Of a stretch of DNA of 64,000 nt, positions 1 through 64,000 are shown one piece after another. The stretch's first letter is position 1. The number at the start of each line of letters is the position of its first letter. Below the pieces are notes generated by a model, which worked only from the letters and a program-made list of their open reading frames with translations, searched no databases and was not told the origin of the DNA. The translations under genes and the position numbers were made by a program. Origin of the DNA: Nostocoides sp. Soil756 (GTDB taxonomy: Bacteria; Actinomycetota; Actinomycetes; Actinomycetales; Dermatophilaceae); NCBI RefSeq assembly GCF_001428065.1, contig NZ_LMSE01000001.1, positions 159,709 through 223,708 of the forward strand, written 5' to 3'.

Positions 1-36
1 TCACCCACCGGCACACGCCGCGTCACCGAACCCACC

Positions 37-120
37 CACCGCATCCACCCGCCCGAGCGCCAAGACCCACCGCTCGAGCGCCAGGCGCCACCGCCCGAGC
101 ACCGCATCCACCCGCCCGAG
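37..120. repeat. Two 21-nt direct repeats at the left edge
   Basis: A 21-base string beginning CACCGCATCCACCC occurs at 37-57 and again at 100-120, 63 bases apart, with related CGCCCGAGC words between. The 63-base period is a multiple of three, so it could descend from a repetitive coding stretch, but I see no credible protein across 1-161. The rest of this left edge shows nothing else I can name. Confidence 0.5.
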
Positions 121-161
121 CCGGTCGACGACGCACCACCCTTCTGACGCCCGCACCCGAA

Positions 162-209
162 GAACACCGGGAGAAACCGGCGCCCACACCCCGGTTTCCC
201 CCGGTGTTC
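162..209. terminator. Hairpin downstream of the AAA ATPase gene
   Basis: The arms at 162-180 and 191-209 pair over 19 bases with one mismatch around a 10-base loop. It lies about 90 bases beyond the stop codon of the leftward ATPase gene, so it is a plausible terminator. There is no clear U-tract, which is usual in GC-rich actinobacteria. Confidence 0.5.
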
Positions 210-296
210 CTCGCCAACGGACAGCCCCACGCTGGGCCGGCCCAGCCCACGTCGCAACGCCCCCGCACGACCCGGGGCCGACCGTCCCGCCGAAGG

Positions 297-1511
297 TCAG
301 GCGTGGTCGCGCAGGTAGCGGCCGAAGTGGGGGACGGTGAACGCGATCAGCCCGCGCTCGCCCGAGTAGATCAGCCCCTTCTTCAGCAGGGCGTCGCGCG
401 CCGGCGAGAGGGACTGCGGCTTGCGGTCGAGGTGGGCGGCCACCTCGGCGGTGGCGACGGCATCCGCCTCGCCCCCCGGGCTCGCCGCCGCGACCTCCGC
501 CATCGCCCGCAGGTACTCGCGCTCACCGGGAGTGGCCCGCTCGAAGCGCGACCCGAAGAACCCGACGGCCAGCTCGGCGTCCGCCTCGGGGGCGGCCACC
601 TCGACGTCGGCCGCCGTGATGGGCGAGCCGGGTGCCCGGTCCCACACCGCTTTCCCGTACGCCTGGATGAAGTACGGGTAGCCCCCAGTGGCCGCGTACA
701 TCGCTTCGAGGGCCTCCGGCTGGTAGGCCGCCCCCTCCTCCTGGGCCGGCCGCACGAGGGCCGCATCCGCCGCCGCCCGGTCCAGTCGGTCGATCCGCGA
801 GTAGCGGAACAGCCGCTCGGAGTATGACTTCGACGCCGACAGTACCGCCGGCAGGTGCGGCAGCCCGGCGCCCACCACGATCAGCGGCAGCCCCGTCTGG
901 CTGATCTCGTGGGCCGCGGCGCACAGGGCCGACACGTCCTCGGGCCCGAGGTCCTGCATCTCGTCGATGAAGACCGCCACGCCGCGCCCCGTGTCGGCCG
1001 CCATCCCGCCGAGATCCGACAGCAGCTCGACCAGGTCGATCTCGATGTCGCCCGAATCGGCCCGCCCAGCCACCGCCGGCACCGAGATGCCCGGGTTCCA
1101 GCGGTCGCGCAGCTTCGGAGCCGACGCCCGACCACGGCCGGCGCCCTCCGGCTCGCGCTGGGCGAACGATCGCACCACCCCGAGCGCGTGGTCGCCCGCG
1201 CCCCCCGACGGCCCCAGCTCGCGCACCGCCTGGTGCAGCGCCGAGGACAGCGGCCGCCGCAACGACTGCTCGGGGCGCGCCTCGAGCTTGCCGGTCCCCC
1301 ATCCCGCCCGCACCGCGGCCGATCGCAGCGCGTTGAGCAGCACCGTCTTGCCGACGCCCCGCAGCCCGGTGAGCACGATCGAGCGCTCCGGGCGCCCCCG
1401 GGCCACCCGTTCGAGCACCACGTCGAAGGCGTCGAGCTGCTCGTCACGGCCCGCGAGCTCGGGCGGGCGCTGGCCCGCGCCTGGGGCGTAGGGGTTCCGA
1501 ATCGGGTCCAC
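297..1511 (-). CDS. AAA/ORC-type ATP-binding protein
   Basis: A 404-residue P-loop ATPase resembling the archaeal-type ORC/CDC6-like or STAND ATPases annotated as 'ATP-binding protein' in actinobacteria. The Walker A motif GLRGVGKT is near residue 50 and the Walker B motif VAVFIDEMQDL near residue 180. The C-terminal part (about 320-400) looks like a winged helix, ending in a 'LIAFTVPHFGRYLRDH' type segment. The start is GTG, with TACGCT six bases upstream (1518-1523) and no Shine-Dalgarno, so a leaderless message is likely. The cellular role is unknown. It is monocistronic, separated from the rhodanese gene by 173 bases. Confidence 0.8.
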   Translation of the reverse strand: MDPIRNPYAPGAGQRPPELAGRDEQLDAFDVVLERVARGRPERSIVLTGLRGVGKTVLLNALRSAAVRAGWGTGKLEARPEQSLRRPLSSALHQAVRELGPSGGAGDHALGVVRSFAQREPEGAGRGRASAPKLRDRWNPGISVPAVAGRADSGDIEIDLVELLSDLGGMAADTGRGVAVFIDEMQDLGPEDVSALCAAAHEISQTGLPLIVVGAGLPHLPAVLSASKSYSERLFRYSRIDRLDRAAADAALVRPAQEEGAAYQPEALEAMYAATGGYPYFIQAYGKAVWDRAPGSPITAADVEVAAPEADAELAVGFFGSRFERATPGEREYLRAMAEVAAASPGGEADAVATAEVAAHLDRKPQSLSPARDALLKKGLIYSGERGLIAFTVPHFGRYLRDHA

Positions 1512-1564
1512 GATCGCAGCGTATGGGTATCTCTAGCGAATGTCCGAGACATCCTCAGAGAGCG

Positions 1565-1612
1565 GCATCGGGTGTCGCTTGGAGCGCCCGCACGCAGGGA
1601 CACCTCCGATGC
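1565..1612. terminator. Imperfect hairpin after the rhodanese gene
   Basis: GCATCGG plus GTGTC (1565-1576) can pair with GACAC and CCGATGC (1599-1612), leaving a two-base bulge. It lies in the 173-base gap downstream of the leftward rhodanese gene, so a termination role is plausible but unproven. Confidence 0.35.
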
Positions 1613-1684
1613 CCGCGTCTGCGGTCGTCTTACCCTCCCCCTAGAGAGCCCCAGACGCCCCGAGAGGCGGCCGACCGGAGAGGG

Positions 1685-2020
1685 TCAGGACACCGTCGGG
1701 GTGCCGTTCGCGGCGTCCATCGGGCGCCCCGCCGCCTGCCACGCCATCATCCCGCCCTCGAGGTTCGCCACCTCGTAGCCCTGCTGCGCCAGCCAGGGCA
1801 TGACCCGCTGCACGCGCCCACCCGAGCGGCAGGTGATGACCAGCGGCTCGTCGCGCTCGAGGAACGGCGCGAGCTCGTCGACCCGCTGCGGCAGCTCGGA
1901 CATGGGGATGTGGACCGCGGCCGGCGCGTGGCCGGCATCCCACTCGTCCTGCTCGCGGATGTCGAGGAAGGTCGCGTCGTCGGCGACCTGGGACACGGGC
2001 ACGTCGGGGAACTCGCTCAT
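1685..2020 (-). CDS. Rhodanese-like domain protein
   Basis: A single-domain rhodanese of 111 residues. The active-site loop is CRSGGR, with the catalytic cysteine near residue 64, which would carry a persulfide. The family's DIREQDEWDAGHAP and NLEGGMMAW motifs are both present. There is no signal peptide, so a cytosolic sulfurtransferase or sulfur carrier role is likely. I chose the ATG at 2020 over longer in-frame extensions because they would run into the glycosylase gene and because GATGCT lies exactly six bases upstream, as in other leaderless genes here. The sulfur acceptor is unknown. Confidence 0.88.
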   Translation of the reverse strand: MSEFPDVPVSQVADDATFLDIREQDEWDAGHAPAAVHIPMSELPQRVDELAPFLERDEPLVITCRSGGRVQRVMPWLAQQGYEVANLEGGMMAWQAAGRPMDAANGTPTVS

Positions 2021-2073
2021 GCCCCCAGCATCCCAGCCCGGCCGACGCCGATGCGACGTGGCCGCCGGCGGAG

Positions 2074-2934
2074 CTACTTGAGGAACTTGCTGGTGCGCCG
2101 GTCGGCCAGTGGTTTGCCCCCGGTCTGGCAGGTGGCGCAGTACTGCAGGGAGGAGTCGGCGAAGGAGACCTCGCGCACGACGTCGCCGCACTCGGGGCAC
2201 ACCTCGCCGGTGCGGCCGTGCACCCTCATCCCCGCGCGCTTGGCGTCCTTGAGCTCCTTGGCCGGCTTCCCCGAGGCGGTGGCCACGGCGTGGGCCAGGG
2301 TCTGGCGCAGCGCCGTGTACAGGCGGGTGACCTGCCCGTCGTCGAGGGTGGCCGCGAGCGCGAACGGCGAGAGCTTGGCGACGTGCAGGATCTCGTCGGA
2401 GTAGGCGTTGCCGACCCCCGCGATGATCGACTGGTCGCGCAGCAGCCCCTTCACCTGCATCCGGTGCGCCCCCAGGATGGCGGCGAAGGCCTCCTCGGTG
2501 AAGTCGTCGGCGAGCGGGTCGGGCCCGAGCGAGGCGATGCCCGGGACCTGGGAAGGGTCGCCCACGAGGTAGGCCGCCAGCCGCTTCTGGGTGCCGGCCT
2601 CGGTGAGGTCGAAACCCGAACCGTCGTCGAAGCGGACCCGGAGCGCGATGGGCGACTTGCCGGGGCGCAGCCGGGTGGCCGACTGCGCGTCGGACCAGCG
2701 CAGCCACCCGGCCCGCGCCAGGTGGAAGACCAGGTGGGTTCCGCCGCAGTCGAGGTCGATGAACTTGCCGAAGCGACCCACGCCGTCGACCGGTGCGCCG
2801 ACCAGCGCCTCGGGGGGCGGGGTGAAGGTCTTCAGGACGTGGAAGGACCCGAGCTCGACGCCGGTGACGACGAGCCCCTCGGTGCGCGTGCGCAGGAAGT
2901 CGGCCAGCGCCTGGACCTCGGGCAGCTCGGGCAT
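2074..2934 (-). CDS. Fpg/Nei family DNA glycosylase
   Basis: A base-excision repair glycosylase/AP lyase of 286 residues, the usual family length. It begins MPELPEV, so after Met removal Pro2 is the Schiff-base nucleophile and Glu3 the catalytic acid. An H2TH domain occupies roughly residues 130-220. The C-terminal zinc finger has CPEC and CATC cysteine pairs at about 245-268. The Fpg subset usually has an arginine in the finger hairpin; here the segment is QTGGKPLADRRTSKFL, so substrate (8-oxoguanine versus oxidised pyrimidines) is unsettled. TAGCGT sits six bases before the ATG, suggesting a leaderless transcript. Confidence 0.92.
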   Translation of the reverse strand: MPELPEVQALADFLRTRTEGLVVTGVELGSFHVLKTFTPPPEALVGAPVDGVGRFGKFIDLDCGGTHLVFHLARAGWLRWSDAQSATRLRPGKSPIALRVRFDDGSGFDLTEAGTQKRLAAYLVGDPSQVPGIASLGPDPLADDFTEEAFAAILGAHRMQVKGLLRDQSIIAGVGNAYSDEILHVAKLSPFALAATLDDGQVTRLYTALRQTLAHAVATASGKPAKELKDAKRAGMRVHGRTGEVCPECGDVVREVSFADSSLQYCATCQTGGKPLADRRTSKFLK

Positions 2935-3019
2935 GGAGCGACGCTACCTCCCGCCACCGTCAGAGGCGGGCCCACGGACCCACCCCGCGCGCGAGCCGCC
3001 GGACGAGCCCCGCGCGCCG

Positions 3020-4180
3020 TCAGCGGTCGTCGGGGTCCTCGACGGTGTAGGGCGGGGGCTCGTCGAGACCGCCGGTGACGACGGCCGAGGCGTGCTCGCC
3101 CAGGGTGCGCGGTCCGCCGTCGCCGTCCCACAGCCCCCCGACCCGCCGGCGCAGCGCATAGCCGTCGGGGCCACGGACCACTGGCACCTCGAGCCGGCCC
3201 TCGGGGGCGGGGGGCACGTCGTCGGTGGCCACCGGGATGGCGTGCGAGAGCACCTGCTCGCCCGCGGTCAGCTCGCGCAGCGCGATGCCGCGCACCCGGT
3301 CGGGGCGCTTCGAGGCGAACTCGGTGTAGATGCTCGGGTCGTGCTGGCCGTCGTCGCCGACCAGCAGCCACCGCACGTTGGGCAGGTCGCGCGCCAGGCG
3401 GTGCAGCTGGGCCCGCTTGTGCTCCTGCCCCGAACGGAACCAGCCGGTGTTGGTGGGCCCCCAGTCGGTGAGCAGCATCGGGCCGGTCGGGTAGCCGTTG
3501 CGGCGCAGGAACCGGGTGAGCTGCGGGCCGGTGTTCCAGGCGCCGGTGCTCAGGTAGATGACCGGGGCCTCCGGCCGGGTGGCCAGGAGCTCGCGGTACA
3601 TCGTGGCCATGCCCGGCACCGGCCGCCGGGCCCCTTCGGAGCGCACGAAGGTGTTCCACGCGGCGATCATGGGGCGGGGCAGCGACGTCGACAGCACGGT
3701 GTCGTCGATGTCGGAGATGATGCCGTGCGTCACCTGCGAGCCGACCACCAGCACCGGCGCCTCGATGGGGCGGGCGCGCGGCGAGTCGAGGTAGACCTGG
3801 TGCCAGCCGGGTGTCAGCCCGTGCCCCCGCACGGTCAGGTCGACGTAGCCCCCGCGGTCGGTGCGGGTCGTGACGATGCGGTCGTTGACGCGCACCGTCA
3901 CCTGCTCGTCGGCCACCGGCGCGGCGAAGAACGCGCGCCAGCCCCGTGTCTCCAGCTCGACCGAGCGCAGTCGCGCGGCGTAGGACTCCTCGCCCTCGTC
4001 GGCATCCCCTTCGGGCAGACCGCGGGTCATGATCACCCGGGCGAAGATGCGCAGCTGGGTGGCGCTGCCGTAGCCCGTAGAGGGAACGATGCGGGTGCCC
4101 CACCCGCGCGCCTCGAGGAGGCTCGCCTTCCGCTGCGTGTAGGCGTCCTCGAGGAGTGCTGCCGCGTGGGGTCGCGCCAT
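3020..4180 (-). CDS. App1-like phosphatase domain protein (DUF2183)
   Basis: A 386-residue protein whose C-terminal half matches the APP1 phosphatidate phosphatase catalytic domain. The HAD-like signature DIDDTVL is near residue 176, with a conserved YLSTGAWNT segment and a downstream LVGDDGQHDPSIY acidic motif. The N-terminal half (about 40-160) looks like a beta-sandwich. There is no signal peptide. The family acts on phosphatidate in yeast; bacterial substrates are not established, so lipid phosphatase activity is inference. TAGGCT lies six bases before the ATG, another leaderless-type start. Confidence 0.82.
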   Translation of the reverse strand: MARPHAAALLEDAYTQRKASLLEARGWGTRIVPSTGYGSATQLRIFARVIMTRGLPEGDADEGEESYAARLRSVELETRGWRAFFAAPVADEQVTVRVNDRIVTTRTDRGGYVDLTVRGHGLTPGWHQVYLDSPRARPIEAPVLVVGSQVTHGIISDIDDTVLSTSLPRPMIAAWNTFVRSEGARRPVPGMATMYRELLATRPEAPVIYLSTGAWNTGPQLTRFLRRNGYPTGPMLLTDWGPTNTGWFRSGQEHKRAQLHRLARDLPNVRWLLVGDDGQHDPSIYTEFASKRPDRVRGIALRELTAGEQVLSHAIPVATDDVPPAPEGRLEVPVVRGPDGYALRRRVGGLWDGDGGPRTLGEHASAVVTGGLDEPPPYTVEDPDDR

Positions 4181-4203
4181 GTCGTGAGCCTAGATGAACG
4201 GGC

Positions 4204-5055
4204 TCAGCCGGATGCACCGAGCCCGTCGTGGCCGCGGACCACGTCGGCGATGACCTGTTCGGCCACCACGCGAACCTTGATGTTGCGGTCCTGCGAGGTC
4301 TTGCGCAGCACCTCGAAGGCCTCGTGCTCGGGGATGCCGCGCAACGCCATCACGATGCCCTTGGCCTGCTCGATGGCGGCCCGGCTGGCCATGGCCTGCT
4401 CGAGCTGCCCGGCGAGGCGACGCATCCCGTCGAGCTGGGTGACGGCGACCACGGCGTCGGCGCAGCGGCGCGCGGCGAGGCGGACCAGGGCCGCGTCGAA
4501 ACCGTCGAAGGCGTGGGGCTCCCAGGCGTAGAGGTTGAGCGCGCCGACGCACTGGCCGCCGCTGACCAGGGGCACGGCGAAGAGGCTGCGCATCCCGTCC
4601 TGTCGGGTGGCCCGGGCGAAGGTCGGCCACCGCCCGTCGTCAGAGCAGAGGTCGTCAACCCGCTGCTCCTCGCGGGTGCGTGCCGCGTCGAGGCACGGCC
4701 CCTCGTCGAGGGCGTACTGGACGGCGTCGATCTCGAGGGTGTGCACGGTGGAGTAAGCGGCGGTGTGCGGACGGTCGTTGCTGAGGATGGTCACCCCGAC
4801 CTCGTCGCAGCCGTCGACGAACCGGCGGACCGCGTGCACGACCCGGTCGAGGTACTCGGAGAGCTCGGTGATGGACTCCATGACCCCACCGGTCTCCGAG
4901 CTCAGCGCATCCAGGGCGCTGGCGGGGGCCGTGTCGAGCGCGGAGGCGACGGGGTCGAGGGCCGAGGCGGGGTCGAGCGTCGCGGCGGGGTCGAGGGCGG
5001 CGGCCGGGTCGAGGTGGCCGTCCTGCGGGGACGGCTGGGTGAGCGTGTTGGTCAT
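4204..5055 (-). CDS. GAF and ANTAR domain regulator
   Basis: A 283-residue putative antitermination regulator. A GAF sensor domain lies at about 75-200 (core around GPCLDAARTREEQRV and GALNLYAWEPHAF), followed by an ANTAR RNA-binding domain at about 205-270 (AIEQAKGIVMALRGIPEHEAFEVL). ANTAR proteins bind dual hairpins in nascent RNA to prevent termination; the signal sensed here is unknown. The first 55 residues are a low-complexity run of Leu-Asp-Pro-Ala-x-x repeats. An alternative start at the Met before ESITELSEY (residue 59) would omit them. It is divergent from the fructosamine kinase gene across 88 bases. Confidence 0.85.
   Translation of the reverse strand: MTNTLTQPSPQDGHLDPAAALDPAATLDPASALDPVASALDTAPASALDALSSETGGVMESITELSEYLDRVVHAVRRFVDGCDEVGVTILSNDRPHTAAYSTVHTLEIDAVQYALDEGPCLDAARTREEQRVDDLCSDDGRWPTFARATRQDGMRSLFAVPLVSGGQCVGALNLYAWEPHAFDGFDAALVRLAARRCADAVVAVTQLDGMRRLAGQLEQAMASRAAIEQAKGIVMALRGIPEHEAFEVLRKTSQDRNIKVRVVAEQVIADVVRGHDGLGASG
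4930..5013 (-). repeat. In-frame 18-nt coding repeats (LDPAxx) in the GAF-ANTAR gene
   Basis: About four tandem copies of a six-codon unit encoding Leu-Asp-Pro-Ala-x-x sit in the N-terminal part of the GAF-ANTAR protein, ahead of the GAF domain. Copy number could vary without breaking the frame. Confidence 0.6.
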
Positions 5056-5143
5056 CCGTGGTCCTTCGGCGGGTCATGCACTGTGCGAGCGAACTGTATC
5101 CCGCCGCGCGCGCCGGCGGCGGCCCTGATGGAACGATGGACGG

Positions 5144-5908
5144 ATGCGTGCTCGCTTCCGCAAGGCCTCGCCGCAGGCGCCGGCCGGGTACTTCGCGTGG
5201 GAGGCGGCCGGGCTGCGCTGGCTGCGCGAGGCCTCACCCGACGTCGTCGAGGTGCTCGAGGTCGGCGATGACCACCTGACGCTGGCTCACGTGGGGTCGG
5301 CGCCCCCCGATGCGGCCGCGGCCGCCGGGCTGGGGCGCGCGCTGGCCGCCATCCACGCCGCGGGCGCCGAGGCGTTCGGACGCGGGCCGCCGGGCTGGCA
5401 GGGGGACGGGTGGCTCGGTCCGCTGCGTGAACCGCTGCCGCTGGTCCTGGGCCGATGGCCGACCTGGGGGGTGTTCTACGCCGAGGCCCGCCTGCTGCCG
5501 CTGGCCCGCCTCGGCCGCGACCGGGGGGTGCTCGACGCCGCCGACGTGGCCGCGGTCGAAGCCGTGGCGCGCCGGCTGGACGCCGGCGGGTTCGACACCG
5601 GGGAGCAGCCGGCCCGGCTGCACGGCGACCTGTGGTCGGGCAACGTCCTGTGGGGGCCGGACGGGGCGGTGCTCATCGACCCGGCCGCCCACGGCGGACA
5701 CCGGGAGGCCGATCTGGCGATGCTGCAGCTGTTCGGCTGCCCGCACCTGGACGACGTGGTCGCGGTCTACCACGAGGCCCAGCCCCTGCCCGAGGGCTGG
5801 CGCAACCGGGTGCTGCTCCACCAGCTGCACCCGCTGTTGCTGCACGCCGTCCTCTTCGGTGGCGGGTACGTGCGGCAGGCCCGCGCGGCCGCGGAGCACT
5901 ACCGCTGA
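5144..5908 (+). CDS. Fructosamine kinase family protein
   Basis: A 254-residue member of the fructosamine-3-kinase/ketosamine kinase branch of the APH-like kinase fold. The catalytic loop HGDLWSGN is near residue 165 and the metal-binding motif reads LIDPAAHGGHREADLAML. The family phosphorylates protein-bound ketoamines to trigger deglycation; the bacterial substrate (free or protein-bound glycated amines) is inferred. It is slightly shorter than the ~290-residue family norm, the shortening being N-terminal. AACGAT lies six bases before the ATG with no clear Shine-Dalgarno. Confidence 0.88.
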   Translation: MRARFRKASPQAPAGYFAWEAAGLRWLREASPDVVEVLEVGDDHLTLAHVGSAPPDAAAAAGLGRALAAIHAAGAEAFGRGPPGWQGDGWLGPLREPLPLVLGRWPTWGVFYAEARLLPLARLGRDRGVLDAADVAAVEAVARRLDAGGFDTGEQPARLHGDLWSGNVLWGPDGAVLIDPAAHGGHREADLAMLQLFGCPHLDDVVAVYHEAQPLPEGWRNRVLLHQLHPLLLHAVLFGGGYVRQARAAAEHYR

Positions 5909-6018
5909 CCCCTGCGGCCACGGGGGACGAGCCGCGCCCGGCGCGCGACCCTCGACGCGGCCGACACCTCGCGCCGCGTCCCTCGGCGCGGCCCCCGGCA
6001 CGGCACCATACTGGCGCC

Positions 6019-6714
6019 ATGAGCACCCCGACCGAGGTCACCACCCCCGACGGCGCGATGCCGGCCCACCTCTGGCTGCCCGAGTCCGGCCGCGGCCCGG
6101 GCATCCTGCTGCTGCAGGAGATCTTCGGCGTCAGCGCCTACATCCGGCGCCGGGCGCAGGACCTGGCCGACCTCGGCTACGTCGTGCTCGCCCCGCAGAT
6201 CTTCTGGCGGCTCGGCGTCGACGAGATCGCGAACGGCCCCTCGATGCTCGAGGACGCGATGGGGGTCGTCGGCCGGCTCGACTGGGACACCGCGGTGTCC
6301 GACGCGCAGGCCGCCCTGCGCGCCCTGCGCGAGCGGGCCGAGACCACCGGCGGGGTCGGGGTGGTGGGCTTCTGCTTCGGCGGCGGCCTCGGCTACGCCG
6401 TCGTCGCCGGTGAGCCGGCCGACGCCCTGGTCTCGTTCTACGGCTCGGCGCTGCCCGGCATCACCGAGGCCGTGCCGTCGGTCACCACGCCGTCGCTGCA
6501 CCACTTCGGCGAGTCCGACGCCTACATCCCGATGGACGTGGTCCAGGCCGTCCGCGAGCGCGTGAGCGGCGGGGGCCCGGTCGACTTCCACACCTACCCC
6601 GGCGCCGACCACGCCTTCGACAACGACGACTTCGTCAACCACGACCCGCAGGCGAGTGCCGCCGCGTGGGCCACCACCGAGAGCTGGCTGCGCGAGCACC
6701 TGCCCGTCGGCTGA
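6019..6714 (+). CDS. Dienelactone hydrolase family protein
   Basis: A 231-residue alpha/beta hydrolase of the dienelactone hydrolase family. The nucleophile is Cys in GFCFGG (about residue 118); the catalytic His is in YPGADHAFDN near residue 200, and the Asp is probably in GESDAYIP. The family hydrolyses dienelactones in chlorocatechol degradation, but stand-alone copies such as this are often broad esterases, and no chlorocatechol genes adjoin it. The start at 6019 is preferred because longer frames run back into the upstream gene and CATACT sits exactly six bases before the ATG. Confidence 0.88.
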   Translation: MSTPTEVTTPDGAMPAHLWLPESGRGPGILLLQEIFGVSAYIRRRAQDLADLGYVVLAPQIFWRLGVDEIANGPSMLEDAMGVVGRLDWDTAVSDAQAALRALRERAETTGGVGVVGFCFGGGLGYAVVAGEPADALVSFYGSALPGITEAVPSVTTPSLHHFGESDAYIPMDVVQAVRERVSGGGPVDFHTYPGADHAFDNDDFVNHDPQASAAAWATTESWLREHLPVG

Positions 6715-6781
6715 CCGGCGTCGCCGGCCGCACGATCGCCGCCCGGTCGCCCGATCGCCGCCGCCCGGTCGCCGCCCGGTC

Positions 6782-7063
6782 TCAGCCGCAGGTGCAGGGC
6801 GACGCGCCGCACTTGGGGCAGCCCTGCGCGTAGCGCGCGAGCGCGGCGTCGAGGTCGACCCCGGTCTGGTTCGCCAGCGACGCGACCCACGCGACGACGT
6901 CGGCGAACTCGTGCTCGCGCTGGGCCTGGGTCCCCTTGCGCACGGCCTGCGCCAGCTCGCCGACCTCCTCGGCCAGCCAGGCGACGGTGCTCGGCACGCC
7001 CCGGGCGCGGTCGCGTTCGCCGAAGGTGCGCTCGATGACCCGCTGCAGCTCGCCCAGTTCCAT
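6782..7063 (-). CDS. MazG-like nucleotide pyrophosphohydrolase
   Basis: A 93-residue all-alpha NTP pyrophosphohydrolase. The metal-binding motifs are EEVGEL (about residue 31) and EFADVVAW (about 52). The last residues form a cysteine-rich tail, CPKCGASPCTC, possibly zinc-binding. Such single-domain MazG-like proteins hydrolyse NTPs or dNTPs to NMP and pyrophosphate; the exact substrate is unknown. I chose the ATG at 7063 because the longer reading has an arginine-rich, unconserved extension and TAGGTT lies seven bases upstream. It is convergent with the dienelactone hydrolase gene and lies just downstream of the LON-domain gene. Confidence 0.82.
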   Translation of the reverse strand: MELGELQRVIERTFGERDRARGVPSTVAWLAEEVGELAQAVRKGTQAQREHEFADVVAWVASLANQTGVDLDAALARYAQGCPKCGASPCTCG

Positions 7064-7091
7064 GGCCGGCAACCTACCCCGGCGGAAGGGG

Positions 7092-7757
7092 TCAGTTGAG
7101 GGTCGCCCCGGTGGGGTCCGGCGGGGTCGGGAGGGCTCCGAAGCGCTTGACGATCGCGGTCTCACGGCTGAGCAGCGAGAGCACGGCCCGCAGCCGGGTA
7201 GCCGCGTCGGCCCCCTCGAGGATGCGCTGACGGTCGGCGGGGTCCAGGACCATCCGCTCGACGACGCGGTAGGCGACGTCGCGCGGGGCCGCCTCGACGG
7301 GGTCGGCCGTGGCCCCCACCGCCGCGAGGTAGCGCTCGTGGGCGCGCAGCACCCGCGTGGTCAGCGCCGCCACCTCGACGTCGCCGGCGGCCTCGGGCTC
7401 GGCCAGCCACGTCACGGACCCGCTGAGGTAGGCGGTCCCGGCGCCCTCGTCGATGCTGTCGAGCCGGAAGCGGCGCACGCCCCGGGCCACCAGGTGCACC
7501 ACGGTGCCCACCTCGGCCTGGGCCAGCGCCATCGCGTCGACGCGGGCCTCGCAGCCCACGCCGTGCAGGTCGCGCGCGGCCCCCGGCCCCACCTCGTGCC
7601 CCTTGCGGATGAGGACGACGCCGAAGCGCCGCTCGTCGTCGGGCTCGGCCGCCAGGCGCTGGGCGAGCTCGAGGTAGCGCGGCTCGAACAGCTGCAGCGG
7701 CAGCCGCGCGCCGGGCAGCAGGACCCCACCGAGCGGGAAGATCGGCAGCGACGGCAC
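7092..7757 (-). CDS. LON substrate-binding domain protein
   Basis: A 221-residue protein comprising the N-terminal substrate-binding domain of Lon protease without ATPase or protease domains. It begins with the typical LPIFPLGGVLLPGARLPLQLFEPRY segment and continues with a helical C-terminal part. Such stand-alone domains are widespread in actinobacteria; their function is not established, possibly protein-quality control. The GTG start has TACAGT five bases upstream and no Shine-Dalgarno. The downstream MazG-like gene follows after 28 bases and may be co-transcribed. Confidence 0.85.
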   Translation of the reverse strand: MPSLPIFPLGGVLLPGARLPLQLFEPRYLELAQRLAAEPDDERRFGVVLIRKGHEVGPGAARDLHGVGCEARVDAMALAQAEVGTVVHLVARGVRRFRLDSIDEGAGTAYLSGSVTWLAEPEAAGDVEVAALTTRVLRAHERYLAAVGATADPVEAAPRDVAYRVVERMVLDPADRQRILEGADAATRLRAVLSLLSRETAIVKRFGALPTPPDPTGATLN

Positions 7758-7817
7758 ACCTCACTGTAGGCACGCCCGGGCCCGCCCACGAGAGGCCCCG
7801 CGTGACCCTCGACAGCC

Positions 7818-9104
7818 TCAGTCGTGCGCGTCCGACGGCTCGGGGGACCAGCCGTCCTCGACCATCGCGTCCGCGGCCCGGCGGATGACCGGCATCACCG
7901 TCAGCCCCTGCACCGCGATCGAGAACAGCACCACCGCGTACGTGGCGGTGACCAGGGCCGGGCGCTCGGGGACGTCGGGGAGTCCCAGCGCCAGGCTGAT
8001 CGCGATGCCGCCCCGCAGGCCGCCCCACGTGAGCAGCCGGACCGTCCACGGCCCGTACCGCGCCCGGCTGCGGACCAGGAGCATCGGGACGGCCACGGAG
8101 ACGAACCGGGCCACCAGCGTCACCGCGACCACGGCCAGGCTGGCCAGGAGGAGCGCCACGCCGCCCCCGGCGAAGAGCACGTCGAAGCCGATGAAGGCGA
8201 ACAGCAGGATGTTGAGGAGCTGGTCCAGCACCTCCCAGAAGCCCTCGACCCGGTGGCGGGTCTCCCCGTGGTAGGCCCGCTCCTTGCCCGCCGACATCAT
8301 CAACCCGGCCGCCACCATCGCCAACGGCCCCGAGACCCCGATCGCGACGGCGGCCGTGTACCCCCCGACCACCATGGCCAGCGTGACCATGATCTCGACG
8401 ACGTGCCCCTCGATGGTGCGGCACAGGGTGTAGCCGACCCAGCCGATGAGCAGCCCGAAGAGGATGCCGCCCACGGCCTCGCGCAGGAAGATCGTCGCGA
8501 CGCCGGTGACGGTCAGCTCGCCCTCGGCTCCGCCGACCCCGACGGTGGCCCCGAGGACCACGAACAGGACCACGCCGATCCCGTCGTTGAAGAGGGACTC
8601 GCCGGCGATGAGGTGCCGCAGCCGCTCGGGCACCCGGGCCCGCTGCAGCAGGTCGAGGATCGCCACCGGGTCGGTGGGGCTGATCAGCGACCCGAAGAGG
8701 AACGCCCAGAGCAGCGGGACCCCCACCCCGAAGGCCCCGAGGACCGCCCAGGCCCCCACCCCGACGACGGCGGTGCTGAGCACCGTCCCCACGACCGCCA
8801 AGGTGAGGATGGGGACCCGCTGGCGCAGGATGCGACGGGCGTCCAGGCCCAGCGCTCCGGCGAAGAGGAGGACCGAGAGCATCCCGTTGAGCACGACATC
8901 GGTGAGGTCGAGCGTGGCCAGGAGGTGCTCGACCTGGTCGCGCAGCCCCACACCCACGCCGAGGGTGTCGAGCAGCACCAGCGTGCCGGACGCCAGCGCG
9001 GCGGCGAGGGTGACGCCCACCGTGGTGGGGATCCGCAGGAAGCGCTCGTTGAACCACGCCAGGAGCGCGGTCGAACAGAGCAGGACGGCGAAGGCTTCGA
9101 GCAC
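7818..9104 (-). CDS. CPA1-type cation:proton antiporter
   Basis: A 428-residue polytopic membrane protein of the monovalent cation:proton antiporter-1 family (NhaP/NHE-like), with about 12 hydrophobic segments. The conserved FGSLISPTDPVAIL and GESLFNDGIGVVLF motifs are present, including the paired acidic residues thought to bind cation and proton. It probably exports Na+ or K+ in exchange for H+. It starts three bases after the ArsB/NhaD-type gene stop (GTG at 9104), so it is the last gene of a three-gene operon. Confidence 0.9.
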   Translation of the reverse strand: MLEAFAVLLCSTALLAWFNERFLRIPTTVGVTLAAALASGTLVLLDTLGVGVGLRDQVEHLLATLDLTDVVLNGMLSVLLFAGALGLDARRILRQRVPILTLAVVGTVLSTAVVGVGAWAVLGAFGVGVPLLWAFLFGSLISPTDPVAILDLLQRARVPERLRHLIAGESLFNDGIGVVLFVVLGATVGVGGAEGELTVTGVATIFLREAVGGILFGLLIGWVGYTLCRTIEGHVVEIMVTLAMVVGGYTAAVAIGVSGPLAMVAAGLMMSAGKERAYHGETRHRVEGFWEVLDQLLNILLFAFIGFDVLFAGGGVALLLASLAVVAVTLVARFVSVAVPMLLVRSRARYGPWTVRLLTWGGLRGGIAISLALGLPDVPERPALVTATYAVVLFSIAVQGLTVMPVIRRAADAMVEDGWSPEPSDAHD

Positions 9105-9107
9105 CGG

Positions 9108-10409
9108 TCAGCCCACCACGAAGTAGCGCAGCCAGACGTACGGGACACACAGGCCCACCGTCACCGCGGTGACCACCAGCCCGTAACGGGTGAACTCCCA
9201 GAACGAGATCGGATGCCCGCTGCGCCGGGCGATCCCGGTGATGACGACGTTGGCACTCGCGCCGATGGCCGTGGCGTTGCCGCCCAGGTCGGCCCCGAGG
9301 GCGAGCGCCCACCACAGCGACTGCTTGTCGGGGGACAGGCCGGCACCGGGGCCGACGAGGTCGTGCACCAGGGGCGACATCGTGGCGACGTAGGGGATGT
9401 TGTCGACGACCCCGGACAGGACGGCCGAACCGACGAGCACTCCCTGCGCGGCAAGCAGGTAGTTGTCGCCGATCGCCCGGGTCAGCGACCCGGCGAGGTC
9501 CTCGATCACCCCGAGGCGCACCAGCGAGCCGACCATCACGAAGAGCCCGGCGAAGAACAGCAGGGTCTCCCACTCCACCTCGGCGAGGTAGTCCTCCGAG
9601 GGGAGCCTGGACACGAGCACCGCCGCCCCCGCCCCCAGGAGGGCGACCAGTGACGGCTCCAGGTGGGTGAGGTTGTGCGTCAGGAAGCCGAGCAGCACCA
9701 GCGCGAGGATGGCGAGCATCCGCCGCAGCAGCTGCGGCTCGGTGATGGTCTCTTTCGGGGTCAGGGCCATCACCGCGTCGGCCCGCCCGGGGTCGTAGCG
9801 CAGCCTGCGGCCCCACAGCAGCCAGCACAGGCCGACGAACACGACGACCAGGACCAGCACGATCGGCGCGAGGTGGACCAGGAAGTCGTTGAAGGTCAGG
9901 CCGGCGCGGCTGGCGATGATGATGTTGGGCGGGTCTCCGATCAGGGTCGCCGTCCCCCCGATGTTGCTCGCCATCGCCTCGGCCAGCAGGAACGGCACCG
10001 GCGCCAGGGCCAGCCGGTCGCACAGCAGCAGAGTCACCGGGGCCACCAGCAGCACCGTGGTCACGTTGTCGAGCAGGGCCGAGGCGAGTGCGGTGATGAC
10101 CACCAGCAGGGCCATCGTCCGGAAGGGGCGGGCCCGGGCCCGCTGCGCGGCCCAGATGGCGACGAACTCGAAGACGCCGGTCTGGCGCAGGATGCCGACG
10201 ATGACCATCATCCCGAGAAGGAGGAAGATGACGTTCCAGTCGATGCCGGTGTCCTGCGAGAAGAACACGTCCTGGCCGCGGACCGCCCCGATGACCACCA
10301 TGCCGGCCGCGCCGACGAGCGCCACCGCGGTGCGGTTCACCTTCTCGGTGGCGATGAGGACGTAGGCCCCGGCGAAGATCGCGACGGCGACGACGGCGGT
10401 GACGCTCAC
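9108..10409 (-). CDS. ArsB/NhaD-superfamily permease
   Basis: A 433-residue ion transporter of the IT superfamily (ArsB/NhaD/SLC13-like). It has the inverted-repeat signatures [19 protein letters not shown] and [18 protein letters not shown] that form the two substrate-site hairpins, and about 11 membrane segments. Relatives include arsenite exporters, NhaD Na+/H+ antiporters and the melanosomal P protein; the ion here is not certain. GTG at 10409 is preferred: it overlaps the CBS-protein stop by four bases (GTGA), indicating translational coupling. Confidence 0.85.
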
Positions 10410-10957
10410 GGCGTCTCGCGAGTGGGGCCGCCCTGCTCGGGGGTGCCGCGCAGGATGATGTCCTTCTCGAGCCGGCGCCGGATGAGGTCGCTGTCCTGCC
10501 CGGCGGCCGAGGCGATGGCCGCCAGCAGCCGCGACATCGTGACGACGCCGTGGTAGCGCCGGTCCCGGTCGCGCACCAGGACGACGGGGCTGTGGTGCTC
10601 GTCCATGGCCGAGGCGATCTCGAGCAGGGTGTCCTCGGGCAGGACGGTCGGCGCGTCGGCCGGGGTGAGCCGGTCGTCGTCGATGAGGTCGCCGATGGTC
10701 GCGTCGTTCAGGCGTCGGCACATCTCGTCGGCCCCCTTCTCGTCGTAGACCTTCGCCAGGCGCCGGTCGTCACGCACCCAGCGGGGCAGCACGATGGCGA
10801 GCAGCTGGCTGCCGGGGATCACGGCGATCGGGTCCCCCGCGTCGTCGGCGACGACCAGGGCCGAGAGGCGGTACTCCGCAACGACCCGGGCCGCCTCGGC
10901 GCCCGTGGTGCTGCGCGCGACGGTGGGGACCTGCTCGACGAGGTCGGCGGCCTGCAT
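10406..10957 (-). CDS. CBS-domain protein
   Basis: A 183-residue soluble protein with a pair of CBS domains (about 5-65 and 88-150; the second includes [28 protein letters not shown]). CBS pairs bind adenine nucleotides and often gate attached transporters. Its stop codon overlaps the start of the permease gene, and the antiporter gene follows, so it probably senses energy status for these transporters. That regulatory link is inference from position. The ATG at 10957 has GGAGCC upstream; longer frames run into a low-complexity extension. Confidence 0.85.
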
Positions 10958-11027
10958 GGCGGCTCCTGGGGGTGCGGGCGGAGGAAGGCGGGGGGCGGAG
11001 GGAGGGGCGTGGCGCGGTGGGTCGGAG

Positions 11028-11948
11028 TCAGGGGGAGCGGCACAGGCGCACGGCCCGCAGCGGCGTGGTGGTGGCCGCGGTCCGCGCGTCGGCCGCGGGC
11101 ACCCCGGCCACCTCGACGGCCCAGCGCAGGCAGTCGGCCAGGGTGCGGGTGCCACCGGCGATCGCGCCGTCGCTGGTGCGGGCGGTCCCGTCGGCGACCA
11201 CGACCTCGAGACCGCCCAGCCGGTAGGTGCCGTCGCCCAGCCCGGTGCCGGCCATGGCGTCCGAGACCAGGGCCACGGCCTGCGGCCCCACGGTCTCGAA
11301 GACCATCCGCACCACCTCGGGCGCGACGTGCACGCCGTCGGTGACGAGCTCGACGACGGCCTCGCCCCGGGCCGCGGCGGTGAGCGCGGCGGCCACCGGG
11401 CCGCCCTCGCGGTGGTGCAGCGGGGGCATCCCGTTGAACAGGTGCGTGACCAGGGCCGGGCGCCCCTGGAGGTCGGCGACCAGCGCGAGGGCGCGGGCCG
11501 TCGTGACCGCGTCGGCGGCGGTGTGCCCCACCGCGGGCGTGATGCCGAGCTCGACCAGGGTGCGCACCAGCGCCTCGGCGCCGGCCCGCTCGGGCGCGAA
11601 GGTCAGGTGGGCCAGGGCCCCGGGCGCACCGGCCTCGGCCGCGACGTCGGCCAGGCGGCGCACGAGGTCGGGGTCGGGGTCGAGGAGCACGGCCGGGTCG
11701 TGGGCTCCCCGTCGCGAGGGCGCGAGGAACGGGCCCTCGAGGTGGATGCCGCCCAGTGTCCCGTCGGCGACCAGCGGGGCGAGGGTCGCGACCTGGGCGG
11801 CGAGGCCGTCGGGGCGCGCGGAGACCAGGCTGGCCACGAGCGTGCCGACGCCGGCCGCCGCGTGATGGGCCGCGGCCGCACGGCTGCGCGGCCCGCCCAG
11901 CTCGGCCCCGACCGCGCCGTGGCAGTGGATGTCGACGAGTCCGCTCAC
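11028..11948 (-). CDS. nagA: Short N-acetylglucosamine-6-phosphate deacetylase
   Basis: A NagA-family amidohydrolase that removes acetate from GlcNAc-6-phosphate, feeding amino-sugar catabolism and cell-wall recycling. Visible motifs are VDIHCHG at the very N-terminus, HLEGPFLAPSRRGAH, VGHTAA, HLFNGMPPLHHREGG and the catalytic-acid region VSDAMAGTG. It is only 306 residues against about 380 for the family. The N-terminal beta-sandwich strands before DIHCHG and the C-terminal 'GxxADLVVLD' segment are both absent, and no alternative frame in the 70 bases beyond the stop supplies the latter. The TIM-barrel active site looks intact. TAGCGT lies eight bases before the GTG start. Confidence 0.8.
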   Translation of the reverse strand: MSGLVDIHCHGAVGAELGGPRSRAAAAHHAAAGVGTLVASLVSARPDGLAAQVATLAPLVADGTLGGIHLEGPFLAPSRRGAHDPAVLLDPDPDLVRRLADVAAEAGAPGALAHLTFAPERAGAEALVRTLVELGITPAVGHTAADAVTTARALALVADLQGRPALVTHLFNGMPPLHHREGGPVAAALTAAARGEAVVELVTDGVHVAPEVVRMVFETVGPQAVALVSDAMAGTGLGDGTYRLGGLEVVVADGTARTSDGAIAGGTRTLADCLRWAVEVAGVPAADARTAATTTPLRAVRLCRSP

Positions 11949-12033
11949 GCCGACGGACGCTACCCCGCACCGGCGACCGGCTGCCGAGGGCGGCCGCCGG
12001 GACCACAGGTCGGCGGGCTACGGTCCGGTGCCC

Positions 12034-12735
12034 ATGGACGTCGTCGGCGGGGTGTGGGCGCGGGTACAGCCCGTGGGCGACATCGCCCTGGCCGGCCCCG
12101 CGCTGCTGGTCGTCCTGGCGGCGGCGCTCGTGGCCGTCGCCGTCCCCACGCTGTGGGGGGTGCTGCGCCTCGGGGTGACGCTGGTGCACGAGCTCGGGCA
12201 CGCGGGCGTGGGGATGGCCGTGGGCCGGCGCTTCACCGGGTTCGTGCTGCGCGGCGACATGTCGGGCCATGCGGTCACGGTCGGCCCGCCCCGGGGCGCG
12301 GGCCGGGTCGTCACGACCTGGGCGGGCTACCCGGCGCCGGCCGTCGTCGGGGCGCTCGCCGTGCGGCTCGGCACGCACGGGTGGTCCGGCGCGCTGCTGG
12401 CCGCCGTCGTGGTGGTGCTGCTGGTCGCCCTGCTCCGGGTCCGCTCGGCACTGACCGCCGTCGTCGTGCTGGCGGTGACGGCTCTGACCGGTTGGCTGTT
12501 CTGGTCGGGGACGGCGCTGGCGCAGGCCCAGGTGCTGGTGGCCGCGGGGCTGGTCCTGGTGGTCGGCGCATGGCGGCATCTGGGGGCGGTGGCCGGGACC
12601 CGCGACGCCACGAGCGACGCCGGGGTGCTGGCCCGACTCACCGGGGTGCCACGGTTCGTCTGGCTCGCCAGCTTCGGCCTCGTGTGCGCCGGCGCCACGT
12701 GGGTGGTCGGCGCGACGGTGCTCTCCGCGCTCTGA
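12034..12735 (+). CDS. M50-like membrane metallopeptidase
   Basis: A 233-residue membrane protein with a zinc-binding HELGH motif (about residue 53) in a hydrophobic segment, and about six membrane segments. It matches the 'M50 family metallopeptidase' (peptidase M50B-like) group common in actinobacteria. Whether it performs site-2-type intramembrane proteolysis is unknown; the second ligand motif of classical S2P is not obvious. A longer in-frame start at 11929 would overlap the divergent nagA start and adds an unconserved basic stretch, so I prefer 12034. TACGGT at 12019-12024 is a possible -10 box. Confidence 0.75.
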   Translation: MDVVGGVWARVQPVGDIALAGPALLVVLAAALVAVAVPTLWGVLRLGVTLVHELGHAGVGMAVGRRFTGFVLRGDMSGHAVTVGPPRGAGRVVTTWAGYPAPAVVGALAVRLGTHGWSGALLAAVVVVLLVALLRVRSALTAVVVLAVTALTGWLFWSGTALAQAQVLVAAGLVLVVGAWRHLGAVAGTRDATSDAGVLARLTGVPRFVWLASFGLVCAGATWVVGATVLSAL

Positions 12736-12749
12736 GCGGGGCCCGGCGC

Positions 12750-13565
12750 TCAGTGCCCGTCGGGCGGCGGCATCTCGACCTGCGGGCGGGACTGCCACAG
12801 CGCCCAGTCGGCGCTGACCTCACCGGCGGCCCGCAGCAGCCGAGGCAGGTGCTCGTCGACGAGCTGCTCGGTGGAGGTCTCGGCCGCGTGCACGGTGACG
12901 TTCATCGCGGCCCGCACCGCACCGGTGCCGTCGCGCACCGGCACGGCCACCGAGCGGACGCCGGGGGCCAGCTCCTCGTCGGCCAGGGCCCAGCCGCGCG
13001 CGCGGACCGAGGTCAGCTCGTCCCTCAGGGCGGACGGGTCCCAGGCGCGGCGGGGCAGGACCGGCGAGCGGCTCGGGAGCGCGAGGACGGCGTCCAGCTC
13101 GGTGGGCGCCAGCCCCGCCAGCAGCACCTTGCCCTGCGAGGTGGGCGCCGCCGGGAAGCGGGTCCCGACCTCGACCCGCAGCGCGATGATCTTCGGCACG
13201 GCCACCCGCGCCACGTAGACGATGTCCGAGCCGTCGAGCTGGGCCATCGACGAGGACTCCCCGGTCTGCCCGACGAGCCACTCCATCCGCGGGCGCGCCA
13301 CGTCCCACAGCCCGAGGGAGGCGATGTACGCCATCCCGAGGCCGAGGACCCGCGGGGTCGGCTCGAAGCCGCCGTCGACCTGGCGCACGAACCCGAGCTC
13401 GTCGAGGGTGAGCAGCAGCCGGCGCGCCGTGGGGCGGGCCAGCCCGGTGGCCGCCGCGACGTCGCTGAGCGAGCGCCGGGGATGGGTCGCGTCGAAGCAG
13501 CCGAGCACGTCGAGACCCCGCGCGAGCGCCTCGACGAAGTCGGCGCCCTGCCCACGACCGGCCAC
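12750..13565 (-). CDS. IclR-family transcriptional regulator
   Basis: A 271-residue IclR regulator. The N-terminal winged helix-turn-helix is at about 10-75 (ATHPRRSLSDVAAATGLARPTARRLLLTLDELGF), followed by the effector-binding domain at about 90-260. A GGGAGG ribosome site precedes the GTG start. It follows the amidohydrolase gene in the same direction after 71 bases. IclR proteins usually control adjacent catabolic genes by binding short inverted repeats; the two CGGAC-N4-GTCCG palindromes between the amidohydrolase and the CoA-transferase operon are the obvious candidates. The inducer is unknown. Confidence 0.9.
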   Translation of the reverse strand: MAGRGQGADFVEALARGLDVLGCFDATHPRRSLSDVAAATGLARPTARRLLLTLDELGFVRQVDGGFEPTPRVLGLGMAYIASLGLWDVARPRMEWLVGQTGESSSMAQLDGSDIVYVARVAVPKIIALRVEVGTRFPAAPTSQGKVLLAGLAPTELDAVLALPSRSPVLPRRAWDPSALRDELTSVRARGWALADEELAPGVRSVAVPVRDGTGAVRAAMNVTVHAAETSTEQLVDEHLPRLLRAAGEVSADWALWQSRPQVEMPPPDGH

Positions 13566-13636
13566 GCGACCTCCCTCGACACCTGGTGATGCGGCGGATC
13601 CGCGCGGACGACCCTACGCGGTGGGCAGGGCCCCGT

Positions 13637-15112
13637 TCACTCGCCGGCGCCGGGCTCGCCGAAGATGCTGCCGCGGGCGAGCGTGGTGTCGGTGCGGAAG
13701 TCGGTGTACTGGTACGGGTTGTCGAGCATCTTGTCGTCCTCGCCCGGCTTCTCGGGGTTCATCCCCGCCACCCAGGCCTCCTCGCCCATGACCGAGCGCA
13801 GGTGCTCGACGGTGCTCTCGGCGCGCCGGCGGAGGTCGGCGAGGTCGACCCCGACGAGCCTGCCATCCTGCTTGACCACCTTCCCGTCGACCAGCACGGT
13901 GTGGACGTCGCCGCGCTGCGCCTGGAACGCGACGTGGCCGTAGGGGTTGAGGAGCGGGAAGGACACCGGCGAGGCGTCGTTGCGCAGCAGCACCACGTCG
14001 GCCTTGGCGCCCGGCACGATGCGGCCGAGCTCGTCGGCGCCGAGCGCCCGGGCGCCGCCGCGGGTCGCCCAGTCGACGACCTGCTCGGCGCGCAGGTGCA
14101 CGTTGGTCACGGTGTCGCCCGCGGCGTGGGCCTCGAGGTGCTCGCGCGAGCGGTCGGCGCCGAGCGTCGTACGCATCGCCGAGAACAGGTCGCCGCTCCA
14201 CCAGACGCTGGTGTCCATCGACAGCGAGACCGGGATGTCGTGCTTGCGGACCTGCCAGGTGGGGGGGTAGCCCTGGCCGGCGCTCTGCTCGGACTCGGTC
14301 GACACCGAGACCGACCCGCCGGTGGCGGCGATCCGGTGGTAGCTGTCGGTCGAGAGGGTGGCCGCGTGCACGTAGACCGTCGACTCGTCGGCGAAGCCGT
14401 GGTCGGTCATCAGCCGGATGCCGTCGTCGTTGGTCGCGCCCCACACCCCGGCGTGGGTGGTGACGGGCAGCCCCAGCTCGCGGGCGGCCTCGAACGCGGC
14501 CCGCTCGGGGAAGGCGGGGTCGCCGGTGACGTCGAAGGCGAGCTGCCAGCCGTAGAGGTCGCCGCGGCGACGGTCGACGAAGGCCCGCAGCGCCGGGTCG
14601 GCGGCCCACTCCCACGGGCCGGCCTGGATGTTGCCGTAGGCCAGGACGAACCGGCCCGGGACGGCGGCGAGCGCGTCGACGGCGGCCTCGGCGTGGTCGA
14701 TGGTCTGCAGGCCGTGCGACCAGTCGACGGTCGTCGTCACCCCGGCCTCGAGGGACTCCCACGCCGAGAGCAGGTTGCCGGTGTGGACGTCCTCGGGGCG
14801 GAAGTGCCTGCCGCTCTCGAGGTAGTACCAGACGAAGTACTGGGTGAGGGTCCAGTCGGCGCCGTAGCCGCGCATGGCGGTCTGCCACATGTGGCGGTGG
14901 GTGTCGATCATCCCCGGCATGACGATGCCGCCGGCGGCGTCGACCTCGAAGGCGCCCTCGGGGGCGGCGAGCCCGACCCCGACCGCGGCGATCCGGTCGC
15001 CGACGACGAGGACGTCGGCGCCGTGCAGGACGGTGTGCTGGTCGTCCATCGTGAGGACCGTGCCCCCGCGGAACACCACGGGTACCCGGTCGGTCGTCGC
15101 GTCGAGCGCCAT
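13637..15112 (-). CDS. Amidohydrolase (TRZ/ATZ, cytosine deaminase-like)
   Basis: A 491-residue metal-dependent amidohydrolase of the subtype that includes chlorohydrolases and heterocyclic amine deaminases. The metal-binding DTHRHMWQT motif is near residue 70, TTHAGV near 215, VHAA near 245, and the catalytic Asp is probably in SMDTSVW near 305; the family's composite beta-sandwich flanks the barrel. The substrate is not recognisable. It is divergent from the aromatic ring-cleavage operon across a shared promoter region and next to the IclR gene, so it probably acts early in the same pathway. I chose ATG 15112, which has GGGAG five bases upstream; further start codons at 15124 and 15130 are possible. 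Confidence 0.82.
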   Translation of the reverse strand: MALDATTDRVPVVFRGGTVLTMDDQHTVLHGADVLVVGDRIAAVGVGLAAPEGAFEVDAAGGIVMPGMIDTHRHMWQTAMRGYGADWTLTQYFVWYYLESGRHFRPEDVHTGNLLSAWESLEAGVTTTVDWSHGLQTIDHAEAAVDALAAVPGRFVLAYGNIQAGPWEWAADPALRAFVDRRRGDLYGWQLAFDVTGDPAFPERAAFEAARELGLPVTTHAGVWGATNDDGIRLMTDHGFADESTVYVHAATLSTDSYHRIAATGGSVSVSTESEQSAGQGYPPTWQVRKHDIPVSLSMDTSVWWSGDLFSAMRTTLGADRSREHLEAHAAGDTVTNVHLRAEQVVDWATRGGARALGADELGRIVPGAKADVVLLRNDASPVSFPLLNPYGHVAFQAQRGDVHTVLVDGKVVKQDGRLVGVDLADLRRRAESTVEHLRSVMGEEAWVAGMNPEKPGEDDKMLDNPYQYTDFRTDTTLARGSIFGEPGAGE

Positions 15113-15136
15113 CGTCACTCCCATCGTCATTGGTGG

Positions 15137-15150
15137 CGGACAGGTGTCCG
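15137..15150. promoter_or_regulatory. Operator copy A, CGGAC-AGGT-GTCCG
   Basis: A 14-base inverted repeat, CGGACAGGTGTCCG, lies between the predicted start of transcription (about 15170) and the start codon (15112) of the amidohydrolase. The same CGGAC-N4-GTCCG pattern recurs on the other side of the divergent promoters. IclR binding is inferred from the neighbouring regulator gene. Confidence 0.6.
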
Positions 15151-15176
15151 TAGAGCGGCACCAGGCCGTGGATCCC

Positions 15177-15265
15177 ACTCTCCGCCCGCGCCGCGTCCGG
15201 TGTCAAGACCCCCCGCGCGTGTGGATGCGCTTGTCTTGACAGGCCCGTGCCCCGCGACGCAGACT
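15177..15265. promoter_or_regulatory. Mirror-image divergent promoters
   Basis: TGTCAAGAC (15201-15209) and GTCTTGACA (15233-15241) form a 9-base inverted repeat. Each arm contains a perfect TTGACA -35 hexamer pointing outward. Rightward, TTGACA 15236-15241 is followed after 18 bases by CAGACT (15260-15265). Leftward, TTGACA (15206-15201) is followed after 18 bases by GAGAGT (15182-15177). The pair would drive the CoA-transferase operon and the amidohydrolase gene respectively. Confidence 0.65.
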
Positions 15266-15280
15266 CGGGGACCAGCACAA

Positions 15281-15294
15281 CGGACGACTGTCCG
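15281..15294. promoter_or_regulatory. Operator copy B, CGGAC-GACT-GTCCG
   Basis: The inverted repeat CGGACGACTGTCCG, extending to AACGGAC/GTCCGTT at 15279-15296, lies about 10-20 bases past the predicted rightward transcription start and before the CoA-transferase start codon. It is the same pattern as copy A, in a position where a bound repressor would block elongation. Confidence 0.6.
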
Positions 15295-15315
15295 TTCAAC
15301 GAGCCGGAGGCCGAT

Positions 15316-16494
15316 GTGACCGCGTCGTCAGGACCCCTCAGCGGACTGCTGGTCGCGGACTTCTCGCGCGTCCTGGCCGGGCCCTACGCCACGATGCTGC
15401 TGGCCGACCTGGGCGCCGAGGTCGTCAAGGTCGAGTCCCCGGCCGGTGACGACACCCGCTCCTGGAGCCCCCCGGTGCGCGACGGCGTCTCGACGTACTA
15501 CCTCGGGGTGAACCGCAACAAGCGCTCGGTCGTGCTCGACCTCAAGGACGACGGCGACCGCGCGGCGGCCCAGGAGCTGGCCCGGCGCGCCGACGTCCTG
15601 ATGGAGAACTTCAAGCCCGGGGGGCTGGCCCGGTTCGGCCTCGACTACGACGCGGTGGCCGCCACCAACCCCGGCATCGTCTACGCCTCCATCACCGGTT
15701 TCGGCAGCGGCCCCGGCGGGCGCGACCTGCCGGGCTACGACCTCATCGTGCAGGCCATCTCCGGGCTGATGAGCCTCACCGGGTCCCCCGACGGCGAGCC
15801 GTTCCGGGCCGGCATCTCGGTCTTCGACGTCATGGCGGGGCTGCACGCGAGCATCGGGGTGCTCTCGGCCCTGCACGCCCGCCACGACACCGGGCGGGGC
15901 CAGCACGTCGAGGTCAACCTGCTGTCCTCGGCCCTGTCGGGGCTGGTCAACCAGTCCAGCGCCTTCGTGGCCGGCGGCGTCGTCCCCCACCGGATGGGCA
16001 ACAGCCACCCGAGCCTCTTCCCCTACGAGCCGCTCCCCTGCTCCGACCGCGACCTCGTGGTCACCGCCGGCAACAACGGCCAGTTCCGGCGCCTGGTCGA
16101 GGTGCTCGGCGTGCCCGAGCTCGCCGACGACCCGCGCTTCGCCCGCAACGAGGACCGCACCGCCCACCGCGACGCGCTGCGCCCGCTCCTGGTCGACCGG
16201 CTGCGCACCCGCACCGCCATGGAGTGGTTCACCGACATCATCGCCGCCGGGGTGCCCTGCGGCCCCATCAACACCGTCGACGGCGGGGTCGCCTTCGCCG
16301 AGGGGGTCGGGCTCGAGCCGGTCGTGCACGTGGGCGAGGGCGACGCCGCCGTCCCCTCCATCCGCAACCCGATCCGGTTCTCCGACAGCCAGGCCCGCTA
16401 CGACCTCCCGCCGCCGTCCCTCGACGCCGACGGTGAAGCCATCCGACGCTGGCTCTCCGAGCCGACCCCCGCGCGCGACGAGGAGCCACGATGA
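15316..16494 (+). CDS. CaiB/BaiF (class III) CoA-transferase
   Basis: A 392-residue family III CoA-transferase, a cytosolic enzyme that moves CoA between carboxylic acids through a covalent aspartyl intermediate. It shows the family opening PLSGLLVADFSRVLAGPYATMLLADLGAEVVKVE, NRNKRSVVLDLK, and the catalytic Asp probably in GRDLPGYDLIVQA (about residue 140). The GTG at 15316 has GGAGG five bases upstream and is preferred over an upstream ATG at 15247, which would lie inside the promoter. Its stop overlaps the next gene (ATGA). In context it probably activates a ring-cleavage-derived acid for the citryl-CoA-lyase-like protein. Confidence 0.88.
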   Translation: MTASSGPLSGLLVADFSRVLAGPYATMLLADLGAEVVKVESPAGDDTRSWSPPVRDGVSTYYLGVNRNKRSVVLDLKDDGDRAAAQELARRADVLMENFKPGGLARFGLDYDAVAATNPGIVYASITGFGSGPGGRDLPGYDLIVQAISGLMSLTGSPDGEPFRAGISVFDVMAGLHASIGVLSALHARHDTGRGQHVEVNLLSSALSGLVNQSSAFVAGGVVPHRMGNSHPSLFPYEPLPCSDRDLVVTAGNNGQFRRLVEVLGVPELADDPRFARNEDRTAHRDALRPLLVDRLRTRTAMEWFTDIIAAGVPCGPINTVDGGVAFAEGVGLEPVVHVGEGDAAVPSIRNPIRFSDSQARYDLPPPSLDADGEAIRRWLSEPTPARDEEPR

Positions 16495-17276
16495 CGACCT
16501 ACCCCACCTCCCTCGGGACCTCCACCGCCGACGAGATCCGCCTCCTCGGGCAGGACCTCACCGAGGACCTCATGGGCTCGGTCGGCTTCGGCGAGCTCGC
16601 GTTCTGGCTGGTCGCCCTGCGCCGCCCCACCCCCCAAGAGACGCGCGTCTTCGAGGCGGTCCTCGTGGCCCTCGCCGACCACGGCTTCACCCCCACCGCC
16701 ATCGCCGCCCGCCTCACCTACCTCTCCGCCCCCGACTCGCTCCAGGGCGCGCTCGCGGCGGGTCTGCTGGGCGGCGGCTCGCGGTTCCTCGGCGTCACCG
16801 AGGACAGCGGGGCGTTCCTGCACGCGGTCGTCACCGACCTCGGCGACGACCTGCCCACCGACGACGCCGGCTGGGACGCCGTGGCGCTCGAGGCCGTCCA
16901 GCGCACGAAGGAGGCCCGGCGGTTCGTCCCCGGGCTGGGGCACCCCGTGCACAAGCAGGGCGACCCGCGCACCCCCGTGCTCCTGCGCATCGCCGAGGAG
17001 GAGGGCCTGCGCGGCCCGCACCTGCGCCTCTTCGAGGCGGTCGGGCGGGTGCACGACCAGGTCCTCGGGAAGCGGCTGCCGCTCAACGGGGCCGGGGTCT
17101 GCGGTGCGGCCCTGGCCGACCTCGGGCTGCCGGTCGAGATGCTGCGCGGCTTCGCGCTGCTCGCCCGCTGCGCCGGCCTGCTGGGCCAGCTCGCGGAGGA
17201 GCGGCGCCGCCCCATCGGCATGGATGCCTACCTCTCCGTCGACCGCAACGCGGTCTACGTCGACCCCGAGTCCTGA
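16491..17276 (+). CDS. Citryl-CoA lyase-like (citrate synthase superfamily)
   Basis: A 261-residue protein matching the short citryl-CoA lyase/citrate synthase-like group, containing FVPGLGHPVHK (catalytic His) and LNGAGVCGAALADLGLP. Family members run retro-Claisen cleavage of citryl-CoA-type thioesters to acetyl-CoA and a 2-oxoacid. It lacks the N-terminal ATP-citrate lyase domains, so CoA activation must come from elsewhere; the CoA-transferase gene overlapping it by four bases fits that need. The real substrate is unknown. It may be a hydroxylated tricarboxylate formed from ring cleavage. Confidence 0.82.
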   Translation: MTTYPTSLGTSTADEIRLLGQDLTEDLMGSVGFGELAFWLVALRRPTPQETRVFEAVLVALADHGFTPTAIAARLTYLSAPDSLQGALAAGLLGGGSRFLGVTEDSGAFLHAVVTDLGDDLPTDDAGWDAVALEAVQRTKEARRFVPGLGHPVHKQGDPRTPVLLRIAEEEGLRGPHLRLFEAVGRVHDQVLGKRLPLNGAGVCGAALADLGLPVEMLRGFALLARCAGLLGQLAEERRRPIGMDAYLSVDRNAVYVDPES

Positions 17277-17297
17277 CCCTCCGGAAGGAGCACCCGC

Positions 17298-18161
17298 ATG
17301 GCCCAGGTCGTCGCCATCATCGCCTCGACGCACCACCCCTTCTACTACCGCGCCAGCACCGCGGTGGGTGACGAGCGGCCGCCGTTCGCTGACGAGTGGG
17401 TCGCGAAGATCGAGCGCTTCCGCGAGACCCTGACCCGGGCCCGCCCCGACGTCCTCGTCATGGTGGGCAGCGACCACTTCCACCAGCTCTGGCTCGACAA
17501 CATGCCGCAGTTCCTCGTCGGCAAAGCGCCTGTCTACGATGCCAACTGGTACAACGAGGAGCGCGAGTTCGGGCTGCCACGGCTGCGCCTCGAAGGGCAC
17601 GAGGAGCTCTCGTCGCACATCCTGCGCGGGGGCCTGGACTCCGGGTTCGACCTCGCGTTCAGCAACGAGCTGCGGATCGACCACTCGATCACCTGCCCGA
17701 TCATCACCCTGCGGCCCGAAGCCGACCTGCCGATCGTGCCGATCTACACGAACATCTTCGCGCCGCCGCTGCCGCAGCCGAAGCGCTTCGTCGAGCTGGG
17801 CCGCACCATCCGCGAGCTGGTCGAGGCCTGGCCCAGCGACCAGCGGGTGGCCATCATCGGGACCGGCCACCTCTCGCTCGAGCTCGGCGGCCCCCGCCAG
17901 TTCGGGCCGCACGGACCCGACCCGGACTTCGACCGCCGGGCCGTGGAGTGGATCGCCAACGGCGACCTCGAGGGCTGCCTCGGTGAGGTCACCCTCGACA
18001 GCCTGCACCTGCCGGGCAACGCGACCCACGGCTTCATGGACTTCATGCTGATGATGGGCGTCGCGGGCCAGGGGGTGCGCGCCGACCACGTCGACAGCCT
18101 CGACCTGTTCCACACGATGGAGGCGTACTTCACCTGGTACCCGGAGGGAGCGCCGGCATGA
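17298..18161 (+). CDS. LigB-like class III extradiol dioxygenase
   Basis: A 287-residue catalytic subunit of the protocatechuate 4,5-dioxygenase (LigB)/gallate dioxygenase superfamily, which opens dihydroxylated aromatic rings next to the hydroxyls using Fe(II) and O2. Recognisable are His12 in STHHPF and His60 in GSDHFH (metal ligands by family analogy) and His191 in GTGHLSLELGG (probable catalytic base). The third ligand, a glutamate in LigB, is not obvious: the corresponding region reads GNATHGFMDF. A GGAAGGAG ribosome site precedes the ATG. The next gene, a LigA-like subunit, overlaps by four bases. The aromatic substrate is unknown. Confidence 0.82.
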   Translation: MAQVVAIIASTHHPFYYRASTAVGDERPPFADEWVAKIERFRETLTRARPDVLVMVGSDHFHQLWLDNMPQFLVGKAPVYDANWYNEEREFGLPRLRLEGHEELSSHILRGGLDSGFDLAFSNELRIDHSITCPIITLRPEADLPIVPIYTNIFAPPLPQPKRFVELGRTIRELVEAWPSDQRVAIIGTGHLSLELGGPRQFGPHGPDPDFDRRAVEWIANGDLEGCLGEVTLDSLHLPGNATHGFMDFMLMMGVAGQGVRADHVDSLDLFHTMEAYFTWYPEGAPA

Positions 18162-18520
18162 GCAAGTACCTCGTGAACAAGTTCCTCTACACCGTCGACC
18201 GCGACCCCGAGCTCGTGGAGCGCTACCGCACCGACCCCGCGGGCACCGTCGGCTGGTGGGAGAAGACGCAGGCCAACCGCATCCTCAACGTCCCCGAGGC
18301 CGAGGCGAGCACCTGGCTGGCGTTCGAGGAGGCCGAGCGCGCCGCGCTCGTCGCCCACGACCACGTGGCGCTCTTCGAGCTGGGGGCGCACCCGTTCCTC
18401 ACGCTGACCCTCTTCATCGCGATGTTCGAGCGCGACCACCCCGAGCCCCTGTCGTACCAGAAGGCCTACGGGCAGGCGCTGGCCCACCTGTCGCTGCCCT
18501 ACCCCGACATCGCCACCTGA
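18158..18520 (+). CDS. LigA-like dioxygenase small subunit
   Basis: A 120-residue helical protein similar to the alpha (LigA) subunit of protocatechuate 4,5-dioxygenase, which caps the LigB active site and helps bind the substrate carboxylate. The start lies within the overlapping ATGA of the LigB-like gene, implying 1:1 synthesis. The segment LGAHPFLTLTLFIAMFERD resembles the conserved helix of the family. Assignment rests on size, this resemblance and pairing with LigB. Confidence 0.75.
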   Translation: MSKYLVNKFLYTVDRDPELVERYRTDPAGTVGWWEKTQANRILNVPEAEASTWLAFEEAERAALVAHDHVALFELGAHPFLTLTLFIAMFERDHPEPLSYQKAYGQALAHLSLPYPDIAT

Positions 18521-18523
18521 GCC

Positions 18524-19504
18524 GTGCGCGCCGCCGTCGTCACTGCCCACGGCCGCCCGCCCGCGGCCGCCGAGCACCCGGACCCGACGCCCGCCCCGGG
18601 CCAGGTGCTGGTCGAGGTCACCGCCGTGCCCATCACCCCCCTCGACCTGCTCTGCGCGTCGGGCACCTCCTACTTCGGCGCGCCCACGCTGCCCTACGTC
18701 CCCGGCGTCCAGGGGGTCGGCGTGGTCCGGGAAGGGCCCTCCCACCTCGTGGGGCGGCGCGTCTGGTTCGCGAGCACGGCCGGGATGGCGCCGGGCGACG
18801 GGGGGATGGCCGAGCTGACCGCCGTGTCCCCGGCCGACCTGGTCCCGCTGCACGCCGACGTCCCCGACCCGGTGGTGGCCGCCCTCGGCCTGTCGGCGGT
18901 CGCGGCCTGGGAAGTGCTCCAGGGGCGGGCCCGTCTGCTCCCCGGGGAGTGCGTGGTGGTCCTCGGCGCCGGCGGGGTCGTCGGGCAGGTGGCCGTGCAG
19001 AGCGCTCGCCTCCTGGGCGCCCGGCGGGTCGTGGCGCTCGCGCGTTCCGCGACCGCCCGGGAGGCCGCCGCGCGGCGCGGTGCCGACGAGGTCCTCGCCC
19101 TCGGTGACGACGACGAGCCCACAGCCCTCGCCGCCCGCATCCGGGATGCCTGCGGCGGTGACGGCGCCGACGTCGTCGTCGACCCGCTCGCCGGCGTCGC
19201 CGCGAGCGCCGCGGTGCTCGCCCTCGCCCCGGGGGGCCGCCTCGTCAACCTCGGCAGCAGTGCCGGTGCGACCCTGGCCGTCGACTCCGCGGCCGTGCGC
19301 AGCCGCTCGGCCGCCGTCCTCGGGTACACGAACAACGCCCTGACGGCCGAGCGCCGCGAGGAGGTCCTCACGACGGTCCTCGCCCACGCCGCTCGCGGGC
19401 GGATCGGCGTCGACCACACCGTCCGCCCGCTCGCCGACGTCGCCGAGGCGTGGCAGCAGGTGCGCGAGGGGACGGCGCGGGACCGGGTCGTCCTGGTGCC
19501 CTGA
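18524..19504 (+). CDS. MDR-family quinone oxidoreductase/zinc-type dehydrogenase
   Basis: A 326-residue medium-chain dehydrogenase/reductase. The GroES-like half comprises about residues 1-120. The Rossmann half carries VVLGAGGVVGQVAVQSARLLGA near 145, and a late PLADVAEAWQQVREG motif is typical of quinone oxidoreductase-like members. No structural-zinc cysteine cluster is seen, so it is probably zinc-independent and NADPH-linked. GTG at 18524 lies three bases after the LigA-like stop, making it the last gene of the five-gene operon. It might reduce an unsaturated or keto intermediate. Confidence 0.82.
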   Translation: MRAAVVTAHGRPPAAAEHPDPTPAPGQVLVEVTAVPITPLDLLCASGTSYFGAPTLPYVPGVQGVGVVREGPSHLVGRRVWFASTAGMAPGDGGMAELTAVSPADLVPLHADVPDPVVAALGLSAVAAWEVLQGRARLLPGECVVVLGAGGVVGQVAVQSARLLGARRVVALARSATAREAAARRGADEVLALGDDDEPTALAARIRDACGGDGADVVVDPLAGVAASAAVLALAPGGRLVNLGSSAGATLAVDSAAVRSRSAAVLGYTNNALTAERREEVLTTVLAHAARGRIGVDHTVRPLADVAEAWQQVREGTARDRVVLVP

Positions 19505-19548
19505 GGCCGGACGCCCGGCCGGTGGTCGAGCGGGTCCCCGCGAGCCCG

Positions 19549-19554
19549 TAGACT
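19549..19554 (+). promoter_or_regulatory. -10 box (TAGACT) for the RNA helicase transcript
   Basis: TAGACT at 19549-19554 fits an actinobacterial TANNNT -10 element. Transcription would begin near 19561-19562, giving the helicase a leader of about 180 bases and placing the first base at the GTG of a small ORF. Confidence 0.5.
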
Positions 19555-19561
19555 GGTCGCA

Positions 19562-19618
19562 GTGGCCCGCCCAGTTCTGCCTCGGGCCCTGCTTCCTCTG
19601 ATGTCGATGCCAGTGTGA
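19562..19618 (+). CDS. Putative leaderless 18-residue leader peptide
   Basis: A short ORF, GTG to TGA, encodes MARPVLPRALLPLMSMPV. Its GTG is exactly seven bases after the TAGACT box, so it would be translated as a leaderless message from the first nucleotide. It ends 124 bases before the DEAD-box helicase start. The peptide is hydrophobic and proline-rich. A role as a translated leader that tunes helicase expression is inferred from position alone. Confidence 0.4.
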   Translation: MARPVLPRALLPLMSMPV

Positions 19619-19742
19619 CCGGCCCCATGGCCGCCGTCACCGCGCGCCGCGGCCCCGAGAGCCCGCCCGGCAGAACATCCACGTTGTCGCTGCCGACGGC
19701 TACTCGTCGCCCCGACACACCCCACCACCGGGAGACCACCCC

Positions 19743-21194
19743 GTGTCCTCAGACACCTTCGGCGCGCTCGGCGTGCCCACCGTCCTCGTCGACGTCCTGG
19801 CCCAGGCCGGGATCACGACCCCCACCCCCATCCAGGCCGCGACCCTGCCCGACTCGCTCGCCGGCCGTGACCTGCTCGGCCGTGGCCGCACCGGCTCCGG
19901 CAAGACCGTCGCCTTCCTGCTGCCGCTGCTCGCGCGCCTCGCCACCAGCGGCAAGCAGCGCACCCCCAAGCGGCCCCGCGCGCTCATCCTCGCCCCGACC
20001 CGCGAGCTCGCCAGCCAGATCGACGAGGCCATGGCCCCGCTCGCCGCGGTGCTCGGCCTCACCTCGCGCACCGTGTTCGGCGGCGTCGGCCAGGGTCCGC
20101 AGGTCTCGGCCATCCGCCGCGGTGTCGACGTCGTCGTGGCCTGCCCCGGTCGCCTCGAGGACCTCATCGGCCAGGGCCACGTCGCCCTCGACGCCGTCGA
20201 GGTCACCGTCGTCGACGAGGCCGACCACATGGCCGACCTCGGCTTCCTGCCGCAGGTGCGTCGCATCCTCGACGCCACCCCGAGCCGCGGCCAGCGGATG
20301 CTGTTCTCGGCCACGCTCGACGCCGGCATCGGCGTCCTCGCCAAGCGCTACCTGCACGACCCCGCCACCCACGAGGCCGACTCGGCCCAGTCCCCGGTGT
20401 CCGCGATGTCGCACCACGTGCTGCACGTGGCCGGGGCCGCGCACCTGCCGGTGCTCGTCGACCTCACCTCGGCGCCGGGTCGCACCATCGTGTTCACCCG
20501 CACCAAGCACCGCGCCAAGCGGATCGCCCGCCAGCTCAACGAGGCCGGCGTCCCGGCGGTCGAGCTGCACGGCAACCTCAGCCAGGGCCAGCGCACCCGC
20601 ACCATGGAGGCCTTCCACAGCGGGGCCGCCAAGACCCTCGTGGCCACCGACATCGCGGCCCGCGGCATCCACGTCGACGACGTGGGCCTGGTCATCCACG
20701 CCGACCCGCCGGTCGAGCACAAGGCGTACCTGCACCGCTCGGGCCGCACCGCCCGCGCCGGCGCCTCGGGCACCGTCATCACGCTGATGACCGACGACCA
20801 GGTGCGCGACGTGCGCGACCTCACCCGCAAGGCCGGCATCAACCCCACCATCACCCGGGCCCACGCCCAGCACCCGGTGCTGGCCGAGCTCGCCCCCGGC
20901 GAGCGCTCCCTCGAGGGCGGCTACGTCGCCCCCGCCGGCGCCGAGCGCTCCGGTGGTGGCGGCGGCGGTCGCCGTGGTGGCGGCCGTCCCGGCGGTGCGG
21001 CGGGCTCGCCGCGCCAGGGTGGCGGTCCGCGCAGCGCGCGCGGCCCGCGCAGCGAGCCGCGCGCCGGGGGGCAGGCCCAGGGTCAGGGACGCCCGCGCCG
21101 CGGCTCCGGCTCCTCCGGCCGGCCGGCTGCCGCGCCGTCGGGCCGCTCGGCCGCGTCCTTCTCCGAGGGTGCCCGCCCGCGCCGCTCCCGCTGA
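19743..21194 (+). CDS. DEAD-box RNA helicase
   Basis: A 483-residue DEAD-box helicase that unwinds RNA duplexes, probably in ribosome assembly or mRNA turnover at low temperature. The Q-motif region is ITTPTPIQAATLP (about residue 25); motif I is GRTGSGKT, motif Ia PTRELASQI, motif II DEAD, motif III SAT and motif VI HRSGRTARAG. The last 90 residues form a Gly/Arg/Ser-rich disordered tail expected to bind RNA. GTG at 19743 has GGGAGA seven bases upstream. The gene sits behind a ~180-base leader containing a small ORF, a common arrangement for autoregulated helicases. Confidence 0.93.
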   Translation: MSSDTFGALGVPTVLVDVLAQAGITTPTPIQAATLPDSLAGRDLLGRGRTGSGKTVAFLLPLLARLATSGKQRTPKRPRALILAPTRELASQIDEAMAPLAAVLGLTSRTVFGGVGQGPQVSAIRRGVDVVVACPGRLEDLIGQGHVALDAVEVTVVDEADHMADLGFLPQVRRILDATPSRGQRMLFSATLDAGIGVLAKRYLHDPATHEADSAQSPVSAMSHHVLHVAGAAHLPVLVDLTSAPGRTIVFTRTKHRAKRIARQLNEAGVPAVELHGNLSQGQRTRTMEAFHSGAAKTLVATDIAARGIHVDDVGLVIHADPPVEHKAYLHRSGRTARAGASGTVITLMTDDQVRDVRDLTRKAGINPTITRAHAQHPVLAELAPGERSLEGGYVAPAGAERSGGGGGGRRGGGRPGGAAGSPRQGGGPRSARGPRSEPRAGGQAQGQGRPRRGSGSSGRPAAAPSGRSAASFSEGARPRRSR

Positions 21195-21218
21195 CCTCTC
21201 GGGGTCACCCGACCGCGC

Positions 21219-21251
21219 GCCCCGCTCCGGCCCTCACGGCCGGGGCGGGGC
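21219..21251. terminator. Bidirectional hairpin between helicase and DoxX-like gene
   Basis: The arms 21219-21232 and 21238-21251 pair over 14 bases with one mismatch, around a five-base loop. It lies between convergent genes and overlaps the last codons of the DoxX-like gene, so it can terminate both. Confidence 0.5.
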
Positions 21252-21683
21252 GTCGTTCGTCCGGGCCGCGCGCCACGCCGCCCAGGCGCCGGTGGACCAC
21301 AGCACCAGCAGGACCAGGAGCGGCTGGAACAGCAGCCGGATGCCGCGGGCCCGGTCGGTGTCGAGGCCGAACCCGTCGGTGCCGGTGACGAACTGGCTGA
21401 TGTTGCCGGGGAAGACCGCCACCAGGAAGGCCGCGACGACCCATCCGACGGCCGGGCGGTGCCGCCGCGGGGTCAGCGCCAGCGCCGCCGCGAGGGCCAG
21501 CTCGAGGACCCCGCTCAGCGCGATGACCAGCTCCGGAGCCGGCAGCCAGGGCGGGATCTGGGCCCGGAAGGACCCGGCCGACACCAGGTGGGCGACCCCG
21601 GCGACGGCGAGGAACGCGGCGAAGGCCAGCCGGGCGACGGTGCGCGGCACCGAGCTGGGGGCGGCGGCGGGGTGGAGGTGCAT
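21234..21683 (-). CDS. DoxX-like membrane protein (copy 1)
   Basis: A 149-residue integral membrane protein with four predicted membrane segments, resembling DoxX/DUF4267-type small membrane proteins. It shares an unusual motif set with the gene at 57411-57869: FRAQ-x-P-x-W, a proline-glycine-asparagine (PGN) in the third segment, GFGLDTD and RL-x-FQP. The function is unknown; relatives are linked to redox stress or membrane maintenance. I chose the ATG at 21683 (GGAGG-like sequence just upstream) over an extension into the next hairpin. Confidence 0.78.
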   Translation of the reverse strand: MHLHPAAAPSSVPRTVARLAFAAFLAVAGVAHLVSAGSFRAQIPPWLPAPELVIALSGVLELALAAALALTPRRHRPAVGWVVAAFLVAVFPGNISQFVTGTDGFGLDTDRARGIRLLFQPLLVLLVLWSTGAWAAWRAARTNDAPPRP

Positions 21684-21715
21684 GGCCCCACCCCACCACG
21701 CCCCGAGCGCACGAA

Positions 21716-21742
21716 GGGGGCCGGCCCCGCGGGCCGGCCCCC
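21716..21742. terminator. Strong 12-bp hairpin downstream of the nuclease gene
   Basis: GGGGGCCGGCCC (21716-21727) pairs perfectly with GGGCCGGCCCCC (21731-21742) across a three-base loop. It lies just beyond the stop codon of the large secreted nuclease gene. Confidence 0.65.
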
Positions 21743-21757
21743 TCACGTCGTGCTCGC

Positions 21758-25069
<3,312 letters not shown>

Positions 25070-25336
25070 GCATCCTCCAGGGGTCCGGCGGGGAGCGCCG
25101 ACCTGTCCTCGACACCTCGACCCGCTCGCGTGCGCGGCGAACGTAACACCGCGGATCGACCCCTGCGACCTCAGCAGTCCCACAGGTTCGTGAACTCCCG
25201 GGGAACGCTCGGAGGCCGTCCGCGGGCGTGAGCGGGGAACATCCGGGCCGGTCAGGGCCTTGGCCCAGAGGTAGATCCCCGGCGCGTGGGCGGCATCCGC
25301 CCCTCTGCGCCGCCCCCAGTGACAGGAGCAGACGAC

Positions 25337-26203
25337 ATGAAGCAGCGTGCACTGGCAGACCGCCAGGTCGGCGCCATCGGGCTCGGCGGGATGCCGATGT
25401 CGATCGAGGGGCGCCCCGACGAGGCCCGCAGCATCGCGACCGTCCGTGCGGCGCTCGACGCCGGCGTCACCCTCATCGACACCGCCGACGCCTACCACCG
25501 CGACGCGAACGAGGTCGGCCACAACGAGACCCTCATCGCCAAGGCCCTCGCCTCGTACGGCGGCGACACCTCGCACGTAGTCGTGGCGACCAAGGGCGGC
25601 CACCTGCGCCCGGGCGACGGCTCGTGGACGCGCAACGGCGACCCGGCCTACCTGAAGGCCGCCGCGAAGGCCTCGGCGCAGCGCCTGGGCGTCGACGCCA
25701 TCGGGCTCTACCAGTTCCACCGGCCCGACCCGGAGGTCCCCTACGCCGAGTCGGTCGGGGCGCTGGCGGAGCTGCTCGACGAGGGCGTCATCCAGCGGGC
25801 CGGCATCTCGAACGCCACCGTGGCCCAGATCGACGAGGCCAACGAGGTGCTCGGCGGCCGCCTGGTATCGGTGCAGAACCAGTTCTCGCCGGCGTTCCTC
25901 TCCAGCCGCGGCGAGCTCGACCACTGCGCCGAGCTGGGCATCGCCTTCCTGCCGTGGAGCCCGCTCGGCGGCATCAAGAGCGCCGGCGACCTCGGCGGCC
26001 GCCACGCGGCCTTCGCGACGGTGGCGCAGGCGCACGGGGTGAGCCCGCAGCAGGTGGCCCTGGCGTGGGAGCTCTCGCTGGCCGACGTCGTGCTGCCCAT
26101 CCCGGGAGCCTCACGCCCGGCGTCCATCCAGGACTCCGTGCAGGCCGCGGACCTCGAGCTCACCGACGACGAGCTCGAGCAGCTGGGGTCGGCCGCGGGC
26201 TGA
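25337..26203 (+). CDS. Aldo/keto reductase
   Basis: A 288-residue cytosolic NADPH-dependent oxidoreductase of the AKR superfamily (TIM barrel). The tetrad is visible as Asp and Tyr in DTADAYH (about residue 48), Lys in VATKGG (about 83) and His in YQFHRPD (about 120). The C-terminal IPGASRPASIQDSVQAADLELTDDE is typical. The carbonyl substrate is unknown. ATG 25337 has AGGAG eight bases upstream. It is divergent from the secreted nuclease gene across 267 bases, in which I see no recognisable element beyond generic promoter-like sequence. Confidence 0.9.
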   Translation: MKQRALADRQVGAIGLGGMPMSIEGRPDEARSIATVRAALDAGVTLIDTADAYHRDANEVGHNETLIAKALASYGGDTSHVVVATKGGHLRPGDGSWTRNGDPAYLKAAAKASAQRLGVDAIGLYQFHRPDPEVPYAESVGALAELLDEGVIQRAGISNATVAQIDEANEVLGGRLVSVQNQFSPAFLSSRGELDHCAELGIAFLPWSPLGGIKSAGDLGGRHAAFATVAQAHGVSPQQVALAWELSLADVVLPIPGASRPASIQDSVQAADLELTDDELEQLGSAAG

Positions 26204-26220
26204 CCGCGCGCGCCCTCCGG

Positions 26221-26305
26221 GCCTCGAGACCCCGGTTCGTCAGCCTCACCCCGGTTCGCTTCCGGGGTGAGGCTGACGTTTCGGGGTGACCCCGAAAAGC
26301 CGAGG
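26221..26305. repeat. 85-bp palindromic intergenic element, copy A
   Basis: This 85-base block matches 60929-61013 at about 73 of 85 positions by hand alignment. It holds two hairpins: a 17-bp perfect stem (26238-26254 with 26262-26278) and a compact 9-bp palindrome, TTTCGGGGT-G-ACCCCGAAA (26279-26297). Here it lies between convergent genes, where it can act as a bidirectional terminator. Confidence 0.8.
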
Positions 26306-26321
26306 TGGTGGGGGGAGCGGG

Positions 26322-27503
26322 TCAGCCGAGGTGGCCGCGGACCGACACGTGGCCCTTGAGCAGGTTGCGGGCCAGGGTGCGGCGCTGGATCTCGTCGGTG
26401 CCCTCGTAGATGCGCAGCAGCCGCAGCTCGCGGTACCAGCGCTCGAGCGGCAGCTCGCGGGTGTAGCCCATCCCGCCGTGCACCTGGAGCATCCGGTCGA
26501 CGATCTCGTTGCACTTGACCCCGCCGAAGAGCTTGGCCATCGACTGCGCCTGGCGCGAGTCACGACCCTCGTCGACCTGCCACGCGGCCGACAGCACCAG
26601 CCAGCGCAGCGCCTCGATCTCGGTGGCGGAGTCGGCGATCATCCACTGGATGGCCTGCCGCTCGGCGATCGGCTTGCCGAAGGTCACCCGGTTGCGAGCC
26701 CACTCCATGGCCATCTCGACCATCCGCTCGCAGCCGCCCAGGGCGCGGGCCGGCAGCAGGTAGCGGCCCTTCCCGATCCACTGCATCGCGAGCGCGAAGC
26801 CCTTGCCCTCCTCGCCGAGGATGGCCGAGTGCGGCACCCGCACGTCGTCGAACACCAGTGCCGCCGGGCCCCACTCGCCCATGGTGTCGATCTGCTGCGA
26901 GGTCCAGCCGCGGTCGCGGTCCACCAGGAAACAGGTGACCGACTCCCCGGTGCGCCCCTCCTTGTGGGCCTCGGGGTCGGTGACCGCGAAGACCATCACG
27001 AAGTCGGCCTCGACCCCGCCGGTGATGAAGGTCTTCTCGCCGTTGATGACCCACTCGTCGCCCTCGCGCCGGGCCGAGGTGCGGATGGCGCGCGCGTCGG
27101 AGCCGGCGCCGGGCTCGGTGATGGCGAAGCAGCTCTTGCGGGTGCCCTCGATGGTCGGGCGCAGGTACTCCTCCTGCTGGGCCTCGTTGGCGTGGAAGAG
27201 GATGTTGTCGGCGTCGCCGGCGAAGCGGAACGGCACGAACGAGCGCCCGAGCTCGACCTCGACCAGCGCGGCCATCACCGCCGACAGCCCCATCCCGCCG
27301 TACTCCTCCGGGGTCAGCACGCCGAAGAACCCGGCTTCACGGGCGGTGTCCTGCAGCCGCTTCAGCTCCTCGGGGGGCAGGCCGCGCTCGTGGCGGCGCT
27401 CGCGGGCCAGCACGTCCTGCTCGAGCGGCATGACCTCCTTCTCCACGAAGGTGCGGACCCACTGGCGGATGTCGCGCTCGTCGTCGGTCAGGCTCAGGTC
27501 CAT
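26322..27503 (-). CDS. Acyl-CoA dehydrogenase
   Basis: A 393-residue FAD-dependent acyl-CoA dehydrogenase catalysing alpha,beta-desaturation of an acyl-CoA. The FAD/substrate motif is FAITEPGAGSDARAI (about 130). The C-terminal motif RIYEGTDEIQRRTLARNLLKG holds the likely Glu base. It starts three bases after the stop of the adenylate-forming ligase, so the two are co-transcribed and probably activate and then oxidise the same acid. Chain length is unknown. Confidence 0.93.
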   Translation of the reverse strand: MDLSLTDDERDIRQWVRTFVEKEVMPLEQDVLARERRHERGLPPEELKRLQDTAREAGFFGVLTPEEYGGMGLSAVMAALVEVELGRSFVPFRFAGDADNILFHANEAQQEEYLRPTIEGTRKSCFAITEPGAGSDARAIRTSARREGDEWVINGEKTFITGGVEADFVMVFAVTDPEAHKEGRTGESVTCFLVDRDRGWTSQQIDTMGEWGPAALVFDDVRVPHSAILGEEGKGFALAMQWIGKGRYLLPARALGGCERMVEMAMEWARNRVTFGKPIAERQAIQWMIADSATEIEALRWLVLSAAWQVDEGRDSRQAQSMAKLFGGVKCNEIVDRMLQVHGGMGYTRELPLERWYRELRLLRIYEGTDEIQRRTLARNLLKGHVSVRGHLG

Positions 27504-27506
27504 CGG

Positions 27507-29063
27507 TCAGTCCTCCTGGTGGGTGGCGGTCGGGGTGGGGTCGGCGGCGGGCGTGGGGTCGGCGGCGGGCGCGGCGAACCGGGCCCGCAGCTCGCGCTTG
27601 AGCACCTTGTGGCTGGGGCCGAGCGGCAGCGCGTCGACCACCTCCACCCGGCGCGGGTACTTGTGCTTGCCGAGCCGCTCACGGGCCCAGGCGATCAGCT
27701 CGTCGGGCTCGACCGGTGCCACGCCGGACGGCACGACGACGGCGCACACCTCCTCGCCCTGCATCGCGTCGGGCAGCCCGACCACGGCGACCTGGCCGAC
27801 GCCCTCGTGCCGCGAGAGGACCTCCTCGACGTCGCGCGGGTAGACGTTGAAGCCGCCGCGGATGATGAGGTCCTTCTTGCGGTCGACGACCCGGATGAAG
27901 CCGTCCTCGTCCTTGATGCCGATGTCACCGGTGCGGAACCAGCCGTCGACCAGCACCGCGGCGCTGGCGTCGGGGTCGTCGAGGTAGCCGGCGAAGACGT
28001 TGTGCCCGCGGATGACGATCTCGCCGCGCTCCCCGGTGGGCACCAGGTCGATGCGCTCCTCGACGGCGTCGTCGGCCACCTCGACGTCGACGCCCCACAT
28101 GGGGTGGCCGATGGTGCCGGGGCGCACCCCGAAGCGGCGCTGGTTCGACGTGGCCGTGGGGGAGGTCTCGGACAGCCCGTAGCCCTCGTAGATCGGTGCC
28201 CCGAAGGCCTGCTCGAACCGCTCGAGCACCACCACGGGCAGCGAGGCCCCGCCCGAGATGCAGTCGCGCAGCCGGGGCAGCTCGGCGGCGGCCCCGGCCG
28301 CCTCGACCAGCTGCACGTACATCGTCGGCACGCCCATGAAGATGGTCGCCCGCTCGCGCACCATCAGCTCGATGGCCTGGGCGGCGTCGAAGCGCGGCTG
28401 GAGGACGAGGGTGGCGCCGACCCGGAAGGTGGTGTTCATCGCCACGGTCTGCCCGAAGGTGTGGAACAGCGGGAGGCTGCCCATGATCACGTCGTCGCGG
28501 CGTACCTCGTTGCCGTCGAAGGCGTTGACGGTCGCGTTCATCACGAGGTTGAGGTGGGTGAGCAGGGCGCCCTTCGGCAGGCCCGTCGTGCCGCTGGTGT
28601 AGAAGATCACGGCGGTGTCGGCGGGGTCGCGCGAGACGTACGTGGGCAGCGGGTCGGCGCCGTCGCCCAGACCGGTGAGGCTGACCGCCGGCACGCCCAC
28701 CTCGCCGGCCGCGGGCGCGGCCAGGGCGGCGAGCGCGTCGTGGTGCAGCAGCAGCTCGGCCCCGGAGTGGCGGACCAGGTAGGCGATCTCGCTCGCGCCC
28801 AGGAGCGTCGGCACCGGCACCACGACCCCACCGACGGCGAGGATGCCGTAGTACGACGTGACGAAGTCGGTGACGTTCGGGGCCAGCAGGGCCACCCGGG
28901 TACCGGGCCCCACGCCCCGCGCACGCAGGTCGGCGGCGCTGCGCCGGGCGGCCTCCCACAGGTCCCGGTAAGAGGTGCGGCGGTCGCCCTCGACGACCGC
29001 CGTCGCGGTGGGGGTGCGCAGCGCGCTCTCGGCGAGCAGAACGGCCAGGGACAGGGTGGGCAT
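27507..29063 (-). CDS. Class I adenylate-forming acyl-CoA ligase (FadD-like)
   Basis: A 518-residue AMP-binding enzyme that adenylates a carboxylic acid and transfers it to CoA. The P-loop-like motif is FYTSGTTGLPKGALLTH (about 160); GYGLSETSPT and WFRTGDIGIKDEDGF follow, and the C-terminal lysine is in LGPSHKVLKREL. The tail is a short PAADPT repeat. ATG 29063 has GGAGG five bases upstream; the longer frame to 29381 is unconserved. It pairs with the acyl-CoA dehydrogenase three bases downstream. The substrate is probably a medium or long-chain fatty acid, unproven. Confidence 0.9.
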   Translation of the reverse strand: MPTLSLAVLLAESALRTPTATAVVEGDRRTSYRDLWEAARRSAADLRARGVGPGTRVALLAPNVTDFVTSYYGILAVGGVVVPVPTLLGASEIAYLVRHSGAELLLHHDALAALAAPAAGEVGVPAVSLTGLGDGADPLPTYVSRDPADTAVIFYTSGTTGLPKGALLTHLNLVMNATVNAFDGNEVRRDDVIMGSLPLFHTFGQTVAMNTTFRVGATLVLQPRFDAAQAIELMVRERATIFMGVPTMYVQLVEAAGAAAELPRLRDCISGGASLPVVVLERFEQAFGAPIYEGYGLSETSPTATSNQRRFGVRPGTIGHPMWGVDVEVADDAVEERIDLVPTGERGEIVIRGHNVFAGYLDDPDASAAVLVDGWFRTGDIGIKDEDGFIRVVDRKKDLIIRGGFNVYPRDVEEVLSRHEGVGQVAVVGLPDAMQGEEVCAVVVPSGVAPVEPDELIAWARERLGKHKYPRRVEVVDALPLGPSHKVLKRELRARFAAPAADPTPAADPTPTATHQED

Positions 29064-29071
29064 CGTCGCCT

Positions 29072-29160
29072 CCGAGCGTCGGGGGGCCGACGTCCGTCGT
29101 CGGCGGGGGACCTCGCCCCACTCTTCCTCAGCCGGGCCTCCGGCGGGGGCCGACGCTCGG
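29072..29160. repeat. 11-bp inverted repeat and 9-bp direct repeats upstream of the ligase
   Basis: CCGAGCGTCGG (29072-29082) recurs inverted as CCGACGCTCGG (29150-29160). In the same 247-base divergent gap, GATCGAGAC occurs at 29215-29223 and 29237-29245, 22 bases apart (two helical turns). These may be regulator sites for the ligase or the L,D-transpeptidase; no regulator gene is adjacent. Confidence 0.3.
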
Positions 29161-29310
29161 AGCAGGGCGGGCCTGGACACACCCCGGCGTCCCCGAGGGG
29201 CGGCGCGGTGACCGGATCGAGACGTGGCGAACGTGCGATCGAGACCTTCTGGCCTCATCATGGTCCCGGGACGAGGGCTCGCGATGGCGGGCCGCGAGAG
29301 GTAGAACCAC

Positions 29311-30729
29311 ATGAACAAGCGCAGCAAGGTGCTGCTCACGGCGGCCGTCGCCATCCCGATGGCACTGGGGGGAGTGGGCACGGCGTACGCCGCCCACTAC
29401 CAGGACCGCGCCCTGCCGGGCAGCACGCTGGCGGGGCAGCCGGTCGCCGGGATGACCCGTGACGAGGTCGCTGCGTCGGTGCGCGAGCGCGCCACCGACC
29501 TCCGCGTCGAGGTGCACGCCGGCACCGACACCAGCCGCCGCAGCCTGGCCGACCTCGGCTACTCCGTCGACGTCGACGCCACCGTCGACGCCGTCTTCGC
29601 GGCCAACCGCTCGTGGTCCTCCTACGCCACGTCGCTGGTGACCCCGCGCGACATCGACGCCGTCGTGACCTCCGACGACTCACGCATCGCGGCCGTGGCC
29701 ACCCAGCTGGTCGCCACGGCCGGCAAGGTTGGCAAGGACGCCGGCGTAGGGCTGAACCGGGGCAAGACCTCGTTCGTGGTCAGCCCGGCCGTCGCGGGGG
29801 CCACCGTCGACCCCGCGAGCTTCCAGGACGTCGTCGAGCAGGCCGCCACCGATCTCCGGCCGACCACCGCCACGGTCCGCTTCGTCACCCTCGACCCGGC
29901 GGTCACCACCGCCGCCGCGCAGAAGGTCGCCGACGCCGCGAACGCCTTGGTCTCGCACCGCGTCTCGGTGTCCGACGGGCAGCAGCCGCGCGTGGCCGAC
30001 GCCGCCCTCAAGGCCTCGTGGGTCACCATCCCCGTCACCGACGGCGTGCCCGGTACGCCCACCCTCGATGCCGCGAAGGTGCGCACGTGGGTCGACTCCC
30101 TGGCCGCCGACGCCAAGTCCGAGCCCAGCGACGGGCTGCGCAACGTCAGCGCCGCGGGCGCCGTGCTGAGCGTCGTCGACCAGCGGCACGACGGCCGCGT
30201 CGTCACCAACGGGCCTGCGGTCGCGAAGGCCGCCCTGGCGGCGATGGCGGCCGGCAAGAGCTACTCCGGCACCTTCACCTACGACATCATCGCGGCCTCG
30301 TGGAAGGACCGCACCGTCGCCGTCGGCGCCGAGAAGCTGGCCTACCCCGCGGCCGACGGCGAGAAGTGGATCGAGGTCGACCTGGGGTCGCACACCATGA
30401 CGGCCTACGTCGGCGCGAGCGTGGTCTACGGCCCCGTCGCGATGGTCAACGGTGCCCCCAAGACCCCGACCCGCGTGGGCACCTTCCACGTGTACTACAA
30501 GAACCCGCTGATGACGATGCGCGGCAGCAACGCCGACGGCAGCGACTACGAGACGCCCGACGTCCCGTGGTCGAGCTTCTTCGACGGTGGGATCGCGCTG
30601 CACGGGGCGTACTGGCGCTCCACCTTCGGGTACGCGGCCTCGCACGGCTGCGTGAACCTCCCGGTGCCGGTCGCGAAGTGGGTCTACGACTTCGCGCCCA
30701 TCGGCACCCCGGTCGCCGTCCACTCGTGA
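29311..30729 (+). CDS. L,D-transpeptidase
   Basis: A 472-residue exported cell-wall enzyme making 3-3 cross-links or anchoring proteins to peptidoglycan. The N-terminal signal or anchor is at residues 5-30 (VLLTAAVAIPMALGGVGTAYA). Two peptidoglycan-binding_4/VanW-like repeats occupy about 40-330. The YkuD domain spans about 350-470, with the catalytic signature HGAYWRS followed by SHGCVNLP, whose Cys is the nucleophile. An AGAGG ribosome site precedes the ATG. A strong hairpin follows the stop. Confidence 0.92.
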   Translation: MNKRSKVLLTAAVAIPMALGGVGTAYAAHYQDRALPGSTLAGQPVAGMTRDEVAASVRERATDLRVEVHAGTDTSRRSLADLGYSVDVDATVDAVFAANRSWSSYATSLVTPRDIDAVVTSDDSRIAAVATQLVATAGKVGKDAGVGLNRGKTSFVVSPAVAGATVDPASFQDVVEQAATDLRPTTATVRFVTLDPAVTTAAAQKVADAANALVSHRVSVSDGQQPRVADAALKASWVTIPVTDGVPGTPTLDAAKVRTWVDSLAADAKSEPSDGLRNVSAAGAVLSVVDQRHDGRVVTNGPAVAKAALAAMAAGKSYSGTFTYDIIAASWKDRTVAVGAEKLAYPAADGEKWIEVDLGSHTMTAYVGASVVYGPVAMVNGAPKTPTRVGTFHVYYKNPLMTMRGSNADGSDYETPDVPWSSFFDGGIALHGAYWRSTFGYAASHGCVNLPVPVAKWVYDFAPIGTPVAVHS

Positions 30730-30770
30730 CCCCCGGCGACCGGAGGGGCGCCGCCGCTCCACGACGCCCG

Positions 30771-30830
30771 TCGAGAGGAGGCGACACGCTGGCGCCCCGG
30801 ACATCCGGTCGGCGTGTCGCCTCCTCTCGA
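30771..30830. terminator. 19-bp perfect hairpin after the L,D-transpeptidase
   Basis: The arms 30771-30789 and 30812-30830 are perfectly complementary over 19 bases. The 22-base loop contains a smaller palindrome, CCGGA-CA-TCCGG. It lies 42 bases past the transpeptidase stop, between two genes read in the same direction. Confidence 0.65.
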
Positions 30831-30874
30831 TGCGGCACCGATGAGTTCCGACGCCCCCGCCGGTCCACCCGGGT

Positions 30875-31789
30875 ATGACGACGCACCCCGGCCCCGCGCC
30901 CACCACCGACACCCTCCCCGTGGAGGGGGCCGTCCTCACCTACGACGTGCGGGGTGACCTCGCCTCGACGACCCCCGACCGTCCTCCGCTGCTGCTCGTC
31001 GGGGCCCCGATGCCCGCGAGCGGCTTCACCACGCTGGCCTCGCACTTCCCCGACCGCGTCGTGGTCACCTACGACCCCCGCAACACCGGGCGCAGCACCC
31101 GCGACGAGCCGACCGCCGCCGTGACCACCGCCGAGCACGCGGCCGACCTGCACGCGCTGGTCACCGCGCTCGGGCGTGGCCCGGTCGACCTCTTCGGGTC
31201 CTCCGGCGGTGCGGTGGTCGCGCTGGGGCTGCTCGCCCTCCACCCCGACGACCTGCGCGTGCTCGTCGCGCACGAGCCCCCCGTCGCCGGGCTGTTGCCG
31301 GATGCCGAGCGGCTGGCCGCGGTGCACGCCGACATCATCCACACCTACGACCGGGCGGGACACGGGCCGGCGATGGCCCGCTTCATCGCGCACGTGATGC
31401 ACCGGGGCGAGGTCCCGGCCGACGCGCTCGACCGCCCCGCGCCCGACCCTGCGATGTTCGGCCTCTCCGCGGAGGACGACGGCCGCCGCGACGACCCGCT
31501 GATGGCGAACCTGCGCGGCGGGGTGGCGGGCGGCGAGGTCGACGTGGAGGCCGTCCGGCGCGCACCCACCACGGTGGTCGTCGGCGTGGGCGCGGAGTCC
31601 GGGGGTCCCACCGACGGCGAGATGGCCGCACGGTCGGCCCACGCGCTGGCGGCCGCCCTGGGGCTCGAGCCGGTGGTCTTCCCCGGCGGCCACAACGGCT
31701 TCCTCGGCGGCGAGTACGGCCAGACCGATGAGCCCGAGGCGTTCGCGGCCACCCTGCGCGTGGTGCTCGACCGGGCGGTGGTGTCGTGA
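30875..31789 (+). CDS. Alpha/beta hydrolase
   Basis: A 304-residue alpha/beta hydrolase. The nucleophile elbow is FGSSGGA (Ser near residue 109), an acidic residue lies in the later VVVGVGAESGG region, and the catalytic His is probably in FPGGHNGFLGGE near 272. There is no signal peptide. It could be an esterase or C-C hydrolase; the substrate is unknown. The following gene is in the same direction after 109 bases. Confidence 0.83.
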   Translation: MTTHPGPAPTTDTLPVEGAVLTYDVRGDLASTTPDRPPLLLVGAPMPASGFTTLASHFPDRVVVTYDPRNTGRSTRDEPTAAVTTAEHAADLHALVTALGRGPVDLFGSSGGAVVALGLLALHPDDLRVLVAHEPPVAGLLPDAERLAAVHADIIHTYDRAGHGPAMARFIAHVMHRGEVPADALDRPAPDPAMFGLSAEDDGRRDDPLMANLRGGVAGGEVDVEAVRRAPTTVVVGVGAESGGPTDGEMAARSAHALAAALGLEPVVFPGGHNGFLGGEYGQTDEPEAFAATLRVVLDRAVVS

Positions 31790-31898
31790 GCGCCTGCCGT
31801 CGCCCGGGCGGCGACCCTTGCCGCGCCGCCCGTGGCTCGCGACACTGGTCGGCGCGGCCCCCCGCTCCGGGGACCGGCCCCGAGGGAAGGGGAGCGTG

Positions 31899-33077
31899 AT
31901 GTCCGAGCCGACCATCCACCTGCTGGTGGGGACGAGCAAGGGGGCGTTCGTCCTCGACGGTGACGGCGACCGGGCGCACTGGCGCGTGCGCGGGCCGTAC
32001 TGCGACGGCTGGCCCATCAACCACGCGGTCGGCGACCCCGCCACCGGCACGATGTGGGCCGGCGGCGGCAGCGACTGGACGGGCGCGGGGGTCTGGCGCT
32101 CCGACGACGCCGGCCACACGTGGGAGCTCACGAAGCTGACCACCGGACAGCTGGACCAGTGGGCCGCGAACGACCCGGGGTTCGCCGCGATGATGGGCTG
32201 GACCGAGGAGCCTGCGCCCTTCGGCGACCGGTTCGCGCAGGTCTGGTCGCTCGGGCGCTCGGGCGGCCGTCTCTACGCCGGGACCAAGCCCGCGATGCTG
32301 CTGGTCAGCGACGACGACGGCCGGACCTGGGACGAGGTCAAGGGCCTCAGCGACCATCCCTCGCGCGAGGAGTGGGTCCCCGGCGGGGCCGGCCTGGTGC
32401 TGCACACCATCGTGGCCGACCCGCAGGACCCCGAACGGATGTGGCTCGGCATCTCGTCGGCGGGGGTCTTCGCCACCACCGACGGAGGCGTGACGTGGGA
32501 GCGGCGCAACGACCTGGCCGACCCGCACGCCGGTGACGCGTACGACCATCCCGCGTCGGCCTCCGACGGGCACACCGGGCTGTGCGTGCACCACCTGGAG
32601 GGTGCCCCCGGCGGGCGGCTCTACCAGCAGAACCACCACGGGGTCTGGCGCTCCGACGACGGCGCCGGCACCTGGCACGACGTGACGGCCGGGCTGCCCT
32701 CGACCTTCGGCTTCCCGCTGTGGGCGCACCCGCGCGACGGCGGGACGGTGTGGACGCTGCCGCTGAACGGCGACATGGAGGGCCGCTTCCCGCCGGATGC
32801 CTCCGCCGCTGTGTGGCGCTCGCGCGACGCCGGCGCCACCTGGGAGGCGATGCGCGAGGGCCTGCCGCAGGAGACGTGCTTCTTCACCGTGCTGCGCCAG
32901 GGGATGACCGGCGACCACCAGGACCCGGCCGGGGTCTACTTCGGCACCAACTCCGGGTCGGTCTTCGCCAGCCGCGACGAGGGGGAGAGCTGGAGCGAGG
33001 TCGCCCGGCACCTGCCCACCGTGCTGTCGGTCGACGTGGTCCTCGAGCCGGCGGCGCTGCCGGTCGCCGGCTCGTAG
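31899..33077 (+). CDS. BNR/sialidase-like beta-propeller protein
   Basis: A 392-residue soluble beta-propeller annotated in relatives as WD40/YVTN/BNR repeat or exo-alpha-sialidase-like. Several Asp-box-type repeats are visible (VWRSDDAGHTWEL, LVSDDDGRTWDEV, FATTDGGVTWER, WRSDDGAGTWHDV, WRSRDAGATWEAM, ASRDEGESWSEV). There is no signal peptide and no recognisable sialidase catalytic set, so glycosidase activity should not be assumed. ATG 31899 has AAGGGGA upstream; the longer frame overlaps the hydrolase gene. Confidence 0.8.
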   Translation: MSEPTIHLLVGTSKGAFVLDGDGDRAHWRVRGPYCDGWPINHAVGDPATGTMWAGGGSDWTGAGVWRSDDAGHTWELTKLTTGQLDQWAANDPGFAAMMGWTEEPAPFGDRFAQVWSLGRSGGRLYAGTKPAMLLVSDDDGRTWDEVKGLSDHPSREEWVPGGAGLVLHTIVADPQDPERMWLGISSAGVFATTDGGVTWERRNDLADPHAGDAYDHPASASDGHTGLCVHHLEGAPGGRLYQQNHHGVWRSDDGAGTWHDVTAGLPSTFGFPLWAHPRDGGTVWTLPLNGDMEGRFPPDASAAVWRSRDAGATWEAMREGLPQETCFFTVLRQGMTGDHQDPAGVYFGTNSGSVFASRDEGESWSEVARHLPTVLSVDVVLEPAALPVAGS

Positions 33078-33086
33078 GCTGGGCCG

Positions 33087-33641
33087 ATGGCGAGTACGAC
33101 GCGCTCCACGACCGCGGTCACCTTCTCGGGCGCCCTCGAGGTGGTGGCCTCGACGACGCTGGTGCGCCTGCCCGCCGAGGCCAGCCGGGCGCTGCCGTCG
33201 CGGGGGCAGGTGGCGGTGGCCGGCACCTTCGGCGGCCGGGCGTTCAGCACCGTGCTCGAGCCGGACGGGCGGCGTGGCCACTGGCTGCGCGTCGACCCCG
33301 ACCTGGCGACGGCAGCCGGCGTCGCCCCGGGCGACGTCGTCGACGTCACCGTCGAGCCGGTCCAGGACTGGCCCGAACCCGAGGTCCCGGGCGACCTCGG
33401 CGCGGCGCTCGCGGCCGCGCCCGCGCACATCCGCGACATCTGGGACGACATCACGCCGATGGCCCGATGGGAGTGGGTGCGCTGGGTCGGGGCCACCCGC
33501 AACCCCGACACCCGGGCCAAACGGGTGGGCGTGAGCCTGGACAAGATGGACCACGGCAAGCGCCGGCCGTGCTGTTTCGACCTGGCCTCGTGCACCGACC
33601 CCGACGTCGCGCGCAGCGGGAAGCTGCCCGAGCCCGGCTGA
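33087..33641 (+). CDS. YdeI/OmpD-associated family protein (DUF1905)
   Basis: A 184-residue protein with an N-terminal DUF1905 beta-barrel (about 10-90) and a C-terminal YdeI/OmdA-type helical segment (IRDIWDDITPMARWEWVRWVGATRNPDTRAKRV). Bacteriocin-protection and stress roles have been reported for relatives, but the molecular function is not established. The terminal cysteines (RPCCFDLASC) are notable. TAGGCT sits exactly six bases before the ATG. Confidence 0.8.
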   Translation: MASTTRSTTAVTFSGALEVVASTTLVRLPAEASRALPSRGQVAVAGTFGGRAFSTVLEPDGRRGHWLRVDPDLATAAGVAPGDVVDVTVEPVQDWPEPEVPGDLGAALAAAPAHIRDIWDDITPMARWEWVRWVGATRNPDTRAKRVGVSLDKMDHGKRRPCCFDLASCTDPDVARSGKLPEPG

Positions 33642-33726
33642 CCGGCCGGCGGCGTCCCGGCCCCGGGGCCGGCGCGGCTAGCATCGGCTCCTGGACGCAG
33701 GTGAGCCGAAGGGAACGGACCGCACG

Positions 33727-35958
33727 ATGTCGGGTCGCGAGGTGCCGCTGCCGCCGGCCCCCGAGCGCCTCGGCGAGCGCCTGCACCGATGGGCGCTGAC
33801 CACGCGAGACCGGGTCGTCGCCTCCGACCCGGGCTACGGGCGGCTGCGGACCGCCGTCACCGTGGTCGTCGGCGTCAGCACCACCATCGGCGTGCTGCAG
33901 CTGGTGGCCCGCCTGCTCGCCGTCCCCGGGCCGGCCGCGTTCGCGATGACCCTGTTCGGCGCCGTCGTCGCGATGATCGGGTCGAACGCGCTCGCGGGGA
34001 TGCTGCGGCGCGAGAAGCTGCCGACCGCGGCGGGGTTCCCGGTCGCCGTCACGGTGGGGCTGGTGCTGGCCGTCCTCACCGGCTCCCACCGCGCGCTCCA
34101 GGTCGTCGCGTTCGCCGTGGTGCTGTTCACGGCGGTGTGGGTGCGGCGCTTCGGAGGGGCCTGGTTCTTCTACGGGTTCATGGCCTGGATGGGGTTCTTC
34201 TTCGCCACGTTCCTCAAGGCCCAGTGGAGCCTGGTCCCCGAGCTGGTGCTGGCCGCGGTCGTGTCGTCGGCGTGGGTCGGCCTGCTGGGCACGACCGTGC
34301 TGTCGACCAACCCACGCCGCATCCTGCGCTCCACCCTCGGCTCGTTCTTCTCGCGCGGACGAGCGGTGGCCCGCGAGGCCGCCGACCTGCTGGCCGTGCC
34401 GCCCGGCAACGCCCGGCAGCGGTCCCGGGCCGCGCGCGTGCTGCGCGCCCGTCGGGCCGGGCTCGGCGAGGCGGCCCTGCTGGCCGACGCCTGGTCGGCC
34501 GAGCGGTCGGCGGTCCCGGAGGGCTGGTCGGCCTCGGCCCTGCGGCGCCGGCTCATCGAGGCCCAGGCCGCCGCCGAGCGGGTGGCACGGGCCGCGGTGC
34601 GCCTGCACGACGCCGAACCGGTGCTGCGGTCACTGGCCCGCTCGGCCGCCGACCACCTGGCGTCCCGGCGCGATGTCGCCGCACTGGTCGACTGCGCGCA
34701 GCTGCGCCGGGCCTCCGAGGAGGTCGAGGCCTCGGGCGGCGAGGGCTGGTGGTGGGCGCGCAGCCTGGCCTACGGCATCGAGGAGTTCCTGCGGTTCGAG
34801 GCCGCGGCCGACGAGCCGCCGGAGGTCGACCCCGGCGAGGAGGAGTTCGAGGCCGCGTCGACGCTGGCGTTCGGCGGCCTGCCCGGCTCGGCGTCCGTCG
34901 CGAGCGGCGTGGCCGCCTCCGGGGCGTCGTGGAACCCGCTGGCCCGGCTGTCGATGACCACCCGCCAGGCCGTGCAGGTGGCGGTGGCCGGAGTGGTGGC
35001 GATCGGGCTGGGGACGCTGCTGTCGCCGACGCGCTTCTACTGGGCCGTGATCACCGCGTTCATCATGTTCACCGGCACCGGGTCGCGCTTCGAGACCGTC
35101 GACAAGGGGGTCGCGCGCGTCGCGGGCACGGTGGTGGGGCTGGCCGGCGCCGTGGTGCTCGCGCGGCTCACCGCCGGGCACGACCTGCTGGTGCTCGCGA
35201 TCATCCTGGTGTCGATCTTCGCGGCGTTCTACCTGGCCCGGGTCTCGCAGGCGGCCATGACGTTCTTCATCACGGTGCTCCTCGGCGAGATGTACACGCT
35301 GATCGGCACCTACAGCGTCGGGGTGCTCGAGCTGCGGCTGGGCGAGACCGCCATCGGTGTGGTCGCCGGCATCGGGGTGGCGCTGCTGTTCGCTCCGCTG
35401 TCCACCCGCGCCACCGTGCGCACCGCCCGCGACGCGATGCTGACCTCGATGATCGCGCTGCTCGACGGCGTGGGTGAGCAGGCCGCATCGGGCCCGGGCG
35501 CCTCGACCGGCGTGGCGGCGGTCGACCTCGACGCCCGGGTCCGCCGGCTCGACGACGACGCTCGGCGGCTCGCCCTGGTCGCGCGCCCGCTCACCCGCCA
35601 GATCGGCTGGGGCGGCGCCGGGCCGCGCACGGCCCGGCGGCTGCGTCTCTACGTCGCGGCGGTCTCGCAGTGCCGGGCGCTGGTGGTGGCGGTGCAGCGG
35701 CGCCCGCTGGTGGCACCCGACGCCATCGGGGCGGCCGTGGCGCACCTGGCCGAGGCGCTGCGGGCCATCTCGCAGCAGCCGCCCGGGGCCGCCGTCCCCG
35801 CGGCCGAGGACCCCCTGGCCGAGGCCGACCACCTGCTCTTCCAGGATGCCGCGGCCTCCGACGACGACCCGGTGGTGCGCCACCTGCACCACCTGGCCGC
35901 CACCCTGCTCCAGGTGGTGCACACGACGACCGCCTCGTCCGCCGGCCGCCTGCGCTGA
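33727..35958 (+). CDS. FUSC family membrane protein
   Basis: A 743-residue membrane protein with two blocks of hydrophobic helices (about 45-200 and 415-560) separated and followed by cytosolic helical domains, the layout of fusaric-acid-resistance-like (FUSC) proteins. The second block includes FYWAVITAFIMFTGTGSRFETVDKGVARVAGT, the conserved FUSC signature. It is thought to export or tolerate hydrophobic acids; substrate unknown. A TAGCAT -10 box lies at 33679-33684 and the gene appears monocistronic. Confidence 0.88.
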   Translation: MSGREVPLPPAPERLGERLHRWALTTRDRVVASDPGYGRLRTAVTVVVGVSTTIGVLQLVARLLAVPGPAAFAMTLFGAVVAMIGSNALAGMLRREKLPTAAGFPVAVTVGLVLAVLTGSHRALQVVAFAVVLFTAVWVRRFGGAWFFYGFMAWMGFFFATFLKAQWSLVPELVLAAVVSSAWVGLLGTTVLSTNPRRILRSTLGSFFSRGRAVAREAADLLAVPPGNARQRSRAARVLRARRAGLGEAALLADAWSAERSAVPEGWSASALRRRLIEAQAAAERVARAAVRLHDAEPVLRSLARSAADHLASRRDVAALVDCAQLRRASEEVEASGGEGWWWARSLAYGIEEFLRFEAAADEPPEVDPGEEEFEAASTLAFGGLPGSASVASGVAASGASWNPLARLSMTTRQAVQVAVAGVVAIGLGTLLSPTRFYWAVITAFIMFTGTGSRFETVDKGVARVAGTVVGLAGAVVLARLTAGHDLLVLAIILVSIFAAFYLARVSQAAMTFFITVLLGEMYTLIGTYSVGVLELRLGETAIGVVAGIGVALLFAPLSTRATVRTARDAMLTSMIALLDGVGEQAASGPGASTGVAAVDLDARVRRLDDDARRLALVARPLTRQIGWGGAGPRTARRLRLYVAAVSQCRALVVAVQRRPLVAPDAIGAAVAHLAEALRAISQQPPGAAVPAAEDPLAEADHLLFQDAAASDDDPVVRHLHHLAATLLQVVHTTTASSAGRLR

Positions 35959-35964
35959 CCGCGG

Positions 35965-37209
35965 TCAGCGACCGGCGGCGGCCGCCTGGCGCTTCATCTC
36001 GGCCTTGGCGAGGGCGTTCTTGTGCACCTCGTCGGGTCCGTCGGCGAAGCGCAGCGTGCGGTTCATCGCCCACGCCTCGGCCAGCGGGAAGTCCTGCGAG
36101 ATGCCGCCGGCACCGTGCACCTGGATGGCCTTGTCGAGGATCCACTCGACCGTGGCCGGCGTCGCGATCTTGATGGCCTGGATCTCGGTGTGCGCGCCCT
36201 TGTTGCCCTGGGTGTCCATGAGCCACGCGGCCTTGAGCACCAGCAGCCGCAGCTGCTCCAGGCGCACCCGCGACTCGGCGATCCAGTCGCGGATGACGCC
36301 CTGCTCCGACAGCGGCCGGCCGAACGCCACCCGCTCCGAGGCCCGCGCGCACATCAGCTCGATGGCCATCTCGGCCACCCCGATCGCGCGCATGCAGTGG
36401 TGGATGCGGCCGGGGCCGAGGCGCGCCTGGGCGATGGCGAACCCCGCGCCCTCCTCGCCGATGAGGTTGCTCGCCGGGATGCGCACGTCGTGGAACGCCA
36501 GCTCGGCGTGCCCGCCGTGGTCGCGGTCGTCGTAGCCGAAGACCTGCATCGGCCGCACGACCTCGACGCCCTCGGCGTCGCGCGGCACCAGCACCATCGA
36601 CTGCTGCCGGTGCCGGTCGGCCTCGGGGTCGGTCTTGCCCATCACGATGAAGATCTCGCACTGGGGGTTCATCGCCCCGGTGATCCACCACTTCCGGCCG
36701 CTCACGACGTACTCGTCGCCGTCGCGCCGGATGGCGGTCGAGATGTTCGTGGCGTCCGAGGAGGCGACGTCGGGCTCGGTCATCGCGAAGGCCGAGCGGG
36801 TGCGGGCCTCGAGCAGCGGTGTCAGCCAGCGCTCCTTCTGCTCGGGGCTGCCGAACATCGCCAGCACCTCCATGTTGCCGGTATCGGGGGCGGCGCAGTT
36901 GAGGGCCGCGGGCGCCAGCCGACCCAGCCGCCCGGTGAGCTCGGCCAACGGGGCGTACTGCAGGTTGGTCAGGCCCGCCCCGAGGGTCTCGCCGCCGGTC
37001 TGCCCAGGTAGGAACAGGTTCCACAGCCCGCGCCGGCGTGCCTCGGCCCGCAACCGCTCGAGCACCGGGACCGTCGACCAGGCCCAGGGGTCGTCGAGGG
37101 CCGCGACCTGCTCGACGAAGGTCGGCTCGGCGGGGGCCACGTGGCGGCCGATGAAGTCGAGCAGCTCGGTGCGCAGCTCCTCGGTGCGGGCGTCGTGGGC
37201 GAAGTCCAT
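35965..37209 (-). CDS. ACAD10/11-like acyl-CoA dehydrogenase
   Basis: A 414-residue acyl-CoA dehydrogenase of the ACAD10/ACAD11 subgroup, shown by NCAAPDTGNMEVL, MTEPDVASSDATNI, GPGRIHHCMR and ADGPDEVH. In mammals this domain is fused to an APH-type kinase domain and in Pseudomonas its relative LvaC works with the kinase LvaA. There it helps convert a 4-phosphoacyl-CoA to a 3-hydroxyacyl-CoA precursor. Here the kinase gene lies immediately upstream (29-base gap). A role in 4-hydroxy acid catabolism is therefore a reasoned inference. Confidence 0.88.
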   Translation of the reverse strand: MDFAHDARTEELRTELLDFIGRHVAPAEPTFVEQVAALDDPWAWSTVPVLERLRAEARRRGLWNLFLPGQTGGETLGAGLTNLQYAPLAELTGRLGRLAPAALNCAAPDTGNMEVLAMFGSPEQKERWLTPLLEARTRSAFAMTEPDVASSDATNISTAIRRDGDEYVVSGRKWWITGAMNPQCEIFIVMGKTDPEADRHRQQSMVLVPRDAEGVEVVRPMQVFGYDDRDHGGHAELAFHDVRIPASNLIGEEGAGFAIAQARLGPGRIHHCMRAIGVAEMAIELMCARASERVAFGRPLSEQGVIRDWIAESRVRLEQLRLLVLKAAWLMDTQGNKGAHTEIQAIKIATPATVEWILDKAIQVHGAGGISQDFPLAEAWAMNRTLRFADGPDEVHKNALAKAEMKRQAAAAGR

Positions 37210-37238
37210 GGGGTGCTCCTCGGGTGCGGCGGTGGTGG

Positions 37239-38288
37239 TCAGTGCGACGGTCGGGCCAGGGCGTCGAGCCCCGCCCGCAGCAGCGGGTCGACCACGGAGC
37301 CGACCCCCTCGAAGCCCCCGCCGACGGTCTGCCCGGCGAGGTAGCGGTGGTGGATGCCCTCGAGGATGGCCGCGAGCTTGTAGGCGGCCAGCCCGACGTG
37401 GAAGTCGAGGTCGAGAGCACCGGTGCCGGAGGCCGCGGCGTACCGCGCGAGCATCCCGGCCTCGTCGAGGTGCCCCGGTGCGCGCACGGCGTCGGCCACG
37501 GCCCCGGGGGCGAGCTCGGCCAGGCGGCCGTAGAGGACGAGCAGCGCGACGTCGGTGCGGGTGTCGCCGAGCGTCGCCATCTCCCAGTCGATGACGGCGG
37601 CCATCTCGTCGGCGTCGTTGGTGAGGATGTTGTCGAGCCGGTAGTCGCCGTGGACGATGCCCGGGCGGGCCTCGGCCTCGGCGGCCTCGACCCCCGCGGC
37701 CAGCGCGTCGGCCAGCCGGGCCTCGAGCGGGCGCTCGGTGGTCAGCGACTTCTGCATCTGCCCGCGCCAGCGTCGCACCTGGCGGGTCAGGAAGCCCTCG
37801 GGGTGGCCGAAGTCGGCGAGCCCGACCGCGGCCGGGTCGACGGCGTGCAGGGCGGCGAGGGTGTCGACCATCCGCTCGCTGATGACCCGGGTGCGCTCGG
37901 GGCCGAGCGCGGCCAGCTGGGCCGCGGTGCGGTAGGGCGTCCCGGCGACGTCGGCCATCACGTAGAACGGGGCGCCCAGGACGGCCTCGTCCTCGACGTG
38001 CGCGTACGTGGCCGGCACCGGCACGGCGGTGGGACCCAGCGCCGAGATGACGGTGTACTCGCGGCCCATGTCGTGGGCGGTCGCCAGCACGTGGCCGAGC
38101 GGTGGCCGCCGCACGATCCAGGTGCGCTCGCCGTCGCCGACCCGGTAGGTGAGGTTCGACTTGCCCCCGGCGATGAGGGTGGCGCTGAGGTCGCGCTCAC
38201 CCAGCGCGGTGGCCGGGTCGCCCGCCAGGTGCTCGCGCCACCACGCCGAGAGGGCGGCGGGGTCGAGGCCGGGGGTCTGGGTCGTCAC
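37239..38288 (-). CDS. APH-family kinase, candidate 4-hydroxyacyl-CoA kinase
   Basis: A 349-residue aminoglycoside-phosphotransferase-fold kinase. It has a nucleotide lysine region WIVRRPPLG, the catalytic loop GIVHGDYRLDNIL (about residue 215) and the metal motif AVIDWEMATLGD (about 240). Members next to ACAD11-like dehydrogenases (LvaA in Pseudomonas, the N-terminal domain of mammalian ACAD10/11) phosphorylate 4-hydroxyacyl-CoA, not antibiotics. The GTG start overlaps the MaoC stop (GTGA). Resistance to aminoglycosides is unlikely. Confidence 0.85.
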   Translation of the reverse strand: MTTQTPGLDPAALSAWWREHLAGDPATALGERDLSATLIAGGKSNLTYRVGDGERTWIVRRPPLGHVLATAHDMGREYTVISALGPTAVPVPATYAHVEDEAVLGAPFYVMADVAGTPYRTAAQLAALGPERTRVISERMVDTLAALHAVDPAAVGLADFGHPEGFLTRQVRRWRGQMQKSLTTERPLEARLADALAAGVEAAEAEARPGIVHGDYRLDNILTNDADEMAAVIDWEMATLGDTRTDVALLVLYGRLAELAPGAVADAVRAPGHLDEAGMLARYAAASGTGALDLDFHVGLAAYKLAAILEGIHHRYLAGQTVGGGFEGVGSVVDPLLRAGLDALARPSH

Positions 38289-38743
38289 GGGACGAGCACG
38301 CTCAGGACCTCGGCGACACAGCCGGGCTTGTCCTGGCCCTCGACCTCGACGGTGACCCGGGCCCGCAGCTGGAAGCCGCCGCCGCCCGGCTCGAGCGCCA
38401 GGAGCTCGACCCGGGCCCGCACCCGCGAGCCGACGCGCACCGGCGACGGGAAGCGCACCCGGTCGCTGCCGTAGTTGACGCCCATCGAGATGCCCTCGAC
38501 CGCGTAGACCTGCCACACCAGCATCGGCACCAGCGACAGGGTGAGGTAGCCGTGCGCGATGGTGGCGCCGAACGGGCCGGATGCCGCCCGCTCGGGGTCG
38601 ACGTGGATCCACTGGTGGTCACCGGTGGCCTCGGCGAAGAGGTCGACCTGCTCCTGGGTCACGGTGTGCCAGGGCGAGTACCCCAGGTGCATGCCGACGG
38701 CCGTGCGCAGGTCGTCGATGCCGTCGAAGGTGCGCACCGCCAT
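38285..38743 (-). CDS. MaoC-like hydratase/dehydratase
   Basis: A 152-residue hot-dog-fold enoyl-CoA hydratase-like protein. The catalytic Asp/His motif appears as ATGDHQWIHVDPERAA (about 31-47), followed by FGATIAHGYLTLSL. It probably hydrates an enoyl-CoA in the operon's degradation pathway. Its start and stop overlap both neighbours (TGATG and GTGA), showing tight coupling. Confidence 0.9.
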   Translation of the reverse strand: MAVRTFDGIDDLRTAVGMHLGYSPWHTVTQEQVDLFAEATGDHQWIHVDPERAASGPFGATIAHGYLTLSLVPMLVWQVYAVEGISMGVNYGSDRVRFPSPVRVGSRVRARVELLALEPGGGGFQLRARVTVEVEGQDKPGCVAEVLSVLVP

Positions 38744-39498
38744 CAGTCCCTCGGGCCGCCGGCCACGTAGATGACCTGGCCCGACACGAAGCCGGCGCCC
38801 TCGCTGCAGAGGAACGAGGCGGTGTGCGCGATGTCCTCGGGGCGACCGACGCGCGCGACCGGGATCTCCTTGGCCGCGGCCGCCTTGAACGCCTCGAACT
38901 CCATGCCGACGCGCGCGGCGGTGGCGGCGGTCATGTCGGTGGCGATGAACCCCGGCGCGATGGCGTTGGCGGTGACGCCGTAGCGCCCCAGCTCGAGCGC
39001 GAGCGTCTTGGTGAAGCCCTGCATGCCGGCCTTGGCGGCGGCGTAGTTCGCCTGGCCGCGGTTGCCGAGGGCCGAGGTGCTCGACAGGTTGACGATGCGC
39101 CCGAACTTCGCCTCGACCATGTGCGCCTGGCAGGCCCGGCTCATCAGGAAGGCCCCGCGCAGGTGCACGTTCATCACGGCGTCCCAGTCGTCGGTGGTCA
39201 TCTTGAAGAGCAGGTTGTCGCGGATGATGCCGGCGTTGTTGACCAGCACCGTGGGCGCGCCCAGCTCGGTGGCGATGCGCTCGACGGCAGCGGTGACGGC
39301 GGCCTCGTCGGCGACGTCGCAGCCCACGGCCAGGGCCCGGCCACCGGCGTGGGTGATGTCGTCGACGACGCTCTGGCAGGCGGACTCGTCGAGGTCGACG
39401 ACGGCCACGGCCATCCCGTCGGACGCGAGGCGGCGGGCGACCTCGGCGCCGATGCCGCGGGCGGCTCCGGTGACGACGGCGGTGCGGGGGGTGCTCAT
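38743..39498 (-). CDS. SDR oxidoreductase (FabG-like)
   Basis: A 251-residue classical short-chain dehydrogenase. TGAARGIG binds the cofactor near residue 12, followed by NNAG near 88. The catalytic Ser/Tyr/Lys appear in LSSTSALGNRGQANYAAAKAG, and VAGGPRD closes the protein. It is FabG-like and probably reduces or oxidises a 3-oxo/3-hydroxyacyl-CoA. It overlaps the MaoC start. A 70-base gap separates it from the preceding SDR, which could hold an internal promoter. Confidence 0.9.
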   Translation of the reverse strand: MSTPRTAVVTGAARGIGAEVARRLASDGMAVAVVDLDESACQSVVDDITHAGGRALAVGCDVADEAAVTAAVERIATELGAPTVLVNNAGIIRDNLLFKMTTDDWDAVMNVHLRGAFLMSRACQAHMVEAKFGRIVNLSSTSALGNRGQANYAAAKAGMQGFTKTLALELGRYGVTANAIAPGFIATDMTAATAARVGMEFEAFKAAAAKEIPVARVGRPEDIAHTASFLCSEGAGFVSGQVIYVAGGPRD

Positions 39499-39568
39499 GG
39501 TGCTCCTTGCGGGTCGGGGCGGCCGGTGGGTCCGGTGCCCGGTGTGGTCGGGGTGGTCGGTGTCGGGG

Positions 39569-40429
39569 TCAGGCGGGTGGTCCGGTGCGGGCCGCGGGAC
39601 CGGCGCCGCCGCCCGGGCCGGGGAGGGTGCCGGCGTCCTCGAGCTTGCGCTGGAGGCGGTTCATCCCGGCCAGCCAGCGGTCGGGGTCGGTGGCCCGAGC
39701 GGCGGAGTAGCCCGCGACCTCGGGGTGGGGCAGCACGTAGAAGCGGTCGTGGGCCAGCGCCTCGAACGCGAGGTCGGCGACCTCGGCGGGGGTGCGGGTG
39801 TCGTCGCGGCCCAGCATCTCCTGCAGGCCGGCGGCCGCCTCGAGCATCCGGGTGGCGACGCCCTGGGGGCAGATGGCCTGCACCACGACGCCGCGGTGTC
39901 GGTAGGTGGCCGAGAGCCACTCGGCGAAGGCGACCGCGCCGTGCTTGCTGACCGAGTAGGTGGGGCTGCCCAGCATCGTCAGAAGCCCGGCGGCCGAGGC
40001 GGTCACGACGAAGCGGCCCGACCCGCGCTCGAGCCAGCGGGGCACCAGCAGCCGGGCGGCGCGCACGTGCGCCATGACGTTGACGTCGTGGGTGCGGGCC
40101 CACTGCTCGTCGGTGGAGGCCAGCCCGTCGCCGAGGTCGATGCCGGCGTTGCCGAACCAGACGTCGACGTCGCCGAGATGGGCCAGCGCCCCCTCGACCA
40201 GCGCGGTGACGCCGTCGTCGGTGGCGAGGTCGGCCACGAGCGGGTGGGCTCCGGTGGCGTCGGCGACCGCCGCCAGGGCGTCGCCGTCGACGTCGGCCGC
40301 CACGACCCGCAGGCCGGCCGCCGTCATCCGGCGGGTCAGGGCCTCGCCGATGCCGTGGGCGGCGCCGGTGACGACGACCCCCACGGCGCCGACGGCGCCC
40401 GGGGCCGCGTCCGGCGCCGCGTCCGGCAT
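39569..40429 (-). CDS. SDR oxidoreductase
   Basis: A 286-residue short-chain dehydrogenase with VTGAAHGIGEAL, a GNAGID segment replacing NNAG, and the catalytic SAAGLLTMLGSPTYSVSKHG. The C-terminus extends 20 residues as a Gly/Pro-rich tail. It starts at ATG 40429, overlapping the previous SDR stop (TGATG). Three SDRs in one operon suggest several hydroxy/keto conversions in the pathway; their order is unknown. Confidence 0.87.
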   Translation of the reverse strand: MPDAAPDAAPGAVGAVGVVVTGAAHGIGEALTRRMTAAGLRVVAADVDGDALAAVADATGAHPLVADLATDDGVTALVEGALAHLGDVDVWFGNAGIDLGDGLASTDEQWARTHDVNVMAHVRAARLLVPRWLERGSGRFVVTASAAGLLTMLGSPTYSVSKHGAVAFAEWLSATYRHRGVVVQAICPQGVATRMLEAAAGLQEMLGRDDTRTPAEVADLAFEALAHDRFYVLPHPEVAGYSAARATDPDRWLAGMNRLQRKLEDAGTLPGPGGGAGPAARTGPPA

Positions 40430-41199
40430 CAGACGCCCCCGGTGAGGGTGACCCCACCGTCGACGACCACGGTCTGCCCGGTGAGCCAGCCCGCGTCGTC
40501 GGAGAGGAGGAACGCCACGACACTGCCGATGTCGTCGGGCACGCCGAGGCGCTTCAGGGGGTACTGCGCGGCCACCTGCTCCTCGCGGCCCTCGTAGAGC
40601 GCCTTCGCGAAGTCGGTCTTGACGACGGCCGGTGCGACGGCATTGACCCGCACCCCGGGGCCGAGCTCGACGGCCAGCTCCTCGGTGAGGTGGATGAGCG
40701 CGGCCTTGCTGGTGCCGTACATGGCGATGCCGGGGGCGGGCTTGATGCCGGCGACCGAGGCGACGTTGACGACGGAGCCGCCGTGCTCGCGCATCCAGGC
40801 GGTGTGGGCGGCCTGGGTCCATGCGAGCGCCGCGACCACGTTGACCTCGACGATCTTGCGGGCGATGCCGAGGTCGAGGCCCATGAGGGGCCCGTAGGCC
40901 GGGTTGATGCCGGCGTTGTTGACGAGCAGGTCGAGGGAGCCGAAGCGGTCGAGGCAGGCCTGCACGGCGGCGGCGCGGTGGTCGGCGTCGTCGGCCTTGC
41001 CCGCGACGGCCGCGGCGTGCTCGGGGCCGCCGAGGTGCGCGACGGCCTCGTCGAGGGCGTCCTGGCCGCGAGCCGTGAGGACGACGCGGCCGCCCTCGGC
41101 CACGATCCGCTCGGCGATGCCGAGTCCGATGCCGCGGCTGGCGCCGGTGACCAGCGCGGTGCGGCCCTCGAGGCGCCGCTGGGGCGCTGCGCCGCTCAT
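40429..41199 (-). CDS. SDR oxidoreductase
   Basis: A 256-residue short-chain dehydrogenase with VTGASRGIGLGIAE, NNAGINPAYGP, the catalytic Ser then Tyr-x3-Lys in SVAGIKPAPGIAMYGTSKAA, and LTGQTVVVDGGVTL at the end. The start at 41199 overlaps the thiolase stop (ATGA). It is probably a hydroxyacyl-CoA dehydrogenase. Confidence 0.9.
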   Translation of the reverse strand: MSGAAPQRRLEGRTALVTGASRGIGLGIAERIVAEGGRVVLTARGQDALDEAVAHLGGPEHAAAVAGKADDADHRAAAVQACLDRFGSLDLLVNNAGINPAYGPLMGLDLGIARKIVEVNVVAALAWTQAAHTAWMREHGGSVVNVASVAGIKPAPGIAMYGTSKAALIHLTEELAVELGPGVRVNAVAPAVVKTDFAKALYEGREEQVAAQYPLKRLGVPDDIGSVVAFLLSDDAGWLTGQTVVVDGGVTLTGGV

Positions 41200-42416
41200 G
41201 AGAGCCGCTCCAGCACCATCGCCATGCCCTGACCGCCGCCGACGCACATGGTTTCCAGTCCGATCTGCCCGTCGCGGTGACGGAGCCCGTTGATGAGGGT
41301 GGAGGTGAGGCGCGCGCCGGTCATCCCGAACGGGTGGCCGACCGCGATGGCGCCGCCGTGGACGTTGAGCCGGTCGTCGTCGATACCCAGCTCGCGGGCC
41401 GAGGCGATGACCTGGGCCGCGAAGGCCTCGTTGAGCTCGACCAGGTCGACGTCGCCGATGCCCATGCCGGCGCGCTCGAGGGCGCGGCGGCTGGCGTCGA
41501 CCGGGCCGAGGCCCATGATCTCGGGGCTGAGGCCCGAGACCGCGGTGGAGACGATGCGCGCGAGCGGGGTGATGCCCAGCTCGCGGGCCCGGACGTCGCT
41601 CATGACGACCACGGCCGCAGCCCCGTCGTTGAGCGGGCAGCAGTTGCCGGCGGTGACGGTGCCGTCGGGGCGGAAGACCGGCTGCAGCTGGGAGACCGCC
41701 TCGTAGGTGACCCCGGCGCGCGGGCCGTCGTCGCGGTCGACCACGGTGCCGTCGGGCAGGGTGACCGGGGTGATGTCGGTGGCCCAGAAGCCGTCGGCGA
41801 TGGCCTGCTCGGCGCGGTTCTGGCTGCGGACGCCGAAGCGGTCCTGGTCCTCGCGCGAGACGCCCTTGAGCTGGGCGACGTTCTCGGCCGTCTGGCCCAT
41901 CGCGATGTAGATGTCGGGCAGGTCGCCGTCGTCGCGCGGGTCGCTCCACGTGGGGGCGCCGCCCTCGGAGCGGCGCGCGGTGCGGGCGGTGGCGTCGTCG
42001 AAGCGGGGGTTCTGGCTGCCCGGGATGCCGTCGGCGCGCCCGTTCTCGTAGCGGCTGACGGTCTCGACGCCCATCGAGACGAAGGCGTGCCCCTCGCCGG
42101 AGCGGATGGCGTGCAGCGCCATCCGGGTCGTCTGGAGGGAGGAGGAGCAGTAGCGGTTGACGGTGGTGCCGGGCAGGTGGTCCATCCCGGCCAGGACGGC
42201 GACGACGCGCGCGAGGTTGTAGCCGGACTCCCCGGCGGGCTGCCCGACGCCGAGCATCAGGTCCTCGATCTCGCTCCGGTCGAGGGCGGGGACCTGCGCG
42301 AGCGCGGCCTCGAGCATCTGGACGGCGAGGTCGTCGGGGCGGGCCGAGGCCAGGGAACCCTTGCGGGCCCGGCCGATCGGGGACCTCGCGGTCGCGACGA
42401 TCACGGCTTCGGGCAT
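41196..42416 (-). CDS. Acetyl-CoA C-acyltransferase (thiolase)
   Basis: A 406-residue degradative thiolase that splits 3-oxoacyl-CoA with CoA. The nucleophilic Cys is in VNRYCSSSLQT (about residue 92), the His in GGAIAVGHPFGMTGAR (about 360), and the second Cys in ETMCVGGGQGMAM near the end. It is the first gene of a leftward operon running to the ACAD11-like gene. A palindromic operator lies 37-54 bases upstream of its start. Confidence 0.93.
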   Translation of the reverse strand: MPEAVIVATARSPIGRARKGSLASARPDDLAVQMLEAALAQVPALDRSEIEDLMLGVGQPAGESGYNLARVVAVLAGMDHLPGTTVNRYCSSSLQTTRMALHAIRSGEGHAFVSMGVETVSRYENGRADGIPGSQNPRFDDATARTARRSEGGAPTWSDPRDDGDLPDIYIAMGQTAENVAQLKGVSREDQDRFGVRSQNRAEQAIADGFWATDITPVTLPDGTVVDRDDGPRAGVTYEAVSQLQPVFRPDGTVTAGNCCPLNDGAAAVVVMSDVRARELGITPLARIVSTAVSGLSPEIMGLGPVDASRRALERAGMGIGDVDLVELNEAFAAQVIASARELGIDDDRLNVHGGAIAVGHPFGMTGARLTSTLINGLRHRDGQIGLETMCVGGGQGMAMVLERLS

Positions 42417-42452
42417 CGTGCACCTCCGTGGGGCAGCGGGCGTTCCTGTGCT

Positions 42453-42470
42453 TGACTAAGCGCTTGTTCA
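42453..42470. promoter_or_regulatory. TetR-type operator over the tetR promoter
   Basis: TGACTAAGCGCTTGTTCA is an imperfect palindrome centred on AAGCGCTT. Its core, ACTAAGCGCTTGTT, differs at one conserved position from the KstR2 motif AnCAAGnnCTTGnT as I remember it. It overlaps the -35 (TTGACT, 42452-42457) of a promoter whose -10 is CAGCAT (42475-42480), pointing to the TetR gene, implying autorepression and control of the divergent thiolase operon. Confidence 0.65.
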
Positions 42471-42521
42471 GCCCCAGCATGGACGGGCGGCGCACCGCCG
42501 TCAACCCCGGGAGGAGGCGGC

Positions 42522-43124
42522 GTGAGCAGTCCCTCACGACGGGCCGCCCGGCCCGAGGAGCCCCGCGACCGGCTGTTCGCCGCGGCCGTCGAGACCTTCG
42601 CCGCGCAGGGCTTCCACGGGACGACGACCCGCGACATCGCCGCGGCGGCGGGGATGAGCCCGGCCGCGCTGTACGTGCACCACCGCTCGAAGGAGGAGAT
42701 CCTCTTCCGGATCTCGCGGCGCGGGCACGAGACGACCCTCGGCATCCTGCGGGCGGCCCGGGCGTCCAGCGACGACCACCTCGAGCGGCTGCACGCCGTG
42801 GTGCGCGAGTTCGTGACCTACCACGCGCGCTCGCACACCTCGGCGCGCGTCGTGAACTACGAGCTGGCCGCGCTGGCGCCCGAGCACCTCGAGGAGATCC
42901 AGGTGCTGCGGCACGCCATCGACGCCGAGGTCCAGACCGTGGTGCGCGACGGGGTGGACGCGGGGGTGTTCGCGTGCCCCGAACCCCGGATCGCGGCGGC
43001 CGCGCTGCTGTCGCTCGGGGTCGACGTGGCCCGCTGGTGGCGTGACGGCGGCGCCTGGACGCCGGAGGAGCTGGGCGAGCACTACGCCGACGTGGCGCTG
43101 CGCATCGTCGGGGTCGTGCGCTAG
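42522..43124 (+). CDS. TetR/AcrR-family regulator
   Basis: A 200-residue repressor. The helix-turn-helix is at about 15-65 (AAVETFAAQGFHGTTTRDIAAAAGMSPAALYVHHRSKEEILF) and a TetR_C-type ligand domain follows (WWRDGGAWTPEELGEHYADVALRIVG). GGAGG precedes the GTG start. It is divergent from the acyl-CoA operon with a palindrome between them, so it most likely releases DNA on binding an acyl-CoA intermediate. It resembles KstR2-type regulators in layout, but orthology is not claimed. Confidence 0.9.
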   Translation: MSSPSRRAARPEEPRDRLFAAAVETFAAQGFHGTTTRDIAAAAGMSPAALYVHHRSKEEILFRISRRGHETTLGILRAARASSDDHLERLHAVVREFVTYHARSHTSARVVNYELAALAPEHLEEIQVLRHAIDAEVQTVVRDGVDAGVFACPEPRIAAAALLSLGVDVARWWRDGGAWTPEELGEHYADVALRIVGVVR

Positions 43125-43152
43125 CCGGAGCCCGCCGGACGGATGTCCCGAA

Positions 43153-43320
43153 CATGGGGGTCCCGAGGTGGTCGGTCGCCTGCGCGGGCTCGGGTACGGG
43201 CTGGTCGGCGAGATCGCCGACCACCAGGACATCGACCGGCTCTGCCGCGTGCGCGGCCCCGAGGGCATCATCGTGATGCTGGCGCACGCCCTCGCCGGTC
43301 ATCCCGGCGCCGGCGCCGGA
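43153..43320 (+). pseudogene. Remnant of a VOC (glyoxalase-fold) protein
   Basis: One frame encodes EVVGRLRGLGYGLVGEI followed by DRLCRVRGPEGIIVMLAHAL, which matches the C-terminal end of VOC/glyoxalase-family proteins. The N-terminal two thirds are missing because the TetR gene ends just upstream, and the frame then runs on without a stop through unconserved sequence into the helicase. I read it as a decayed fragment, not a functional gene. Confidence 0.6.
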
Positions 43321-43362
43321 CGCCCCGGCTCACCGAGCCCGGCCGACAGGCTGCGAACGGGG

Positions 43363-43458
43363 CCTCTCGGATGCACCCCGACCGGGAGCACCTCCACCGT
43401 CCCCGCCGCACGCCACCGCCGCCTCTCGGATGCACCACCAGCGGGAGCATCCGAGAGG
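43363..43458. repeat. Three-copy CCTCTCGGATGC motif with hairpin
   Basis: CCTCTCGGATGC occurs directly at 43363-43374 and 43422-43433 and inverted at 43447-43458. The second and third copies form a perfect 12-bp hairpin with a 13-base loop. It lies in the 454-base gap between the TetR gene and the helicase, after the VOC remnant. Confidence 0.6.
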
Positions 43459-43578
43459 GCACAGCGCACCTCCCCCTCGGGAGCGTCCGGACCTCACCAC
43501 GGCGCCCGCGGCCCCGGCAGCCGCACCACCGTCGGCCGACGGCCGGCCGTCCCTCCCCCGTGGGGGAGAATCGCCGGG

Positions 43579-45567
43579 ATGACGCTCACCGACCGCCTCA
43601 CCGGCGACCTCGCCCCCGGCCGCCCGGGCATCGGCGCCGACGCCGCGCTCGACGTCTTCGTCGAGTGGGCCGGTGAGCGCGGCTTCGCCCTCTACCCGGC
43701 GCAGGAGGAGGCAGTCCTCGCGCTCGCCGAGGGCGCCCATGTCGTCCTGGCCACCCCGACCGGGTCGGGCAAGTCGCTGGTCGCGGTCGCCGCCCACGCG
43801 CAGGCCCTCGCCACCGGGCGCCGCTCCTGGTACACCGCCCCCATCAAGGCGCTGGTGTCCGAGAAGTTCTTCGCCCTCGTGGAGACCTTCGGCGCCCAGC
43901 AGGTGGGGATGCTCACCGGTGACGCCGCCGTGAACCCCGGCGCGCCCATCATCTGCGCCACCGCCGAGGTCCTCGCCAACCACGCCCTGCGCGAGCGCGA
44001 CGCGTCCGACATCGGGCTCGTGGTCATGGACGAGTTCCACTTCTACGGCGAGCCCGACCGGGGCTGGGCCTGGCAGGTGCCGCTGCTGCTGCTCCCCGAG
44101 ACCCAGATGCTGCTGATGTCGGCCACGCTCGGCGACACCACCGAGCTCGAGCGCGACCTGCGCCGGCGCACCGACCGCGACGTCGTGGCCGTCACCGGCG
44201 TCGAGCGCCCCGTGCCGCTGGAGCACGAGTGGGTGCTCACCGCCGTCCACGAGACCATCGAGCTGCTGCTGCGCGACGACCGGGCGCCCGTCTACGTGGT
44301 GTCGTTCACCCAGGCCGGCGCGGTCGAGCAGGCCCAGGCGCTCGCCTCGGTCGACGTCCTTGGCGCCGAGCGCAAGGCCGCCCTCAAGGAGGCCGTCGGC
44401 GGCTTCCGCTTCGGCCCGGGCTTCGGCCAGACCCTGCGCCGCCTCGTGCTGCACGGCATCGGGGTCCACCACGCGGGGATGCTGCCGAAGTACCGCCGCC
44501 TCGTCGAGACGCTCGCGCAGGCCGGCCTGCTCGCCGTCATCTGCGGCACGGACACCCTCGGCGTCGGCATCAACGTGCCCATCCGCACCGTGCTGCTGAC
44601 CTCGCTCATCAAGTACGACGGGCGCAAGCAGCGGGTCCTGCGAGCGCGCGAGTTCCACCAGATCGCCGGGCGCGCGGGGCGGGCGGGCTTCGACACCGTC
44701 GGGTACGTCGTGGTCCAGGCGCCCGAGCACGTCATCGAGAACTCCAAGGCCCTCGCGAAGGCCGGCGGCGACCCCAAGAAGGAACGCCGCATCGTCCGCA
44801 AGAAGCCGCCCGAGGGCGTGCTGACCTACACCGAGGCGACCTACGACAAGCTCGTCACCGCCGCCCCCGAGCCGCTGCGCCCGAAGATGCGGGTTACCCA
44901 CGCGATGGTGCTCAACGTCCTCGACCAGTGGGAGGGCCAGCAGGAGGCGCTGCACACCCTCGTCCTCGACAACCACGAGGACGAGGCCCGGCGCGAAGCG
45001 CTGCTCGAGCGCGCCGTGCAGGTGCTGGGCTCGCTGGTGCGCGCCGGGGTCGTGGAGCCCGACGACGGCTCGTCGGTGGAGGACTGGGTCCCCGCCGACG
45101 CCGAACCCCCCGCCCCGGCTCCGGTGGCACTCACCGCTGCCCCGGCCGTGGGCGAGGATGACGCGCCGCCCCCCGAGCGCACCCCCGAACCCGCCGGCCC
45201 CGGCAACGCCCTGGGCGCGCTCGGCGAGGCACTGGCCGCCGCCGGCCTCACCCCCACCCCGCCCGCGCAGCACCCCTCCGAGGCCGCGGGCACCACGGGC
45301 GACGGGTCCGCCTCCGGGGACGGGGACGCCGCCGCGGAGCGCACCGCCACCGAGCCGACACCCATCGAGCGCTTCGTCCGCCGCGAGGGCCGGCGCTACG
45401 ACGAGGGCCCTTTCCAGGTCGCGCTCGACCTGCACGACGGCTTCGCCCTCAACCAGCCGCTGTCGGCCTTCGCCCTGGCCGCGCTCGAGCTGCTCGACCG
45501 CGAGTCGCCCGAGTACGCTCTCGACGTCGTCAGCGTCATCGAGGCCACCCTCGACGACCCCCGCTAG
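43579..45567 (+). CDS. DUF3516 superfamily II helicase, front part (amber-interrupted)
   Basis: A 662-residue open frame holding the complete helicase core of the actinobacterial DUF3516 helicases. Motif I is ATPTGSGKS (about residue 58), motif II VVMDEFHFYG, motif III SAT and motif VI FHQIAGRAGRAG. It is followed by the first half of DUF3516, which contains an acidic, proline-rich insert. The frame ends at a TAG (45565-45567) immediately followed, in the same frame, by the rest of DUF3516. In relatives the two are one protein of roughly 850-950 residues. GAGAAT lies seven bases before the ATG, a leaderless-type start. Confidence 0.88.
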   Translation: MTLTDRLTGDLAPGRPGIGADAALDVFVEWAGERGFALYPAQEEAVLALAEGAHVVLATPTGSGKSLVAVAAHAQALATGRRSWYTAPIKALVSEKFFALVETFGAQQVGMLTGDAAVNPGAPIICATAEVLANHALRERDASDIGLVVMDEFHFYGEPDRGWAWQVPLLLLPETQMLLMSATLGDTTELERDLRRRTDRDVVAVTGVERPVPLEHEWVLTAVHETIELLLRDDRAPVYVVSFTQAGAVEQAQALASVDVLGAERKAALKEAVGGFRFGPGFGQTLRRLVLHGIGVHHAGMLPKYRRLVETLAQAGLLAVICGTDTLGVGINVPIRTVLLTSLIKYDGRKQRVLRAREFHQIAGRAGRAGFDTVGYVVVQAPEHVIENSKALAKAGGDPKKERRIVRKKPPEGVLTYTEATYDKLVTAAPEPLRPKMRVTHAMVLNVLDQWEGQQEALHTLVLDNHEDEARREALLERAVQVLGSLVRAGVVEPDDGSSVEDWVPADAEPPAPAPVALTAAPAVGEDDAPPPERTPEPAGPGNALGALGEALAAAGLTPTPPAQHPSEAAGTTGDGSASGDGDAAAERTATEPTPIERFVRREGRRYDEGPFQVALDLHDGFALNQPLSAFALAALELLDRESPEYALDVVSVIEATLDDPR

Positions 45568-45573
45568 ATCCTG

Positions 45574-46422
45574 ATGGCCCAGCAGTTCGAGGCGCGCGGC
45601 GAGGCGGTGGCCGCGATGAAGGCCGACGGCCTCGAGTACGAGGAGCGGATGGAGGCCCTCGACGACGTCACCTGGCCCAAGCCGCTCGCCGAGCTGCTCG
45701 AGCTCAGCCTGCGCACCTACCGGCAGCGGCATCCCTGGGTCGACCCCCGCGACCTGTCGCCCAAGTCGGTGGTCCGCGAGATGTTCGAGCGCGCGATGGG
45801 GTTCGGCGAGTTCGTGGCCCACTACAAGCTGGCGCGCGCCGAGGGCATCGTGCTGCGCTACCTCACCGACGCCTACCGCGCGCTGCGCTCGACGGTGCCG
45901 ATGTCGGCGCGCACCGAGGAGCTCGACGACCTCGTCGAGTGGCTCGGCGAGGTCGTGCGCCACACCGACTCCAGCCTGCTCGACGAGTGGGAGGCGCTCA
46001 CCCATCCCACCGACGAGCCGGAGGCCGTCGTCCGGCCGCCGGGCGAGAACCGGAAGCTGTCGGCCAACCCCCGCGCCCTACGGGTCATGGTGCGCCAGAG
46101 CATGTTCCGGCGGGTCGAGCTCGTCTCGCTGGGGCGCTGGCAGGCCCTGGCCGCCCTCGACGGCGGCCTCACCGCCGAGGCCTGGCAGGACGCCACCGCC
46201 GAGTACCTCACCGAGTACGACGAGGTACCCACCGGCCCCGCCGCCCGCGGCCCGGCCCTGTTCCGGGTCGAGGAGGAGGCCGACCGCTGGGTCGTGACCC
46301 AGATCATCGACGACCCCGAGGGCGACCACGACTGGCGCATCACGGCCGAGCTCGACCTGGCCGCCACCGACGAGGCCGGCGAACCCGCGCTCACCGTCAC
46401 CGGTTTCGCGCCCACGACCTGA
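45574..46422 (+). CDS. DUF3516 C-terminal part after the in-frame amber
   Basis: A 282-residue segment beginning MAQQFEARGEAVAAMKADG and continuing with ERMEALDDVTWPKPL, the normal continuation of DUF3516. It is in the same frame as the upstream helicase, separated by TAG-ATC-CTG. The ATG six bases after the stop could allow translational restart, yielding two polypeptides; there is no separate ribosome site. Codon use and frame are intact to the natural stop, so the interruption is recent, an assembly error, or tolerated. Confidence 0.85.
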   Translation: MAQQFEARGEAVAAMKADGLEYEERMEALDDVTWPKPLAELLELSLRTYRQRHPWVDPRDLSPKSVVREMFERAMGFGEFVAHYKLARAEGIVLRYLTDAYRALRSTVPMSARTEELDDLVEWLGEVVRHTDSSLLDEWEALTHPTDEPEAVVRPPGENRKLSANPRALRVMVRQSMFRRVELVSLGRWQALAALDGGLTAEAWQDATAEYLTEYDEVPTGPAARGPALFRVEEEADRWVVTQIIDDPEGDHDWRITAELDLAATDEAGEPALTVTGFAPTT

Positions 46423-46452
46423 GGTCGCGCGGCACGCAGCACACGGCACGCG

Positions 46453-46509
46453 GCAGGGCCCGGGCGGCAGCACGCCGACCCGGGCCCTGCACCTCACCCG
46501 CGGGTGAGG
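46453..46509. terminator. Double hairpin between helicase and importer genes
   Basis: GCAGGGCCCGGG (46453-46464) pairs perfectly with CCCGGGCCCTGC (46479-46490). It is followed by an 18-base perfect palindrome, CCTCACCCGCGGGTGAGG (46492-46509). The genes are convergent, so this can terminate transcription from both sides. Confidence 0.65.
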
Positions 46510-46516
46510 CCGTGCG

Positions 46517-47794
46517 TCACTTCTGGAACGGCGTCTTGAACGCCTCGGCCTCCTTGGAGGTGTAGGGCTCGGGCTGCACGAGCTCGAGACCGCCCTCGAC
46601 CTTGGCCGGCTTCATCAGGTAGACGGCGCGCGTCGACGGCTCGCCGGGCTTGGTGAAGTCGAGGATGCTCGGGGCCAGGCCACCGGTGTCCACCTTGGTC
46701 TGGGCCTTGGCGTCGAGGATGCCCTGACGGGTCAGGTCACCGGCGTCGCAGGCCTTCTTGAGCATCTCGCCCCAGGTCTGCCCGAAGGTGTAGCCGACGA
46801 GCGGGCCGAAGGTGGGGGTGTCCTGGTACTTCTCCTTGTAGCGCTTCGCGAGCTCCTGGACCTTGGGGTCGCTGGAGTTGAAGGGCTGGATGCCGGCGGC
46901 GGTGATGAACTGGCCGCTGGTGAGGGCGGCGGCCGCCGGGGTGCCGAGCAGCTGGGGCGCGTACGTGGGGTTGCTGCCGAAGATCGGCACGTTCAGCCCC
47001 TGGGCCGCGGCCTGGCCCACGGCCGAGGCGGTCTGCGCCGGCGTGGTCGTCAGCATGATGGCCTTGACCCCGGCCGACTTCAGCGCCGTGATCGAGCTCG
47101 TGAGGTCGGCGTCGGTGGAGGTGACCGTCTTGGGCACCATCGTCATGTTGTGCTCCTTGGCGAAGGCCGAGGAGCCGGCGTACCCGTTCTTGCCGTACTC
47201 GCTGTCGATGTAGATGTGCCCGATGGAGTCGCCCTCCTTGATCTTGCCCTGCTCCATCAGGTAGCTCATGCCGTTGACCATCTCGACGTCGTAGGTCGTC
47301 CCGACCATGACGACCTCGGGCACGTCGAGGTTGGTCGACGCCCAGGACGAGGGCACCGCCGAGACCTTGTCGTCGACCATCGGCTTCTTCAGCGCCGCGA
47401 GGATCGGCGAGCCGAGCAGCTGCACGTACCCCAGCACCTGGCCCTTGGTCTGGTTGTAGAGCGGGACGGCCTTCTCGGCCGAGTAGCCGTGGTCGCTGGA
47501 GGTGATCTTGATCTTGCGGTTGCAGATGCCCCCCGCCGCGTTGACGTCCTCCGCCCACATCTCGGTGCCCTGGGTGATGCCGAGACCGAGGATCTTGAAC
47601 ACCCCCGAGAGGTCGGTGAGGTTGCCGAGCGTGATCTCGGTGTCGGTGACGCCGACGTCGGTCTTGACCGCGCCCTCGCCGCTGGCGCCGCCGCCCGAGC
47701 CACCGGTCTGCGCCTTGCTGCTGCAGCCGGCCAGGGCGAGGGACGAGACGACCACGGAGGCCGCCAGAGCTCTCGCGAGCTTCTTCGTGCTCAT
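46517..47794 (-). CDS. livK: Branched-chain amino acid type ABC substrate-binding lipoprotein
   Basis: A 425-residue periplasmic-binding protein of the Leu/Ile/Val family, anchored as a lipoprotein: lipobox LALAGC with Cys24, then a Gly/Ser linker. The Venus-flytrap fold starts at about residue 50 (ITLGNLTDLSGVFKILG). Ligands of this family range from branched-chain amino acids to aromatic acids and urea, so the specificity is not known. It is the last gene of the importer operon, 74 bases after the LivM gene. That gap has the palindrome CCGGACGTCCGG, and AAGGAA serves as ribosome site. Confidence 0.88.
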   Translation of the reverse strand: MSTKKLARALAASVVVSSLALAGCSSKAQTGGSGGGASGEGAVKTDVGVTDTEITLGNLTDLSGVFKILGLGITQGTEMWAEDVNAAGGICNRKIKITSSDHGYSAEKAVPLYNQTKGQVLGYVQLLGSPILAALKKPMVDDKVSAVPSSWASTNLDVPEVVMVGTTYDVEMVNGMSYLMEQGKIKEGDSIGHIYIDSEYGKNGYAGSSAFAKEHNMTMVPKTVTSTDADLTSSITALKSAGVKAIMLTTTPAQTASAVGQAAAQGLNVPIFGSNPTYAPQLLGTPAAAALTSGQFITAAGIQPFNSSDPKVQELAKRYKEKYQDTPTFGPLVGYTFGQTWGEMLKKACDAGDLTRQGILDAKAQTKVDTGGLAPSILDFTKPGEPSTRAVYLMKPAKVEGGLELVQPEPYTSKEAEAFKTPFQK

Positions 47795-47868
47795 CTGGGT
47801 TCCTTTCTGGGTACCCGGACCGGACGTCCGGAGTCGAGGGGCCCGTCAGGGACGGGCGGGCAGGGAGG

Positions 47869-49068
47869 TCACGATCGCTTCAGCCGGGCCGTCAGGCGAC
47901 GGCCCAGCGCGGCGAGACCACCGGGTTCGAAGAGCACGATCAGCACGATCAGGGCTCCGTACGCGAGGTAGGTGATGACGACCGGCGAGAACGCCGTGCC
48001 CCCGGAGGAGAGCACCGCCGAGCTGTCGCCCTGGCTGAGCAGCGGGATGATCAGCGGCGTCCCGAACACCACCGCGGCGCCGACGATGGCGCCCCCGAGC
48101 GAGCCGAGGCCCCCGATCACGACCATCGCGAGGTAGGCGATGGCCACGGCCGTGCTGTAGGTGCCGGAGTCGACGGCCTCGTCGGGCTTGAGCAGCCCGT
48201 CGTACCACCACACGACCATGACCCCAGCGAGGCCGGCGTACGCCGAGGAGACCGCGAACGCCACGGACTTCTGCCGCACCACCGACACGCCCATGACGGT
48301 GGCCGCGGCCTCGTTGTCGCGCACCGCGCGCCAGGCGCGCCCGACCCGGCCGTCGACGGCGCCGCGCGCTACGAAGTAGGCGATGAGGGTGAGGGCGGCG
48401 TAGAGCCAGAAGAGACGCTCGTTCTGCCCGATGGGCACCCCGAGGATCGCCAGGGTGGGTGACTTCTCGCCGAAGTCGAACCCGAACAGGTTCAGGTCGT
48501 CGGCGTAGCGGCCGCTGGAGGTGCTGCCGGCGATCGAGGGCAGCACGCGCGCCAGCCACCAGCCGAGGAAGACCAGGCTCAGCGAGGCCACGCCCAGGTA
48601 GATGCCGGTCAGCCGCCCGGACACCGGCGCGAACGCCGCTCCGACCGCGGCGCTGATGGCCACGGCCAGCACCAGGCTGAGGGCGGTCGGCAGGCCGAGC
48701 CCGACGAAGCCGTCGGTGCCGTCGCTCGAGAGCACCGTATAGCTGACGCCGCCGACGAGCAGGAAGAACGAGTGCGCGAGCGAGAGCTGCCCCGCCTGGC
48801 CGATCAGCATGGTCAGGCCCATCGCCCCGACGGCGCCGGTCATCACCCAGGTGCTGACGATCAGGTACTGCCCCGGGAGGTAGATCGGGACGAGGAACAG
48901 CACGACGACCAGCGCCCCCCACAGCAGCCAGCGCCGCCGGTCGCGGCGCGGGTGGACAGCCGGCATCCCGCCCTGTCCGTCCGGGGCGGCGGAGTCGGTC
49001 TCGGCCGCGTCGACCCCGGTCGCGCCCGCGGTCGGGCCGGTGGCCTCGGCCCTGGTGGTCTCAGACAC
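47869..49068 (-). CDS. livM: ABC permease LivM
   Basis: A 399-residue inner-membrane permease of the branched-chain amino acid type, with about nine hydrophobic segments and the cytoplasmic coupling-loop region GRAWRAVRDNEAAATVMGV. The N-terminal 40 residues are an Ala/Thr/Glu-rich cytoplasmic extension. The GTG start overlaps the LivH stop by eight bases. Confidence 0.9.
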   Translation of the reverse strand: MSETTRAEATGPTAGATGVDAAETDSAAPDGQGGMPAVHPRRDRRRWLLWGALVVVLFLVPIYLPGQYLIVSTWVMTGAVGAMGLTMLIGQAGQLSLAHSFFLLVGGVSYTVLSSDGTDGFVGLGLPTALSLVLAVAISAAVGAAFAPVSGRLTGIYLGVASLSLVFLGWWLARVLPSIAGSTSSGRYADDLNLFGFDFGEKSPTLAILGVPIGQNERLFWLYAALTLIAYFVARGAVDGRVGRAWRAVRDNEAAATVMGVSVVRQKSVAFAVSSAYAGLAGVMVVWWYDGLLKPDEAVDSGTYSTAVAIAYLAMVVIGGLGSLGGAIVGAAVVFGTPLIIPLLSQGDSSAVLSSGGTAFSPVVITYLAYGALIVLIVLFEPGGLAALGRRLTARLKRS

Positions 49069-49942
49069 GGACCTGCTCCACCTTCCCGAACAGCCCCGAC
49101 GGTCTGGCGACCAGGACGACGAGCATGACGAGGTAGACGGCGACCTTCGCGAAGTCGTTGTCGATGTACTGGGAGGCGGAGGACTCGGCGAGCCCGACCA
49201 CCAGTCCCCCGACGACGGCGCCGCCGGGCGAGGTGAGACCCCCGAGGATGGCCGCGGGGAAGGCCGCGAAGGCGATGGTGTGGGCGGCGGTCAGGCCGGC
49301 CCCCCCGGCGACCGGGAGGGTGGCGATGAACAGGATGGCGATGGCGGCCAGCGCGCCGCCGAGGGCCCAGGCGCTGGCCGTGACCCGCCAGCTGCGGATC
49401 CCCATCAGGGCGGCCGCCTCCTTGTTCTCGGACTGCGCCCGCATCGTCAAGCCCCACGTCGAGAAGCGGAACGCGACGAAGAACCCGCCGATGAGCACGA
49501 TCGCGGTCAGCAGCGCGAACAGCTCCGGCCCTTCGATGGTGGCGCCGAGGAACCGCAGCCGGACGTCCTGGTACGGGTCGCCGAGGAAGGGCGCCGATGC
49601 CGTCCCCAGCCGTCTGGTGATCTCGGTGAGGATGAGGATGTCGACGCCGATGGTGAGGATGGCGAGCGAGTCCTGGGAGGCGAGCTTGGCCCTCGCCAGC
49701 AGCACGCGCTCGATGAGCACGGCGAGCGCGGCGGCGGCGAGGACTCCGCAGACGGCGGCGCCGAGCCAGCCGAGCGTGGGCTTGAGCGCGAACACGATGT
49801 AGCCGCCGAACAGCGCGAGCGACCCGTGCGCGAAGTTGATGACCTCGGTCGACTTGTAGATGACGACGAAGCCCAGGGCCAACAGGGCGTAGATCGCCCC
49901 GCGGCCGGTGCCGTTGAGCAGGACCTGGACGAAGGTGCTCAT
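49061..49942 (-). CDS. livH: ABC permease LivH
   Basis: A 293-residue permease partner to LivM, with the typical start NGTGRGAIYALLALGFVVIYKSTEVINFAHG and coupling loop MRAQSENKEAAALMGI. ATG 49942 overlaps the LivG stop (ATGA); longer frames are antisense-like, arginine-rich sequence. Confidence 0.9.
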   Translation of the reverse strand: MSTFVQVLLNGTGRGAIYALLALGFVVIYKSTEVINFAHGSLALFGGYIVFALKPTLGWLGAAVCGVLAAAALAVLIERVLLARAKLASQDSLAILTIGVDILILTEITRRLGTASAPFLGDPYQDVRLRFLGATIEGPELFALLTAIVLIGGFFVAFRFSTWGLTMRAQSENKEAAALMGIRSWRVTASAWALGGALAAIAILFIATLPVAGGAGLTAAHTIAFAAFPAAILGGLTSPGGAVVGGLVVGLAESSASQYIDNDFAKVAVYLVMLVVLVARPSGLFGKVEQVRV

Positions 49943-50790
49943 GCGCTCTCCTCCTCGACCGAGCCCAGGTAGGCCCGGATGACGGCGGGGTCCTTCTGGA
50001 CCACCGCCGGGGTGTCGTCGGCGATGAGCCGGCCGAAGTCGAGCACGGTGACCCGGTCGGCGATGCCCATGACCAGCCCCATGTCGTGCTCGACCAGCAG
50101 GATCGAGATCGACAGCCCCGTGCTGATGTCGCGGATGAGGTGCGCCAGCTCGGCGGTCTCGGACGCGTTCATCCCGGCGGCCGGCTCGTCGAGCAGCAGC
50201 ACGGTGGGCTCGACGGCCAGCGCCCGCGCGATGTCGACCCGCTTCTGGTCGCCGTAGGACAGCACGCCGGCCGGGCGGTGCAGGTGGGCGCCGATGCCGA
50301 GGAAGTCGCAGATCTCGGCGGCCCGCTCCTCGTGGCGACGCTCTGCCCGCATGGTGCGCGGCAACCGCAGGCCGTAGGACAGGAAGCCGCCCGAGGTCAG
50401 CGAGTACCGGCCGAGCATCACGTTGTCGAGCACCGAGGAGCCGGCGACCAGGGCCAGGTTCTGGAACGCGCGCCCCACCCCGAGCCGGGCCACCTGGTGG
50501 GGCGGGGTGTCGGTGAGTACGGCGTCGCCGAGGGTGACCCGCCCGCTGGTGGGCCGGTAGATGCCGGTGACGGCGTTGAAGCACGTCGACTTGCCGGCGC
50601 CGTTCGGCCCGATCAGGGCGTGGATGGAGCGTGGCGCCACCGAGAACGACACCGCGTCGAGCGCGACGATGCCGCCGAAGCGCACCGTGACGTCCTCGAC
50701 GGCCAGGGTGGGGATCTCGCGGGCGCCGGCGGGCACGTCGGCAGGGGGTGCACCCGGGGTGGGGTGCGCGGTGGTGTCGGGCATCGTCAT
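49939..50790 (-). CDS. livG: ABC ATP-binding protein LivG
   Basis: A 283-residue ATPase. Walker A GPNGAGKST is near residue 63, the ABC signature is replaced by LSYGDQKRVDIARAL, as often in LivG, and Walker B is VLLLDEPAAGMN. The first 30 residues are a disordered Ala/Pro extension. The start at 50790 overlaps the LivF stop (ATGA), with a second Met two codons on. Confidence 0.9.
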   Translation of the reverse strand: MTMPDTTAHPTPGAPPADVPAGAREIPTLAVEDVTVRFGGIVALDAVSFSVAPRSIHALIGPNGAGKSTCFNAVTGIYRPTSGRVTLGDAVLTDTPPHQVARLGVGRAFQNLALVAGSSVLDNVMLGRYSLTSGGFLSYGLRLPRTMRAERRHEERAAEICDFLGIGAHLHRPAGVLSYGDQKRVDIARALAVEPTVLLLDEPAAGMNASETAELAHLIRDISTGLSISILLVEHDMGLVMGIADRVTVLDFGRLIADDTPAVVQKDPAVIRAYLGSVEEESA

Positions 50791-51575
50791 CCCTTCCAGG
50801 CCGACAGGATGCGGCGGGGGCGGGCGGGGGCGTCGGTCTCGTGCGCGTCGTCGGCGTGACCGCCGAGGTAGAGCCGCTGGACGTCCTCGCTGGCGGCGAG
50901 CTCGGCGGAGGACCCCGCGAGGGCCAGCCGTCCCACCTCGAGGACCACCGCGCGGTGCGAGACCTGCAGCGCCATCGAGGCGTTCTGCTCGACCAGCACG
51001 ACGGCGGTGCCGCCGGCGTTGATCTCGGTGACGATGCGCCCGATCCGCTGGATGAGCTGGGGGGCGAGCCCGAGCGAGGGCTCGTCGAGCAGCAGCACGA
51101 CCGGGTCGCACATCAGGGCGCGCCCGATGGCGAGCATCTGCTGCTCGCCGCCGGACAGGAGCCCGGCGGGCTGGGCGGAGCGGTCGGCCAGCACCGGGAA
51201 GAGCTCGTGGACCCGGGCCTTGGCGGCCGCGCGCCGCTTCGGCTCGGCCGCGAGGCCGCCGACGCGCAGGTTCTCCTCGACGGTCATCCGGCCGAAGACC
51301 TGGCGCCCCTCGGGCACCTGCATCAGCCGGCGCCGCACGATCGCGGCCGGGTCGAGGGTGTCGAGGCGGGTGCCGTCGAGGGTGACCGAGCCCGAGGTGA
51401 CGGTGCCGCGGTGCAGGGCCAGCGTGGCGGAGATCGCTCGCAGGAGGGTGGACTTGCCGGCGCCGTTGCTGCCGAGGACGGCGACGACCTCGCCGTCGGC
51501 CACGTCGAAGGACACATCGTGCAGGGCCTGCACGGCACGTCCGTAACGGACGGAGACGTTCTCGATCTTCAGCAC
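50787..51575 (-). CDS. livF: ABC ATP-binding protein LivF
   Basis: A 262-residue ATPase and first gene of the importer operon. Walker A GSNGAGKST is near residue 38, the signature is LLSGGEQQMLAIGRAL, and Walker B is VVLLLDEPSLGL. GTG start with AGGAG about ten bases upstream. The 256-base region to the divergent egtB gene must hold both promoters; I see no clear operator in it. Confidence 0.9.
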   Translation of the reverse strand: MLKIENVSVRYGRAVQALHDVSFDVADGEVVAVLGSNGAGKSTLLRAISATLALHRGTVTSGSVTLDGTRLDTLDPAAIVRRRLMQVPEGRQVFGRMTVEENLRVGGLAAEPKRRAAAKARVHELFPVLADRSAQPAGLLSGGEQQMLAIGRALMCDPVVLLLDEPSLGLAPQLIQRIGRIVTEINAGGTAVVLVEQNASMALQVSHRAVVLEVGRLALAGSSAELAASEDVQRLYLGGHADDAHETDAPARPRRILSAWKG

Positions 51576-51831
51576 GTACAGGCGCTCCTGACGTCGCGGC
51601 GTTGCAGGCGTGGAGTGGGTGGCGGAGAACGTACCCCGACATCCGCGCCCGAGTCACGCAACGATCCGGTCACGGCGCGACGGTCGGTCGGTTTCGCGGG
51701 ACGAGCGGTCGAACGGTCACGGTGAACGTTCGATGGCCGGGGGAGGAGGCCGGTCGCTGCGGGTGTCGGGTGTCGGTCGCCTGGGTAAGGATGGGGGCAC
51801 TGACCGGCTACCTGCTGAGAGGACCCCGGCC

Positions 51832-53145
51832 ATGACCACCACCTCCGCCCCCCTGTGGGACGCCACCACCCTCACCTCCCGCTACGAGGAGGTCCGCGGC
51901 CACACCGAGCGGCTCGCCGCCCCGCTCTCGCCCGAGGACCAGACCGTCCAGTCGATGGCCGACGTCTCACCCACCAAGTGGCACCGGGCCCACGTCACGT
52001 GGTTCTTCGAGACCTTCGTGCTGTCCGGCCACGAGCCCGGGTTCGCGCCGTTCCAGGACCGCTACTGGTTCCTCTTCAACAGCTACTACGAGAGCCTCGG
52101 CCCGCGCTACGCCCGGCCCGACCGGGGCCTGGTCACCCGCCCCGGCGCCCACGACGTCGGGGTCTACCGGCGCAACGTCGACGACCGGATGCATGAGCTC
52201 GTCGCCGCCCTCGACGACGGCACGGTGCACAAGCTGGCCGCCACCATCGAGCTCGGCTTCCACCATGAGCAGCAGCACCAGGAGCTGCTGCTCATGGACA
52301 TCAAGCACGTGCTCTCGCGCAACCCGCTCGAGCCGGTGTACGCCGGCACGCGGCGCGAGGACTGCGAGCCGGACGCCCTGGGCTGGGTCGACGTCGAGGG
52401 CGGGCTGGTCGAGGTGGGGCACGAGGGCGAGTCGTTCTCGTTCGACAACGAGCTGCCCCGGCACCGGCAGTGGCTCGAGCCCTACCGGCTCGCCGACCGC
52501 CTCGTCACCAACGCCGAGTGGCTCGAGTTCATGGCCGACGGCGGCTACGAGCGGGCCGGGCTGTGGCTGTCCGACGGCTGGGGCCGAGTGCGGGCCGAGG
52601 GCTGGCGGGCGCCCTTCTACTGGGTCGAGCACGACGGGGTGTGGTTCGAGCACACCCTGCACGGCACCTGGCCGGTCAACCCCGGCCTGCCGGTGGCGCA
52701 CGTCAGCTTCTACGAGGCCGAGGCCTACGCCACCTGGGCCGGCAAGCGCCTGCCCAGCGAGGCCGAGTGGGAGCACGCCGTGGTCGAGGACGGCCAGGGC
52801 GACGCCGCACGCTCCGGGGGCAACCTCACCGACCTCGAGCACTACCACCCGGGGCCGGCGGGGGAGGCCGCGCCGGGGCACCGGCTGCGCCAGGTCTACG
52901 GCGACTGCTGGGAGTGGACGTCGTCGGCCTACCACCCCTACCCGGGCTTCCACCCGGCCGAGGGCGCCATCGGCGAGTACAACGGCAAGTTCATGTCGGG
53001 CCAGATGGTGCTGCGCGGGGGGTGTGCGCTCACCCCGCCCGGGCACGCGCGGGTCACGTACCGCAACTTCTTCCCGCACGCCTCCCGGTGGGCACTCTCG
53101 GGCGTCCGGCTCGCCGACGGCGGCAGCCCGCAGGGGCCGTCGTGA
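51832..53145 (+). CDS. egtB: Hercynylcysteine sulfoxide synthase EgtB
   Basis: A 437-residue non-haem iron enzyme joining gamma-glutamylcysteine or cysteine to hercynine in ergothioneine biosynthesis. The N-terminal DinB-like domain supplies the iron ligands (KWHRAHVTWFFETF at about 49 and HHEQQHQE at about 147). The C-terminal FGE-sulfatase-like domain starts near 190 and contains KRLPSEAEWEHA and YGDCWEWTSSAYHPYPGF. ATG 51832 has GAGAGGA upstream; a longer frame to 51610 is unconserved. It is translationally coupled to egtD (GTGA). Confidence 0.93.
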   Translation: MTTTSAPLWDATTLTSRYEEVRGHTERLAAPLSPEDQTVQSMADVSPTKWHRAHVTWFFETFVLSGHEPGFAPFQDRYWFLFNSYYESLGPRYARPDRGLVTRPGAHDVGVYRRNVDDRMHELVAALDDGTVHKLAATIELGFHHEQQHQELLLMDIKHVLSRNPLEPVYAGTRREDCEPDALGWVDVEGGLVEVGHEGESFSFDNELPRHRQWLEPYRLADRLVTNAEWLEFMADGGYERAGLWLSDGWGRVRAEGWRAPFYWVEHDGVWFEHTLHGTWPVNPGLPVAHVSFYEAEAYATWAGKRLPSEAEWEHAVVEDGQGDAARSGGNLTDLEHYHPGPAGEAAPGHRLRQVYGDCWEWTSSAYHPYPGFHPAEGAIGEYNGKFMSGQMVLRGGCALTPPGHARVTYRNFFPHASRWALSGVRLADGGSPQGPS

Positions 53146-54134
53146 GCGGCGTCGTCGAGCCCCGGGTCGAGGTCCTGCTCGACCCAGACCGGGCCGGCGC
53201 CTCGCTGGTCGACGACGTGCGCCGCGGGCTGGGCGGCCGGCCGCGGCGCCTGCCGCCCAAGTGGCTCTACGACGACGAGGGCTCCCGGCTGTTCGACGAG
53301 ATCACCCGGCTGCCCGAGTACTACCCCACCGAGGCCGAGCGGGCCATCCTGGCCGAGCACGCCGCCGACATCGCGGCCGCGTGTGACGCCAGCACCCTGG
53401 TCGAGCTCGGCAGCGGCACCAGCGACAAGACCCGCACCCTGCTCGACGCCTTCCGTGACCCCGCCCGGCCCGGCGGGGTACTGCGGCGGTTCGTCCCGGT
53501 CGACGTCTCCGACGCCACGCTGCGCGAGGCGGCGGTGTCGCTGAGCCGGCGCTACCCGGGGCTGGCCGTCGAGGCCGTGGTCGGTGACTTCACCCTGCAC
53601 CTGGGCCAGCTGCCGCGGGGCGACCGGCGGCTCGTGGCCTTCCTCGGCAGCACCATCGGCAACTTCTACCTCGAGGAGCGCGCGGCGTTCCTCGGGGCGC
53701 TGGCCGACTCGCTCGAGCCGGGCGAGTGGCTGCTGCTGGGCACCGACCTGGTCAAGTCCGCCGACCGGCTCGTCGCGGCCTACGACGACGAGGGCCGGCT
53801 CACCGAGCGGTTCATCCGCAACTGCCTGACGGTGCTCAACCGTGAGCTCGGGGCCGACTTCGACCCCGGCGCCTTCAGCTACGCCCCGCTCTGGGACGCC
53901 CGGATGCAGCGGGTCGACATGCGGCTGCGGGCCGAGGAGGCGCAGCACGTGAGCGTGCCCGGGGCCGGCCTCGAGCTCGACCTCGCGGCCGGCGAGGAGC
54001 TGCACGTCGAGATCTCGACGAAGTTCACCCGCGACGGCATCCGGGCCGAGCTCGCCGACGCCGGCTTCGAGGTCACCGACACCTGGTCCGACCTGGCGGG
54101 CGACTTCGCGCTCACCCTGGCGCGCCGGCTCTGA
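53142..54134 (+). CDS. egtD: L-histidine N-alpha-methyltransferase EgtD
   Basis: A 330-residue SAM-dependent enzyme that trimethylates histidine to hercynine, the first ergothioneine step. It has the family opening LPPKWLYDDEGSRLFDEITRLPEYYPTEAE, the SAM site LVELGSGTSDKTR, and FLGSTIGNF. The start is the GTG at 53142 overlapping the egtB stop. No egtA, egtC or egtE gene adjoins, so the thiol donor and the final lyase must be encoded elsewhere, or the route uses cysteine directly. Confidence 0.93.
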   Translation: MSGVVEPRVEVLLDPDRAGASLVDDVRRGLGGRPRRLPPKWLYDDEGSRLFDEITRLPEYYPTEAERAILAEHAADIAAACDASTLVELGSGTSDKTRTLLDAFRDPARPGGVLRRFVPVDVSDATLREAAVSLSRRYPGLAVEAVVGDFTLHLGQLPRGDRRLVAFLGSTIGNFYLEERAAFLGALADSLEPGEWLLLGTDLVKSADRLVAAYDDEGRLTERFIRNCLTVLNRELGADFDPGAFSYAPLWDARMQRVDMRLRAEEAQHVSVPGAGLELDLAAGEELHVEISTKFTRDGIRAELADAGFEVTDTWSDLAGDFALTLARRL

Positions 54135-54212
54135 CCCGGCGCCCGCGCAACCTTCGACAGCCGAGGCCGCCCGGATGCCGGGGCCGGTCGCGACACCGCA
54201 CACACTGGGCCG

Positions 54213-55055
54213 ATGCTCCTCCGCGACCGGCACGTGCTGCTCACCGGCGCCACCGGCACCATCGGCTCGGCGCTGGCCGCCGCCCTGGCGGCCCGGGGGG
54301 CCCGGCTCTCGCTCGTGGCGCGGGGTGAGCCCGCGCTGCGCGCGCTGGCGCACGACACCGATGGGGTGGCGGTGCCGGGCGACCTGACCCGCGCGGACGC
54401 ACCGGCGTCGGTGCTGGCGGCGGCCGAGTCCGCGCTCGGGCCGGTCGACGTGCTCGTGCACAACGCCGGGGTCGAGGTCCTCGACGAGCTGGCCGACGTC
54501 GACCCCGAAGCCGCGCGGCAGGCGGTGCTGCTGAACCTCGTGGCGCCGCTGGTGCTCACCCGGCTGGCGCTGCCCTCGATGCTGCGGCACGGCCGGGGGC
54601 ACGTGGTGGCGGTGTCGTCGCTGGCCGGGGTAGCCACCTTCCCAGGGCTGGCGGTCTACGGCGCGAGCAAGGCCGGGCTGACCCACGCGATGGCCGGCCT
54701 GCGCGCCGAGCTGCGCGGCACACCGGTGCGGACCACGACCGCCGAGCTCGGGCCGGTGGACTCGCCGATGATGGACCGGATCGGCACCCATCCGCCCACC
54801 GCGGCGGCGTTCGGCCGGGCGCTGCGCCTGCACGTGCTGCGCACCCTCGACCCGGCGGAGGCCGCGAGCGCGGTCGTCAGGGCCGTCGAGCGCGACCGGG
54901 CGCACCTGCGGCGCCCGCGGCGCGCGGCCCCCCTGGCGGCCGTGGCCGGCGCTCCGCGCACCCTGGTGCGCGCGGTGCTGACCGGCATCCCCACGGCCAC
55001 GGCCACGGCCTCCGCCGCCCGGACCGTCGACGACGGGCAGGGGCTGCGCCGATGA
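54213..55055 (+). CDS. SDR oxidoreductase
   Basis: A 280-residue short-chain dehydrogenase with LTGATGTIGSALA, HNAGVEVLDEL, and the catalytic SSLAGVATFPGLAVYGASKAG. After the Rossmann core, about 40 basic residues follow (RRPRRAAPLAAV), typical of membrane-associated SDRs. CACACT lies exactly six bases before the ATG. Its stop overlaps the start of the acyltransferase-like gene (ATGA), implying a joint function. Confidence 0.87.
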   Translation: MLLRDRHVLLTGATGTIGSALAAALAARGARLSLVARGEPALRALAHDTDGVAVPGDLTRADAPASVLAAAESALGPVDVLVHNAGVEVLDELADVDPEAARQAVLLNLVAPLVLTRLALPSMLRHGRGHVVAVSSLAGVATFPGLAVYGASKAGLTHAMAGLRAELRGTPVRTTTAELGPVDSPMMDRIGTHPPTAAAFGRALRLHVLRTLDPAEAASAVVRAVERDRAHLRRPRRAAPLAAVAGAPRTLVRAVLTGIPTATATASAARTVDDGQGLRR

Positions 55056-55849
55056 CGCCGCCACGCTCCGGGCGGCGCAAGATCGCGGTCGGCACCTGGC
55101 GCGCGCCGAGCGAGGGGCGCATCCACGCCCGCACCGAGGTCGATGTCACCGCCGCGCTGGCGCACGTCCAGGTGCTGCGGGAGACGACCGGGGTCCGCGT
55201 CACGCTGACCCACCTGGTGGGGGCCGCCCTGGGACGAGCACTGCGCGCCGTCCCGGAGGCGCGAGCCCGGGTGGTGCTCGGGCGGGTCCGGCCGCTGGCC
55301 GACTGCACGGTGGCCTTCGCCGTCGACGTGCAGGGCGGCGCCGACCTGGCCCCGGTGCGGGTCGAGGACGCCGACCGGCTGCCCACCGTCGAGATCGCCC
55401 GCCGCGTCGAGGCGCGGGCCGCCGCCCTGCGCGGCGGCCACGACCGGGCCCACCGGGTGACGAGCGGGCTGGTGCGCCTGGCGCCGTCGTGGGCGATGCG
55501 CCCGGTGATGGGGGCCGCCGGGGTGATGGTCGGCGGCTTCGGGCTGCCCGCGTTCGGCCAGCCGGGGCGGCCCCTGGGGACGGGCTTCGTCTCGAACGTG
55601 GGGACGCTCGGGCTGGACGAGGCCTTCCTGGCGCCGGCGCCGTTCGCCCGGACGGCCGTCTACCTGGCGGTCGGCGCGGTCCGCGACCGGCCGGTGGCGG
55701 TCGGCGGCGAGGTCGTCGTGCGGCCGGTGAGCGTGCTGGTGGCCACCGCCGACCACCGCCTCGTCGACGGGGCCCACGCCGGCGCCCTGCAACGGGTGCT
55801 GCTCGAGCACCTGGCTGACCCGGCCCGCCTCGACGCGCCCGGCGGCTGA
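55052..55849 (+). CDS. Stand-alone 2-oxoacid dehydrogenase acyltransferase-like protein
   Basis: A 265-residue protein equivalent to the catalytic (CAT-fold) domain of E2 acyltransferases, with the active-site motif TADHRLVDGAHAG near residue 235. There is no lipoyl domain and no E1/E3-binding domain, so it cannot work as a normal E2. It is probably an acyl- or acetyltransferase for another acceptor. It is coupled to the SDR by a four-base overlap. The substrates are unknown. Confidence 0.8.
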   Translation: MTPPRSGRRKIAVGTWRAPSEGRIHARTEVDVTAALAHVQVLRETTGVRVTLTHLVGAALGRALRAVPEARARVVLGRVRPLADCTVAFAVDVQGGADLAPVRVEDADRLPTVEIARRVEARAAALRGGHDRAHRVTSGLVRLAPSWAMRPVMGAAGVMVGGFGLPAFGQPGRPLGTGFVSNVGTLGLDEAFLAPAPFARTAVYLAVGAVRDRPVAVGGEVVVRPVSVLVATADHRLVDGAHAGALQRVLLEHLADPARLDAPGG

Positions 55850-55918
55850 GCCGGCACGGCCATCACTCGTGGCTCACATCTCGGAGCATCCGGACCTTCC
55901 GGCACGACCCCTCGCCCG

Positions 55919-55937
55919 CCCGGCGTCCGACGCCGGG
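55919..55937. terminator. Hairpin between acyltransferase-like and dinB genes
   Basis: CCCGGCGT and ACGCCGGG (55919-55937) form a compact stem with a three-base loop between convergent genes, overlapping the dinB end region at its left side. Confidence 0.5.
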
Positions 55938-55940
55938 ACG

Positions 55941-57377
55941 TCAGCCCGCGCCCGCCCCACCCTCTGCCTGCGCGTGCCACACCGGCGGGTCGGCGGGGGC
56001 GAGGGCCGGATCGTCGGCCGCGAAGGTGCGGATCCGCCCGACCTCGGTGTGCGGCCCTTCGAAGCGCACCGTCACCCGGCCCACGCCGCTGCCCTGCACC
56101 CAGCCGGCCCCGTGCTCGGCGTGCGTCACGTCCTGCCCCGCCCGCCACGTGGGTGCGCTGGTCATCGCAGCCTCCTCGGTGAGCGCGGCCTCGCCCTCCG
56201 CGGCATCCTTGAGACCCGATCCCGCGCCACCGCCGGCATCCGGCCGCACGAACTCCTCGTCGCCCTCGTCGCCGGACGCCGCCCGCACCGGCGGCTCGGG
56301 CGCGTCGAGCAGCCCGTCGAGCAGGTCGGGCTGGGTGTAGAGCGAGAGCCCCGAGACGCCCACCCCCAGCAGGCGCAGCCCGTCGGCGACGTCGAGCCCG
56401 GCCAGCAGCCGCTCGGCGTGTCTGACGACCAGCGGCACGTCGTCGGTGGGCTGGTCGAGGGTGGTCGAGCGCGTCAGGGTGCTGAAGTCGTGTCGGCGCA
56501 CCTTGAGCACCACCGTGCGGCCCGACAACCCGTCCTTACGCAGCCGCTCACCGACCCGCTCCGCCAGCTCGCGCAGATGCAGCCCCAGCCGCACCCGGTC
56601 GGTCACGTCGACGTCGAACGTCGTCTCGGCCGACACCGACTTGGCCGCCCGCTCGGTGACCACCTCACGGTCGTCCAGCCCCAGCGCGAACGCGTGCAGC
56701 TGGGTCCCGTGCGCCCGCCCCAGCAGCCGCACCGCCTCGTCCGCCCCGAGCTCGGCCAACCGCCCGACCGTACCGATACCGTGCGTCGCCAGCCGGGCGG
56801 CGGTGGCCGGGCCGACACCCGGGATGGCCCGCACCGACATCGGAGCCAGCCGCTCGGCCTCCTCCCCGGCCGGGACCAGGGCCAGCCCGTCTGGCTTGGC
56901 CAGGTCGGAGTGGATCTTGGCCACGAGCTTGCTGGTGCCCGCCCCGATCGAGGCGGTCAGGCCCGTGGTGGCCCGGATGCGCGCCCGTAGCCCCTCCGCC
57001 ACCGCCGCCACCTCGTCGGCATCGGCCCCCGGATGGGTCGGGGTGAGGTCGAGGTAGGCCTCGTCGATCGAGACCTGCTCGACCAGCGGGGTCACCTCGC
57101 GGACCAGGCTCATGACCGCCAGCGAGCAGTCGCGGTAGGCCGGGAAGCGGGGGTAGAGGTAGGCGGCGTTCGGGCAGCGACGGCGCGCCTCGGCGGTGGG
57201 CATGGCCGAGCGGATGCCGAACACCCGCGCCTCGTACGACGCGGTCGAGACCACCCCGCGACCGCCGACCCCGCCCACGACCACCGGCTTCCCGCGCAGC
57301 GACGGCTTGTGCAGCTGCTCGACCGCGGTGAAGAAGGCGTCGAGGTCCAGGTGCAGGATCACCGGGGCCGAGCGCAC
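55941..57377 (-). CDS. dinB: DNA polymerase IV (Y-family)
   Basis: A 478-residue translesion polymerase. The catalytic motifs are HLDLDAFFTAVEQ (residue 10) and SIDEAYLDLTP (about 108). It contains SIGAGTSKLVAKI and the helix-hairpin-helix IPGVGPATAARLATHG, then a little-finger domain. The C-terminal 100 residues include THAEHGAGWVQGSGVGRVTVRFEG, an extension common in actinobacterial DinB. No obvious beta-clamp motif was located. GTG start, GAGACT six bases upstream; no LexA-type box was recognised. Confidence 0.92.
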   Translation of the reverse strand: MRSAPVILHLDLDAFFTAVEQLHKPSLRGKPVVVGGVGGRGVVSTASYEARVFGIRSAMPTAEARRRCPNAAYLYPRFPAYRDCSLAVMSLVREVTPLVEQVSIDEAYLDLTPTHPGADADEVAAVAEGLRARIRATTGLTASIGAGTSKLVAKIHSDLAKPDGLALVPAGEEAERLAPMSVRAIPGVGPATAARLATHGIGTVGRLAELGADEAVRLLGRAHGTQLHAFALGLDDREVVTERAAKSVSAETTFDVDVTDRVRLGLHLRELAERVGERLRKDGLSGRTVVLKVRRHDFSTLTRSTTLDQPTDDVPLVVRHAERLLAGLDVADGLRLLGVGVSGLSLYTQPDLLDGLLDAPEPPVRAASGDEGDEEFVRPDAGGGAGSGLKDAAEGEAALTEEAAMTSAPTWRAGQDVTHAEHGAGWVQGSGVGRVTVRFEGPHTEVGRIRTFAADDPALAPADPPVWHAQAEGGAGAG

Positions 57378-57410
57378 GGCCCCAGTCTCCCCCTCGCCAC
57401 CGACGGCGCG

Positions 57411-57869
57411 TCAGGCGCGGTGGGCGACGTGGCGCTGCGCCCGGGTGTCCCCGGCGTACAGGGCCCACGCCATCAGGCCGGGCTGGAAGGCCAGGCGCGC
57501 CAGGCGCTTCTGGTCGGTGTCGAGCCCGAAGCCGTCCTTGCGCTCCAGCCACTGCGCGACGTTCCCCGGGAGGACCGCGAGGAAGAAGAGCGCGCCGACC
57601 CGCCCCATCCGCGCCCGGTGCGGCTGCTCCCACGTCACCAGGGTGGCGGCGCCGAGCGCGAGCTCGGCGTAGCCCGACCACACCACGACGTCGTCGGTGT
57701 CGAACGGCACCCACTCGGGCACCTGCGCCCTGAACTCCTGGCGCTTGCTGGTGAGGTGCGCGGTGCCGGCGGCGACGAGGGCCGCCCCCAGGGCCACCTT
57801 GCTCGCCGCCCGGGCCCGACGCCCCCACTGCTCACGACGGGTTCTGACCTGCGGCTTCTGCGGTGTCAT
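57411..57869 (-). CDS. DoxX-like membrane protein (copy 2)
   Basis: A 152-residue membrane protein with about four hydrophobic segments and a paralogue of the protein at 21234-21683, sharing FRAQVPEWVP, SGYAELALGAATL, LPGNVAQWLE, GFGLDTD and RLAFQPGLMAW. The N-terminus is basic and cytoplasmic. Function unknown. CACAAT sits six bases before the ATG; the overlapping GGAGG is too close to act as a normal ribosome site. It lies 33 bases upstream of dinB on the same strand and could be co-transcribed. Confidence 0.8.
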   Translation of the reverse strand: MTPQKPQVRTRREQWGRRARAASKVALGAALVAAGTAHLTSKRQEFRAQVPEWVPFDTDDVVVWSGYAELALGAATLVTWEQPHRARMGRVGALFFLAVLPGNVAQWLERKDGFGLDTDQKRLARLAFQPGLMAWALYAGDTRAQRHVAHRA

Positions 57870-57992
57870 GCCTCCATTGTGCGGCCGTCCCGCCGAGGTC
57901 GCCTCACTCCCGACGCCCGGCACCGGTCAGCTCGCCGCGCCGCCCTCGGCCCGCGGCGCACCGGTCACCTCGTGGCGCCGCCGCCACACAGG

Positions 57993-58060
57993 GCCGGTGC
58001 CCGACGAGATGGCCGGTGTCCGACGAGATGGCCGGTGCCCGACGAGATGGCCGGTGTCGC
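57993..58060. repeat. 19-bp tandem repeat, about 3.5 copies
   Basis: The unit GCCGGTGCCCGACGAGATG begins at 57993, 58012 and 58031, with a partial fourth at 58050. The copies alternate between GTGCCC and GTGTCC. The 19-base period is not a multiple of three and there is no spacer, so it is neither coding nor a CRISPR array. It lies about 100 bases beyond the tRNA-Leu terminator hairpin. Confidence 0.8.
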
Positions 58061-58153
58061 GTGGGGTGCTTCGGCGCCAGGGGACAGCGTCGACGGTGGA
58101 CGACCTCGTCCCGCGGCCCGCCGGCTCTTCGCACGTCGCGCCGGTCCGTGCAA

Positions 58154-58194
58154 CGCGATCGACCCCGACGAGAAACCTGTCGGGGTCGATCGCG
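58154..58194 (-). terminator. tRNA-Leu terminator hairpin
   Basis: The arms 58154-58169 and 58179-58194 are perfectly complementary over 16 bases around a nine-base loop. It begins six bases past the 3' end of the leftward tRNA gene. Confidence 0.75.
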
Positions 58195-58199
58195 ATCTG

Positions 58200-58282
58200 T
58201 GCGCAAGGGGGGATTTGAACCCCCACGCCCTTTCGGACACTGGCACCTGAAGCCAGCGCGTCTGCCGTTCCGCCACTTGCGC
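58200..58282 (-). tRNA. tRNA-Leu (CAG)
   Basis: On the minus strand the sequence folds as a class II tRNA with a long variable arm. The acceptor stem is GCGCAAG with CTTGCGC, and the anticodon stem CTGGC/GCCAG encloses TTCAGGT, giving anticodon CAG. A T-arm with GGTTCAAATCC follows. The CCA end is not encoded. A tRNA-Leu near the fhaA cluster is a familiar arrangement in actinobacteria. Confidence 0.95.
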
Positions 58283-58306
58283 GTGGTGCTCGGATTGAGC
58301 CGTCCC

Positions 58307-58336
58307 AGTGTGCCCGATGGACCCCCGATCCGACAA
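58307..58336 (-). promoter_or_regulatory. Promoter of tRNA-Leu
   Basis: On the minus strand TTGTCG (58336-58331) and CACACT (58312-58307) are separated by 18 bases and lie about 25 bases before the tRNA 5' end, a plausible vegetative promoter. Confidence 0.45.
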
Positions 58337-58382
58337 AAGCGGTCCACGAGGCCCCATCATCCGCGGGGCTCGCGCCCCCCCG

Positions 58383-59372
58383 TCACGACATCGGCGGAGC
58401 CTCCGCCTCGACCCTCGGAGCACCCATCCGGTTGCTCCGAGGCTTGAGCCGAACCCCCGGCAGCGCGGGCGCCGGGATGCGCGCCACATCACCCTCGTAC
58501 CCCTCCACGACGCCGAACGGCCCGGCCGCGCCACCGCCGGCCCCCGACTCCCAGGCCTCCCGCGCCGCCGCGACGTCGTCGTGGGAGCGGCCGATGAAGT
58601 TCCACCACATGACGATCTCCTCGCCGAACGGCTCGCCGCCCAGCACCAGCACCCGGGCGCCCGCATCCCCGGCGGCCAGGACCAGACCGCCCCCGTGCCC
58701 GGCCTCGACGACCCCCAGCTCGGCCACGCCCAGCGACCGCCCCGCGAACGACACCGGCCCCCGGTCGACGAGCACCCCCACCTCGTACCGGTCCGGCACC
58801 GGCAGCGCCACGCTCGCCCCCGCCGCCAGCACCACCTCGACCCCCAGCAGAGCCGTCTCGACGCGCACCGGCGAGGTCGAACCCCACAGCGAGCCCACGA
58901 AGACCCGCGCCTCGACCCCGACCGCCGGGCGCACGGCATCCGGCACGTGGTGCTCGAACCGCGGCTCCACCCCGGCCGCCGCCGCCGGCAGCACCACCCA
59001 GAGCTGCGCCCCGTGGAGCACCGACGTCGCGGGGGTGGAGACCTCCGAGTGCGAGATGCCGCGCCCGGCCGTCATCAGGTTCACCTCGCCCGGGCGCACC
59101 GTGGCCACCGTCCCGAGCGAGTCGCGGTGCTCGACCTCGCCACTGAACAGCCAGGAGACCGTGGCCAGCCCGCAGTGCGGATGCGGCGCCACGTCCATCC
59201 CGCCGCTGGTCGCGACGTCGTCGGGCCCGTAGTGGTCGGCGAAGCACCAGGCGCCGACGAACGAGCGCTCGCGCGAGGGCAGGGTGCGCCGCACCGTCAT
59301 CGCCCGTGGACCGCCCAGCGGGACCTCGCGGGGGCCGAGCACCAGCACGGACGGGAGCGACGAGGGCGTCAT
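58383..59372 (-). CDS. Pirin family protein
   Basis: A 329-residue bicupin. The N-terminal cupin carries the pirin metal set in HPHCGLATVSWLF (about residue 60) and GRGISHSE (about 106); the second cupin is at about 190-290. Bacterial pirins include quercetin dioxygenases and redox or regulatory proteins, so function is open. TAGCGT lies exactly six bases before the ATG, suggesting a leaderless message. Confidence 0.88.
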   Translation of the reverse strand: MTPSSLPSVLVLGPREVPLGGPRAMTVRRTLPSRERSFVGAWCFADHYGPDDVATSGGMDVAPHPHCGLATVSWLFSGEVEHRDSLGTVATVRPGEVNLMTAGRGISHSEVSTPATSVLHGAQLWVVLPAAAAGVEPRFEHHVPDAVRPAVGVEARVFVGSLWGSTSPVRVETALLGVEVVLAAGASVALPVPDRYEVGVLVDRGPVSFAGRSLGVAELGVVEAGHGGGLVLAAGDAGARVLVLGGEPFGEEIVMWWNFIGRSHDDVAAAREAWESGAGGGAAGPFGVVEGYEGDVARIPAPALPGVRLKPRSNRMGAPRVEAEAPPMS

Positions 59373-59407
59373 GGGCCCACGCTACGCAGCGCCCCTCCAT
59401 CCCGAAC

Positions 59408-59448
59408 GTGTGTGAAAAGCCTGGCCCTGGGCGCGCCTCTTCACACAC
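59408..59448. terminator. Inverted repeat downstream of zwf
   Basis: GTGTGTGAA (59408-59416) and TTCACACAC (59440-59448) are perfectly complementary with a 23-base loop. It lies between the zwf stop and the pirin start on the same strand, so it could be a terminator for zwf or a regulator site. Confidence 0.35.
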
Positions 59449-59488
59449 ATCCGCGGCGGGATGGCCCGGCACCCCCACCCGCGCGGCC

Positions 59489-60877
59489 TCAGGCGTCGGC
59501 CGACCAGCCTGCCGGGCCGTCGGACCCGGCGGCGTACGTCTCCATCGGCACCGAGCCCTTGGCGAAGGCGTTGAGCACCGGCTCGACGATCCGCCAGCAC
59601 TCCTCGGCCGAGTCGCCGCGCACCGACAGCAGCCGCGAGCCGTCGAGGATCTGCCCCAGCACCTCGCCGTAGGGCGGCATCCGCGGCGGGGACAGCGTCG
59701 CCGACAGCGTCTTCTGCTCGAGGTCGAGCGGGTCGCCCTCGGCGTTCATCGTCAGCGTGAGCTCCATCCGGCCCGGCTTGAGCCCGATGACGAGCCGGTC
59801 CGGGCCCTGCGTCCCGACGAACCCGGTCGGCAGGTGGGCGACGTCGCGGAAGGTCACGATGATCTCCTTGCGCGGCGTCCCCAGCGCCTTCCCGCTGCGC
59901 AGCACGAACGGCACGCCCGCCCAGCGGTTGGTGTCGACGGCCAGGGTGATCTGCGCGAGCGTCTCGGTGTCGCGCGCCGGGTCGACGCCCTGCTCGGCGG
60001 TGTAGTCCGGGATCTTCCGGCGCCCCAGGGTCCCGGCCGTGTACCGCGCCCGCCGCGCCGACGCCGCGACGCTGCGCCCCCAGGGCCGCACCGCCCGCAG
60101 CACCTGGCCGCGCTGTTCCTGCAGCTCGTCGGCGTCGAGGGTCGACACCGACTCCATCGCGAACACGGCCAACACCTGCAGCAGATGGCTCTGCAGCATG
60201 TCGCGCAGCGCCCCGGCGGTGTCGTAGTAGCCCGCGCGGCCCTCGAGCGCGAGGTCCTCGTCATAGACGATCTCGACCCGCTCGATGTGGTCGCGGGTCC
60301 AGACGGGCTGCATCAGCCGGTTCGCGAAGCGCAGCCCGATGAGGTTCAGCACGGTGTTGACCCCGAGGAAGTGGTCGATCCGGAACACCTCGGTCTCGGG
60401 GACCACCCGGTGCAGCAGCTCGTTGAACCGGTGCGCGCTGGCCCGGTCGGTGCCGAACGGCTTCTCGAGCGCCAGCCGGGTGACGCGCGGCAGGTCGACG
60501 TCGGCCAGGAGCTCGCAGCACTTCATCGTCACGGCGGGGGGGAGGGCGAAGAAGACCACCAGCGGCCCGTCGCCGCACGCCGCGATGAGCCCGGCCAGCT
60601 GCTCGGCGTCGAGGATGTCGGTGGCGCGATACTCGGTGCCCTTCACGACCCGGGCAGTCGCGGCCTTCGTCGCCCCGCCGTCGGCGAACGCCCCCTCGAC
60701 GCGCTGCTCCCACTCGTGGGGGCTCAGCGTGGCGCGGTCGGCGCCGACCACCCGCACGCGCCGGTCCTTCTCGGTCGTCAGCAGGGACGCGAGCCCGGGC
60801 AGCAGCAGCCGCCGGGTGAGGTCACCGGCCGCGCCGAGGACCAGCAGGGTGACGGGCGGCGGGGTGCGGGGGACCAT
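59489..60877 (-). CDS. zwf: Glucose-6-phosphate dehydrogenase
   Basis: A 462-residue enzyme oxidising glucose-6-phosphate to 6-phosphogluconolactone with NAD(P)+ at the entry of the oxidative pentose phosphate pathway. The nucleotide site reads LVLGAAGDLTRRLLLPG, the substrate/catalytic motif is FRIDHFLGVN (about residue 168), and LEKPFG is present. It stands alone, without tal, pgl or opcA, so it is probably a second zwf paralogue. CATGAT sits six bases before the ATG. Confidence 0.92.
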   Translation of the reverse strand: MVPRTPPPVTLLVLGAAGDLTRRLLLPGLASLLTTEKDRRVRVVGADRATLSPHEWEQRVEGAFADGGATKAATARVVKGTEYRATDILDAEQLAGLIAACGDGPLVVFFALPPAVTMKCCELLADVDLPRVTRLALEKPFGTDRASAHRFNELLHRVVPETEVFRIDHFLGVNTVLNLIGLRFANRLMQPVWTRDHIERVEIVYDEDLALEGRAGYYDTAGALRDMLQSHLLQVLAVFAMESVSTLDADELQEQRGQVLRAVRPWGRSVAASARRARYTAGTLGRRKIPDYTAEQGVDPARDTETLAQITLAVDTNRWAGVPFVLRSGKALGTPRKEIIVTFRDVAHLPTGFVGTQGPDRLVIGLKPGRMELTLTMNAEGDPLDLEQKTLSATLSPPRMPPYGEVLGQILDGSRLLSVRGDSAEECWRIVEPVLNAFAKGSVPMETYAAGSDGPAGWSADA

Positions 60878-60928
60878 CCACCGATCATGGCGGATGTCGC
60901 CAGGCGCAGGCCGTGAGCCGCCCGACGG

Positions 60929-61013
60929 GCCTCTGGACCCCGGTTCGTCAGCCTCACCCCGGTTCCGAACCGGGGGGACCCTGACATTTCGGGGTGACCC
61001 CGAAATGCGGAGG
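60929..61013. repeat. 85-bp palindromic intergenic element, copy B
   Basis: The second copy of the element at 26221-26305. The compact palindrome TTTCGGGGT-G-ACCCCGAAA is identical, while the long stem is less perfect. Here it lies between the divergent zwf and fhaA genes, so termination alone cannot explain it. Confidence 0.8.
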
Positions 61014-61074
61014 TTCCGCAGGGGGTGACCGCACGCCGTCCAGGGACTCCCCAGGTGCGGCAGATAGGCTGACC

Positions 61075-61080
61075 GGACGC
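61075..61080 (+). promoter_or_regulatory. -10 box (TAGGCT) of the fhaA operon
   Basis: TAGGCT lies 34 bases before the fhaA start. No convincing -35 hexamer is seen at the usual distance. It would give fhaA a short leader that includes GAGGAGG. Confidence 0.45.
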
Positions 61081-61113
61081 CTGCCGACCCGAACGACCGC
61101 GAGGAGGTACGAC

Positions 61114-61950
61114 GTGGGCCTGCTCGACCGCCTGGAGGCGGGGATCGAGCGCGCCGTGCAGGGCACCTTCGCCAAGCACCTGCGCGCCGCCGTGCACCCC
61201 GTCGAGATCGCGAGCAACATCCGGCGTGCCATGGACGACCGCGCGGTCGCCTCCTCGGGCCGCGCCATCGTGCCCAACCTCTTCGTCGTCGAGCTCAGCC
61301 CGGGCGACTTCGACCGCATCTCGCCGGACATGAAGAACGTCGAGATGGACCTGGTCGCCGCCGCCGAGGAGCACTGCGAGGGCCAGCACTACCAGCCGGC
61401 CGGCCCCATCGACATCGTCTTCGAGGAGCACGACGACCTCGAGACCGGCGTCTTCCGCCTGCGCCCGAGCAAGGCCAGCCGGCCCCGCGCCACCGGGACC
61501 ACCGGCCAGGAGCGAACCGTCCGCCCCACCCCGTCCCCCACACCCGCGGCCGCAGCCGGTGCCGCCGCGCCGGCACTCGGCGCCGACGGGCCCACCCGCC
61601 CCCACGACGCGCGCGAGGCCGCGCCGCCCCCGCCCCGCCGGCGGGTCAACCCGGCCGACCGGCCCTGGCTCGACGTCGACGGCGAGCGCTACCCCCTGAT
61701 GGGCGCGATGACCATTCTCGGCCGCGACGACAGCGCCGACATCATCCTCGACGACCCGGGCATCTCGCGGCGCCACAGCGAGCTGCGCGTCACCACCGAC
61801 GGCCCGCACTTCGTCACCACCGTGCGCGACCTCGGCTCGACCAACGGCACCTTCGTCAACGGCGAGCGCATCACCAGCACCCACATCGAGGACGGCGACC
61901 GCATCACCGTCGGGCGCACCTCCATCACCTTCCGCGCGGGCAGGAAGTGA
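61114..61950 (+). CDS. fhaA: FhaA, DUF3662/FHA-domain protein
   Basis: A 278-residue forkhead-associated protein. DUF3662 spans about 1-120 (GLLDRLEAGIERAVQGTFAK), then a Pro/Ala linker, then the FHA domain at about 185-275 with GRDDSADI, ISRRHSEL and GSTNGTFVNG, the phosphothreonine-binding loops. In mycobacteria FhaA binds phosphorylated MviN and regulates peptidoglycan synthesis with PknA/PknB. GTG start, GAGGAGG six bases upstream. First gene of the fhaA-fhaB-pstP-rodA operon. Confidence 0.93.
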   Translation: MGLLDRLEAGIERAVQGTFAKHLRAAVHPVEIASNIRRAMDDRAVASSGRAIVPNLFVVELSPGDFDRISPDMKNVEMDLVAAAEEHCEGQHYQPAGPIDIVFEEHDDLETGVFRLRPSKASRPRATGTTGQERTVRPTPSPTPAAAAGAAAPALGADGPTRPHDAREAAPPPPRRRVNPADRPWLDVDGERYPLMGAMTILGRDDSADIILDDPGISRRHSELRVTTDGPHFVTTVRDLGSTNGTFVNGERITSTHIEDGDRITVGRTSITFRAGRK

Positions 61951-61957
61951 CCCTCGG

Positions 61958-62476
61958 ATGATGAGCGAGCTCACCCTCACCGTGCTCCGGCTCGGCCTCC
62001 TGGTCGTGCTCTGGGGCTTCGTGTTCGCCGTGGTCGGCGTGCTCCGCGGCGACCTCTACGGCACCCGCGTCAACCGCCGCTCCTCCAACACCCCCGCGCG
62101 CGGCACCCCCGCGCTCCCGGCCGGCGGGGCACGCCGCGGGCGCACCGGTCGCCCGCCGAAGCAGCCGCGCACCGCTCGGAAGAACCCCACCCGCCTGGTC
62201 GTCACCGCCGGGCCGCTGGCCGGCACCACGCTGCCCCTGCGCCCGGCCGGCACCCTCATCGGCCGCAGCCCCGAGTGCGCGCTCGTCCTCGACGACGACT
62301 ACGCCTCGGGCCGGCACTGCCGCGTCTTCGAGGGCGAGAACGGCACCTGGATGGTCGAGGACCTGCGCTCCACCAACGGCACCTACCTCGGGGCCACGCG
62401 CCTGACCGAGCCGCGCGAGGTCGCTGCCGGCAGCGTGCTGAGGATCGGGCAGACGATGCTCGAGCTCCAGAGGTAG
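61958..62476 (+). CDS. fhaB: FhaB (FipA-like) FHA-domain protein
   Basis: A 172-residue protein with an N-terminal membrane helix (about 5-27, LTLTVLRLGLLVVLWGFVFAVV), a basic linker and a C-terminal FHA domain (about 85-165: IGRSPECALVL, SGRHCRVF, STNGTYLG). The mycobacterial counterpart links FtsZ and FtsQ at the septum. A second Met follows the first. It starts seven bases after fhaA. Confidence 0.92.
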   Translation: MMSELTLTVLRLGLLVVLWGFVFAVVGVLRGDLYGTRVNRRSSNTPARGTPALPAGGARRGRTGRPPKQPRTARKNPTRLVVTAGPLAGTTLPLRPAGTLIGRSPECALVLDDDYASGRHCRVFEGENGTWMVEDLRSTNGTYLGATRLTEPREVAAGSVLRIGQTMLELQR

Positions 62477-62479
62477 CCG

Positions 62480-63898
62480 ATGCCCTTCGCCTTCCACTAC
62501 GCGGCGCGCTCCGACGTCGGCATGGTCCGGTCCAACAACGAGGACTCGGGCTACGCGGGCCCTCATCTGCTCGCCATGGCCGACGGCATGGGCGGGCACG
62601 CGGGCGGCGACGTCGCGAGCTCCACCGTGATCGCCGCGCTCGTCGAGCTCGACGGGGAGTCGCTGTCCGGGCGGGATGCGAGCACCGCGCTGCTCGAGCG
62701 GATCCGGCGCGCCAACGCCGAGATCGGGCAGCGCATCCACGACGAGCCGGCCCTCGACGGCATGGGCACGACCCTCATCGCGATGCTGCGCACCGGCGAG
62801 ACCATCACCCTGGCGCACATCGGCGACTCGCGCGCCTTCCTGGTGCGCGACGGCCAGGTCAGCCAGGTGACCAAGGACCACTCGTTCGTGCAGAACCTCG
62901 TCGACGAGGGCCGCATCACCGCCGACGAGGCCAAGACCCACCCGCAGCGCTCGCTGGTCACCCGCGTCCTCACCGGCGCCGACGACGACGAGCCCGACCT
63001 CGTCGTGCGCCAGGGGAGGGCCGGCGACCGCTACCTCATCGCGTCCGACGGGCTCACCGACTACGTGGCGCGCGAGACGGTCGACGAGGTGCTGGTGCAG
63101 ACCGCCGACCCCGCCGAGTGCGCCGAGCGCCTCGTGGCCCTGGCCCTGCGCGCGGGCGCCCCCGACAACGTCACCGTCGTCGTCGGCGACCTCGTCGACA
63201 TGGCGCGCTCGGCCGCGCCCCCCACCCAGCCCCAGGTCGTGGGGGCGGCCGCGGCCCAGCGCCGCGGCACCCGCCCCATCCCCACCACCCCCGCCGCCAA
63301 GGCCGCCGCTCTCACCGCCGCCGCCACCGGGGACGACGGCGACGACACCGACGACGCCGTGGCCCTGGCCGAGGAGGGCCCGCGCAGCCGCCGGGCCACG
63401 CTGCTGCGGGTCGCTGCCGCCCTCGTCGTCACCGCCGTCGTGCTGGCCGGGGGCTCGTACGCCGCCTACGCCTGGACCCAGCAGCAGTACTACCTCGGCG
63501 CCCGGGACGGCGTGGTCACCGTCTACCGGGGGGTCGACCAGACCCTCGGCTGGCTGTCGCTCAGCTCCCCCGAGTACGCCACCACGATCGCCGTCGACGA
63601 CCTGCCGCCCTCGTACCAGCAGAGCATCGAGAGCGGCATCGAGGTCGCCGACCGGGCCGACGCCGACAGCCGCGTCGACGAGCTGCGGGTGCAGGCCGCT
63701 GCCTGCCGCTACGCGCGCAGCCAGGGCGACCCCTGCCGCACGGTGGCCCCCACCTGGGTCGAGCCCACGCCCACGCCCACGCCGACCCCGACCGGCTCCC
63801 CCAGCCCCACCCCCACGGGCTCCGGGCTGCCCACCCCCACCGCCTCGGCCACGCTCCCCAAGAACGTGACGACGCCGACCCTCCCCCCGCCGTCATGA
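62480..63898 (+). CDS. pstP: PstP, PP2C-family Ser/Thr phosphatase
   Basis: A 472-residue membrane phosphatase that reverses PknA/PknB phosphorylation. The cytosolic PP2C domain (about 1-240) has RSNNEDSG, MADGMGGHAGGDVAS, HIGDSRAFL, ASDGLTDYV and DNVTVVVGD, the manganese-binding aspartates. A membrane helix lies at about 310-332 (LLRVAAALVVTAVVLAGGSYAAY). The extracellular tail ends in a Pro-Thr-rich stretch. It starts three bases after fhaB and overlaps the next gene (ATGA). Confidence 0.93.
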   Translation: MPFAFHYAARSDVGMVRSNNEDSGYAGPHLLAMADGMGGHAGGDVASSTVIAALVELDGESLSGRDASTALLERIRRANAEIGQRIHDEPALDGMGTTLIAMLRTGETITLAHIGDSRAFLVRDGQVSQVTKDHSFVQNLVDEGRITADEAKTHPQRSLVTRVLTGADDDEPDLVVRQGRAGDRYLIASDGLTDYVARETVDEVLVQTADPAECAERLVALALRAGAPDNVTVVVGDLVDMARSAAPPTQPQVVGAAAAQRRGTRPIPTTPAAKAAALTAAATGDDGDDTDDAVALAEEGPRSRRATLLRVAAALVVTAVVLAGGSYAAYAWTQQQYYLGARDGVVTVYRGVDQTLGWLSLSSPEYATTIAVDDLPPSYQQSIESGIEVADRADADSRVDELRVQAAACRYARSQGDPCRTVAPTWVEPTPTPTPTPTGSPSPTPTGSGLPTPTASATLPKNVTTPTLPPPS

Positions 63899-64000
63899 GC
63901 ATCATCTCGTCGGTGGCTCCGCGCAGCGGCCGCACCACCGAGCTCATCCTGCTGCTGGGCGCCGTGGGCATCGTCGGGCTGGCCTACGTCAACCTCGGCC
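63895..64000 (+). CDS. FtsW/RodA family protein (truncated by window end)
   Basis: The first 35 codons read MSIISSVAPRSGRTTELILLLG and continue into a membrane helix. Position after pstP with an ATGA overlap matches the FtsW/RodA/SpoVE peptidoglycan polymerase gene of the conserved actinobacterial cluster. The rest lies beyond the window, so the assignment leans on synteny. Confidence 0.75.
   Translation, partial: MSIISSVAPRSGRTTELILLLGAVGIVGLAYVNLG

Follow-up and report, generated by a model that had tools for sequence, protein, structure and literature searches.

The minus-strand operon at positions 35965 to 42416 of the window (the whole 64,000-nucleotide stretch of Nostocoides sp. Soil756 DNA analysed here) probably encodes, judging from its sequence and that of a nearby CoA ligase, the entry of 4-hydroxy acids into beta-oxidation, with a kinase, an acyl-CoA dehydrogenase (ACAD), an R-type beta-oxidation turn, several SDRs and repression by a TetR-family protein. 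The first gene encodes a thiolase (41196..42416; NF005890, 762.6 bits against a cut-off of 580). It is followed by SDR1 (40429..41199; best PDB match DHRS4, E 9.9e-54), a candidate 4-oxo/4-hydroxyacyl-CoA oxidoreductase, and SDR2 (39569..40429, 286 aa; Pfam adh_short, 132 bits), which is 62% identical to the SDR in the equivalent slot of a Tsukamurella plasmid operon. A gap of 70 bp (39499..39568) separates SDR2 from SDR3 (38743..39498), a FabG-like protein and proposed (3R)-hydroxyacyl-CoA dehydrogenase (NF009466, 235 bits against a cut-off of 222) whose PDB matches include the (3R)-hydroxyacyl-CoA dehydrogenase 2et6, FabG and BbsD. Next come a MaoC-type enoyl-CoA hydratase, proposed to be R-specific (38285..38743; Pfam MaoC, 102.9 bits; best PDB match Rv0130, E 1.2e-54), the APH-fold kinase (P0001, 37239..38288, 349 aa, GTG start) and the ACAD11-like dehydrogenase (P0002, 35965..37209, 414 aa). 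Thiolase and SDR1, and likewise MaoC and the kinase, overlap by 4 bp, SDR1/SDR2 and SDR3/MaoC overlap by 1 bp, and the kinase and ACAD genes are 29 bp apart. A divergent regulator (42522..43124, plus strand) belongs to the TetR family (Pfam TetR_C_24). This arrangement is as described in the initial annotation, and all of the motifs named there (HGDYRLDN, IDWEMATLGD, VASSDATNI, GPGRIHHCMR and ADGPDEVH) are present in the translations.

The dehydrogenase is of the ACAD10/11 type, as had been proposed from its motifs; PDB search, active-site residues and tree agree on this. It shares 53% identity with mouse ACAD11 over 409 aa, and the PDB search gives E 5.4e-134 for mouse ACAD11 and E 8.4e-41 for the best ordinary ACAD. 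R263, H271, R274 and D390 align to mouse R626, H634, R637 and the catalytic D753, so that all four phosphoelimination residues are kept. The full R-HCMR-D set is found in 122 of 133 aligned rows, the other 11 being three RHAMRD sequences, one truncated sequence and seven other ACADs. In a tree made, like that of the kinase, by a quick method with SH-aLRT support only, ACAD11-like rows are split from other ACADs (support 100), and the window ACAD lies inside an actinobacterial set of 15 rows (support 99).

The kinase (Pfam APH, 168 bits) matches 9o56, 3dxp and ACAD11 in the PDB; the match to the mouse ACAD11 kinase domain has E 9.5e-35, at an identity of only 29%. R169, D215 and N220 align to mouse R176 on the CoA side and to the catalytic D220 and N225, and this Arg, Asp and Asn are kept in 124/124 aligned rows. 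R76-E77 is invariant in the 14 rows of alignment A1, and R76 is likened by description to the Arg beside the alpha-C Glu (published as R86, a number that falls elsewhere in our own numbering). The window kinase lies inside an actinobacterial set of 24 rows (support 96), and is split from five other APH proteins of its own genome with a support of only 63 and very long outgroup branches, in a tree that does not include LvaA. Neither choline nor macrolide kinases occur among its six PDB matches at E<=1e-3. The PDB search and the residues place the kinase in the ACAD10/11-type family rather than with choline or macrolide kinases, and the tree agrees, within the limit of that support of 63; the earlier family assignment is thus upheld.

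Homology gives good support, through the ACAD and kinase matches and their residues, to the route from 4-hydroxyacyl-CoA via 4-phosphoacyl-CoA and 2-enoyl-CoA to R-type beta-oxidation. The CoA ligase would make 4-hydroxyacyl-CoA, the APH kinase would phosphorylate its 4-hydroxyl group, and the ACAD11-like flavoenzyme would strip the phosphate to give 2-enoyl-CoA. MaoC, SDR3 and thiolase would then complete the turn, while SDR1 and SDR2 may interconvert 4-oxo- and 4-hydroxyacyl-CoA, the role of SDR1 being LvaD-like. The chemistry of kinase and ACAD is described in the available text of PMC12440821 and PMC11342911, and the latter reports the reaction with mammalian and Burkholderia enzymes, ACAD10 and its B. 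pseudomallei counterparts being active in vitro. Phosphate elimination had been predicted to lead toward 3-hydroxyacyl-CoA; the elimination itself finds support in homology, but in mammals 3-hydroxyacyl-CoA is the lesser product and enoyl-CoA the main one, according to the same text (PMC11342911).

The ligase that might supply this route is an AMP-forming acyl-CoA ligase (27507..29063, minus strand; Pfam AMP-binding), a candidate source of 4-hydroxyacyl-CoA. It adjoins ACADb (26322..27503, minus strand), an ordinary acyl-CoA dehydrogenase with the ordinary catalytic Glu (row L011), and the two (26322-29063) lie on the same strand about 6.9 kb downstream of the operon. The ligase is 46% identical to the operonic ligase of Tsukamurella and 65% to the one that immediately follows the kinase in Actinomadura L172, and ACADb is 82% and 80% identical to the genes directly after ACAD11 in L081 and L082. 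The initial remark that the operon has no ligase is thus literally true, but it passes over this nearby pair, whose relatives stand inside such operons elsewhere. No copy of the TetR operator motif precedes the window ligase, and co-regulation through this motif was rejected.

Linkage of kinase and ACAD was followed in 80 kinase loci, obtained by searching genome contigs with the kinase alignment. Neighbours were counted on tblastn maps at identity thresholds of our own choice, which reveal only stretches resembling the reference proteins, and absences weigh less in short loci, since 15 of the 80 are shorter than 18 kb. An ACAD11-like gene lies within 300 bp of the kinase on the same strand in 69/80 loci and was not found on the maps in ten. 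As in these ten, the fetched stretches of L099, L111 and L172 hold no ACAD11-like gene, although the kinase has similar surroundings there, and the kinase may therefore have other uses. At these thresholds, 17 of the 80 loci have SDR1 and 47 have SDR2. In Azoarcus, Paraburkholderia and Burkholderia, the SDRs next to the pair match SDR1 or its Tsukamurella counterpart best among the references (35-39%), whereas the Ideonella SDR and the ACAD-adjacent SDR of Pseudoalteromonas match the counterpart of SDR2 instead (28-29%). Fuller related clusters add a phosphotriesterase-like (PTE-like) lactonase, a CoA ligase or a HAD protein; the latter is encoded by a separate gene in eight related loci and keeps one Asp of its DxD motif. 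The window operon has no HAD gene.

Within the genus, a pair like that of the window (type A) occurs in six of 12 genomes, with identities, own genome excluded, of 78-98% for the kinase and 85-98% for the ACAD. The other six carry a divergent pair (type B; 35-37% for the kinase and 52-54% for the ACAD) in a different gene order. These sequences indicate that kinase and ACAD are exchanged as a pair within the genus. A ligase orthologue (at least 78% identity) is present in 5/6 type-A genomes, the own genome included, and in 0/6 of type B. A quinone-oxidoreductase-like (QOR) gene occupies the site of the gap upstream of SDR3 in three of six type-A species; it lies between SDR2 and SDR3 in L078 and L080 and between SDR1 and SDR3 in L079, where SDR2 was not detected.

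Within the 105 bp separating thiolase from TetR lies a putative TetR operator, ACTAAGCGCTTGTT (42455..42468, plus strand), and this operator-like palindrome is conserved in the sequences of relatives. Of 21 TetR-upstream regions, 18 score at least 11 of 14, against about 1.2% of 3000 stretches of 300 bases drawn at random from these loci; the count ignores shared ancestry, and its consensus was picked after being sighted in several of the very regions that were then scored. Allowing at most 3 mismatches, ACTAAGCGCTTAGT has only one other match in the window, at 17778. In the genome, the operator-like site has only one other match, flanked by the genes of a TetR paralogue and an acyl-CoA dehydrogenase. 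The TetR protein probably represses the operon from this palindrome. The window site differs by one mismatch from the KstR2 consensus. Steroid control of the KstR2 type was nevertheless rejected, as the sites of relatives fit ACTAAGCGCTTGYT better than that consensus, and the regulator is closest to 3him in the PDB and more weakly like KstR2 (E 8e-12).

The lva operon of Pseudomonas putida was reportedly described by Rand et al. in 2017. It likewise keeps kinase, ACAD and SDR together with a ligase available, LvaA and LvaC being likened to the window proteins by their description in the available text of PMC6692424. The window operon differs in having a divergent TetR, with no LvaR sigma-54-type regulator at the operon, and in adding thiolase, MaoC and extra SDRs. 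No LvaB-like gene stands next to the window kinase, which has 29 bp to the ACAD on one side and a 4 bp overlap on the other. The lack of an LvaB-like partner had been read as a sign that the route may be distinct. The observation holds at the operon, but the lack of LvaB does not mark a distinct route, since the levulinate cluster of P. citronellolis, with kinase, ACAD and SDR, also has no lvaB homologue in the account of PMC6692424, and PMC11342911, in whose available text the word LvaB is absent, reports active ACAD10 and B. pseudomallei enzymes. The P. citronellolis cluster differs in carrying a histidine phosphatase gene (PMC6692424, available text), which the window operon does not have; the operons of Azoarcus, Ideonella and Pseudoalteromonas have one as well. 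Both enzyme halves of mammalian ACAD11 are matched in the window (catalytic Asp, HCMR motif and upstream Arg of the ACAD domain; Arg, Asp and Asn of the kinase), but here, unlike in ACAD11 and ACAD10, kinase and ACAD each have a gene of their own within a beta-oxidation operon. ACAD11 was compared by sequence and ACAD10 by published description only; the one Asp kept by the HAD proteins of related loci agrees with the published description of the HAD domain of ACAD10 (PMC11342911, available text).

Candidates for the natural substrate here are a 4-hydroxy acid derived from a gamma-lactone, a 4-oxo acid such as levulinate, and a 4-hydroxy fatty acid. That the physiological substrate is a gamma-lactone, opened by a lactonase and passed to ligase, kinase and ACAD11 as the lower half of gamma-lactone (quorum-quenching) catabolism in actinobacteria, is a real possibility, somewhat short of an even chance. 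Rhodococcus QsdA opens gamma-lactones, and according to the available text of PMC3689677 the open chain is degraded through a step of beta- or omega-oxidation. Some relatives repeat, by the pair, the lactonase, CoA ligase and TetR control of the Rhodococcus qsd pathway, to which the available text of PMC6262395 and PMC3689677 assigns neither a kinase nor an ACAD step. PTE-like lactonase genes are found in the cluster of the Tsukamurella plasmid, with a ligase, and in those of Nocardioides phosphati L108, Amycolatopsis L114, L212 (with a ligase) and L213, the carriers among the relatives being L074, L108, L114, L212 and L213. A lactonase also directly adjoins an ACAD11-like gene in 9 of the 27 lactonase-bearing genomes in a sample of 296; however, all nine belong to one family, f34 (9 of its 15 carriers), and no kinase was found in their fetched stretches. 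Lactonase is present in only 2/80 kinase loci, and, in contrast to qsd, a search for the PTE family, positive in 15/58 relatives and 2/14 control genomes, found no member in the window genome, nor in any of the 12 genomes from the genus.

A levulinate-type route, in which a 4-oxo acid is activated, an SDR reduces the 4-oxoacyl-CoA, and kinase and ACAD carry out the final steps, as in the lva route of Pseudomonas, seems less likely. The frequent SDRs near the pair agree with it, as do four proteobacterial plasmid operons with an SDR beside the pair (no Pseudomonas is among the plasmid matches listed) and the set without LvaB that adjoins levulinate genes in P. citronellolis (PMC6692424, available text), but SDR specificity is not readable from sequence, the window kinase and ACAD have no intervening gene, and TetR stands in place of LvaR. 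A kinase that acts on an antibiotic or some other small molecule, and has the ACAD gene as a neighbour by chance, is very improbable. Aminoglycoside kinases do belong to the APH family, and on a Streptomyces plasmid the pair lies within an apparent biosynthetic cluster with an AfsA-related protein. Yet the best NCBIfam APH model scores 34.6 against a cut-off of 205, ACAD11 is among the top PDB matches, and the ACAD11-like gene both adjoins the kinase in most loci and is exchanged with it; on profile scores, PDB scores and neighbours, an antibiotic-resistance kinase was rejected.

No actinobacterial assignment of the kinase/ACAD11 reaction was found in the open-licence literature searched. A proteomic study of gamma-caprolactone catabolism in R. 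erythropolis, reportedly by Barbey et al. in 2012, could already name such enzymes. The conserved operator-like site, the joint exchange of kinase and ACAD within the genus, and the fuller relatives with lactonase, ligase or HAD are new here. The lactonase beside the pair in some related clusters suggests one place from which 4-hydroxy acids may come. More speculatively, lactonase, CoA ligase, kinase, ACAD11 and R-type beta-oxidation could form an actinobacterial gamma-lactone/4-hydroxy acid regulon with operators like ACTAAGCGCTTGYT and provide the rhodococcal gamma-lactone pathway with its lower half; SDR1 and SDR2 might then epimerise 4-hydroxyacyl-CoA via its 4-oxo form, so that both enantiomers would reach an R-preferring kinase, and the one-Asp HAD might be a stand-alone ancestor or counterpart of the kinase-restraining HAD domain of ACAD10. 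If right, entry of 4-hydroxy acids through kinase and ACAD would explain how these bacteria burn such acids and would provide candidate genes for the step following lactone opening. The regulator site would serve as a handle for locating the rest of the pathway, and the loci in which HAD, kinase and ACAD are encoded separately, by three genes, would be a natural split ACAD10 in which the role of the HAD could be tested.

The seven-gene operon and its divergent TetR gene occupy positions 35965-43124 of the window, where the initial annotation had placed this gene set. The operon is read from the reverse strand and encodes a thiolase, SDR1, SDR2, SDR3, a MaoC protein, an APH kinase and an ACAD11-like acyl-CoA dehydrogenase (ACAD). 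Neighboring genes overlap by 1-4 bp, except for gaps of 70 bp between SDR2 and SDR3 and of 29 bp before ACAD.

In the PDB search, the window ACAD matched mouse ACAD11 with an E value of 5.4e-134, against 8.4e-41 for the best ordinary ACAD, and the two share 53% identity over 409 residues. Residues R626, H634, R637 and D753 of mouse ACAD11, which are reported to be involved in catalysis and in the handling of the 4-phosphoacyl substrate (PMC12440821), align to R263, H271, R274 and D390 of the window protein. The full set is present in 122 of the 133 aligned ACAD rows; the other 11 comprise three with RHAMRD, PDB 4hr3 among them, a single truncated sequence and seven other ACADs without the set. 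Phylogenetic trees of both proteins were built by a quick method with SH-aLRT as the sole support. The ACAD11-like rows are split from other ACADs with a support of 100, and among them the window ACAD falls inside an actinobacterial set of 15 rows (support 99). Its next-best ACAD match in the window genome is 37% identical to it.

The kinase carries a Pfam APH domain (168 bits) and has six PDB matches at E<=1e-3: 9o56, 3dxp, two ACAD11 entries, 9fsg and 3ats. Entry 3dxp is named 'putative acyl-CoA dehydrogenase', yet it aligns over its full length with this APH-type kinase, and its name was probably derived from fused ACAD10/11 homologues. R176, D220 and N225 of mouse ACAD11 correspond to R169, D215 and N220 of the window kinase and are kept in all 124 aligned rows. 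Identity to the mouse ACAD11 kinase domain is 29%, the same value that is given for LvaA, the Pseudomonas counterpart, against the ACAD10/11 kinases in an earlier study (PMC11342911). The kinase tree places the window protein inside an actinobacterial set of 24 rows (SH-aLRT 96). Its separation from five APH proteins of the same genome is supported by only 63 and the outgroup branches reach 5-10 changes per column, so this tree by itself is not decisive and the PDB search decides. No second match to the kinase was found in the window genome at E<=1e-3. Another APH-family protein is encoded in the window at 5144-5908 on the forward strand (PF01636, E 1.4e-7), and the kinase does not match it at E<=1e-3. 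Taken together, the PDB search, the active-site residues and the trees bear out the proposed kinase/ACAD assignment, and a route through 4-hydroxyacyl-CoA is likely and well supported at the level of sequence.

In the genus, each of the 12 genomes searched encodes an ACAD11-like protein together with such a kinase, in two forms. Six genomes (the window genome, G001, G004, G006, G007 and G009) have a window-like pair, with kinases 78-98% and ACADs 85-98% identical to those of the window, its own genome excluded. The other six have a divergent pair (kinase 35-37%, ACAD 52-54%) in the order ACAD-SDR-kinase-SDR, unlike that of the window, and both proteins of this pair group with Ideonella, Pseudoalteromonas and Acinetobacter sequences in the two trees. 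A gene of 319-321 amino acids lies downstream of the divergent cluster in five of the six, the one copy tested (L197) being a 2-hydroxyacid dehydrogenase, and reading of the L197 sequence places a TetR-like gene upstream. G002 additionally encodes another kinase (42%) and another, weakly matching ACAD (38%). To judge from these sequences, kinase and ACAD are moving together as a pair within the genus.

The remaining genes appear to supply the later steps. The closest PDB match of MaoC is Rv0130, SDR3 is FabG-like with matches that include (3R)-hydroxyacyl-CoA dehydrogenase, and the thiolase passes the NF005890 cut-off; these assignments together suggest an R-type beta-oxidation set. SDR1 has its best PDB match in DHRS4, a carbonyl reductase. 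For SDRs that adjoin the pair in Azoarcus, Paraburkholderia and Burkholderia, the best reference match is SDR1 or its Tsukamurella counterpart (35-39%), while the Ideonella SDR and the ACAD-adjoining SDR of Pseudoalteromonas instead match the counterpart of SDR2 (28-29%). We infer an LvaD-like role for SDR1.

The apparent lack of a ligase and of LvaB had been taken as reasons for a distinct route. The first holds up poorly, since an AMP-forming acyl-CoA ligase and an ordinary ACAD (ACADb) are encoded near the operon, at 26322-29063 on the same reverse strand, and their relatives lie inside or beside pair clusters; the second is likewise not well sustained. The window ligase is 46% identical to that of the Tsukamurella operon and 65% identical to a ligase directly 3' of the kinase in Actinomadura atramentaria, and ACADb shares 82% and 80% identity with the genes directly 3' of ACAD11 in loci L081 and L082. 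A ligase orthologue of at least 78% identity occurs in five of the six genomes with the window-like pair, the window genome included, against none of the six with the divergent pair (Fisher p 0.015, ancestry ignored). It lies on the contig and strand of the kinase, 8-18 kb away, in G001, G004 and G006, and on a separate contig in G009; none was found in G007.

A quinone-oxidoreductase-like gene (QOR), 69-77% identical to that of Tsukamurella, lies just upstream of SDR3 in three of the six species with the window-like pair (G001, G004 and G007). It stands between SDR2 and SDR3 in L078 and L080, and between SDR1 and SDR3 in L079, where SDR2 was undetected; the best matches in the window genome, G006 and G009 reach just 42-44%. 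A HAD gene, absent from the window operon, is found in or beside the cluster in eight examined loci (L074, L094, L099, L106, L108, L119, L160 and L212). All eight products have the nucleophile motif D-[YWF]-G-G, with a single Asp against the two of DxD. The HAD domain of ACAD10 is alike in this respect: it is reported to have one of the two Asp only and to restrain the kinase (PMC11342911). PDB matches of the operon HAD are weak (best E 1.2e-9), and a common origin with the ACAD10 domain is a guess. About 4 kb upstream of the window operon, at 46517-51575 on the reverse strand, is a branched-chain-amino-acid-type ABC transporter, of which the binding protein was identified as Pfam Peripla_BP_6 and the permeases and ATPases by reading alone. 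Loci L086, L091 and L092 have comparable sets close to the pair, 25-48% identical to that of the window, and the window transporter possibly serves substrate uptake.

The 105 bp interval between thiolase and TetR contains the palindrome ACTAAGCGCTTGTT at 42455-42468. Sites with at least 11 of 14 positions agreeing with ACTAAGCGCTTAGT were found in 18 of 21 TetR-upstream regions of the mapped loci, a partly circular count as the consensus was fixed after the site had been seen in 7 of 18 loci. When 3000 pieces of 300 bases were drawn at random from these loci, about 1.2% had such a site. A whole-genome scan with ACTAAGCGCTTNNT, allowing one mismatch, gave two matches, both exact, and the reversed control pattern also gave two. 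One match is the operon site; the other, ending in GCT rather than GTT, is flanked by divergent genes for a TetR paralogue of 47% identity and for an acyl-CoA dehydrogenase (L218:11802-13693). This dehydrogenase is 46% identical to the TetR-adjoining one of the Tsukamurella operon, and similar genes adjoin TetR in L089, L090 and L093. We infer that this second, unlinked ACAD would belong to the predicted TetR regulon.

The Tsukamurella tyrosinosolvens plasmid operon is syntenic with that of the window and has the order thiolase, SDR, SDR, QOR, HAD, FabG, MaoC, kinase, ACAD11, two ACADs, phosphotriesterase and ligase. Its phosphotriesterase matches PDB 4if2 (E 2.2e-109), with motifs in the alignment that we take to be the metal ligands. 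Nocardioides phosphati (L108) has a related predicted lactonase gene 3' of ACAD11, and Amycolatopsis (L114) has one in the vicinity of the cluster; in L212 lactonase and ligase face kinase, ACAD11 and SDR2, and L213 contains ACAD11, SDR1, kinase, MaoC and lactonase. Lactonases of this type occur in 27 of 296 sampled genomes, directly beside an ACAD11-like gene on the same strand in nine, within 6 kb in G342 and G269, and distant in the other 16. The nine adjacent cases all belong to family f34, under five genus codes, and make up nine of its 15 carriers; in these loci (L203-L211) the ACAD11-like gene is directly followed by the phosphotriesterase-like gene, and the fetched stretches contained no kinase. 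In Rhodococcus, the enzyme that opens gamma-lactones is QsdA, and breakdown of the resulting chain has been ascribed to beta- or omega-oxidation (PMC3689677). QsdC is the ligase and QsdR a TetR (PMC6262395), and gamma-caprolactone, which Rhodococcus uses, is the lactone of 4-hydroxyhexanoate (PMC6476934). Leaving aside a 2012 proteomic paper, we found none among the papers listed by the literature searches that assigns a kinase or ACAD to the rhodococcal step after opening. A gene of the phosphotriesterase family was found in none of the 12 genomes searched from the genus, which counts against a lactone in the window organism.

On genome contigs, an ACAD11-like gene accompanies the kinase in 70 of 80 loci, and in 69 it is encoded on the kinase's strand at a distance of no more than 300 bp. 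In a phylum-wide sample of 296 genomes, 110 encode an ACAD11-like protein (E<=1e-90); by the 69 paired loci and these 110 genomes, the kinase/ACAD core is widespread and not rare. Three proteobacterial plasmid operons (L097, L101 and L103) combine kinase, ACAD11-like gene, SDR and histidine phosphatase (by annotation, and also by Pfam for L103), like the levulinate cluster of P. citronellolis. The ORFs of L102 run in a comparable order, with a putative third member. On a plasmid of Streptomyces sp. NBC_00388 (L075, 7853-17508), the pair lies within an apparent biosynthetic cluster with AfsA-related, KAS III and CoA-transferase genes, and may represent a biosynthetic use of kinase/ACAD11 chemistry. 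What seems to be new is the conserved operator-like site, the joint exchange of the two genes and the existence of relatives bearing a lactonase or HAD gene.
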